Assembly: GCF_001295975.1 (NCBI RefSeq)
Contig: NZ_LJHU01000036.1
Location: forward strand, 1 to 41,056
Length of the DNA: 41,056 nucleotides
DNA from: Brevundimonas sp. AAP58
GTDB lineage: Bacteria > Pseudomonadota > Alphaproteobacteria > Caulobacterales > Caulobacteraceae
Direction of reading: 5' to 3'
Shown here: positions 1 through 41,056 of the stretch, piece after piece
Layout: every line of letters begins with the position of its first letter
Numbering within the stretch: the first letter of the stretch is position 1
Position numbers and translations under genes: made by a program
Notes under the pieces: generated by a model
What the model saw: only the letters and a program-made list of their open reading frames with translations
What the model was told of the DNA's origin: nothing
The model's database searches: none

Positions 1-77
1 GGCAAGGCGATACACAGGCAATGTCGGGGTCTGGCTCACCCGGCCACCCCCACCCGGTCTCCGCTTCGCTGCGACCA

Positions 78-97
78 CCCTCCCCGGACGGGGAGGG
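78..97. terminator. GC-rich hairpin before nadD
   Basis: A perfect 8-bp inverted repeat (CCCTCCCC at 78-85, GGGGAGGG at 90-97) with a 4-nt loop. It is flanked by GTCTCC and GGAGAC, which can extend the pairing. It lies in the non-coding leader of the window; no gene can be supported in bases 1-242. It could terminate the gene to the left, which is outside the window, or be a copy of the simple GC hairpins common between genes here. No T-run follows it. Confidence 0.4.
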
Positions 98-242
98 AGA
101 CAGCCATGCGCCGCCGTGTTAGCTCCATCCTGAGCAAAAGCCCCGAAGCCCCCAGAGCCTCGCCCTGTCCTTCTTCCACGCCGGACCCGCGCCACAGGCG
201 ATCGGCCCCCGCCGGGGTGCCTTGCGCGCCGGCCTGAACCTC

Positions 243-854
243 ATGCCCGGCATGACGGTCGGCCTGTTCGGCGGCTCCTTCAATCCGGCGCACGATGGTC
301 ATGCCCACGTCGCAGAGACGGCGCTCCAGCGGCTCGATCTGGACCGGGTCGTCTGGCTGGTGTCGCCCCAGAACCCGCTGAAAGATGCTGGCCAGACCGC
401 GCCTCTGGCCGAGCGCATGGCCTCGGCCCGCGCCGTGGCGCCCGGCCCGCGCATGGTCGTTTCGGACTTCGAGACCCGCGCGGGTACGCGCTGGACGGTC
501 GACACACTGCGCGCGCTCAGGGCCCGCCACCCGGGCGTGCACTTCGTCTGGCTGATGGGATCGGACAATCTGGAGAGCTTCCACCGCTGGCGGGGCTGGA
601 CCGACATCATGCGGATGATGCCCGTGGCCGTGGTCGCCCGCCCGGGTTCGCTTCTGGAAAGCCGCGCTGCCCCAGCCGCCCGCCGTTTCGCCGGCCATCG
701 CGTCTCCTCGCGCGAAGCCCGCCTGCTGGCCCATATGGAGGCGCCCGCCTGGACCTATCTGCGCGCGCCGCTGAACCCGTCGTCGTCAACGGCGTTGCGG
801 GCCCGGTCACCCACTTCGCGCTCAAGCAGCGAGGAACCGCGTTCCGAGCGATAG
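243..854 (+). CDS. nadD: Nicotinate-nucleotide adenylyltransferase
   Basis: NadD transfers AMP from ATP to nicotinate mononucleotide to make deamido-NAD, a cytosolic step of NAD synthesis. The N-terminus carries the nucleotidyltransferase signature GGSFNPAHDGH near residues 9-19. The C-terminal half contains WLMGSDNLESFHRW, and SSTALRAR stands in the usual ISSTxIR position. The start was placed at ATG 243; ATG 252 and TTG 222 are also possible because no clear ribosome binding site separates them. The family normally ends soon after the SSTxIR motif. Here the last 15 or so codons, rich in Ser and Arg, run through a 40-bp dispersed repeat (818-857) that supplies the stop codon. It heads a block with rsfS and rlmH, an arrangement common in bacteria. 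Confidence 0.93.
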   Translation: MPGMTVGLFGGSFNPAHDGHAHVAETALQRLDLDRVVWLVSPQNPLKDAGQTAPLAERMASARAVAPGPRMVVSDFETRAGTRWTVDTLRALRARHPGVHFVWLMGSDNLESFHRWRGWTDIMRMMPVAVVARPGSLLESRAAPAARRFAGHRVSSREARLLAHMEAPAWTYLRAPLNPSSSTALRARSPTSRSSSEEPRSER

Positions 855-857
855 CGC
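818..857 (+). repeat. 40-bp hairpin repeat, copy 1
   Basis: First copy of a dispersed 40-bp element also found at 30687, 35697 and (reverse strand) 28803, with a shortened copy at 37963. It starts GCGCTCAAGCAGCGA, has an inner stem GGAAC/GTTCC around a CGC loop, then GAGCG, and ends TAGCGC. The 5' CGCTC can pair with GAGCG, or alternatively the 5' GCGCT with the terminal AGCGC. This copy covers the 3' end of nadD and contains its TAG stop. Function unknown. Confidence 0.7.
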
Positions 858-927
858 CAAGAGCCGGTGACCTTTCGGCCCTCCCGTGCTATGAGACCGC
901 TTTAGTGACCACCTTCGGAGCCCTCCG

Positions 928-1158
928 CTGACCCCCTCGCCCGCGCACGACGCGCAAGACGATGCCGTTTCCAATACGGCCCCCGCGACCGAGTCCTTCG
1001 AGCCCCCGCACGCCGAGGACGGCGCTCCCGAGGACGACGACTCCTCCGATTACTCCCTGTTCGGCACAGGTTCCGAGGGTAATGAGCCCGAGGACGACGA
1101 CGCCCCCTTCACCCGCGACGCCCCCCTGCCGGTCGGCTCCACGCCGATCGAACAGGCC
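928..1158 (+). other. Probable N-terminal extension of RsfS (CTG start)
   Basis: The rsfS frame stays open from CTG 928 to the first conventional start at GTG 1159, with no in-frame ATG, GTG or TTG between. A purine-rich CGGAG sits about 8 nt before CTG 928. The encoded stretch is acidic and low in complexity (many Asp, Glu, Pro, Ser). It runs directly into TPIEQA, which belongs to the start of the conserved RsfS domain, so initiation at 1159 would clip the domain. Initiation at CTG 928 would give a 184-residue protein. The frame carries stops at 868 and 892, so the start cannot lie much further upstream. Confidence 0.5.
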
Positions 1159-1482
1159 GTGCTGGCCAAGCTGGACGAGGACAAGGCCCAGGACATCGTC
1201 CTGATCGACCTGAAGGGCAAGTCGCCCATGGCCGACACCATGATCGTGGCGTCGGGCCGCTCGCACCGCCACGTCGGCGCTCTGACCGACCACCTGCTGC
1301 GCACGCTGAAGGACCACGGCCTGGGCCGCGCCAAGGTCGAGGGCCTGCCGCACTGCGACTGGGTGCTGATCGACGCCGGCGACGTGATCGTCCACCTGTT
1401 CCGCCCCGAGGTCCGCGTCTTCTACAACATCGAGAAGATCTGGGCCGTGGACAGCGCGCACCGGACCCCCGCCTCGGCCTGA
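1159..1482 (+). CDS. rsfS: Ribosomal silencing factor RsfS
   Basis: RsfS (RsfA, Iojap family) binds ribosomal protein uL14 and blocks subunit joining, which damps translation in starved cells. The 107 residues from GTG 1159 contain the family pattern: KAQDIVLIDLKGKSPMADTMIVASGRSHRHV, given here only as its landmarks DLKGKS, ADTMIVASG and HRHV, followed by GLPHCDWVLIDAGDVIVHLF and YNIEKIW near the end. The true N-terminus probably lies upstream, at CTG 928, because domain residues precede GTG 1159. It sits between nadD and rlmH, the usual neighbours of this gene, and ends 7 nt before rlmH. Confidence 0.88.
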   Translation: MLAKLDEDKAQDIVLIDLKGKSPMADTMIVASGRSHRHVGALTDHLLRTLKDHGLGRAKVEGLPHCDWVLIDAGDVIVHLFRPEVRVFYNIEKIWAVDSAHRTPASA

Positions 1483-1489
1483 GCCGGGC

Positions 1490-1954
1490 GTGAAGCTCGC
1501 CATCCTCGCCATCGGCCGGCCCGGGCGCGGGCCGGAGGCCGAGCTGGCCGTCGACTACGCCGCCCGCGCCAGCGCCGCCGGGCGTCCGCTGGGGCTGGGT
1601 CCGCTCGATCTGATCGACCTGGAGCCAAAGAAGACCGGCAAGGTGCCCGAGGCCGAACTGATCCTGACGGCCGCCGAAGGCGCGCACCTGATCGCCTGCG
1701 ACGAGCGGGGAAAGACCTTCTCCAGCCGCGCCTTCGCCGACCACATCGCCAGGCTGCGCGATCAGGGCGAGCGGCGGCTGGTCTTCGCCATCGGTGGGGC
1801 GGACGGACTGGACGCCTCGGTGCGGTCGGCCGCCCGCTCCACTCTCGCCTTCGGACCCCAGACCTGGCCCCATGCGCTCGCCCGCGCCATGCTGGCCGAG
1901 CAGCTCTATCGCGCGGTGACGATCCTGTCCGGATCGCCCTATCATCGCGACTGA
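1490..1954 (+). CDS. rlmH: 23S rRNA pseudouridine-1915 N3-methyltransferase
   Basis: RlmH is a small SPOUT methyltransferase that uses S-adenosylmethionine to methylate pseudouridine 1915 in helix 69 of 23S rRNA, acting on assembled 70S ribosomes. The protein has 154 residues, the usual size. The SAM-binding trefoil knot is seen in LIACDERGKTFSSRAFA and FAIGGADGLD, and the C-terminus ends SGSPYHRD, matching the conserved YHR tail. Translation starts at GTG 1490, 7 nt after rsfS. The TGA stop shares its last base with the ATG of the next gene, which suggests translational coupling. Confidence 0.95.
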   Translation: MKLAILAIGRPGRGPEAELAVDYAARASAAGRPLGLGPLDLIDLEPKKTGKVPEAELILTAAEGAHLIACDERGKTFSSRAFADHIARLRDQGERRLVFAIGGADGLDASVRSAARSTLAFGPQTWPHALARAMLAEQLYRAVTILSGSPYHRD

Positions 1955-3027
1955 TGAAGCGTCTCGCCGTCCTCGCCGCCGTCCTGCTGGCCGCCCTGCC
2001 CGCCTCTGCGGCCGTTCAGGAGGACCTCGAGCAACTACAGGCCCGCTACCGGGACGAACAGGTGCGCGCACGACGCCTGCGCGCCGATGCCGAGGCCGCC
2101 CAGAGCGAGATCGCCGCGCTCGACCGCGAACTGGCAATCCTTGAGCGCGACGTGGCCTCCGGAGACCGGGAACTGGCCGCCCAGCGCGCCCGGCTGGCGG
2201 CTCTGGGCCGACGCGAGGCCGCCTTCGTTTCGGAGCTGGCCAGGGCGCGCGACAGCCAGATGCGGCTGCTGTCCGCGCTTCAGATGATGAGTCGCCGCCC
2301 ACCCCCGCCCCTGCTGATCCCGGCGGAGCGCGCCGTCGACACGGTTCGCGCCGCCATCCTGATGAAGGCCATGGCCCCGGACCTGCGTGCCCGTGCCGAT
2401 GCGCTCTCCGCCCGACAGGCCGAGATCGGCCGGATCCGCCGCCTCGCCGTCCTGTCATCGGAGCGGCTGATGACCACCGAAAGCGCCCAAGGCGACCGCC
2501 GCGCCGAGATCGAAGGCCTTTCGGCGCGCCGCACCGCCCTTCTGACCGTCCTTCGCGCCGATGCCGAGCGCGCAGAGCGCGCCGCCCGCACACTCGAGAA
2601 CCGCATCCGCGCCCTGGGAGCTACGCCCGTCTCTGCCACTGCGGATGCCGACGCCCCGGCCAGCCGCCTTCCCGCGGGTCGAAACCGACTGACCGCCCCT
2701 GTCCCCGGGCCGCCGTCCGTCCGCTTCGGTCAGGGCGGCGACGGCGCGCGCTCGCAAGGCTGGCGCTGGAGCGCGTCAGGCGACGTCGCTGCCCCGGCGG
2801 GTGCCCGCATCGATCACGCGGGACCGCTGAGCGGCTGGGGCGAGGTGGTGATCCTCGATCTCGGCGACGGCTGGCGGGCGGTCCTGGCCGGCCTCGATAC
2901 CGTTTCGGTCGAACCGGGCCAGCGGGTCGCCGACGGCCAGACCCTGGGCCGCGCCGAAGCGGGCGGCGAGGTCTACCTGGAACTCCGGCGGGGCGACCGT
3001 CCGGTCGATCCCGCGCCGTTCTTCTGA
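1954..3027 (+). CDS. EnvC-like murein hydrolase activator
   Basis: A 357-residue exported protein: signal peptide (residues 1 to about 20, ending ASAA), a long Arg/Ala/Glu-rich coiled coil (about 22-215, with a break near 105-135), a linker, and a C-terminal LytM/M23-like domain (about 265-355). This layout matches EnvC-type activators of cell-division amidases rather than a working endopeptidase. In the M23 fold the metal-binding HxH is expected where YLELRRG is seen near the C-terminus, and no zinc ligands are evident, as in EnvC itself. It overlaps rlmH by one base and stands upstream of ctpA, an order widely seen in alphaproteobacteria. Its likely role is periplasmic septal peptidoglycan splitting; this is inferred from domain layout. 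Confidence 0.85.
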   Translation: MKRLAVLAAVLLAALPASAAVQEDLEQLQARYRDEQVRARRLRADAEAAQSEIAALDRELAILERDVASGDRELAAQRARLAALGRREAAFVSELARARDSQMRLLSALQMMSRRPPPPLLIPAERAVDTVRAAILMKAMAPDLRARADALSARQAEIGRIRRLAVLSSERLMTTESAQGDRRAEIEGLSARRTALLTVLRADAERAERAARTLENRIRALGATPVSATADADAPASRLPAGRNRLTAPVPGPPSVRFGQGGDGARSQGWRWSASGDVAAPAGARIDHAGPLSGWGEVVILDLGDGWRAVLAGLDTVSVEPGQRVADGQTLGRAEAGGEVYLELRRGDRPVDPAPFF

Positions 3028-3079
3028 CCGCGTGGTCGATACGACCGATACTGACGCAGCACGGCCTTAACCTGCGAGG

Positions 3080-3400
3080 GTGCAGTCGACCGCAGCCCTG
3101 ACCCGAAGCCCCGCCGAAGTGGTCCAGATCGCCTGGCGTCGGCTGTGTCGCGCCATCGACGACGGCCTGTCCATGGACGCCGTCCGCTGGGCCCGGGTCC
3201 ACGCCGCTCTGGTGCGGCTGGCGTCCGATGCGCCGTCCCGGTGTAAAGCCGCAACCCCGAGCCCAGCTGCAGCGCCTTTACCTCATCCCCAGTTGGAGAA
3301 AGTGGAGTCCAATTTTGCGGACTCCAGGTCGTCATTGTCTTTCGGGGACATCCCGACCGCCAGCGACTGGTCGATCGACCCGTGCGGGAGCGATCCTTGA
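3080..3400 (+). CDS. Doubtful small ORF, hypothetical
   Basis: An open frame of 106 codons from GTG 3080. The first 50 residues (VVQIAWRRLCRAIDDG and following) look like an amphipathic helical protein. The second half reads like translated non-coding DNA and runs over a hairpin at 3303-3326. The ribosome binding site is weak. It may be a short real gene, a decayed remnant, or chance. No family recognised. Confidence 0.25.
   Translation: MQSTAALTRSPAEVVQIAWRRLCRAIDDGLSMDAVRWARVHAALVRLASDAPSRCKAATPSPAAAPLPHPQLEKVESNFADSRSSLSFGDIPTASDWSIDPCGSDP
3303..3326. promoter_or_regulatory. Palindrome with two GANTC sites upstream of ctpA
   Basis: An 8-bp perfect inverted repeat, TGGAGTCC and GGACTCCA, around an AATTTTGC centre. 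Each arm contains a GANTC site, GAGTC at 3305-3309 and GACTC at 3320-3324, the recognition sequence of the cell-cycle methyltransferase CcrM in Caulobacter-type bacteria. It could be a regulatory site, a terminator of the envC transcript or both. No T-run follows. Confidence 0.4.
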
Positions 3401-3520
3401 CCCTTTTCCACTTTCCTCCGCCGCATGACGCTGATTTTATCGACCGGACGCGGACCCGCCACGATTGGCGGCGACGGTCCGCGGCTTCCTCCCGCCCCAC
3501 CGGGGCCTGAAAGAGACCGA

Positions 3521-4891
3521 ATGCGCAGACTTCTCGTTGCCGGAGCCGCCGTCGCGGCGCTGGGCCTATCCGCCGCCGCTGTCGTCGGCCAGACGCCCCG
3601 GAACGAGACCTTCCGGATGCTCCAGCTGTTCGGCGACACCCTGGCGGTGATCGAGCAGGCCTATGTCGTTCCCGTCGACAACAAGAAGCTGATCGAGGCC
3701 GCGCTGGCCGGCATGATGACGGCGCTCGACCCGCATTCGAACTACCTGGCGCCCGACGGTTTCGACGACCTGCAGGAGCGCACATCGGGCGAATACTCCG
3801 GCGTCGGCCTGACCATCACCACCGAAGGCGGCCTGGTGAAGGTCATCTCGCCGATGGACGACGGCCCCGCCGCCCGCGCGGGCGTCCAGGCGGGGGACGT
3901 CATCTCGGTCATCGACGGCCAGAACGCCGCCGGCCTGACAGTCTCGGAGGTTTCCGAGAAGCTGCGCGGGGCCATCGGCACTTCGGTCAACGTCACCTTC
4001 CTGAGGGACGGCTCCGACCCGCTGGAAGTCACCCTGGTGCGCGAGGTCATCACGGTCGACAGCGTCACCGGCCGCATGGAAGGCGAGTTCGGCTACCTGC
4101 GGGTCGCCACCTTCAACGAGAACACCGGTCGGGAGCTGACCGAGGTCATCGAGCGGCTGAAGAGCCAGAACCCGAACATCCAGGGCTATGTCCTGGATCT
4201 CCGCAACAACGGCGGCGGTCTGCTCAGCGCGGCCATCGACGTGTCCGACACCTTCCTGGAACGCGGCGAGATCGTCAGCCAGCGCGGCCGCCGCCCGGAT
4301 CAGATCGAGCGCTACGCTGCACGGCCCGGCGACCTGACCGGCGGCCTGCCGGTCGTGGTCCTGATCAACTACGGCTCGGCCTCGGCGTCGGAGATCGTGG
4401 CCGGCGCCCTTCAGGATCAGGAGCGGGCCACGATTGTGGGCCTGACCAGCTTCGGCAAGGGCTCGGTCCAGACCGTCATTCCGCTGCGGGGCGGCCGCGA
4501 CGGCGCCCTGTCGATCACGACGGCGCGCTACTACACGCCGTCGGGCCGCTCGATCCAGAAGATCGGCATCGAGCCGGACCTCGAGGTCGCTCGCACCGAG
4601 GCCGAGGGGCGGATCGTCTCGCGCTCCAGCTTCGTCTATTCCGAGGCCGCCTATGCCACGGCGCTGGACGCCTCCATCGGGGCCGAACGTCGCGGCCCGC
4701 ACACGCCGCGCGAGGCCCCCGGCCCGGACTATGACGCGGACGCGGACTATCAGCTGCAGCGGGCGCTGGACGTGCTGCGCGCCGGGGGCGACCTGACGCG
4801 TCTGGCCGCCGCGCCCGAGGGCATCATCGTCACCGAACCCGGCACGCCGGACATCGAGACGGCCGCCCTGGAGGACACGACGGAGGAGTGA
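3521..4891 (+). CDS. ctpA: Carboxy-terminal processing protease, S41 family
   Basis: A periplasmic tail-specific serine protease. From ATG 3521 the 456-residue protein has a signal peptide (about 1-24, hydrophobic Ala/Val/Leu core), an N-terminal helical region, a PDZ domain (about 88-175, with GVGLTI and AGVQAGDVI), and the S41 catalytic core. The Ser/Lys dyad is visible: Ser288 in GSASASEIVAGAL and Lys313 in SFGKGSVQ, 25 residues apart as in the family. A C-terminal tail of about 100 residues is acidic and disordered. A longer frame opens at ATG 3425, but the signal peptide and a purine-rich site before 3521 favour the shorter start. Being next to the EnvC-like gene suggests a role in envelope remodelling. 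Confidence 0.93.
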   Translation: MRRLLVAGAAVAALGLSAAAVVGQTPRNETFRMLQLFGDTLAVIEQAYVVPVDNKKLIEAALAGMMTALDPHSNYLAPDGFDDLQERTSGEYSGVGLTITTEGGLVKVISPMDDGPAARAGVQAGDVISVIDGQNAAGLTVSEVSEKLRGAIGTSVNVTFLRDGSDPLEVTLVREVITVDSVTGRMEGEFGYLRVATFNENTGRELTEVIERLKSQNPNIQGYVLDLRNNGGGLLSAAIDVSDTFLERGEIVSQRGRRPDQIERYAARPGDLTGGLPVVVLINYGSASASEIVAGALQDQERATIVGLTSFGKGSVQTVIPLRGGRDGALSITTARYYTPSGRSIQKIGIEPDLEVARTEAEGRIVSRSSFVYSEAAYATALDASIGAERRGPHTPREAPGPDYDADADYQLQRALDVLRAGGDLTRLAAAPEGIIVTEPGTPDIETAALEDTTEE

Positions 4892-4908
4892 CGCGCAACC
4901 GGTCATGG

Positions 4909-4931
4909 CTAACGGCGCGTTAGGCTTTCTT
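4909..4931 (+). terminator. Possible terminator after ctpA
   Basis: A 6-bp stem, CTAACG and CGTTAG, with a GCG loop at 4909-4923, followed by GCTTTCTT. It starts 18 nt after the ctpA stop. The stem is short but the T-rich tail fits an intrinsic terminator. Confidence 0.45.
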
Positions 4932-4964
4932 AACCGCCGACCGCCATTCTGACACGCGAAGAGC

Positions 4965-4988
4965 GCCGCCCGGAATCCGTCCGGCGGC
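4965..4988. terminator. GC hairpin before the deacetylase gene
   Basis: GCCGCC at 4965-4970 and CCGGCGGC at 4981-4988 pair with one bulged base. The hairpin stands 20 bp before the next start codon, so it may be part of that gene's leader or a second terminator for ctpA. No T-tract. Confidence 0.35.
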
Positions 4989-5008
4989 CAGAGCGTTCGA
5001 CGTCGTCC

Positions 5009-6208
5009 ATGTTCGCCAAGCGCCAGTCCGCCCTCGCCGCCGCCGCCGGCAGCCCTCCGCCCTCGCGGATGCCCAAGATCGATCTCAAGGCCGTGCTGGC
5101 CTTCCTGAAGCGCCCGCCGGTCGCCGTCGGTGCAGCCGGCCTGGTGCTTTTGTCCGCCGTCGCCCTGTTCCTGACGGTTCTGGGCGACCCCCGCGCCGGC
5201 ACGCCGTCGGCGCATGTCGCGCTGAAGCGCGAGGCCGCGCCCGCCCCCGCGGCTCCGACCGGCCTCGAAGCCTTCTCCATGGGCGGGTTCGCCGCCTGGC
5301 AGGGCCTGTCCGATCCGGCCCTGCTGGACGCCAGTGGCGCGGCCGGAGGCGAGGCCCTGATCACCCTGCCGGACGGGGCGACCGTCGCGGGCGGCTCGGC
5401 CATCGCCGCGCCGGTCATCCCGGCCGAACCCCTCACCCCCGCCCCCATCGCGGGCCTCAGCCAGCCGGGCCCGAACGGCCCCCTGCCGGTCATCGCCACC
5501 GACGGCCGCGTCCCGGCCCAGGCCTATGCCCGTCCCTTCACCCCGAACGGCCGCCCGCGCGTGGCCCTGATCGTCGGAGGCCTCGGCCTGAACGCGGTCA
5601 CCACCCGCGCCGCCATCGAGCGCCTGCCGCCGGAGGTCACCCTCTCCTTCGTCCCCTACGCCGAGGATCTTCAGGGCTGGATCGACCTTGCCCGTCGCCA
5701 GGGCCACGAGGTCCTGATCGAGATCCCGATGGAGCCGACCGGCTATCCCAACAACGATCCCGGCCCCCAGACCCTGCTGGCCAACGCGACGCCCGACGAC
5801 ATCGAGACCCGCATGGCCTGGCTCCTGGGGCGCGCCACCGGCTACTTCGGCGTGACCAACTATCTCGGCGACCGTTTCGTGACGTCGGACGCGGGGATGA
5901 GCGCCTTCCTCGGCATCCTGCGCCAGCGGGGCCTCGCCTTCTTCGATGACGGGGTCGCGCGCCGCCGCCCCGGTGCCTGGTCGCGCGCCTCGGCCGACAC
6001 TATCGTCGACGAGACCCAGACGCCCGCCGCCATCATCGCCCGCCTGAACGCGCTGGAGGCCACGGCCAAGACGCGCGGCGCCGCGCTCGGCACGGGCTTC
6101 GCCTATCCGGTCACCGTCGAGGCCGCCGCCCGCTGGACCGCCGGTCTGGAGGCCCGCGGCGTGCAGCTGGCTCCGGCCTCGGCCCTGGCGGCCCGGCCCG
6201 GGCGGTGA
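5009..6208 (+). CDS. Divergent polysaccharide deacetylase family protein
   Basis: A 399-residue membrane-anchored protein: cytosolic basic N-terminus, one transmembrane helix (about 38-58), an Ala/Pro-rich periplasmic linker (60-180), and a C-terminal domain beginning RPRVALIVGGLGLN. The domain has the divergent polysaccharide deacetylase pattern (YibQ/DUF610), including LPPEVTLSFVPYA, EVLIEIPMEP, the YFGVTNYLGDRF block and FFDDGV. The canonical metal-binding Asp-His-His set is not evident. This family commonly follows ctpA and precedes the Nudix hydrolase gene in alphaproteobacteria, as here. Its substrate is unknown; an envelope polysaccharide is plausible. ATG 5009 is the first start in the frame. 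Confidence 0.9.
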   Translation: MFAKRQSALAAAAGSPPPSRMPKIDLKAVLAFLKRPPVAVGAAGLVLLSAVALFLTVLGDPRAGTPSAHVALKREAAPAPAAPTGLEAFSMGGFAAWQGLSDPALLDASGAAGGEALITLPDGATVAGGSAIAAPVIPAEPLTPAPIAGLSQPGPNGPLPVIATDGRVPAQAYARPFTPNGRPRVALIVGGLGLNAVTTRAAIERLPPEVTLSFVPYAEDLQGWIDLARRQGHEVLIEIPMEPTGYPNNDPGPQTLLANATPDDIETRMAWLLGRATGYFGVTNYLGDRFVTSDAGMSAFLGILRQRGLAFFDDGVARRRPGAWSRASADTIVDETQTPAAIIARLNALEATAKTRGAALGTGFAYPVTVEAAARWTAGLEARGVQLAPASALAARPGR

Positions 6209-6250
6209 TCGATCATTGACGGCATCGATGTGAGCGAAGATGGGGACGCC

Positions 6251-6739
6251 ATGTCCTCGCCCGATCTCTCTCGCCACCGCCCCAACGTCGGGGTCGTCCT
6301 GTTCAACGCGGAGGGCCAGGTCTGGTACGGCCGCCGCGCGGGCATGACCGAGGGCCACGCCTGGCAGTTCCCTCAAGGGGGCGTCGATCCCGGCGAGGAC
6401 CTTGAGGCCGCCGCCCGCCGCGAGCTGGAGGAGGAAACCGGCGTCACCTCCGCCGAGCTTATGGGCCGCACCGACGGCTGGATCGTCTACGACTTCCCCG
6501 AGGCCCTGAAGGCGCAGCACCGCCGCGACGGTCGCAAGCCCTGGGACGGCCAGAAGCAGGTCTGGTTCGCCTTCCGCTTCACCGGCGAAGACGCCGAGAT
6601 CGCGCTCGATCGCCACGAGGAGGTCGAGTTCGACGCCTGGCGCTGGGGCCGTCTGGAAGAAGCACCCGAGCTGATCGTCCCGTTCAAGCGCGACGCCTAC
6701 GAACAGGTCGTGGCGGCGTTTACGCGGTTCGCGAGTTAG
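6251..6739 (+). CDS. rppH: RNA pyrophosphohydrolase
   Basis: RppH removes pyrophosphate from the 5' end of mRNA and so triggers decay. The protein has a Nudix fold, with the RppH-type opening RPNVGVVLFN and WYGRRAGM, WQFPQGGVDPGE, and the Nudix box Gx5Ex7REUxEExGU at about residues 44-65, where RRELEEETGV supplies the metal-binding glutamates. The RppH-specific middle region contains QKQVWFAFRF. The start was placed at ATG 6251. GTG 6230 would add seven residues but has a poorer upstream context. It ends 38 bp before the convergent SMR gene, with a shared hairpin between them. Confidence 0.93.
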   Translation: MSSPDLSRHRPNVGVVLFNAEGQVWYGRRAGMTEGHAWQFPQGGVDPGEDLEAAARRELEEETGVTSAELMGRTDGWIVYDFPEALKAQHRRDGRKPWDGQKQVWFAFRFTGEDAEIALDRHEEVEFDAWRWGRLEEAPELIVPFKRDAYEQVVAAFTRFAS

Positions 6740-6744
6740 CCCCC

Positions 6745-6774
6745 GAGACGCCGCGCGGCGAGCGGACGCGTCTC
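6745..6774. terminator. Hairpin between convergent rppH and SMR gene
   Basis: GAGACGC at 6745-6751 and GCGTCTC at 6768-6774 form a perfect 7-bp stem around a GC-rich centre. It fills the gap between two convergent genes, a normal place for a bidirectional terminator. No T-run. Confidence 0.5.
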
Positions 6775-6777
6775 AAC

Positions 6778-7098
6778 CTAGGTGCTCGGCGCGAGGCGCA
6801 TCAGGGTAAGACCCGCGAGGATCAGCCCGGCCGCCGCCACCCGCACGGGATGGACGCCCTCGTTCAGCCAGATGACGCCAACGATAAAGGCCCCCACCGC
6901 CCCGATGCCGGTCCAGACGGTGTAGGCCGTGCCTAGTGGCAAGCTCTTCATGGCCAGGGACAGCAGGGCGAAGCTGACGCCCATCGTGCCGAGCGTGATC
7001 AGGCTGGGAACCAGCTTGGTGAACCCGGCCGACTGCTTCATGGAATAGGCCCAGACCACTTCCAGCAGTCCGGCGACGATCAGATAGACCCAGGCCAA
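6778..7098 (-). CDS. SMR-family efflux protein, Gdx/SugE type
   Basis: A 106-residue four-helix small multidrug resistance protein of the inner membrane, working as an antiparallel dimer that exchanges substrate for protons. Glu13 in AGLLEVVWA is the essential substrate and proton site. The AMKSLPLGTAYTVWTGIGAVG stretch (in parts SLPLGTAY and VWTGIGAVG) is typical of the Gdx/SugE subgroup, which exports guanidinium, rather than of the EmrE/Qac subgroup. The start is TTG 7098, supported by a strong GAGGAGG site 7 nt upstream. A hairpin with an ACGG loop lies about 25 nt above that. Substrate assignment is inferred from subgroup resemblance. Confidence 0.88.
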   Translation of the reverse strand: MAWVYLIVAGLLEVVWAYSMKQSAGFTKLVPSLITLGTMGVSFALLSLAMKSLPLGTAYTVWTGIGAVGAFIVGVIWLNEGVHPVRVAAAGLILAGLTLMRLAPST

Positions 7099-7118
7099 GA
7101 TCAGCCCTCCTCGCGAAA

Positions 7119-7132
7119 GGCCGGGCCGTCCC
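7119..7132 (-). promoter_or_regulatory. ACGG-loop hairpin in the SMR gene leader
   Basis: On the minus strand CCGGG and CCCGG pair around an ACGG tetraloop, just upstream of the GAGGAGG ribosome binding site of the Gdx-type gene. Guanidine-II riboswitches consist of two hairpins with ACGR loops near such genes. Only one such hairpin is seen here, so this is a candidate and not an identification. Confidence 0.25.
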
Positions 7133-7306
7133 GGACTTGTCCCCGGTGCCCATGTCAGGTGATCCGGGGGCGAGGACGTGGCCTCGTCTTTCAGGCGGTC
7201 ATCTAGGACCGGGGACGCTCGGGTTCAAGCCGCGCGAGGCCCTGGTCAGGTTGGTGAGCTTGATGTCTCGGATTGGTCGATTTGACGTCGGCCCTGGAGC
7301 CCGGAA

Positions 7307-7663
7307 TCAGCCTCCCCGCGGCCCGAACAGGATGACTCCGGCCCCGACCAGACAGATCGCCGCCCCGGTCAGGTCCCATCGGTCCGGCGCGCGCTGCTCG
7401 ACCAGCCACAGCCATATCAGCGACGCGGCGATATAGACGCCGCCATAGGCCGCATAGGCGCGCCCGGCCGCATCGGCCTCGACGCGGGTCAAAAGCCAGG
7501 CGAAAAGGACCAGGCAGACGACGCCCGGCACAGCCCAGAGCGCCGAGCGATCCAGCCTCAGCCAGGCCCAGAAGGCGAAGCATCCGGCGATCTCGGCGAT
7601 CGCGGCGAGGACATAGATCAGGGCGGTCCCGGCGTATCCGCCGATGCCCGCCCCTGCGCCCAT
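7307..7663 (-). CDS. YnfA family (UPF0060) membrane protein
   Basis: A small four-helix membrane protein of about 118 residues related to the SMR fold. The YnfA signature is clear: [20 protein letters not shown] near the N-terminus (landmarks [11 protein letters not shown]), then [20 protein letters not shown] and a C-terminal [18 protein letters not shown]. The family is annotated as membrane protein of unknown or weak drug-export function. The start was placed at ATG 7663; TTG 7675 would add four residues. It lies between the SMR gene and atpC on the same strand, 18 bp downstream of atpC, so it may be read through from the atp operon. Confidence 0.87.
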
Positions 7664-7681
7664 GTCAGGCCCCAAGCCTCA

Positions 7682-7947
7682 CTAGGCCGCGACCTCGGCG
7701 GCTTCCTCGGCCAGGATGGTCAAACCGGCCGGCGTCACATCGGCGAAGCCGCCCTTGACGGTGAAGGTCCGGCGCGTGCCGCCGTTGATGACCGTCACCT
7801 GTCCCTCGCGCAGCGCCGTCATGAAGGGCGCATGGTCAGCGAGCACGCCGAAGTCGCCTTCGACGCCCGGCGCATCGACCTGGTCCACAAGGCCGGAGAA
7901 GACCTCGCGTTCCGGGGCGACAAGGGAGAAGTTCAGCTTTCCAGCCA

Positions 7948-7948
<1 letters not shown>
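7682..7948 (-). CDS. atpC: F1 ATP synthase epsilon subunit (short form)
   Basis: The epsilon subunit sits on the central stalk of F1 and links gamma to the c-ring. At 88 residues it holds only the N-terminal beta-sandwich: LNFSLVAPEREVFSG, VEGDFGVLADHAPFMTAL and a final FADVTPAGLTILAEEA. The C-terminal two-helix domain (about 45 residues), which inhibits ATP hydrolysis in E. coli and Bacillus, is absent, and the gene is not frameshifted. Short epsilons are known in alphaproteobacteria, where the separate zeta protein does the inhibition. Its ATG shares one base with the atpD stop. It is the last gene of the atp operon. Confidence 0.95.
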
Positions 7949-10420
<2,472 letters not shown>

Positions 10421-10449
10421 CGGGCGCTACTCTTTCAGCTGTCCGGGGG

Positions 10450-12054
<1,605 letters not shown>

Positions 12055-12609
12055 TTACGCGCGCTTCAGGGCAAACTTCATCTGATCGAGCCTGGTCTTC
12101 AGCGAGGCGTCGAACAGCTTCGAGCCGACCTTGACCTTCAGGCCGCCCAGGATCGACGGATCGACCCGGGCGGTCATCTCGGGGGCCTTGCCCAGCGCCT
12201 GCATCAGGGCCGAGCGGATATGGGTGGCCTGGGCGGTCGTCAGCGGCACGGCCGAGACCACCTCGGCGGCGACGACGCCGGTATGAGCCGAATAAAGGCG
12301 CTCGAAGCCCGCGATCACGGCGGGCAGGTCCCTAGCCCGGCCGTTCTGGGCCAGCAGGCCGAGGAAGTTCCGGGTCGTGGCGTCAAACCTGGCCTTGTCG
12401 GCGATGGCCACCAGCCCCTTGACCTGATCCTCTGACGCCATGATGGGCGAGGTCGCCAGGCGACGCAGGTCGGCGCTGTCGATCCAGGCCGCCTTCAGCG
12501 AATTCAGGTCCGCGCGCACGGGCTCCAGACGGCCGGTCTCCAGCGCCAGGTCGAACAGCGCCTGGGCGTAGCGCCCTCCGACTTCCGTCGTTCTGAAATC
12601 GTCAGCCAA
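12055..12609 (-). CDS. atpH: F1 ATP synthase delta subunit
   Basis: Delta clamps the F1 head to the peripheral stalk. The 184-residue protein has the OSCP/delta pattern: GGRYAQALFDLA at the start, a helical N-terminal domain, and the conserved C-terminal segment PSILGGLKVKVGSKLFDASL (landmarks LGGLKVKVGS and FDASL). It is first in the operon atpH-A-G-D-C. The membrane-sector genes (a, b, b', c) are not in the window, which is the usual split arrangement in alphaproteobacteria. Confidence 0.96.
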   Translation of the reverse strand: MADDFRTTEVGGRYAQALFDLALETGRLEPVRADLNSLKAAWIDSADLRRLATSPIMASEDQVKGLVAIADKARFDATTRNFLGLLAQNGRARDLPAVIAGFERLYSAHTGVVAAEVVSAVPLTTAQATHIRSALMQALGKAPEMTARVDPSILGGLKVKVGSKLFDASLKTRLDQMKFALKRA

Positions 12610-12852
12610 GACCTGTCCGTCCGATATGCGGTTTCGTCAAACGATCGGCCGCACGCCTGCGCCGATCAAAGGCTTGTAATGCTTAAGGAAAGCACGGAGG
12701 GGGCCGTCTCTCAGGAAACGCCCCTCGCTAAGCCGGGCGCCGGATAGCACCCTTTGTCCCACGGAGCAACCGAGGCAGGAGCGCACAGGCGGGGCCTTGA
12801 ACGAGTTCGGCGGACGTGCGCTTAGGAGACGGCTCGTCCACAGGAAACACTC
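12610..12852. promoter_or_regulatory. Divergent promoter region, atp operon and terC
   Basis: A 243-bp gap between two divergently read genes; it must hold the atpH promoter on the minus strand and the terC promoter on the plus strand. A small inverted repeat, TGCTT and AAGCA around TCCTT on the minus strand (about 12678-12692), lies in it. AGGAAA precedes the terC ATG. No sigma-70-type hexamer pair stands out, and the conserved core of the yybP-ykoY manganese riboswitch, often found before terC-type genes, was not seen. Confidence 0.4.
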
Positions 12853-13662
12853 ATGCTCGACGGCGTCGTCCAGATCTTCACCGACCCGGCCGCCTGGGCC
12901 GCCCTCGCCACGCTAGTGGTGCTGGAGATCGTCCTGGGGATCGACAACCTGATCTTCATCTCGATCCTGTCCAACAAGCTGCCCGAGCATCAGCGCCAGC
13001 GGACCCGCCGGATCGGCATCGGCCTCGCCCTCATCATGCGGCTGGCCCTGCTAGTGACCATCGGCTGGATCGTCGGCCTGACCGCGCCGGTGTTCGACCT
13101 GGGGATCGTCGGCCCGCTGAACGAGCACGGCGAACCGGCCTTCGAGACCTCGTTCAGCTGGAAGGACCTGATCCTGATCGCTGGCGGCCTGTTCCTGCTG
13201 TGGAAGGCGACCAAGGAAATCCACCACACCGTGGACCCGACCCCGTCGGACCACGACGTGCTCGACAAGAAGTCCGTGGCCATCAACAACGCCGGCTCGG
13301 CCATCGTCCAGATCATCCTTCTGGACCTGGTGTTCTCGATCGACTCCATCCTGACGGCCGTCGGCCTGACCGATCATGTGCCGATCATGGTGATCGCCGT
13401 CCTGACCGCCGTCACCGTGATGCTGCTGGCCGCCGATCCCCTGGCCAACTTCATCGAGAAGAACCCGACGGTCGTCATGCTGGCCCTGGGCTTCCTGCTC
13501 ATGATCGGCATGGTGCTGATCGCCGACGGCTTCGGCGTCCATGTGCCCAAGGGATACATCTATGCCGCCATGGCGTTCTCCGCCCTCGTGGAGGGACTGA
13601 ACATGCTCAGTCGGAAAAGCGCGGCGAGGACGGCGGGGCAGACGCCGCCTGCTGCCCACTGA
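12853..13662 (+). CDS. TerC-family integral membrane transporter
   Basis: A 269-residue inner-membrane protein with about seven hydrophobic helices. The two TerC metal motifs are present: [16 protein letters not shown] near residue 28 and [17 protein letters not shown] near residue 165, each with the Asp placed inside a helix. This subgroup (Alx, TerC, MeeY-like) exports manganese or helps metal loading of secreted proteins. The loop between helices is His/Asp-rich ([16 protein letters not shown]). Start ATG 12853 has AGGAAA upstream. Its stop codon overlaps the ATG of the glutaminyl cyclase gene by one base, so the pair is probably co-expressed. Confidence 0.93.
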
Positions 13663-14492
13663 TGCGCCTTCCGGGCCTCGGTCTCGCGCTCGCGCTCGTC
13701 CTCGCCCTCGCGGCGGGGTCAGGCGCGACCGTCGCCCAGACGCCCGCTCCTGCGACCTCGTCCTCTCCGGCGGTCGCGCCGCCGGTGGCGCGGCCTCCAC
13801 GTCAGGGCTATGAAGTCGTCGCCGTCTATCCGCACGACCCCACGGCCTTCACCCAGGGGCTGGTGTTCCGGAACGGCGAGCTCCTCGAAAGCACGGGCCG
13901 CTACCCCTCCACGGTGCGGCGCGTCCGTCTCGAGGATGGGCAGGTCCTCGTGCGCCGGGACCTGGACACCACCTATTTCGGCGAGGGTCTGACGGTCCTT
14001 GGCGATCGCGCCTTCTCCCTGACGTGGCAGAGCGGCAAGGGCTTCATCTGGAACCCGGACACGCTCGAACCTCTCGGCGAGTTCACCTACGCGGGAGAGG
14101 GTTGGGGCCTGACCCACGACGGAAGGCGGCTGATCCTGTCGGATGGCACCGCTCGCCTGCGCTTCCTGGACCCCCGGACCTTCGCTGAGACGGGATCGGT
14201 CACTGTCAACTGGCAGGGACGCCCGGTCGGGCGCATCAACGAGCTGGAGTTCATCGACGGCGAGGTCTGGGCCAATGTCTGGCAGACCGACGCCATCCTG
14301 CGCATCGATCCGGCGAGCGGGAACATCCTGTCCGTCATCGACCTGTCGGGCCTGCTGGCACCCGGCGACATCGCCGACCCCAACGACGATGTCCTGAATG
14401 GGATCGCCTGGGATCCGGCCACGCGCCGCCTGTTCGTCACCGGCAAGAACTGGCCCAAGCTCTTCGAGATCCGGGTGACCGAGCCGCGCTAG
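13662..14492 (+). CDS. Glutaminyl-peptide cyclotransferase (secreted)
   Basis: A 276-residue protein with a signal peptide (LALALVLALAAGSGATVAQ near residues 5-24), an Ala/Pro linker and a beta-propeller of the plant/bacterial glutamine cyclotransferase family. Such enzymes turn N-terminal Gln into pyroglutamate, acting in the periplasm. Family landmarks are VYPHDPTAFTQGLVF, ESTGRYPSTVRRV, FGEGLTVL, WGLTHDGRRLILSDG, INELEFIDGEVWANVW and LNGIAWDPATRRLFVTGKNW (each quoted in part). The ATG at 13662 overlaps the terC stop by one base. Enzyme activity is inferred from the family. Confidence 0.9.
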   Translation: MRLPGLGLALALVLALAAGSGATVAQTPAPATSSSPAVAPPVARPPRQGYEVVAVYPHDPTAFTQGLVFRNGELLESTGRYPSTVRRVRLEDGQVLVRRDLDTTYFGEGLTVLGDRAFSLTWQSGKGFIWNPDTLEPLGEFTYAGEGWGLTHDGRRLILSDGTARLRFLDPRTFAETGSVTVNWQGRPVGRINELEFIDGEVWANVWQTDAILRIDPASGNILSVIDLSGLLAPGDIADPNDDVLNGIAWDPATRRLFVTGKNWPKLFEIRVTEPR

Positions 14493-14528
14493 GGCCGCGA
14501 GGCTGCGCGATCCGGACGGTCGTGCCGG

Positions 14529-15203
14529 CTAGTTTGTGAGGATCTGCACTCGGGACCAGACCGCTCCCCGGTTCACCACTTCGATCCGAACCGGCCCTCC
14601 CCGAGGCCTGCCGAGGGTGCAGACCGGATAGTGGTCGAGAGAACTGTCAGAGCACAGAACAGTCCCGTCCCGCTCGCGCAGCACGAGGTCAATATTGGTA
14701 TCGCCGTCACCGATGGCGGCCACACGGAGCACCTCATTCGGTCGCGCCTCGACCTCAAAGCCGAACGTTTCTCGCGCTGGCACGCGGCGGACGATGACGA
14801 TCGGCCCTGGCCCAAACGCGGAAGCGCGCACACCCTTGTGCCGATTGCGCAGCCGCAGGATTTCCGCGCGAACGGCCGGATCTTCAGGAGCCAGGCTTTC
14901 GGCTTCCCGCACCAAGGCGTCTGCTGTCAAAAACGGGGCTTCGCCGCTTTGGGGACGGACCCGAATCTCATCCAGCACACGGGCAGCAACCAACAGCGCC
15001 TGAGCATCCCCTCTCATCCGAGCCCACGCCGCCAGTTCGGCGCTCATGACGACGCGGGTGATGGCGGCCGCCTCCGCGTCGGGACTGGGTGGCCTGGCGG
15101 GCATCTGCTGTCCAGCGGCTGCGGCGGCGAGGCTCAGGCTTGCCAGAAGCAGCGCGATGCCGGCGACCACGCGCTGTTCCGCCCTCGTACGCCCCCTCCG
15201 CAT
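14529..15203 (-). CDS. Secreted protein of unknown function
   Basis: Not recognised as a named family. From ATG 15203 the 224 residues show a signal peptide (basic n-region MRRGRTRAEQR, then a Leu/Ala core ending AAAAAGQQ), a helical Ala/Arg/Glu-rich middle, and a C-terminal beta-rich part with GDGDTNIDLVLRERDGTVLCSDSS and a second Cys near the end. That last part resembles pre-peptidase or lectin-like beta-sandwich domains found at the ends of secreted hydrolases, where GD.DTD.DL.. repeats bind calcium. Two cysteines could form a disulphide. A longer frame opens at 15248 but would put 15 residues before the signal peptide. Transcribed in the same direction as the DUF1223 gene upstream. Confidence 0.6.
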   Translation of the reverse strand: MRRGRTRAEQRVVAGIALLLASLSLAAAAAGQQMPARPPSPDAEAAAITRVVMSAELAAWARMRGDAQALLVAARVLDEIRVRPQSGEAPFLTADALVREAESLAPEDPAVRAEILRLRNRHKGVRASAFGPGPIVIVRRVPARETFGFEVEARPNEVLRVAAIGDGDTNIDLVLRERDGTVLCSDSSLDHYPVCTLGRPRGGPVRIEVVNRGAVWSRVQILTN

Positions 15204-15326
15204 CGCAACTGACCCCCGTGGACCGCCGGAACGGTCAGACAACAACACCGATGCCCTTCAGGACGCGGACACTGGCCGAAGACGACTGGTGCTTCAAGCG
15301 GTTGGCCGGCATCGGAGCGCGACGGA

Positions 15327-16112
15327 TCAGTCCACAGCGGCCGCCAGAATGCGCCGGTCCGCCGTGGCTTGAACCAAGATCGCCATTCGCTCTCCGGGGC
15401 GTTCGATCTCGGGCAGCGGTAGCAGGATGGGGCGGCCGCGCCATTCGCCCAATCGGGTCAGGCTGCGGACGACATTGACGTGCCGGACGTCCTGCCCACG
15501 GTTATCTCCGTTCTGCACCGTCACCGTCTGCGGCCCGGGCATGAAGGTCACGGCCCAGACCTCGGCACCACCAGTCGGCACTCGTCCAGAGCCGATACCA
15601 ACGGCATGGCCGCCCTCGCGGAACTCGACCTCGGGCGGGAAGGTGCGCGCCTGGGCTTCCACATCGACCGCCGCCTCGATCGCGTCCGCCTCCGCTCCCG
15701 AGAGCTGGCGATGCCCATCGATCACGACCTGCGGTGTGTAGACGTTTCTCAGCCGCATCGCGGCCTGATAGGCGCGTTGTCGCGCCTCGAACTCGGGACG
15801 AGCAAAGGTGTCCGCCCAGCCCAGATAGTCCCAGTAATCGACCGCATAGGTCAGCGTGATTACGCCCGGCTTGTCGGCCATCGCCTCGACCATCCGGTTG
15901 GCCTGGGGACAACCGGCGCAGCCTTGAGCGGTAAAAAGCTCCACCACGACTGGCTCGACCGGCGCATCCCGGGCGGCCGTACGCGTGCCCATTGGCTGGG
16001 CCGGACTCGATGCCGCGCCGAGCAGCGCCAAGGCACCTGCCGCGCCGATAACCCAGCCTCGCGTTGTCATGGCAGCGATTGGTAATCTGGCTGGACGATC
16101 CACGCCGCTCAT
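15327..16112 (-). CDS. DUF1223 thioredoxin-like secreted protein
   Basis: A 261-residue exported protein with a thioredoxin-like fold. After a signal peptide (hydrophobic stretch about 18-38) comes VVVELFTAQGCAGCPQAN with a CAGC redox motif, AVDYWDYLGWADTFARPEF, and NVYTPQVVIDGHRQLSG, all typical of DUF1223. The family is proposed to act in periplasmic thiol chemistry but has no settled substrate. The frame opens at ATG 16112; ATG 16070 starts directly before the signal peptide and may be the real start. It stops 124 bp before the hypothetical gene and starts 18 bp after the peptidase gene, so it may share a transcript with the latter. Confidence 0.88.
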   Translation of the reverse strand: MSGVDRPARLPIAAMTTRGWVIGAAGALALLGAASSPAQPMGTRTAARDAPVEPVVVELFTAQGCAGCPQANRMVEAMADKPGVITLTYAVDYWDYLGWADTFARPEFEARQRAYQAAMRLRNVYTPQVVIDGHRQLSGAEADAIEAAVDVEAQARTFPPEVEFREGGHAVGIGSGRVPTGGAEVWAVTFMPGPQTVTVQNGDNRGQDVRHVNVVRSLTRLGEWRGRPILLPLPEIERPGERMAILVQATADRRILAAAVD

Positions 16113-16130
16113 AAATCCGTGAGAATCGCC

Positions 16131-18284
16131 TCAGTCCATCAGCTGCTGGGCCAGGTACGCGTAGTGTCGCGCCCAGCGCCGGGCATTGGCCACCGGATCA
16201 GCGTCGTTGGAGTGCCCGCCCGCCGTGTCCTCGAAATAGAGGTGGTCGTGGCCCTGAGCTTCCAGCCGGGCGGCAAACTTTCGGGCATGGCCGGGATGCA
16301 CCCGGTCATCACGGGTGTTGGTGGTGATGTAGACGCGCGGGTAGTCGACCTCTGGGCTGAGGCGCTGATAGGCGGAGTACTGGCTGATGAAGGCGGCGTC
16401 GCCCGGAATGCGCGGATCACCATATTCGCCGATCCACGACGCGCCGGCCGGCAGGTCCGGGTAGCGTAGCATGTCGATCAGCGGGCTCTCGATCACCGCC
16501 GCGTTGAACAGGTCCGGGTTCTGAGTGATCGATACCGAGGTCAGGACCCCGCCATTGGACCGGCCGTAGATGCCCAGACGGCGGGGCGAGGTGATCCCGC
16601 GCGTCTGGATATCTCGCGCCACGGCTGCGAAATCATCGAAAGCCAGCTGGCGGTTCTCGCGAAGCGCCGCCTGGTGCCAGGCCGGGCCGAACTCGCCGCC
16701 GCCCCGGATGTTGGCCTGGACGAAGACGCCGCCGTTCTCCAGCCACAGCCTGCCCATCTCGGGCTTGTAGGCGGGCGGGAAGCTGATCTGGAACCCGCCG
16801 TAGCCGAACAGGATCGTCGGTGCTGATCCGTCCATCGCCATCTCGCGCGGGCGCACCACGAAGTAGGGGATCATGGTCCCGTCGCTGGACCGGGCCTCGA
16901 ACTGCTCCACGACATGGGTCGAGGGATCAAACAGGTCGGGCGCGGACTTCAGGGGCGCAATGGACGCTGCGTTCACGTCGATCAGACCCAGGCTCGGAGG
17001 CGTGAGGAAACCTTGCTGGCTGAGGAACAGCCGACCGCTGGAGCGACTGGTGTCGCCCAGACCGATCGCCAGGTTTTCCGGTACCTCGACGGTCGTCTCG
17101 GGCCAGCCGAACTCGCCTCGATCGCGGAAGATGCTGATCCGACCCCGCACATTGTCGAGCACCGAGACGACAACCCGATCATCGAATACGGCGACATCCT
17201 CGACGGACTGGCGTGGTCCCGGGGCGAAGATGGTGGTGGCGGCGTTCGAGATGGCCTGGCGTGGGTTGTCGCCCAGTTCCTCCAGACTAATCGCCATCAG
17301 GGTCCCGGCGGCGCGGGCTTGGGTGTACCAGGTCCAGTCTTCCTCGACCGTGAACACCAGCCGACCACCCATGACGCCATGCAAGCCGGCGCGGGCGGGC
17401 AGGTTCAGCTTTTGGGCACCGGCGTTTGTGATCCACCACCGCTCAGCCCGGAAGGTGTCGAGCGGGCGATTGATGATCACGGCCTGCACCGCGCCCGCGC
17501 CATCCCGGAACACCGATGCGCTGACGCCGTACCCGCCATCGGACTGATCACCGCGATAGACCTCGGTGGCCTGGGCCAGGGTCTGGCCGCGCCTCAGGGA
17601 TTTGACGATGAAGGGATAGCCGCTCTCGGTCAGGGTTCCGGGTCCGAAATCGGTGGCCACCAGCAGGGTGTCGCGATCCAGCCAGCTGATCCGGTGCTTG
17701 CCCTCGGGCAGGGAGAAGCCGCCCTCGACGAACGTCCTTGTCGTCGTGTCGAACTCACGAACCACGACCGCGTCCTTGCCGCCGTCCGACAGGCTGATCA
17801 GGCAGCGGGTCTCGTCCGGCGGCAGGCAGCTGGCGCCCTTCCAGACCCAGTCCACACCCTCGGCCGCGGACAGCGCCCCGACGTCGATCAGCGTCTCCCA
17901 TTGCGGCGCGTCGGTGCGATAGCTGTCCAGCGTCGTGCGCCGCCAGAGGCCCTTGGGGTTCTCCGCATCCTGCCAGAAGTTGCCGATTCCATCGCCGAGG
18001 AAGCTGGGCGACGGAATGCGCGCCGTCGACGACAGAACCTCGAACGCCTCGGCCCTGAAGGTCTCGTAGCGGGGGTCACCGGTCAGGGCGGCCAAGGCGC
18101 GTTCGTTGGACGCGCGCACGAAGGCCATGGCCTCGGCCCCCTCGACTTCCTCCAGCGCCAGGTGATCGTCCGCCGCCCGCACGCCGGCAGGCGACAGGTC
18201 GCTTGGCAGGTGGGGCAGGCTCTGGGCGAAGGCCGGAGCGGCGAGAACGGTGGCGATAGCGGTCAGGACAAGGCGCGAAATCAT
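16131..18284 (-). CDS. Prolyl oligopeptidase family serine peptidase (S9A), paralogue 1
   Basis: A 717-residue periplasmic peptidase. It has a signal peptide (1-20, ending AFAQS), an N-terminal helix arm, a seven-bladed beta-propeller (about 75-420) that gates the active site, and a C-terminal alpha/beta hydrolase domain. The catalytic triad can be placed at Ser576 in YGRSNGGVL, Asp659 in TRDDRVHPGH (with the substrate-binding Arg two residues on) and His691 in TAGGHS. Such enzymes cut after proline in short peptides. It lies next to a second S9A gene on the same strand, with a long inverted repeat in the gap, and upstream of the DUF1223 gene. Confidence 0.93.
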   Translation of the reverse strand: MISRLVLTAIATVLAAPAFAQSLPHLPSDLSPAGVRAADDHLALEEVEGAEAMAFVRASNERALAALTGDPRYETFRAEAFEVLSSTARIPSPSFLGDGIGNFWQDAENPKGLWRRTTLDSYRTDAPQWETLIDVGALSAAEGVDWVWKGASCLPPDETRCLISLSDGGKDAVVVREFDTTTRTFVEGGFSLPEGKHRISWLDRDTLLVATDFGPGTLTESGYPFIVKSLRRGQTLAQATEVYRGDQSDGGYGVSASVFRDGAGAVQAVIINRPLDTFRAERWWITNAGAQKLNLPARAGLHGVMGGRLVFTVEEDWTWYTQARAAGTLMAISLEELGDNPRQAISNAATTIFAPGPRQSVEDVAVFDDRVVVSVLDNVRGRISIFRDRGEFGWPETTVEVPENLAIGLGDTSRSSGRLFLSQQGFLTPPSLGLIDVNAASIAPLKSAPDLFDPSTHVVEQFEARSSDGTMIPYFVVRPREMAMDGSAPTILFGYGGFQISFPPAYKPEMGRLWLENGGVFVQANIRGGGEFGPAWHQAALRENRQLAFDDFAAVARDIQTRGITSPRRLGIYGRSNGGVLTSVSITQNPDLFNAAVIESPLIDMLRYPDLPAGASWIGEYGDPRIPGDAAFISQYSAYQRLSPEVDYPRVYITTNTRDDRVHPGHARKFAARLEAQGHDHLYFEDTAGGHSNDADPVANARRWARHYAYLAQQLMD

Positions 18285-18292
18285 GAAACTCT

Positions 18293-18438
18293 CCGCTCAT
18301 CCCCACGAAAGCGGGGACCCAGTGCTTTGGGCGATCGGCCTCGCCCAGTGCGCGATTAACGCAGTCCCAATCGCCGATTGCTCCCGCAGACAGCGTCTTG
18401 CGAAAGGACTGGGTCCCCGCTTTCGCGGGGATGAGCGG
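18293..18438. repeat. 31-bp inverted repeat pair between the two S9A genes
   Basis: Arm 1 (18293-18323) and arm 2 (18408-18438) are inverted copies that match at 30 of 31 positions and are 84 bp apart. Each arm contains CCCC-N-CGAAAGCGGGG, itself a hairpin with a GAAA loop. This is a repeat type common between genes in Caulobacterales and sphingomonads. The pair fills the whole intergenic space between two paralogous peptidases. It could form a large cruciform or stop transcription. Confidence 0.75.
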
Positions 18439-18446
18439 AAGAGGGT

Positions 18447-20615
18447 TTAGTCCATCAGCCGCCGGGTCAGATAGGTGTATTCCAGCGCGAGCCGCCGAGC
18501 GCTCTCGCGCAGGTTGGCCGCCGCGCCGTGGCCGCCGTCGGTGTTCTCGTAGAACAGGACCGGATAGCCCAGCTCTTCCATCCGCGCCGCCGCCTTTCGG
18601 GCATGCCCCGGATGGACCCGGTCGTCCTTGGTCGAGGTGTGGATGAAGACCTCCGGATAGGGCTGGCCGGCGCGCAGGTTCTGATAGGGGGAATAGGCCT
18701 GGATCCAGGCGCGTTCCTCCGGGATGTCTGGATTGCCGTATTCGGCGATCCAGCTGGCACCCGCCAGCAGGCGGTGGAAACGCAGCATGTCGAACAGGGG
18801 CACCTGGATCACCGCCGCATTGATCAGGTCCGGGCGCTGGGTCAGCATCGCCCCCATGAACAGCCCGCCTTGCGAGCCGCCCATGATGCCCAGGCGTGGC
18901 TGGCTGGTGATGCCGCGCGTGATAAGGTCCTGGGCGACCGCCTGGAAGTCCTCATGGGCCCGCTGGCGATTTTCCTGCAGCGCCGCCTCGTGCCAGCGCG
19001 GGCCGAACTCGCCGCCGCCCCGGGTGTTGGCCACGACATAGACCCCGCCCCGCTCCAGCCACAGCTTGCCGGTTGTCGCGGAATAGCCGGGCAGCATGGA
19101 CACCTCGAACCCGCCGTAGCCGTAAAGCAGGGTCGGGTTTGACCCGTCCATCGCCATCGCCTCGCGGTGGACGACGAAGTAAGGGATCATCGTCCCGTCG
19201 GCCGAGCGGGCCTCGAACTGCTGGACCGTCAGGCCCTCGGCGTCGAACTTGGGTGGCAGCGACTTAACCGGCTCAAGATCGCCCGTCGCGGCGTCCGCCA
19301 GATAGAGCGTGGACGGCGTCAAATAGCCCGCCGCCGAGACGAACACCTGATCGTTCTGGTCGGAGGCCGAGCCCACGCCGACCGTGACATTCTCGGGCAG
19401 GTCCAACCGGGTCCGCGCCCATTCACCCGACGGATTGGGGCGATAGACGTAGACGTTGCCGCGCACGTTCTCGAACAGGGCGACGACGAGGCTGTTGCGG
19501 GTCGAGTTCATGCCCTCGATGGCCTCGCGCTCGCCCGGTCGGATAACCAGCTGCGCCCGGGCGCTCTGGTCCGCCAGCCAGTCGGACAGGGTCCAGGCGA
19601 TGACGTCGCCGGTCTGGAAGGCCTGGCCGGACGGCGCGGTCCAGTCTTCCTTCAGCGAGACCACCAGCTGGCCCTGAACGAAGGCGCTGATGTCGGCCTT
19701 GGCCGGCAGCCGCAGCTGCGTCGTGGAACCATCGGCGTTCAGGACGTGGGTTTCGCTCTCGTAGAAGCTGACGCCCCGGTTGATCAGCACGGCCCGCACC
19801 ACGCCGTCGGCGTCGCGCAGCGTGGATGCTCCGACCGACACGTCCGTCGGCTGGCCGGTGAAGATCGTCTCAGCCTGGTCGATGCTCTGGCCGCGCCGCA
19901 GCCGCTTGACGATCATCGGATAGCCCGAGGTCGTCAGCGAGCCCTCGCCGAAGTCGCGGGCGATCAGCAGTGTGTCCTGATCCACCCAGGTCACGCCGCC
20001 CTTGGATTCCGGCAGTTCGAAGCCGCCCTCGACGAAGGTCTTCGTCACCGTGTCGAACTCGCGGATCATCACCGCGTCCTTGCCGCCGTCGGACAGGGAG
20101 ACGAGGCAGAACCGCTCCTCGGGCGGCAGGCAGTTGGCGCCGCGATAGACCCAGTTCTTGCCCTCGGCGCGCGATAGGGCGTCGATGTCCAGCACCGTCT
20201 CCCACTCGGGCGCGTCGGTGCGATAGCTGTCCAGCGTCGTGCGCCGCCAGACGCCCCGGATATTGGTCGCGTCCTGCCAGAAGTTCGAGATGAGGCCGGA
20301 GTTCAGGAAAGCCGGGCCCGGGATGCGGTCACGCGACTCCAGAATGGCCAGGGCCTGATCGTGCAGTTGCTGGTAGCGCGGATCGCCCTGGAGCGTGCCG
20401 AGCGAGCGCCGGTTCTGCTCCTCGACCCAGGCCAGCGCGCGCTCGCCCTCGACCTCTTCCAGCCAGAGATAGGGATCGGACGCGTCGGTCGTGGCGAAGG
20501 CGATGGTCTGGGCAGCGGGTGCGGTCGGGGTCTGGGCCAGGGCGGCGCTCGTGAGGCTGGTGGTGGCGAGAAGCGCGGCGAGCGCGGCGGAACGGATCAT
20601 CGATGGAACCCTCAT
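18447..20615 (-). CDS. Prolyl oligopeptidase family serine peptidase (S9A), paralogue 2
   Basis: A 722-residue exported peptidase with the same domain order as its neighbour: signal peptide (about 6-28, ending AALAQ; ATG 20600 is a second possible start), beta-propeller, hydrolase domain. Triad residues are placed at Ser581 in GGSQGGLFMG, Asp664 in TKDDRVHPGH and His696 in TDGGHG. Clear homology runs along the full length (shared WLEEVEGERAL-type start, FWQDA, TTLDSYRTDAP, GGFE/GGFS propeller blades, RGGGEFGP), so the two genes arose by tandem duplication. They differ enough, for example RSNGG against GSQGG, that it is not recent. Confidence 0.93.
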   Translation of the reverse strand: MRVPSMIRSAALAALLATTSLTSAALAQTPTAPAAQTIAFATTDASDPYLWLEEVEGERALAWVEEQNRRSLGTLQGDPRYQQLHDQALAILESRDRIPGPAFLNSGLISNFWQDATNIRGVWRRTTLDSYRTDAPEWETVLDIDALSRAEGKNWVYRGANCLPPEERFCLVSLSDGGKDAVMIREFDTVTKTFVEGGFELPESKGGVTWVDQDTLLIARDFGEGSLTTSGYPMIVKRLRRGQSIDQAETIFTGQPTDVSVGASTLRDADGVVRAVLINRGVSFYESETHVLNADGSTTQLRLPAKADISAFVQGQLVVSLKEDWTAPSGQAFQTGDVIAWTLSDWLADQSARAQLVIRPGEREAIEGMNSTRNSLVVALFENVRGNVYVYRPNPSGEWARTRLDLPENVTVGVGSASDQNDQVFVSAAGYLTPSTLYLADAATGDLEPVKSLPPKFDAEGLTVQQFEARSADGTMIPYFVVHREAMAMDGSNPTLLYGYGGFEVSMLPGYSATTGKLWLERGGVYVVANTRGGGEFGPRWHEAALQENRQRAHEDFQAVAQDLITRGITSQPRLGIMGGSQGGLFMGAMLTQRPDLINAAVIQVPLFDMLRFHRLLAGASWIAEYGNPDIPEERAWIQAYSPYQNLRAGQPYPEVFIHTSTKDDRVHPGHARKAAARMEELGYPVLFYENTDGGHGAAANLRESARRLALEYTYLTRRLMD

Positions 20616-20690
20616 GTCTCGGACGCGGGCACCTTAAGGGCTATCGCGCGGCTGTGAAGCTGTATCCGAGACTGGTGATCACGACTGGGC

Positions 20691-21029
20691 TCAGCGCCCA
20701 CCGGCACGGGTCCAGGCCTCGCGCGCGGCAAGCCAACGGGAAGGCACCAGCCCCTTCAGGCTGGCCTGATCGCGTCGCTTGAGCCCGGTCTCATTGCCCT
20801 GACGCCAGGCCGTTTCCGCCTCGATGGCGAGCCCGGCCGCGATGTCGACGATGATGACGCGAGCGGGGAGGACCAGAGCCCGGTCGAGCCTCACTTTCAG
20901 GCCACCGTCCGAGGTGTCGGCGATGACGCAGGCGACCTCCAGGCCCGGCGCGACGACCACGCCTCGCGCGTTGGCGGCGGTGCGGGGAAACTGACGGCGA
21001 TCGGCGGACTGGGACCTGAACACAAGCAC
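20691..21029 (-). CDS. PilZ-domain protein
   Basis: A 112-residue single-domain protein. The two c-di-GMP binding motifs of PilZ are visible: the RxxxR-type DRRQFPRT near residues 10-17 and DTSDGGLKV near residues 38-46 (D/N-x-S-x-x-G). Beta strands follow (ARVIIVDIAAGLAIEAET). PilZ proteins bind cyclic di-GMP in the cytosol and pass the signal to motility, polysaccharide or cell-cycle targets. The C-terminal tail of about 25 residues (WLAAREAWTRAGGR) is helical. The partner cannot be told from the context: a peptidase gene lies downstream and a ferredoxin gene upstream. Confidence 0.8.
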   Translation of the reverse strand: MLVFRSQSADRRQFPRTAANARGVVVAPGLEVACVIADTSDGGLKVRLDRALVLPARVIIVDIAAGLAIEAETAWRQGNETGLKRRDQASLKGLVPSRWLAAREAWTRAGGR

Positions 21030-21114
21030 TCAAAAGCGGACGAAGCGCGCGGATCGCGCGCCCCGGTGTGACCCAGTCCGGACTCCGCGTCCAGCGTTCG
21101 TCAGCGTACGCCCA

Positions 21115-21447
<333 letters not shown>

Positions 21448-21481
21448 TCAAACTAAGCCTGAGAAAGCAATACCGTAACTT

Positions 21482-21506
21482 GATGCCGTAACCGACTTAT
21501 GGCATC
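21482..21506 (+). promoter_or_regulatory. Possible operator of the toxin-antitoxin pair
   Basis: GATGCC at 21482-21487 and GGCATC at 21501-21506 form an inverted repeat with arm starts 19 bp apart, directly upstream of the antitoxin ATG. CCGTAAC occurs twice around the left arm. Type II antitoxins usually repress their own promoter through such sites; this assignment rests on position and symmetry only. Confidence 0.35.
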
Positions 21507-21515
21507 GTCGGCAGC

Positions 21516-21758
21516 ATGGGAGAGATGCGCAAGATCACGGCCTTCGTTCCAGCTGATCTCATCGACAGCAGCCTTCGCATCACCGGTGAAGGCGTTAGCG
21601 AGACCCTTCGCAAGGCGCTGCGCGACATGAACCACGCGTGGGCGTGCCGGGAACTGCTGGCCATGGGCGGAACGCTGGACCTTGAAGCCGACGGTACGAC
21701 TTTGGCTGAACTCCGAGAGGACAAGGCCTACGACTGGGACGGCTCGACCGATCGATGA
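21516..21758 (+). CDS. Type II antitoxin, VapB-like
   Basis: An 80-residue protein that opens with a strand-helix-helix pattern (RKITAFVPADLIDSSLRITGEGVSETLRKAL in parts ITAFVPADL and GVSETLRKAL) typical of ribbon-helix-helix DNA-binding antitoxins, followed by an acidic C-terminal tail (LEADGTTLAELREDKAYDWD) that would wrap the toxin. ATG 21525 is a second possible start. It overlaps the toxin gene by 4 bp (ATGA). It would neutralise the PIN toxin and repress the pair's own promoter. Family assignment rests on layout and neighbour. Confidence 0.75.
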   Translation: MGEMRKITAFVPADLIDSSLRITGEGVSETLRKALRDMNHAWACRELLAMGGTLDLEADGTTLAELREDKAYDWDGSTDR

Positions 21759-22138
21759 TCGCGGCCGATACGAGCACTGTGATCGACTGGCTTCGTCATG
21801 GGCCAATCGACCGGGACGACATAAAGGTCTTCATGACCGCGTTGCGAAGCGAGCGCATCGCCCTGCCGCCTCCCGTGGTCACCGAGCTGTTGTCCTTTCC
21901 GAGAGCCGACGCGCGACTTCAGACGATGCTGGACCTCGTCGGCCGGCTTCCGGTGGCGGAGGGGTTCTGGGAAAGGGCGGGCACAATGCGCGCGCGCCTG
22001 AGGGCGATGGGGCTGAAGTGCAAACTGCCCGACGCCCTGATCGCTCAGTGCTGCATAGACGCCGGAACACCGTTGATCACGCGCGATGGGGACTTCCGCC
22101 ACTTCGCAGCCCATTGCGGCCTGGAACTGGCCTCCTGA
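21755..22138 (+). CDS. PIN-domain toxin, VapC-like ribonuclease
   Basis: A 127-residue PIN-domain protein. The acidic metal-binding residues are in place: Asp5 in AADTSTVIDWL, Glu44 in VVTELL, Asp93 in KLPDALIA and Asp111/Asp113 in ITRDGDFRHF. VapC toxins cut specific tRNAs or rRNA. All catalytic residues are kept, so the toxin is probably active. Its stop codon abuts the sdhB stop codon on the other strand. The pair sits between housekeeping genes, which suggests insertion by transfer, although base composition is not clearly different. Confidence 0.87.
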   Translation: MIAADTSTVIDWLRHGPIDRDDIKVFMTALRSERIALPPPVVTELLSFPRADARLQTMLDLVGRLPVAEGFWERAGTMRARLRAMGLKCKLPDALIAQCCIDAGTPLITRDGDFRHFAAHCGLELAS

Positions 22139-22936
22139 TCAGGCCGCCTGCTTGCGGCGGCTCGGCGCGACCATCAGCTTCTTGGTCTCGGCGATGGCCT
22201 TGGCGGGGTTCAGCCCCTTGGGGCACACCTGGGCGCAGTTCATGATGGTGTGGCAGCGGTAGAGCTTGAATGGGTCTTCCAGGTCGTCGAGCCGCTCCTG
22301 GGTCTTGTCGTCGCGGCTGTCGGAAATCCAGCGGTAGGACTGCAGCAGCGCCGCCGGACCCAGATACTCCGTCTGGTTCCACCAGTAGCTGGGGCACGAC
22401 GTCGAGCAGCAGGCGCACAGGATGCACTCGTACAAGCCGTCCAGCTTCTCGCGGTCGGACGGGCTCTGGCGGCGCTCCTTCTCCGGGTCCGGCTCATCGG
22501 ACTGGAGGTAGGGCTTGATGCTATCGTACTGGGCGTAGAACAGGCTCAGGTCCGTCACCAGGTCCTTGACCACCGGCTGGTGCGGCAGGGGGGCGATGGC
22601 GATGGTCGAGGACTGGCACTCCTCCCAGCCCTTGGTGCAGGCGAGGGTGTTGCGCCCGTCGATGTTCATCGAGCAGGAGCCGCAGATGCCCTCGCGGCAC
22701 GAGCGGCGGAACGTCAGCGTCGGGTCGATGGTCGACTTGATGTGGATCAGGGCGTCCAGCAGCATCGGGCCGTGGTCGTCGGCCGAGACCTGATACTCGT
22801 CCCAGCGCGGGTCGGCGTCGACCTCGGGGTCGTAGCGATAGACCTTGTAGGTCTTGACGTTCTTGGCGCCCTTCGGGGCCTTGTGGACCTTGCCCTTGGT
22901 CGGCCTGGAGCCACGGGGGAGGGAAAGCTGGACCAT
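22139..22936 (-). CDS. sdhB: Succinate dehydrogenase iron-sulfur subunit
   Basis: SdhB carries electrons from the flavin in SdhA to quinone through 2Fe-2S, 4Fe-4S and 3Fe-4S clusters. The 265-residue protein shows the plant-type cluster site [15 protein letters not shown] and the C-terminal cluster sites [17 protein letters not shown] and [17 protein letters not shown]. The N-terminal Lys-rich leader of about 28 residues is longer than in E. coli but usual for alphaproteobacteria. It starts 7 bp after sdhA. Complex II sits on the inner membrane and joins the citric acid cycle to respiration. Confidence 0.97.
22143..22161. terminator. Hairpin at the convergent vapC/sdhB ends
   Basis: GCCGCC at 22143-22148 and GGCGGC at 22156-22161 pair with a 7-nt loop. 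It lies within the last codons of sdhB, where that gene meets the toxin gene end to end. It could slow transcription from either side; no T-run follows. Confidence 0.3.
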
Positions 22937-22943
22937 CGGTTCC

Positions 22944-24731
22944 TCAGTAAACCCGAGCCTTGGGTTTGATGTACTCGATGTCCGAAGACATCGTGTATTC
23001 GTGCACCGGGCGGTAGTCGATCTGGACGTCCTGACCGGGACGCTTCCAGGCCAGGGTGTGCTTCATCCACTCTTCGTCGTGACGATCGGGGAAGTCCTCG
23101 CGGGCGTGGGCGCCCCGGCTTTCCTTGCGGTTGGCGGCGCTTTCGATCGTGACCAGGGCCTGATCGATCAGGTTGTCGTATTCCAGCGTCTCGACCAGAT
23201 CGGTGTTCCAGATCATGCCGCGATCGGTGGTCTGGATGTCGGCCCCGCGCGCGTGGATGGCGCGCAGCTTGGCCACGCCCTCGTCCAGCGAGACGCCCGT
23301 GCGGAACACCGCCGCGTCGGACTGCATGGCCCGCTGCATCTCGCGGCGCAGTTCGGCCGTCGGAGTGCCGCCAGAAGCGTTGCGGAAGCGGTCCAGACGG
23401 GCGAGGTGAGCATCGGTGGCGGAAGCCGGGGCGTCCGGCACAGCTGAGCCCTTGTCCACCACCTCTCCCGCGCGCAACCCGGCCGCGCGGCCGAAGACGA
23501 CGAGGTCGGTCAGGGAGTTGGAGCCCAGGCGGTTGGCGCCGTGGACGGACACACAGGCCGCCTCGCCCACGGCCATCAGACCGGGCACGACGCTGTCGGG
23601 GTTGCCGTCGCGCAGGGTCAGCACCTCGCCGTGATAGTTCGTGGGGATGCCGCCCATGTTGTAGTGGACGGTCGGAATGACCGGGATCGGCTCCTTGGTC
23701 ACGTCCACGCCGGCGAAGATCTTGGCGCTCTCGGAGATGCCCGGCAGCCGCTCGTGCAGCACGGCGGGGTCGAGGTGGTCCAGGTGCAGGTTGATGTGGT
23801 CCTTGTTCGGACCCACGCCGCGACCCTCGCGGATCTCCATCGTCATGGAGCGGCTGACGACGTCGCGGCTGGCCAGATCCTTGGCCGAGGGGGCATAGCG
23901 CTCCATGAACCGCTCGCCCTCGGAATTGGTCAGGTAGCCGCCTTCGCCGCGCGCGCCTTCGGTGATCAGGCAGCCGGCGCCATAGATGCCGGTGGGGTGG
24001 AACTGGACGAACTCCATGTCCTGGAGCGGCAGGCCGGCGCGCAGCACCATGGCGTTGCCGTCGCCCGTGCAGGTGTGGGCCGAGGTCGCCGAGAAGTAGG
24101 CGCGGCCGTATCCGCCGGTCGCCAGGATGACCATCTTGGCCCGGAAGCGATGCAGGGTGCCGTCGTCCAGCTTCCAGGCCGTGACGCCGGTGCAGGCGCC
24201 GTCCTGCATGATCAGATCGAGCGCGAAGTATTCGATGAAGAACTCGACCTCGCGGCGCACCGACTGGCCGTACAGGGTGTGCAGGATGGCGTGACCGGTG
24301 CGGTCGGCCGCCGCGCAGGTGCGCTGGACCGGGCCCTCGCCGTAGTTCCGGGTCATGCCGCCGAAGGCGCGCTGATAGATGCGGCCGTCCTCGGTGCGGC
24401 TGAAGGGCACGCCCCAGTGCTCCAGCTCATAGACGGCCTTGGGGGCCTCGCGGACCAGGTATTCGATGGCGTCCTGGTCGCCCAGCCAGTCCGACCCCTT
24501 GACGGTGTCGTACATGTGCCAGCGCCAGTCGTCCTCGCCCATGTTGCCAAGCGACGCCGAGATGCCGCCCTGGGCCGCCACGGTGTGACTGCGTGTCGGG
24601 AAGACCTTGGTCACGCAGGCGGTCTTGAGCCCCGCCTGGGCGCAGCCGAGCGCGGCCCTCAGGCCCGAGCCGCCCGCCCCCACCACGACGACGTCATAGG
24701 CGTGATCGACGAATTGATACGAGGAAGCCAT
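22944..24731 (-). CDS. sdhA: Succinate dehydrogenase flavoprotein subunit
   Basis: The catalytic subunit of complex II, which oxidises succinate to fumarate with covalent FAD. From ATG 24731 the protein has 595 residues. It has the Rossmann motif [15 protein letters not shown], the FAD-attachment histidine in [10 protein letters not shown], the active-site regions [20 protein letters not shown] (landmarks QFHPTGIYG), [11 protein letters not shown] and the Arg in [12 protein letters not shown]. The C-terminal [17 protein letters not shown] is typical. The start is fixed by overlap with the sdhD stop (TAATG). Upstream codons in the same frame are only the shadow of sdhD. Confidence 0.98.
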
Positions 24732-25138
24732 TAGAACGCGAGCCCGGCCGGCAGCGGCGCGGACCCCAGCGCCAGCCGCGTGATGAAGAAGACGCTGGCC
24801 GCCGCCAGCAGGAGACACACCAGGCTGATCAGGCCCGACAACGTCCGGTTCGAGCCCGGGGTGTGGATGTAGTCGTCGACGATGACCTTGGCGCCCATGT
24901 TCATGTGCCAGATGGAAATCAGCAGGGTCGCCGCCAACAGCGCCGCGTTGACGCGGTTGGCGAACCAGTCGAGCGCGCCCCCATAACCCGCCCCGGCGAG
25001 GGAGAAGCCGCTCCACAGCGCCCAGAGCGCCAGCGGGATGAGGATCAGCGAGGACAGCCGCTCGGCCGTCCACTCGCCCGCGCCGTGCCGCTCCGACACC
25101 TTGACGCCCTTCACGAAGACCTTGGTCTGGCGGCTCAC
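24731..25138 (-). CDS. sdhD: Succinate dehydrogenase membrane anchor subunit
   Basis: A 135-residue membrane anchor with three hydrophobic helices (about 34-52, 62-82 and 98-122). Together with SdhC it holds haem b and the quinone site. Landmarks are the conserved [19 protein letters not shown] in part, and [21 protein letters not shown], where the His is a likely haem ligand and DDYIH is the family signature. The start is GTG 25138, which overlaps the sdhC stop (GTGA). Its stop overlaps the sdhA ATG. These overlaps suggest the four subunits are made in step. Confidence 0.93.
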
Positions 25139-25614
25139 AGCGTCACCTTCCCGGTCGCGAACAGGATGCCCCAGAAACCGACAGCGATCACCAGCGCGCC
25201 CCACAGGCTCAGCCAGGTCAGGCTGGTCGCCGCCTTGGGCGACAGGCTCGACCCGGCGTCCCAGATCAGGTGCCGCACGCCCGCTGTCAGGTGATAGGCC
25301 GCTGCGAGCGTGACCCCGAACCAGATCAGCAGGCCGATCGGCGAGGCCATCAGGCCGCTGAACGTCGCATAGGCCTCGGGCCCGAACGCCGCCGCCGCCA
25401 GCCATGCCACAAAGACCACCGACCCAACCGACAGGGCGCCCGCCGCCATGCGGTTGAGGATCGACCCGGTCATGGTCGCGTGGAAGCGCCAGACCTGCAG
25501 ATGGGGGGACAGAGGACGCGGGCGGCCGTTCGGCTGGATCACGAAGCGGCCAGTCTGGTCTCCGGTCGGGTCGTTCGACGTATCGAGCGGCGCGCCGGGG
25601 GAGGCGTTCGACAT
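25135..25614 (-). CDS. sdhC: Succinate dehydrogenase cytochrome b556 subunit
   Basis: A 159-residue anchor subunit. It carries the SdhC signature [12 protein letters not shown] before the first helix, SILNRMAAG at the quinone pocket, and [12 protein letters not shown], where the His binds haem b. Three transmembrane helices follow in the usual spacing. The start was placed at ATG 25614; TTG 25629, in frame, would add five residues. First gene of sdhCDAB. A 6-bp inverted repeat lies about 28 bp upstream. Confidence 0.92.
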
Positions 25615-25641
25615 GCGAATGGTTCTCAAAAACCTTCAAGG

Positions 25642-25659
25642 ATCAGCGCACAAGCTGAT
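25642..25659. promoter_or_regulatory. Inverted repeat in the sdhC leader
   Basis: ATCAGC at 25642-25647 and GCTGAT at 25654-25659, separated by GCACAA. It stands about 28 bp upstream of the sdhC ATG and may be a leader hairpin or an operator. No regulator can be assigned. Confidence 0.3.
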
Positions 25660-25823
25660 GCGGGACAGGCTTTAGGGATGGTCGCGGGGGGGTGTCAACG
25701 AACCGGAGGCGCGCAATCGGCCGCACTGCACAAGATCGCGACGGCCCGTGGGGAACCGATCACATTTTCGCGTGTCGCGACTTCGATCTAGCCATGCCCG
25801 CCGACGGACGACAGTCTGATGGC

Positions 25824-26396
25824 ATGAGCCTCTTCGCCCTGATTTCGCTCGCTGTTTCTCCGACCGTCCAGGACCGGGCCGTCCCCTATACGGCCGAGGT
25901 CTACCGCCCGCCTGTCGTCCGCCCCTTCGAGCCGCCCTCGAACTTCGGTCGCGTAACGGCCGAGGGCGACGGCGGAGGCGACCCGCGCCGCCAGCCGATC
26001 GTCGCTCCGGTCGTGGTCGAAGCCTACAGCCGCAGCTACGAACACGCCCCCTCGACCGCGGACACGGCCTATGATCAGGGCGTGAACAATGCCGAGGCGG
26101 CAATGGACGCCCGGATGGGTCCGCTCGACGGTCTCTGGCGTCTGATCGACGCCGAAGGCCGTCCCATCCTGCAGCTCTCGCTCAGCGACCGTGGCCCCTC
26201 ACGCCCGCTGGAAGGGGCCTGGCGCAAACTCGATGCCCGTGGCGCGCTTGGACCGATCGATGCGTCAGAGCGGACCGACGCCGGGCTCGGCATGCGGCTT
26301 GGAGATGCCCAGCTCACGCTTTCGCCGGGTTCACAGGGCTGGACCGGAACTCTGACCGAAGCCGGTCGCTCGAGGAGCGTGACCCTGATCCGCTGA
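25824..26396 (+). CDS. Secreted or periplasmic protein of unknown function
   Basis: A 190-residue protein not recognised as a named family. ATG 25824 starts a short hydrophobic segment (MSLFALISLAVSP) that may be an export signal. A Pro-rich region with YRPPVVRPFEPPSNFGR follows, then a C-terminal beta-rich part from about residue 100 with GPLDGLWRLIDAEGRPILQL and paired GAWRKL and GWTGTLTEAG strands. That part reads as a lipocalin-like or immunoglobulin-like domain of a secreted protein. Earlier in-frame starts exist at 25692 and 25794 but lack a signal. Divergent from sdhC and convergent with the HIT gene. Confidence 0.6.
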   Translation: MSLFALISLAVSPTVQDRAVPYTAEVYRPPVVRPFEPPSNFGRVTAEGDGGGDPRRQPIVAPVVVEAYSRSYEHAPSTADTAYDQGVNNAEAAMDARMGPLDGLWRLIDAEGRPILQLSLSDRGPSRPLEGAWRKLDARGALGPIDASERTDAGLGMRLGDAQLTLSPGSQGWTGTLTEAGRSRSVTLIR

Positions 26397-26400
26397 CCGG

Positions 26401-26428
26401 CCTCCCGTCTCTCAGCCTGAGACGGAGG
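26401..26428. terminator. Bidirectional terminator hairpin
   Basis: CCTCCCGTCTC at 26401-26411 pairs with GAGACGGAGG at 26419-26428, with one bulged C and a 7-nt loop. It follows the stop of the plus-strand gene and covers the last codons of the convergent HIT gene. Confidence 0.55.
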
Positions 26429-26840
26429 TCTCGCGAACGACATCCAGCACCACCGCGAGCTCATCCGCGCCGTATTGCTCCGCCCCACCCCGCCCCCAGA
26501 CCGGGTCAGGCCAGAGCGGATCGTCGCGCCGCCGCCCGACCACATGGACATGCAGCTGAGCCGTGACGTTGCCGAGCGCGGCGACGTTCAACTTGTCTAT
26601 CGGTCGGCCGGCCGTCTCACCCAGCGCCCGCACGGCCTGCCCGGCCCGCACCGTCTCCTCCAACAGCCGGGCGCGGTCCTCAATTGACAGATGTTCGATC
26701 TCGGTCGCGCCCTCGACCCGAGGGATCAAAATCAGCCATGGAAACCGCGCATCGTCCTGCACCCGCACATGACAGAGCGGCCAGTCGAGGGCGAAGACCG
26801 ATCCTGCGTCAAAGGCCGGGTCAGAGCGAAAGCCACTCAT
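26412..26840 (-). CDS. HIT domain protein
   Basis: A 142-residue member of the histidine triad superfamily of nucleotide hydrolases and transferases. From ATG 26840 it shows WPLCHVRVQDDARFPWLILIPR in part, the helix LLEETVRAGQAV, and KLNVAALGNVTAQLHVHVVGRR (landmarks LNVAALGN and QLHVHVVGRR). In the usual HxHxHxx motif the first His is replaced by Gln95, leaving His97 and His99; His99 is the position of the nucleophile in HIT enzymes. Similar small proteins are widespread and mostly uncharacterised. It lies 90 bp after the EcsC gene. Confidence 0.88.
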   Translation of the reverse strand: MSGFRSDPAFDAGSVFALDWPLCHVRVQDDARFPWLILIPRVEGATEIEHLSIEDRARLLEETVRAGQAVRALGETAGRPIDKLNVAALGNVTAQLHVHVVGRRRDDPLWPDPVWGRGGAEQYGADELAVVLDVVRETSVSG

Positions 26841-26930
26841 AGTGTGATTGGTCCGAAGTGTGCGTCGATGATCATGGCTTCCCGTCCGGGCGCTTCCGCG
26901 CATCATCATGTGAACGAGCCACTCGAAACC

Positions 26931-27719
26931 TCAACCCGGACCCTCGGTCTCGGCCAACCAACGCATCCGGCAGGCCATGATCGCCGTCTCCCCCAGCTTC
27001 TCGACGAGCCGCCAGTTGACCACCGCGCCGATCGGGGCACCGACCACCGGGATCAGCTGGGCCAGCTTGGCCAGGTCGATGTAGTCGCGATACTCGATCT
27101 GGAACCGTCGCCAGTCGTAGTCGGTGATGGCCTCGGGCTGGTCGACCCCCGCGATCCAGCGTTCCAGTTCGGCCAGGGCGTCGGGCCGCCGCTTGGCGCT
27201 GGCGAAGGCCAGGTGGAAGATGTGCAGCAGGAACAGCCGCTCGCGCACCGAGCCACCGCCCCAACCGTAGGCGGCGACGACGTCGCCCAGCATCCGCACC
27301 TTGATCGCCATCAGGGCCGGGAAATCCGCCGCCGCCAGTACGAAGCCGCCCGCGCCGGCAACGCCGCCCTCGACGCTGGCGGTGTTGCGATAGACGGCGA
27401 TCGCCGCCCGCGCCCTGGCCTCACACGCCGCAAGCGACCCGTCCGGCATCGGTCTGGCCTGAAGCAGGTCCGAGCCGAACAGGATTCCCTTGGTCATGGC
27501 CTCCACGCCAGAGGTGACGATGGCGTGGACTCGTTCCGGGATGATCCGGTTGATCCGCTCCTGAGTTCCGCGCGTCGCCTTGTCCCAAAGCCCGGGAGGC
27601 CGCAGCACCCGGGCCCGCCACGCCTCCACTTCGGAGCGGACCGTCGTTTCGTCGGCAACCGCGAGCAGGCCGCCGGGCACTTCGTCGGGCGGCACGAGTT
27701 CGGGAACGGTCTGGCTCAT
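26931..27719 (-). CDS. EcsC family protein
   Basis: A 262-residue protein of the EcsC family (third gene product of the Bacillus ecs ABC transporter locus), whose biochemical role is not known. Family features are INRIIPERVHAIVTSGVEAMTKGIL in part, the glycine-rich amphipathic segment GGVAGAGGFVLAAADFPALMAIKVRML (landmarks GAGGF and AADFPAL), and a second hydrophobic Gly-rich segment LIPVVGAPIGAVVNW near the C-terminus. These suggest membrane contact. No ABC transporter gene is next to it. Divergent from mdh. Confidence 0.87.
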   Translation of the reverse strand: MSQTVPELVPPDEVPGGLLAVADETTVRSEVEAWRARVLRPPGLWDKATRGTQERINRIIPERVHAIVTSGVEAMTKGILFGSDLLQARPMPDGSLAACEARARAAIAVYRNTASVEGGVAGAGGFVLAAADFPALMAIKVRMLGDVVAAYGWGGGSVRERLFLLHIFHLAFASAKRRPDALAELERWIAGVDQPEAITDYDWRRFQIEYRDYIDLAKLAQLIPVVGAPIGAVVNWRLVEKLGETAIMACRMRWLAETEGPG

Positions 27720-27775
27720 AGTGGGATCAAGCCTCTGACGGCGTCACGGTTGCAGGCAAATGCGCACGGGTCTAG

Positions 27776-28792
<1,017 letters not shown>

Positions 28793-28802
28793 GGGCCGCC
28801 GG

Positions 28803-28842
28803 GCACCACCGCTCGGCTCGCGGACCCTCGGTGCCTGAGCGC
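28803..28842 (-). repeat. 40-bp hairpin repeat, copy 4 (reverse strand)
   Basis: Read on the minus strand this matches copy 2 at about 34 of 40 positions: GCGCTCAGGCACCGA, inner stem GGGTC/GAGCC around CGC (one mismatched pair), GAGCG, and a decayed 3' tail. The outer CGCTC/GAGCG pairing is kept. It lies 10 bp after the mdh stop codon. Confidence 0.6.
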
Positions 28843-28847
28843 GATTT

Positions 28848-28882
28848 GTCTCCGCCCCGTCGCGAAGCGATGGGGCGGAGAC
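28848..28882. terminator. 16-bp perfect hairpin between mdh and the YbjN gene
   Basis: A 16-bp stem (28848-28863 with 28867-28882, one G-T pair) closed by a GAA triloop. It ends 2 bp before the stop codon of the convergent gene and serves both sides as a terminator. It lacks a T-run on either strand, as is common in such GC-rich genomes. Confidence 0.65.
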
Positions 28883-28884
28883 GT

Positions 28885-29403
28885 CTACTGCGGCTGCGGG
28901 CTGACCGTCCGCCCGAGATCGATCGCCAGACTGCGCCAGACCTGGATCGGATCGTCCAACTGGGCCGCGCCCCCGCCTTCGGTGAGCAGGACGTCGTATT
29001 GCGCCACCGCCTGACCAGGGACGTTCGACCCCTCTTCCGGCGCGGCGTAGAAGGCCTTCACGAAGCGCCGCTCCCCGTTCCAGCGGCCAATGACGGCCTC
29101 ATTGGCCTGGGGTCCGGTGAAGGCGGCGGTGAACTGCACGTCCGGGCAACGTCCGTCGGTGCAGGAGAACAGCGTCAGCACCCACCGCAGCGGACCGTCG
29201 TCGACGCGCAGATACACGCGGTCGCCGGCGCTCTGAGGTTCCGACACTGTCAGCCCCGCCGCCGTCAGTCGCCCGGTGATCTCCGCCACGGGCAGCCCGG
29301 TCCAGCGCCCGGTCGGCGCGGCCGCCGTTTCCTGAGCCAGGGCGGCGGGGGCCGTCAGGCTGACTGCGAGAAGGGCGGCGGCGATCAGGGCGGTCGGCTT
29401 CAT
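28885..29403 (-). CDS. YbjN domain-containing secreted protein
   Basis: A 172-residue protein with a clear signal peptide (MKPTALIAAALLAVSLTAPA to ALAQ at about 24) followed by a YbjN-like domain: VAEITGRLTAAGLTV, DRVYLRVDDGPLRWVLTLF, a CTDGRC pair of cysteines, VQFTAAFTG and RWNGERRFVKAFY. YbjN domains are related to the chaperone SecB/CesT fold; exported versions are common in Caulobacterales, with unknown role. The two nearby cysteines could form a disulphide. The frame opens much further upstream, but only the part from ATG 29403 has protein character. Confidence 0.8.
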   Translation of the reverse strand: MKPTALIAAALLAVSLTAPAALAQETAAAPTGRWTGLPVAEITGRLTAAGLTVSEPQSAGDRVYLRVDDGPLRWVLTLFSCTDGRCPDVQFTAAFTGPQANEAVIGRWNGERRFVKAFYAAPEEGSNVPGQAVAQYDVLLTEGGGAAQLDDPIQVWRSLAIDLGRTVSPQPQ

Positions 29404-29429
29404 GGCGAGGTTCCCGGCGGACAGGCGCA

Positions 29430-30578
29430 TCAATCTAGCGCCGATTGCGGCGAAGCGGCGACCGGCGCGTCCAGCGTCTCGGTCGAGGCCGCCTCCAGCC
29501 ACTCCGCGCCCTGCATCTCGTTCAGCCGCGAGACGGTGCGCTCGAACTCGAACGCGCCGTCGCCCTTGGGATACAGCAGCTCGGGCGGGCCAGCCGCCAG
29601 CCCCACGAGGCGTCGCCGGGCCTCGTACAGCGCATCGATGAGGGTGACGAACCGGTTCGCCGCATGGCGCCTGTCCGGCGTCAGCAGCGGGATGTCCTCG
29701 ATGAACAGGGTGTGGAAGCGTCCTGCGATGGCGAGGTAGTCGCGCGATCCCAGCGGCCGGTCGCACAACTCGGCGAACGTTGCCCGCGCCAGCCCCCCGG
29801 CCGTTCGCTGGATGGTCACGTCACGGCCGAGGATGTGCAGGATGGCCGGGCATTCCGGCATCTCACCCTTGAGATCGTCCCACAGGTGGTCGAAGGCCAT
29901 GCGGCGGCCCATGTCGACGTCGTCGTACCAGACTCGAGACACCTTCAGCCGGTCCAGACGCCAGTCACGCCCGCCTTTCAACTCCACCACTTCGCAGCGC
30001 TCGACGATGCGATCGATGAAGGGGACGAACAGCGGCCGGTTGATCCCGTCCTTGTAGAGCTGGTCGGGAGCCCGGTTGGAGGTGATGCAGACCACAACCT
30101 TGCGCGCGAACAGGGCGTCGAACAGCCGACCCAGGATCATCGCGTCGGCGATGTCGGTGACCTGCAGCTCGTCGAAGCACAGGAGTCGCGCCTCCGAGGC
30201 GATCAGGCCCGCGACCGGCTCGATCGGATCGTCGCCCCTGTGCGTGCCGAACACCCGCTGGCGGGCGCGCCTGTCGCCTTCGCGCCATTGGCGGATCAGG
30301 TCGTGCACCCGCGCCATGAAGGCATGGAAGTGGGCGCGGGTCTTCCGTTTCTCCGGCGCGCAGGCGAAGAACAGGTCCATCAGAATGGATTTGCCCCGTC
30401 CCGGCGGCCCCCAGAGATAAAGCCCCCGCACCTCCGGAACCCCGCCGAACAGGCCACGCTTGCCGAGATCCCTCTCCAGCCGCGCGAGCGCGTCGACGGC
30501 CTGCTTCTGCGCCGGATCGGCGGTCAGACGCCCGTCCTTGATGCGTTTGTCGTAGGCGGCGCGCGTGCGGGATCCCAT
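29430..30578 (-). CDS. zapE: Cell division protein ZapE (AFG1-like ATPase)
   Basis: A 382-residue P-loop ATPase. The Walker A motif GPPGRGKS is at 57-64 and Walker B LLCFDE at 132-137. The family motifs LYLWGPPG, AHFHAFMARVHD, LQVTDIADAMILGRLF and YFVTLIDALYE-like (here NRFVTLIDALYE) are present. ZapE/AFG1 proteins interact with FtsZ or act in membrane protein quality control; the alphaproteobacterial ones are close to mitochondrial Lace1/Afg1. The start was placed at ATG 30578. An in-frame upstream start at 30656 would add 26 residues of unlikely character and invade the asd leader. Confidence 0.92.
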   Translation of the reverse strand: MGSRTRAAYDKRIKDGRLTADPAQKQAVDALARLERDLGKRGLFGGVPEVRGLYLWGPPGRGKSILMDLFFACAPEKRKTRAHFHAFMARVHDLIRQWREGDRRARQRVFGTHRGDDPIEPVAGLIASEARLLCFDELQVTDIADAMILGRLFDALFARKVVVCITSNRAPDQLYKDGINRPLFVPFIDRIVERCEVVELKGGRDWRLDRLKVSRVWYDDVDMGRRMAFDHLWDDLKGEMPECPAILHILGRDVTIQRTAGGLARATFAELCDRPLGSRDYLAIAGRFHTLFIEDIPLLTPDRRHAANRFVTLIDALYEARRRLVGLAAGPPELLYPKGDGAFEFERTVSRLNEMQGAEWLEAASTETLDAPVAASPQSALD

Positions 30579-30686
30579 GGCGTCCGGGCTTAGCGAGGGC
30601 TTTCGTCGGAGGAAAGCGGTTGCTTCGCACACGCGAAGGCATAAATGCCAAGCCACGGAAGTCCGCTTCCAAACTCCCCAGATACC

Positions 30687-30726
30687 GCGCTCAAGCAGCG
30701 AGGCTCCGCGAGCCGAGCGTTAGCGC
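30687..30726 (+). repeat. 40-bp hairpin repeat, copy 2, in the asd leader
   Basis: GCGCTCAAGCAGCGA, inner stem GGCTC/GAGCC around CGC, GAGCG, then TTAGCGC. Relative to copy 1 the inner stem differs on both arms in a way that keeps all five pairs. It ends 19 nt before the asd ATG, with the ribosome binding site GAAGGA in the gap. Confidence 0.75.
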
Positions 30727-30745
30727 GTCCGAAGGACTGACAAAT

Positions 30746-31792
30746 ATGGCCTACAACGTCGCCATCGTGGGCGCGACCGGCAACGTCGGACGCGAAATGC
30801 TGACCATCCTCGAGGAACTGGAGTTCCCCGTGGCCGAGATGCACGCCGTGGCGTCGCGCAAGTCCAAGGGCGTCGAGGTCGCCTGGGGGGACAAGACCAT
30901 CCGTTGCGAGGTCATCGACAGCTTCGACTGGTCCAAGGTGGACATCGTCCTGATGTCGGCGGGCGGCGACGTGAGCCGCGAGTGGTCCGAGAAGATCGGC
31001 AAGGCCGGCCCCATCGTCATCGACAACTCGTCGGCCTTCCGGAAGGACCCCGACGTCCCCCTGATCGTGCCCGAGGTGAACCCGGACGCCATCAAGCTGG
31101 CGACGAAGAAGAACATCATCGCCAACCCCAACTGCTCGACCGCCCAGCTGGTCGTGGCACTGAAGCCCCTGCATGACGCGGCCAGGATCAAGCGCGCGGT
31201 CGTCTCGACCTACCAGTCCGTCTCGGGCGCCGGGAAGGAGGGCATGGACGAGCTGTGGAACCAGACCAAGGCCATCTACGGCCTGGGCGACGCCTCGCCC
31301 AAGAAGTTCCCCAAGCAGATCGCCTTCAACGTCATCCCCTTCATCGGCTCGTTCCGCGACGACGGCTACACCGACGAAGAGGCCAAGATGTGGGACGAGA
31401 CCCACAAGATGCTGGACCCCGCCATCAAGCTGACGGTCACCTGCGTGCGCGTGCCGGTCTTCGTCGGCCACTCCGAGGCGGTGACGGTGGAGTTCGACCG
31501 ACCCATCAGCCCCGACGAGGCCCGCGCCATCCTGCGCGAGGCGCCGGGCGTGCTGGTCATCGATAAGCAGGAGCACGACGGTTACATCACCCCGGTCGAC
31601 GCCGCCGGCGAGCACGCCGTTTACGTCTCCCGCATCCGCAAGGATCACACGGTCGAGAACGGCCTGAGCCTCTGGGTGGTGTCGGACAACCTCAGAAAGG
31701 GCGCGGCGCTCAACGCCGTCCAGATCGCCCAGCTGCTGGACGAGACGGGCACGATCAAGCCCCGGAGCGGGTACCGGTCCATCGCTGTCTGA
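30746..31792 (+). CDS. asd: Aspartate-semialdehyde dehydrogenase
   Basis: Asd reduces aspartyl phosphate to aspartate semialdehyde with NADPH, leading to lysine, diaminopimelate, threonine and methionine. The 348-residue protein shows the Rossmann motif GATGNVGRE at 10-18, the catalytic Cys130 in NPNCSTAQLV, QSVSGAGKEGMDEL, and the His of CVRVPVFVGHSEAV. Length is normal for the branch that includes Gram-negative enzymes. GAAGGA stands 9 nt before ATG 30746. The leader holds a 40-bp hairpin repeat. Next on the strand is rarD. Confidence 0.97.
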   Translation: MAYNVAIVGATGNVGREMLTILEELEFPVAEMHAVASRKSKGVEVAWGDKTIRCEVIDSFDWSKVDIVLMSAGGDVSREWSEKIGKAGPIVIDNSSAFRKDPDVPLIVPEVNPDAIKLATKKNIIANPNCSTAQLVVALKPLHDAARIKRAVVSTYQSVSGAGKEGMDELWNQTKAIYGLGDASPKKFPKQIAFNVIPFIGSFRDDGYTDEEAKMWDETHKMLDPAIKLTVTCVRVPVFVGHSEAVTVEFDRPISPDEARAILREAPGVLVIDKQEHDGYITPVDAAGEHAVYVSRIRKDHTVENGLSLWVVSDNLRKGAALNAVQIAQLLDETGTIKPRSGYRSIAV

Positions 31793-31795
31793 TTT

Positions 31796-31816
31796 CCCTC
31801 TCCCGCCGGGAGAGGG
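31796..31816 (+). terminator. 9-bp hairpin between asd and rarD
   Basis: CCCTCTCCC at 31796-31804 pairs with GGGAGAGGG at 31808-31816 with a GCC loop. It follows the asd stop by 3 bp. Its right arm reaches into the purine-rich ribosome binding site of rarD, so folding could hide that site. Confidence 0.5.
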
Positions 31817-31825
31817 GAGGACCCC

Positions 31826-32743
31826 ATGACCGTGTCCAAATCCCAAGCCCCCTTTGTCGCCGCCCTCGGCTGCTACGTCATGTGGGGCTTCATGCCGCTG
31901 CTGTTCATGGGGCAGGCGGCGCTCGGCTTCACCTCGCCGGAGATTCTGTCGCACCGCGCCCTGTGGTCGGTGCTGTTCGCGGGGGGTCTGGTGCTTCTGG
32001 CCCGCCAGTCCGGACAGGTCCGCACGGTCCTGTCCCAGCCCAGGACCGTGGCCTGGCTGCTGCTGGCCACCGTCCTGATCGCCTTCAACTGGGGCGTCTA
32101 CGTCTGGGCCACGACCCATCAGGCCACGCTGGAGGCCAGCCTCGGCTACTACATCAATCCCCTGCTCAACATGGTCGTCGGCCTGTGGCTGTTCCGCGAG
32201 CGGATCGACCGCTGGGGCTGGGTCGCCATCGGACTGGCCGCTGTCGGCGTGCTGTTCCAGGCGCTCGCGCTGGGCCGCCCGCCGTGGATTTCGCTGATGC
32301 TGGCCTTCAGCTTCGGGGCCTATGGGGTCATCAAGAAGCGCATTCCGGTCGAGGCCCAGGCGGGCCTGTTCATCGAATGCCTGATCCTCCTGCCGTTCGG
32401 CATCGCCTATGTCGCCTGGCTCCAGATGGCGGGCCAAGGCCACGGCTTTTCGACCCCCGAGGGCTTCGTCTGGGCGCTCGCCAACGGCCCGGCGACGGTC
32501 CTGCCGCTGGCGCTGTTCGCCTTCGCCGCGCGCCGGATGCCGCTGTCGACCATGGGCTTCATCCAGTTCCTGGCCCCGACGCTGCAGTTCTGCGTCGGCC
32601 TGGCGACGGGCGAGGACTTCACCGTGCTGCGCGGCGTCTCCTTCGCCTTCATCTGGCTGGGCGCGGGCGTCTTCGCGGCCGCCGCCCTGATGCGCGCCCG
32701 GGCCGCGCGACGCGCAGCCGAAGACGCGGCGCTGCCGGTCTAG
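31826..32743 (+). CDS. rarD: RarD protein, EamA/DMT superfamily transporter
   Basis: A 305-residue inner-membrane protein with ten predicted helices in the EamA drug/metabolite transporter fold. RarD landmarks are GCYVMWGFMPLLF near the start, LSHRALWSVLF, NWGVYVWATTHQATLEASLGYYINPL in parts (NWGVYVWA, SLGYYINPL), and FIQFLAPTLQF toward the C-terminus. The family was named for a chloramphenicol-sensitivity phenotype; its physiological substrate is not settled. It overlaps the end of the convergent serine hydrolase gene by 4 bp. Confidence 0.93.
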   Translation: MTVSKSQAPFVAALGCYVMWGFMPLLFMGQAALGFTSPEILSHRALWSVLFAGGLVLLARQSGQVRTVLSQPRTVAWLLLATVLIAFNWGVYVWATTHQATLEASLGYYINPLLNMVVGLWLFRERIDRWGWVAIGLAAVGVLFQALALGRPPWISLMLAFSFGAYGVIKKRIPVEAQAGLFIECLILLPFGIAYVAWLQMAGQGHGFSTPEGFVWALANGPATVLPLALFAFAARRMPLSTMGFIQFLAPTLQFCVGLATGEDFTVLRGVSFAFIWLGAGVFAAAALMRARAARRAAEDAALPV

Positions 32744-33885
32744 AGCGCCGCGTAGAGCGCCTCGATCAACCGTTGCGCCCGGGGGTCGCCGATCAGATAG
32801 GGCGACTGCCGCGTCATGGCGTAAGCGGCCGACAGCCTCCTCGCCGGATCGGCGAAGGCGCAGCTGCCGCCCCAGCCGCAGTGCCCCACCGCCTCCGGGT
32901 TCGGGCCGAAGATGTTGAGACCGGCATTGCGGGTGAACCCCGCCGCCCAGCTCATGACGAAGGGCAGGACCTTGTCCTGACCGGCCACCCGCTCGCGCGT
33001 CGCTTCTGCCACGACCGTCGGCGACAGAACCCGCGCGCCCTCCAGAACCCCGTCGTTGGCGATGACGCCCAGGATGCGGGCGAGGTCGCGCGCCGTGCCG
33101 TGCAGATTGGCCGAGGGAATCTCGATCGATCGCCACTCCGCCGATCCGCGCCCGCCCGGCGCCGAGCCCTTGTCGAAGAAGGCGGCCTTCTTGACGGCGT
33201 CGATGGTTCCGAGGTCGGTGGCCTTGGACGGCTTTCTCAGCGCAGCCACCCGCCCGTGCTCGGCCTCCGGCAGGCCGATCCACAGATCCAGCCCGAACGG
33301 GCGGGCGAAATCCTCCGCCAGCGCCCGGCCCATGGTCCGCCCGTCGGCCAGGCGGAACACCTCGTTGGCCAGATAGCCGACGGTGACGGGGTGATAGCCC
33401 GAGCCGGTCCCGAGTGGCCACATCGGCGCCTGGGCCGCCAGCCGATCCAGCACCGCCTGCCGGTCGAACCAGATGGCCGGATCGACGGGTTCGGAGAACC
33501 CCGGCAGCCCCGCCTGGTGCGATAACAGTTGCGCCACCGTCACCCGATCCTTGCCGTTCGCGCCGAAGGCGGGCCAAAGCGCCGCGACAGTCTCGTCATA
33601 GGCCAGCTTGCCCCGCTCGACCGCTGAAGCCATCAGGATGGCCATCACCGCCTTGCCGGTAGAGAAAACCGGGACCAGCGTCCGCTCATCCATTGGCACA
33701 GCGCCCGCCGCATCCGCCCGGCCGGCCCAAATGTCGAGCACGACCTCGCCCTCGATCACCGCCGAGAACCGCGCCCCCTGCTCGTTCAGCCCGTCGGGCG
33801 CATCGACGAAGTTGGCGGCGAAGGCGTCCTTCACCGCGGCGAAGCGTTCGGGGCAGGAGCCGGAAATCTCGGGCAGGCTGGTCAT
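32740..33885 (-). CDS. Serine hydrolase, beta-lactamase/esterase family (class C-like)
   Basis: A 381-residue cytosolic protein (no signal peptide) of the beta-lactamase-related serine hydrolase family. Ser75 and Lys78 form the SxxK motif in VFSTGKAVM, and a Tyr in SGYHPVTVGYLANEVF takes the YxN/YxS position. The LLSHQAGLPGF stretch and WGGSCAFADP near the C-terminus are typical of the EstB-like esterases rather than of resistance enzymes. Its natural substrate is unknown. It begins 4 bp inside the end of the upstream flavoprotein gene, so the two are probably co-transcribed. Confidence 0.9.
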   Translation of the reverse strand: MTSLPEISGSCPERFAAVKDAFAANFVDAPDGLNEQGARFSAVIEGEVVLDIWAGRADAAGAVPMDERTLVPVFSTGKAVMAILMASAVERGKLAYDETVAALWPAFGANGKDRVTVAQLLSHQAGLPGFSEPVDPAIWFDRQAVLDRLAAQAPMWPLGTGSGYHPVTVGYLANEVFRLADGRTMGRALAEDFARPFGLDLWIGLPEAEHGRVAALRKPSKATDLGTIDAVKKAAFFDKGSAPGGRGSAEWRSIEIPSANLHGTARDLARILGVIANDGVLEGARVLSPTVVAEATRERVAGQDKVLPFVMSWAAGFTRNAGLNIFGPNPEAVGHCGWGGSCAFADPARRLSAAYAMTRQSPYLIGDPRAQRLIEALYAAL

Positions 33886-35114
33886 GCCCCCTCCCTAGCG
33901 CCGCCGCGCGAGACCCGCCACTCCAGCGCCGCGCGCCCCGCCACGACGCCGGACGCCAGACTGGCCTGCAGCAGATAACCCCCCGTCGGCGCCTCCCAGT
34001 CGATCATCTCGCCCGCCACGAACACGCCGGGCCGAGACCGCAGCATCAACGATGGATCCAGGCTCTCGAACCGGACCCCGCCCGCCGAGGAGATGGCCCG
34101 CTCCAGCCCCTGCATGCCGGTCAACTTGAGCCTGATCGCCTTGATCCGCTTCGCCAGCTTCTCGAGGTTGGCCGGAACCTCGCCGATCTCGCGCAGCATG
34201 GCGACCGCGACCGGCGACAGACCGCCGGCCTTCCTCAGGTGATTGGTCAGGCTGTCCTTGGCCTTGCGCGGCCGCGCCAGCCGCTCGGCCAGCGCCGCCT
34301 CGCTCAGGTCGGGCCGCAGATCGACCGTCAGCACCGCCGTCCCGTCGCGCGCGATGGCCTCCCGCAGCGCCGACGACAGGGCATAGACCGCGCCGCCCTC
34401 GACACCATAGCGCGTCACGACGAGCTCGCCGCGCACCGAATGGTCGCCGAACGTCAGAACGGCGGGCTTCAGCACCGCGCCCGCGAACCGTTCGACCAGC
34501 ACCGCTGACCACGCCACGTCGAAGCCCGCGTTGGCTGGAACCAGCGGCTCAACCTGGGCGCCTTCGGCTTCCAACCACGGAACCCAGGCCCCGTCAGAAC
34601 CCAGCCGGAGCCAGCTCGCCCCGCCGAGCGCCAGCACCGTCGCCGCCGCCCGCTCCCGTCGCTCGCCGTCGGCCGTCTCGAACATCAGGTCGTCGCCATC
34701 CCAGCCGATCCACCGCGACCGTGTCCGCACCGCCACCCCCAAGTCGGCCAGCCGCGCCAACCAGGCCCGCAGCAGCGGCGAGGCCTTCATGGCCTTGGGG
34801 AACACCCGGCCCGACGATCCCACGAACGTCGGCTGGCCCAGCCCCTCGGCCCAGGCGACCAGATCGGCCTGCGAGAAGGCCTCCAGCCACGGCGCGATCA
34901 AGGGTCGACGATCACCGTAGCGGCCGACGAACGCCTCGGCCGGCTCGGAGTGGGTCAGGTTCAGCCCGCCCCGCCCCGCCATCAGGAACTTGCGCCCCAC
35001 CGACGGCATGCGGTCGTGCACCACCACCTGGGCCCCGCCCCGCGCCAGGGTCTCGGCGGCCATCAGACCGGCCGGGCCGGCGCCGACGACGTGGACGGGA
35101 TCAGGCGTGCTCAT
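33882..35114 (-). CDS. HI0933/BaiN-type NAD(P)/FAD-dependent oxidoreductase
   Basis: A 410-residue flavoprotein. It has the dinucleotide-binding motif VHVVGAGPAGLMAAE at the N-terminus, the family signature VGRKFLMAGRGGLNLTHSEP (landmarks RKFLMAGRGGLN), the insertion domain, and the C-terminal FAD contact block RPGVFVAGEMIDWEAPTGGYLLQ (landmarks VFVAGEMIDW and TGGYLLQ). It belongs to the shorter subgroup often called TIGR03862. The substrate is unknown; relatives include the bile-acid enzyme BaiN. ATG 35114 is 64 bp from the divergent Gre-family gene. Confidence 0.92.
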   Translation of the reverse strand: MSTPDPVHVVGAGPAGLMAAETLARGGAQVVVHDRMPSVGRKFLMAGRGGLNLTHSEPAEAFVGRYGDRRPLIAPWLEAFSQADLVAWAEGLGQPTFVGSSGRVFPKAMKASPLLRAWLARLADLGVAVRTRSRWIGWDGDDLMFETADGERRERAAATVLALGGASWLRLGSDGAWVPWLEAEGAQVEPLVPANAGFDVAWSAVLVERFAGAVLKPAVLTFGDHSVRGELVVTRYGVEGGAVYALSSALREAIARDGTAVLTVDLRPDLSEAALAERLARPRKAKDSLTNHLRKAGGLSPVAVAMLREIGEVPANLEKLAKRIKAIRLKLTGMQGLERAISSAGGVRFESLDPSLMLRSRPGVFVAGEMIDWEAPTGGYLLQASLASGVVAGRAALEWRVSRGGAREGA

Positions 35115-35178
35115 CGGAGCCCCTTAGCCGCTCCGGCCTTGCAGCGGAACGTCCGTGCGCGGCATACGCTTCTGCCCC

Positions 35179-35655
35179 ATGAGCGTCGCCTTCACCCGCG
35201 AGGAGGACCTGGAGGCCACGGCCGCCGATCTTCCCGACCGCCCGATCTCGCCCCACCCCAACCTCGTCACGCCCGGCGGGCTGGCGGCCATCGACGCGGC
35301 GCTGGCCGAGGCCCGCGCGGCCTATGCCGCCGCACAGGCCCAAGGATCGATCGAGGCTGACCGGACGGCGATGGCCCGGGCCACCCGCGACCTGCGCTAC
35401 TGGTCCGCGCGCCGGGCCTCAGCCCAGCTCGTCGAGGCGCCCGCCGACGGCCGCGTCCGCTTCGGAGGCTCCGTCACCATCGAACGCGAGGACGGCCGCA
35501 CCCAGACCTGGCGCATCGTCGGCGAGGACGAGGCTGATCCGGCAAACGGCTCCGTCAGCCATGTCTCGCCGCTCGCCCGCGCCCTGATCGGCAAGCGCGT
35601 AGGCGATGAGGCCAACGTCGCCGGTCAGTCGGTCGAAATCATCGCGGTGGACTGA
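35179..35655 (+). CDS. GreA/GreB-family elongation factor (variant tip)
   Basis: A 158-residue protein with a Gre-type layout: N-terminal helical hairpin (about 30-86) and C-terminal FKBP-like domain (about 90-158). The latter is close to standard GreA: RIVGEDEADPANGSVSHVSPLARALIGKRVGDEA, in parts IVGEDEADP and PLARALIGKRVGDEA. Gre factors enter the RNA polymerase secondary channel and place acidic tip residues (DxxEN motif) at the active site to rescue backtracked complexes. Here the tip reads QGSIEADR, so the normal DLSEN sequence is missing. It may be a regulator that binds polymerase without cleavage activity, like other secondary-channel proteins. ATG 35179 was chosen; a frame from 35155 has a weaker start. 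Confidence 0.82.
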   Translation: MSVAFTREEDLEATAADLPDRPISPHPNLVTPGGLAAIDAALAEARAAYAAAQAQGSIEADRTAMARATRDLRYWSARRASAQLVEAPADGRVRFGGSVTIEREDGRTQTWRIVGEDEADPANGSVSHVSPLARALIGKRVGDEANVAGQSVEIIAVD

Positions 35656-35696
35656 ACCGCGCCGCGGCCCCACATTGCAGGCACCAGCGCCGACCG

Positions 35697-35736
35697 GCGC
35701 TCAAGCCGCGAGCCTCTGCGGGGCGAGTGCTAGCGC
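35697..35736 (+). repeat. 40-bp hairpin repeat, copy 3
   Basis: GCGCTCAAGCCGCGA, inner stem GCCTC/GGGGC around TGC (one G-T pair), GAGTG, then CTAGCGC. Both stems pair, with G-T wobble, although the stem bases differ from the other copies. It ends 19 nt before ATG 35756, the same distance as copy 2 from the asd start, with AAGAAGGA in the gap. Confidence 0.72.
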
Positions 35737-35755
35737 CCCTCAAGAAGGAATGCCG

Positions 35756-35923
35756 ATGGCCAGAAAGCCCAACTACAGCTTCGAGCGCATGGAGCGGGAC
35801 AGGGCCGACGCCGAGAAGGCCGCCCGCAAGGCCGCCGCCAAGCAGGCGAAGAAAGACGCCAAGGCCCGGGGCGAGGACGTCGATCAACCCGACTGGCAGC
35901 CGCCCGAAGACGAGGCCGTCTAG
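35756..35923 (+). CDS. Small basic protein of unknown function
   Basis: A 55-residue protein: MARKPNYSFERMERDRAD, then a Lys/Ala-rich helix (KAARKAAAKQAKKDAKARG in part) and an acidic end QPPEDEAV. Short proteins opening with MARKPNYSFER occur in many alphaproteobacteria; their role is unknown. The highly charged helix suggests RNA, ribosome or membrane contact, but this is a guess. AAGAAGGA lies upstream. ATG 35750 is an alternative but leaves no spacing from that site. It ends 2 bp before the convergent prfA stop. Confidence 0.75.
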   Translation: MARKPNYSFERMERDRADAEKAARKAAAKQAKKDAKARGEDVDQPDWQPPEDEAV

Positions 35924-35925
35924 GC

Positions 35926-36993
35926 TCAGGCGAACTCGGCTTCCAGATCGGCGAGGCGCGCGGCCTGATCCTCGGCGATCAGGGCGTCCAGCAGGGGATC
36001 GAGGTCGCCCTCCAGAATCTGCGGCAGGCTGTGGAGCGTCAAATTGATGCGGTGGTCGCTGACCCGGCCCTGCGGGAAGTTGTAGGTGCGGATGCGCTCG
36101 GATCGGTCGCCCGATCCGACCTGAGACTTGCGAGCGTCCGAACGCGCCTGGTCCTTCTGCTGGCGCTGCAGGTCGTACAGCCGCACCCGCAGGTTCTTCA
36201 TCGCCTTGTCGCGGTTCACGTGCTGGGACTTCTCCGACGACGTCACCACGATGCCGGTCGGCAGGTGGGTGATGCGCACGGCCGAATCCGTCTTGTTGAC
36301 GTGCTGCCCGCCCGAGCCAGACGCCCGATAGGTGTCGATGCGGATGTCCTTGTCCTGGATGTCGATCTCGACGTCCTCGACCTCGGGCAGGACCGCCACC
36401 GTCGCCGCCGAGGTGTGGATGCGGCCGCCCGCTTCTGTCGCGGGCACGCGCTGGACCCTGTGAACGCCGCTCTCGAACTTCAGCCGCCCGAAGACGCCGT
36501 CGCCGGTGACCGTGGCGATGATCTCCTTGTAGCCGCCGGCGTCGCCTTCGGTGGCGCTGTCCAGCTCGACCTTCCAGCCCCGGGTAGAGGCATAGCGGCT
36601 GTACATACGGAACAGATCGCCCGCGAACAGGGCCGCCTCGTCACCACCGGTTCCGGCCCGCACTTCCAGAACAGCCGAGGCGTTCTCGTCGGCGTCGCGC
36701 GGGGCCAGCAGCAGGGCTACGCCCCGCTCCATCTCCGGCAGACGTTCCGACAGAATCCGCAGCTCGTCATCGGCCATCGCCGCCATTTCGGGGTCGGCGG
36801 CCATGCCTTTCAGGTCCTCGATCTCGGCGCGCGCCCGGGCCAGCGCCGTGACCGCATCGGCCACGGGCTTCATCTCGGCGTGCTCCTTGGACAGGCGCAC
36901 GATCTCCTGCCCGTCGGTGGCCGCGCCCATGCGCGCCTCCACCTGGTGGAAGCGGTCGAGGACCTGATCGAGCTTGGACTGGGGCAGGCGCAA
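35926..36993 (-). CDS. prfA: Peptide chain release factor 1
   Basis: RF1 recognises UAA and UAG stop codons and triggers peptide release. The 355-residue protein has the codon-reading PxT motif as PAT at 184-186 and the catalytic GGQ at 228-230 in [18 protein letters not shown] (landmarks SGGQHVNKT). Domain 1 (about 1-95) and the conserved [18 protein letters not shown] are present. The start is TTG 36993, with no ATG or GTG nearby that would give a better N-terminus. In many alphaproteobacteria prfA is followed by prmC; here it ends against a small convergent gene instead. Confidence 0.96.
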
Positions 36994-37174
36994 AGGGGGC
37001 TTGAGCTCCGGTTCGGCGAAGGGCCGGACCCTTATCGCGCGCCACGGCGGCTGTCGATGCGACGGCGCGGGCCCATCGTGGAGGATAACAACGGCGTCAT
37101 CGACGGTGACTTGCCCGCGTCTGGGGCATTAGCTGTGCCTTGGGAAGCGCTTCTGGCGGTTCCGTGGGGGCCGA

Positions 37175-37951
37175 ATGGACACCTTCCTGCTGTTCCTGCT
37201 GGTGGGTGTCGTTGCCCAGACAGCCGACGGGGCCTTAGGCATGGCCTATGGGCTGATCGCCAACTCCGTGCTTCTGGCGCTGGGCGTCCCGCCCGCCACA
37301 GCATCAGCGAGTGTCCACGTCGCCAAACTCTTCACCGGCAGCGCCTCGGCCGCGTCCCATCTGTATCACCGCAACATCCTGTGGAGCCTGTTCTGGCCGC
37401 TCGCCATCGGGGGCGTTCTCGGGGGCGTCGTCGGAGCCTTCGTCCTAACCGGCGTGGACGGTGACGTCATCCGTCCTTTCATATTGGCCTATCTCTTCGC
37501 CATGGGGGTCTGGGTGCTGGCACGGGCCGCGCGTCAGTCCCGGACGCGCGAGCTGCCTCCACGTCTCAGCGGCCCGCTCGGCCTCGTCGGGGGCTTTCTG
37601 GACGCTATCGGCGGCGGGGGCTGGGGGCCGACCGTGACCTCGACGCTCGTCGGCGCGGGAGCGGAGCCCCGACATGCCATCGGCACGGTCAACACCTCCG
37701 AGTTGCTGGTGACCGCCGCCATCTCGGCTGCCTTTCTCGTCGCCCTTCTCACCGGTCGATGGGATGGAGGCGCGTTGCACGATCACGCCTGGGCCGTCGG
37801 AGGCCTGATCGTCGGAGGGCTGATCGCGGCCCCCTTCGCCGGCTGGATCACCAAACGCCTGCCGCAGCGGGTTCTGACCTATGCCGTGGGCACCCTACTG
37901 ATCCTGCTCGCAGCCTTCCAGGGCCTGCAGATAGCGGGCCTGTTCGCCTAG
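37175..37951 (+). CDS. TSUP family transporter (TauE/SafE)
   Basis: A 258-residue inner-membrane protein with seven to eight hydrophobic helices and the two-fold TauE/SafE repeat. The halves share the VGVVAQTADGALGMAYG-like and VGGFLDAIGGGGWGPTV motifs (the latter is the strong family signature), with helices following each. Members export sulfite, sulfoacetate or other organosulfur anions; the substrate here cannot be told. ATG 37175 has GTGGGGG upstream. Divergent from prfA and convergent with engB. Confidence 0.9.
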   Translation: MDTFLLFLLVGVVAQTADGALGMAYGLIANSVLLALGVPPATASASVHVAKLFTGSASAASHLYHRNILWSLFWPLAIGGVLGGVVGAFVLTGVDGDVIRPFILAYLFAMGVWVLARAARQSRTRELPPRLSGPLGLVGGFLDAIGGGGWGPTVTSTLVGAGAEPRHAIGTVNTSELLVTAAISAAFLVALLTGRWDGGALHDHAWAVGGLIVGGLIAAPFAGWITKRLPQRVLTYAVGTLLILLAAFQGLQIAGLFA

Positions 37952-37962
37952 GGCGGCCTGGT

Positions 37963-37988
37963 GGCGCGACCGCTCGTTGCCTGAGCGC
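37963..37988 (-). repeat. Shortened copy 5 of the dispersed hairpin repeat
   Basis: Read on the minus strand the 26 bp begin GCGCTCAGGCAACGAG and end CGGTCGCGCC. They match the 40-bp element if 14 bp, the whole inner stem-loop, are removed. CGCTC and GAGCG still pair. It begins directly after the engB stop codon. Confidence 0.5.
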
Positions 37989-38645
37989 CTAGAGCTCCAC
38001 GCCCGTCGTGCGCATGATCTCGGCCCGCAGCTCGGGCAAGCCAAGACCTTTCTCGGCCGAGGTCACGGCGACGGCCGGGAAGGCCGCCGGGCGCTTTGAG
38101 ATCGCCTTGAGCGTCGCCTCGCGGACGGTCTCGCGCTCATGGGCCTTGATCTTGTCGGCCTTGGTGAGGACGACCTGATAGCTGACGGCGGCCAAGTCCA
38201 GCGCGTCCAACGCCTCCGTATCCACCGCCTTGAGCCCATGGCGGCTGTCGATCAGCAGATAGACCCGCTTCAGCGTCACCCGGCCTCGCAGGTAGTCGCG
38301 GCCCAGGTTCTGGAACTGCCTCACCGTCGACTTGGATGCCTTGGCCCAGCCATAGCCCGGCAGGTCGACCAGCCGCAACTTGCCGTCCAGATCGAAGAAG
38401 TTGACCTCGCGCGTCCGGCCCGGCTCGTTGGACGCCCGCGCCAGCTTGTGCATGCCGACAAGGCCGTTGATCAGGCTCGACTTGCCGACGTTGGACCGGC
38501 CGGCAAACGCGATCTCGGGCAGATCCGGCTCTGGCAGCTGCTCGATCTTGGCGCACCCCATGACGAAGGTCGCGGGCCGGGCGAACAGCACCCGCGCGGT
38601 CTCGATCTCCTCGTCCGAATAGGTGCCGGTTTCGACCTCCGTCAC
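37989..38645 (-). CDS. engB: Ribosome biogenesis GTP-binding protein EngB/YihA
   Basis: A 218-residue essential GTPase needed for 50S ribosome assembly. The GTPase motifs are G1 GRSNVGKS at 49-56, G3 DLPGYGWA from 94, and G4 TKAD at 161-164. The N-terminal [21 protein letters not shown] and [14 protein letters not shown] are typical of the family. GTG 38645 is the start; it lacks a good ribosome binding site and touches the large palindrome upstream. The order yidC-engB is conserved in alphaproteobacteria. Confidence 0.94.
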
Positions 38646-38647
38646 GC

Positions 38648-38696
38648 GCGCGCGATCCCGAAAAGTGGCCGCCGGTTTTCGGACCAGATCGCGCGC
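38648..38696. repeat. Large palindrome, alphaproteobacterial intergenic repeat type
   Basis: A 10-bp stem (GCGCGCGATC with GATCGCGCGC) continues into a 7-bp stem (CCGAAAA with TTTTCGG), with a 4-nt bulge ACCA and an 11-nt GC-rich loop. The minus strand reads TCCGAAAACCGG and CCACTTTTCGGGATC, the form of a repeat seen very widely in alphaproteobacterial genomes. It fills the gap between yidC and engB and may limit read-through from yidC. Confidence 0.7.
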
Positions 38697-38697
38697 A

Positions 38698-40521
38698 CTA
38701 GGCTGCCTTGTTTCTCAGCTTGGCGATGAAGTCGTCGATCGGGTTCTCGGCTCCGTAGCGGTTCATGATGAAGTACTGCTGGGCAATGGACAGCACGTTG
38801 TTCCAGGCCCAGTAGACCAGCAGACCCGCCGGGAACACCGCCATGATGAAGGTGAAGATCACCGGCATCCAGGCGAAGATCTGGCGCTGGACCGGATCGG
38901 GCATGGGCGGGTTCATGGCTTGCTGCAGCCACATGGTGAAGCCGTAGAAGATGGCCAGCACGCTGAGCGCCAGCGTGAAGCCACCGCCGGAGTTGGTGAG
39001 CAGTCCGCCCAGCAGAGGCAGGGAACCGGGGTCCCACGGGATCAGGCCGAACAGGGTCCAGATATTGGTCGGATCGGGTGCTGACAGGTCACGGATCCAG
39101 CCGAAGAAGGGCGCGTGCCGCATCTCGATGGTGACGAACAGCACCTTGTAGAGCGCGTAGAAGACCGGGATCTGCACCAGGATCGGCAGACAGCCCGCCA
39201 GCGGATTGACCTTCTCGCGCTGATAGAGCGCCATCGTCTCCTGCTGCTGCTTCTGCGGATCGTCTTTGAACTGCGCCTTGATCTTCTCCATCTGCGGCTG
39301 GAGCTTGCGCATCTTCGACAGGCTCTCGTAGCTCTTGTTCGCCAGCGGGAACATGATGAGCTTGATGGTCAGCGTCAGCAGCAGGATGGCCACGCCGAAG
39401 TTGCCCACCAGCCCTGCGAACCAGTGGACCAGCAGGAAGATCGGCCGCGTCAGGAAGAACAGGAAGCCCCAGTCGATCGCATAGACGAAGCGCGGCAGGC
39501 CCAGTTGTTCCTCATAGTCGGCGAGGATCTCGTTGCGCTTCGCGCCGGCGAAAAGGCGCTGCTCCTCGGTGATCTGGCGGCCGGGGTTGATCGTGCGGGG
39601 CTCGCCCAGCAGGCGTGCCTCGCGCATCTGCAGGCCGTTGGCGTCGCGCGCCACGAACTCGGCCTCGACCCTCTGGTCCTGACCGGGGATCAGGGCCGCC
39701 AGCCAGTACTTGTCGGTGATGCCGAGCCAGCCGCCGGTGGACTCGAACTCCTCGCGGGGCTTCTTGGTCCAGTCGCCATACTTCAACTGGGTGGTCGAGT
39801 AGCTGCCCGGCTCGCCAAAGGTTCCGATGCCGCCCTCATGCAGAATCTGGTTCTTGCCCAGCGTGTCGGGCACGCCCTGGCGCTCGATGCGGCCATAGGG
39901 GGCGATGACGATCGGCGTCGTGCCAAGGTTGGCGACCGTGTCGCGCAAGGTGAACAGGTAGTTCTCGTCCACCGACACCACGCGAGTGAAGCGCAGACCC
40001 TGGCCGTTGTCCCAGGTCAGGGTGACCGGCGTCGTCGGCGTCAGGGTGGAGCCGCTGGTCAGCCGCCACAGGGTGTTGGGGCCAGGCACGCCGCCGGCGA
40101 TGTTCTGACCGGTCCAGCCGAACTGGGCGAGGAAGGCGTGCTCCATCCCGGCGGGGCGGAACAGTTCGACCGGGGCCTCCTCGCCTTGAATTTCTTCATA
40201 CTCGGTCAGGAACAGGTCGTCGATCCGCCCGCCCTGAAGCGAAAGGGTTCCACGCATCTTGCCCGTCTGGATCGGCACGCGCGCGACCGTGCCCAACGCC
40301 TCGCGACGATTCTCGGTGAAGACGGCGGCGGACGGGGCAGGCGCTGCGCCGGGCACAGCCAGATCACCGCCGGCGTCGACCGTCTGCGACACCGCCGCGG
40401 CCTCGGCGGCGGCGCGCTGCTGTTCGGCTTGTGGTCCCAGGATGAAGATTTGGTACAGGATCAGGATCACCGCCGTCGCGACGACGAAGATCACCATGTT
40501 CCGCGTGTTCTCGTTCTTCAT
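38698..40521 (-). CDS. yidC: Membrane protein insertase YidC
   Basis: YidC inserts and folds inner-membrane proteins, alone or with SecYEG. The 607-residue protein has an N-terminal helix (about 9-28), a large periplasmic beta-sandwich domain (to about 350), and the conserved five-helix core with [19 protein letters not shown] in part, a charged hairpin ([26 protein letters not shown] in part), [20 protein letters not shown] (landmarks [15 protein letters not shown]) and the final FNNVLS-like [15 protein letters not shown]. Length is typical of Gram-negative YidC. It lies 5 bp after rnpA, so the two are co-transcribed. Confidence 0.97.
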
Positions 40522-40526
40522 TCGGG

Positions 40527-40955
40527 TCAGGCGTCCTGGTCGGGCTTTGAGGCGAGCGGAGGTTCGGAAGTGGGAGCGGCCTGGCGCGAACGCGAGGGGT
40601 CCGGCGGGCCCGGCTGCGCCAGCCTTGTAAGGGCCGACGCCACATCGTCAAGCAGACGCTCCCAAGGCCGCTCGGCCGTGCCCTGGCGCGCGATCAACAC
40701 ATAGTCGGAACCCGGGACGCCGTGGATGGGCAACAGGGCGCGGGCGGCCTCGCGCAAGCGGCGCTTGGCGCGGTTTCTGACTACCGCCCCGCCGATCTTG
40801 CGGGTGGCGGTGAAGCCCACGCCGATGGCCGGATCCCCGTCGGCCCGGTCCAGACGCTGGATCAGCACCGCCCCTCGGGCCAATGAAACGCCTTTTGCGG
40901 CCGCCAGGAACTGGGGCCGCTTGGTCAGGCGTCGCAATTGGGAGGTGTGTTTCAT
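40527..40955 (-). CDS. rnpA: Ribonuclease P protein component
   Basis: RnpA is the protein subunit of RNase P, which trims the 5' leader from precursor tRNA. It shows the central RNR motif in RKIGGAVVRNRAKRRLREAAR (landmarks GGAVVRNRAKRRLREA), the N-terminal LTKRPQFLAA and YVLIARQGTAERPW. A Pro/Ser-rich C-terminal tail of about 30 residues goes beyond the fold. ATG 40955 was chosen; GTG 40961 would add two residues. rpmH, its usual upstream neighbour, is not in the remaining 95 bp. Confidence 0.94.
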   Translation of the reverse strand: MKHTSQLRRLTKRPQFLAAAKGVSLARGAVLIQRLDRADGDPAIGVGFTATRKIGGAVVRNRAKRRLREAARALLPIHGVPGSDYVLIARQGTAERPWERLLDDVASALTRLAQPGPPDPSRSRQAAPTSEPPLASKPDQDA

Positions 40956-41043
40956 CCTCACCCGTGCAGCGAAGCGGAACGGGGGAGGGGGACCATGCGG
41001 AGCATGGTGGAGGGGGCGGACGCGAGCACCGTGTCTGGGGTCG

Positions 41044-41056
41044 CCCCCCCCCCCCC
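41044..41056. other. Terminal run of 13 C, probable contig end
   Basis: The window ends in 13 consecutive C. Together with the missing rpmH this suggests an assembly edge rather than a biological feature. Confidence 0.6.

Follow-up and report, generated by a model that had tools for sequence, protein, structure and literature searches.

The Caulobacter CIR repeats, reportedly described by Chen and Shapiro in 2003, are more than 100 bp long, unlike the repeat described here, whose unit measures 40 bp. They share with it an intergenic position, an inverted-repeat structure and the bacterial family, as described in PMC10969869. CIRs are further tied to CcrM GANTC sites, whereas none of the four copies in our stretch of DNA contains GANTC. 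Rickettsia palindromic elements, as described in PMC10969869, are likewise palindromic repeats sometimes read in frame, as our element is in nadD and two further genes, but are unlike it in their length of about 150 bp.

REP sequences are defined by a 5'-terminal GT(A/G)G tetranucleotide followed by a palindrome (PMC3686654), and inverted doublets predominate among REPs and REPINs (PMC3686654, PMC8049555). The element resembles these families, as portrayed there, in consisting of short, mostly intergenic palindromes present in tens of copies, with single copies retained or lost and with local amplification. It departs from them in lacking a 5' GT(A/G)G, an NTAG sitting in its 3' half instead, in having close pairs that are head-to-tail rather than inverted (42 versus 6), and in its constant internal loop, exchangeable outer and apical stems and class-wide 20-nt core; moreover, no RAYT was found for it in a search for Y1_Tnp. 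Intervening sequences (IVSs) of 23S rRNA are defined by their location together with their excision from the rRNA (PMC6191907), the enzyme that cuts them out of the precursor being RNase III. A 26-nt form of the element occurs in 23S genes of Rhodobacterales, one copy lying within and one perhaps at the alphaproteobacterial IVS positions published there, but unlike an IVS the hairpin is found scattered over gene edges, plasmids and coding sequence as well.

The window, by which we mean the whole analysed stretch of 41,056 nt from Brevundimonas sp. AAP58 (contig NZ_LJHU01000036.1), holds four copies, numbered as follows.

818..857, plus strand: copy 1, overlapping the 3' end of nadD (243-854)
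30687..30726, plus strand: copy 2, the focal copy, 40 bp, with the start codon of asd 19 nt downstream
35697..35736, plus strand: copy 3, between greA (35179-35655) and a 57-codon gene (35750-35923)
28803..28842, minus strand: copy 4, between malate dehydrogenase (27830-28792, plus strand) and a YbjN-like gene (28885-29430, minus strand)

The nadD frame reads through copy 1 and terminates at the element's own TAG. The called start of the 57-codon gene lies 13 nt downstream of copy 3, and copy 4, at the convergent ends of both its neighbours, has its 3' end 10 nt away from the malate dehydrogenase stop. An earlier sequence-only reading had proposed these four copies, and a search with its layout pattern at up to three mismatches returned exactly these, with the same letters and strands, against no match in 100 dinucleotide shuffles of the window. 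It had also given the inner-stem letters correctly, including the one stem mismatch in copy 4; copy 3 has an additional T-G wobble. A degenerate minus-strand match at 37958-37988, with two mismatches and lacking the 3' outer arm, is doubtful and possibly a decayed copy; it is not among the covariance-model matches.

The anatomy is given here for copy 2; numbered from the first base of the element, the paired positions are 1-5/36-40, 12-13/31-32 and 16-20/24-28.

30687..30691, plus strand: 5' arm of the outer stem, GCGCT, covarying with 30722-30726
30692..30697, plus strand: 5' side of the internal loop, CAAGCA, conserved
30698..30701, plus strand: GC, then the GA of a tandem G.A mismatch
30702..30706, plus strand: 5' arm of the apical stem, GGCTC, whose inner pairs covary
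30707..30709, plus strand: apical loop, CGC, the same in 168 of 175 genus copies
30710..30714, plus strand: 3' arm of the apical stem, GAGCC, covarying with the 5' apical arm
30715..30721, plus strand: GA, GC and the 3' side of the internal loop (G-N-T)
30722..30726, plus strand: 3' arm of the outer stem, AGCGC, covarying with 30687-30691

The element thus described has a constant basal module, composed of the outer stem NNNCT/AGNNN, the CAAGYA/GNT internal loop, GC/GC and GA, and a variable apex, which ranges from a bare GAA loop (26 nt in all) to a 5-bp stem (40 nt) or longer; an A-rich tail follows on the 3' side. Among 224 copies, positions 6-13 read CAAGCAGC in 171 and positions 31-35 read GCGNT in 194 (GCGTT 69, GCGGT 60, GCGAT 55, GCGCT 10), so that the base preceding TAG is variable. 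The tandem G.A mismatch (GA/GA at positions 14-15/29-30) is retained in 200 of the 224, with no correction to a palindrome. One idea is that the internal loop could be read as a kink-turn.

A covariance model was built from 27 aligned copies of the parent genome out of 30 pattern-match loci fetched, L015, L021 and L029 being omitted because their length differed or their outer stem was broken. Within these 27 copies, 96.0% of pair cells were standard and 43 cells carried double changes, compared with 13.0 in shuffles. Two-sided changes affected the outer stem, which has three such pairs, as well as the apical stem. Across 175 copies from the genus, the three variable apical pairs were Watson-Crick in 97.5% of cells (46.5% shuffled) and the three variable outer pairs in 90.3% (63.8% shuffled), the outer arms including GCGCT/AGCGC, GCCCT/AGGGC, TCCCT/AGGGA, GGCCT/AGGCC and others. 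The sequence-only reading had also proposed two competing folds, the second pairing the 5' CGCTC with the inner GAGCG. This helix was dropped: it showed no two-sided change in the 27 copies and none in the asd orthologues, because the outer arms vary with one another and not with GAGCG, the folding energies of the window copies as DNA being less clear.

The suspicion that the copies belong to a dispersed palindromic repeat family with covarying stems was borne out in the parent genome (2.97 Mb, 138 contigs), where the covariance model gave 55 matches at E<=0.1 and the layout pattern at up to two mismatches gave 39, its reversed control giving none. In the relatives set, all 37 genomes of the genus, our own included, carried matches, at least 8 to 93 each. 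A family-wide sample had model matches in 71 of 199 genomes, and in that sample two genomes of the same genus (G064, G111) had none. A pattern scan of named genomes returned at least 119 stretches, of which 107 were labelled Brevundimonas or Caulobacteraceae and 12 bore broader or other labels; our purpose-written scanner counted 175 copies in them and, when run on 727 kb of reversed locus sequence, detected none.

In other genera the basal module is unchanged and the apices differ. Genus g25 has GAGGCGCAGCCGAG and similar apices, g14 bears GAGCGGATGCGAG, and g24, together with one genome of another family, has the bare GAA apex, giving the 26-nt form NNN-CTCAAGYAGCGAAGCGNTAG-NNN. The exact 20-nt core was found in 13 of 385 genomes sampled across Alphaproteobacteria (reversed control 0). 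Plasmids, among them those of Cereibacter, Rhodobacter, Rhodovulum, Sulfitobacter and Asticcacaulis, carry it as well, and so do 118 viral-contig stretches; the long form was found in 14 such stretches. One 33-nt query found no copy in the 50,697 phage records of INPHARED. The core pattern leaves the outer bases unspecified, and in the loci found by it alone the three outer bases were perfectly complementary in 114 of 133 distinct copies, in 12 kinds, with complementarity dropping to 0.35 one step beyond. Over all 155 copies, some of which were found by the model or by an arm-bearing query, the three outer bases were complementary in 135. Weak matches on Pantoea plasmids (40-nt form, E 0.5) and in Persicobacter (26-nt form, E 0.9) were discounted. 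The highest number in the 385-genome sample, 38 exact core copies, was seen in a 1.7-Mb genome of another family (G374).

Rfam gave no match over the window at gathering score, nor over 30640-30780 at E<=1. Our literature searches, which covered few subscription journals, returned no description of the element, and a 17-nt piece of the core used as a query returned no paper.

Gene edges were taken from a purpose-written gene caller, and overlaps with gene ends, such as that of copy 1, were scored as outside. On this basis most copies are extragenic: 47 of 49 in the parent genome and 164 of 175 in the genus are not wholly within a called gene, and both orientations occur. The 3' side is more often nearer to a gene edge, being the closer one in 127 of 196 copies with both neighbours (127 versus 69, p 4e-5), and an edge lies within 25 nt on the 3' side in 95 copies and on the 5' side in 32. 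In the parent genome alone this bias did not reach significance (28 of 44, p about 0.10), and it was absent among sense copies between co-directional genes (27 of 51). Close pairs, with starts within 120 bp, were head-to-tail in 42 of 48 cases, 25 of them commonly spaced at 48-49 bp; all six inverted pairs had their 3' ends outward and the opposite arrangement did not occur. Tandem neighbours of which at least one has non-GCG outer arms had an arm in common in 9 of 18 cases. The 3' flank is A-rich in the 40-nt and 26-nt forms alike: A makes up 44% of the bases at +3 to +8, falling to about 18% at +20 to +39. It holds 48% A at +3 to +8 in the 83 copies without a 3' gene edge within 60 nt; since the A-richness persists away from gene edges, the tail seems to be part of the unit. 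A scan of 25000-41056 for intrinsic terminators found five sites against 5.9 expected and none at the three copies located there.

The downstream neighbourhood of copy 2 is as follows.

30727..30737, plus strand: GTCCGAAGGAC, between the element and the asd start, including the Shine-Dalgarno-like GAAGGA
30746..31792, plus strand: asd, aspartate-semialdehyde dehydrogenase (NCBIfam NF011456, 501.5 bits, cut-off 223)

We surveyed 129 asd stretches from 128 of 131 genus genomes, G143 being represented twice and G091, G092 and G133 giving no asd match. A 40-bp copy scored in 82 stretches (81 genomes), 11 more held a clear length variant, 4 were doubtful or short and 32 had none, the last three classes being assigned by eye. 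The element is thus clearly kept before asd in 92 of the 128 genomes and persists through most of the genus. GAAGGAC follows it in 72 of 82 rows, and the bases directly upstream are not conserved. The segment GTCCGAAGGAC, conserved in most genomes that retain the asd element, could itself fold as a small hairpin masking GAAGGA. A separate conserved block lies 38 nt upstream of the element (30616-30648, GCGGTTGCTTCGCACACGCGAAGGCATAAATGC in the window); it is conserved also in many genomes without the asd element and is perhaps a promoter region.

At this locus the outer stem is near-invariant and the apical stem is not. The variable apical pairs of the 82 copies were Watson-Crick in 243 of 246 cells, in 13 apex types of which ten were perfectly paired. 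Among 24 distinct copies (from 33 rows, after removal of three duplicates and of six rows differing in length) we counted 35 double-change cells, all within the apical stem, compared with 12.7 in shuffles. On a tree of 31 asd sequences, seven apex alleles required at least 14 changes (shuffled mean 16.2; 17 of 200 shuffles as low as 14). In the nearest relative, G065, the asd copy differs from ours at all three variable apical pairs (GCT/AGC versus CGA/TCG), and 482 bases downstream are 95% identical. Mismatched intermediates being rare, the apical stem of the asd copy seems, from these comparisons, to have been replaced as a block. A change of apical pairing as a block, with hardly any mismatched intermediates, means that covariation alone is no proof of selection on the fold. 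The earlier proposal of selection on RNA or cruciform structure is supported in part, by an asd copy that is kept although the bases just upstream of it vary.

At other loci, a copy found in one species may be altered or missing in another. In the fetched stretches of G065 and G140, in which only part of the flanks of the other three window copies has a counterpart, the scan detected the asd copy alone. Nothing in these stretches corresponds to the flanks of copy 1, G140 retains a truncated remnant of copy 3, and among 29 aligned relatives copy 3 is variously present, altered or absent. We infer insertion from presence and absence, because the flanks of the compared species are too diverged for base-resolved sites. 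MITEs are recognised by terminal inverted repeats that match those of a transposase and by duplication of the target site; the outer arms of the element are inverted repeats, but they vary by locus, and no base-resolved empty site was seen among the diverged flanks.

Copies also occur inside functional sequences. Four species (L187, L190, L138 and L142) have an in-frame copy, read as AQAASDRVASDS, near the N-terminus of one protein, which we take to be thiC-like, and the same protein in L099 is without it. One further copy sits within the reading frame of another gene, presumably lysA-like. On a Cereibacter plasmid two 26-nt copies lie within a 23S rRNA gene (1684-4604 of stretch L482).

1832-1857 of L482, minus strand: copy inside the 23S gene, local nt 149-174
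3002-3027 of L482, plus strand: copy inside the 23S gene, local nt 1319-1344

The published IVS positions in 23S rRNA are 131-168, 543-550 and 1176 in E. coli numbering (PMC6191907). By its location in the sequence, the copy at nt 149-174 apparently fits the IVS at 131-168, and that at nt 1319-1344 may correspond to the site at 1176. At the place of the copy at nt 1319-1344, it is missing in the Rhodobacter, Falsirhodobacter, Gemmobacter, Haematobacter and Paracoccus records and a related hairpin is found in Rhodovulum. A match in Rhodobacter CZR27 and at least one in Sulfitobacter fall in stretches matching the start of the L482 23S gene, and two loci of G641 (L464 and L477, both near 1501) have the core inside a 23S match, likewise close to published IVS sites.

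The explanation we favour, which we regard as probable, is that these copies make up a hairpin repeat family of long standing in Alphaproteobacteria, dispersed and non-autonomous, which behaves like REPs or MITEs while having an anatomy of its own and, in our search, no RAYT partner, which exchanges its apical stem as a block and some copies of which are kept by the host. The copies would spread as single-stranded or cruciform hairpins through an enzyme acting in trans and would trade apical stems as blocks by gene conversion or template switching; both arms would then change together as a consequence of the block exchange. The retained asd copy might have been recruited as a leader element beside the ribosome-binding site. 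Several observations speak against parts of this explanation. Gene conversion predicts shared apices within a genome, and within-genome apex identity was 0.236 compared with 0.186 shuffled, an excess that lies within the range of the shuffles, which reach 0.273, so that sharing is not established. The mostly sense copies of viral contigs fit an RNA role better than a purely mobile one. Counting against it, too, are the 3' bias, which lacks significance in the parent genome alone and is missing among sense copies between co-directional genes, and the common arm found in only 9 of 18 cases of tandem neighbours with non-GCG arms. Nor did a search for a mobiliser, with Y1_Tnp as the only partner sought, find one: the RAYT domain PF01797 (Y1_Tnp), positive in 5 of 14 control genomes, had no match in the parent genome, occurred in 4 of 131 genus genomes (ours among the 131) and was absent from 127, and was detected in 2 of 17 copy-bearing genomes from other genera. 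The four Y1_Tnp loci of the genus, 2-3 kb each, had no element copy nearby.

It is tempting to speculate further, although we consider it rather unlikely, that the family is a class-wide mobile hairpin moved by a hitherto undescribed enzyme. Its copies would home into each other, the 20-nt core being recognised and transferred, the apex serving as a cassette and the outer arms being remade to pair at each site; such a hairpin might have settled at gene edges, on plasmids and in those loops of 23S rRNA that tolerate it, which would make it a source of some IVSs, and been recruited as a leader, as before asd.

An alternative is that the element acts in cis as RNA, as a hairpin in mRNA leaders or trailers that binds a protein or the ribosome and regulates many genes. 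The asd leader is in line with this, since the copy persists and the bases separating it from the upstream conserved block do not, and so is a subset of copies that clusters 7-23 nt upstream of a start codon. Folded as RNA, copy 1 has its energy minimum in precisely the covarying structure, whereas with DNA parameters all four window copies favour folds differing from it (z-scores of -1.33 to +0.46); a 26-nt copy and a copy with TCCC arms retain the outer stem under the same parameters. In viral contigs, sense copies outnumber antisense ones both between co-directional genes (36 versus 16) and inside called genes (43 versus 9). Brevundimonas copies between co-directional genes, however, are 51 sense and 62 antisense, inspection of translations revealed no common theme among the neighbouring genes, and copies lie within rRNA, in coding sequence and in head-to-tail arrays. 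The RNA z-scores are modest (-1.2 to -1.6), the energy being just moderately better than that of shuffles, Rfam had no match, and a wobble test for selection at the RNA level gave no clear preference (55 G-T versus 39 A-C cells, p 0.12). As a general explanation of the family we therefore find a cis-acting RNA doubtful.

Still less probable, in our view, are non-mobile palindromes, in which covariation would be purely mutational, through quasipalindrome correction or template switching, and which would have spread by local duplication and recombination. Template-switch correction predicts the joint change of the arms with almost no intermediates, and the direct tandem arrays would agree with local duplication. 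Yet the mismatched parts, CAAGCA/GNT and the tandem G.A, are strongly conserved and uncorrected, identical 20-nt cores turn up in distant families and on plasmids, and dispersal to unrelated sites exceeds what local duplication gives. A conventional REP/REPIN family mobilised by a RAYT (a Y1 HUH transposase) since lost from the genome, for which the sequence-only reading had proposed a transposase search, is very improbable: the tens of copies of a short, bulged and largely extragenic palindrome, the TAG within the 3' half and the few inverted pairs recall such a family, but Y1_Tnp is lacking here and scarce elsewhere, no copy lies by the genus matches, there is no 5' GTAG or GTGG, the TAG is preceded by a variable base and most close pairs are direct.

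If the favoured explanation of a dispersed, non-autonomous hairpin family is true, a recurrent structured repeat of a major bacterial class has so far gone undescribed, and a palindromic repeat can spread without a RAYT while its stems change as blocks. Covariation in such repeats would then not be simply readable as selection on the fold. The family would connect dispersed palindromes with the intervening sequences of 23S rRNA, and the asd leader would be a clear test case of a host recruiting a mobile hairpin.

Three further observations concern individual genomes. A metagenome bin labelled Bordetella (L114, L118, L177) bears typical Brevundimonas copies and is probably mislabelled. In G012 and G143 (L489, L490), copy sets about 450 bases apart occur at two places per genome with equal scores; we considered rRNA operons, but the fetched stretches contain no rRNA match, and the twin sets therefore belong to some other duplicated region. 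In genus g24 (L278, L280, L281, L287, L295, L298 and L299), the 26-nt form adjoins or interrupts a larger palindromic sequence with CCTCCCC or GGGGAGG, and looks as though it had been placed into the tip of this larger palindrome.
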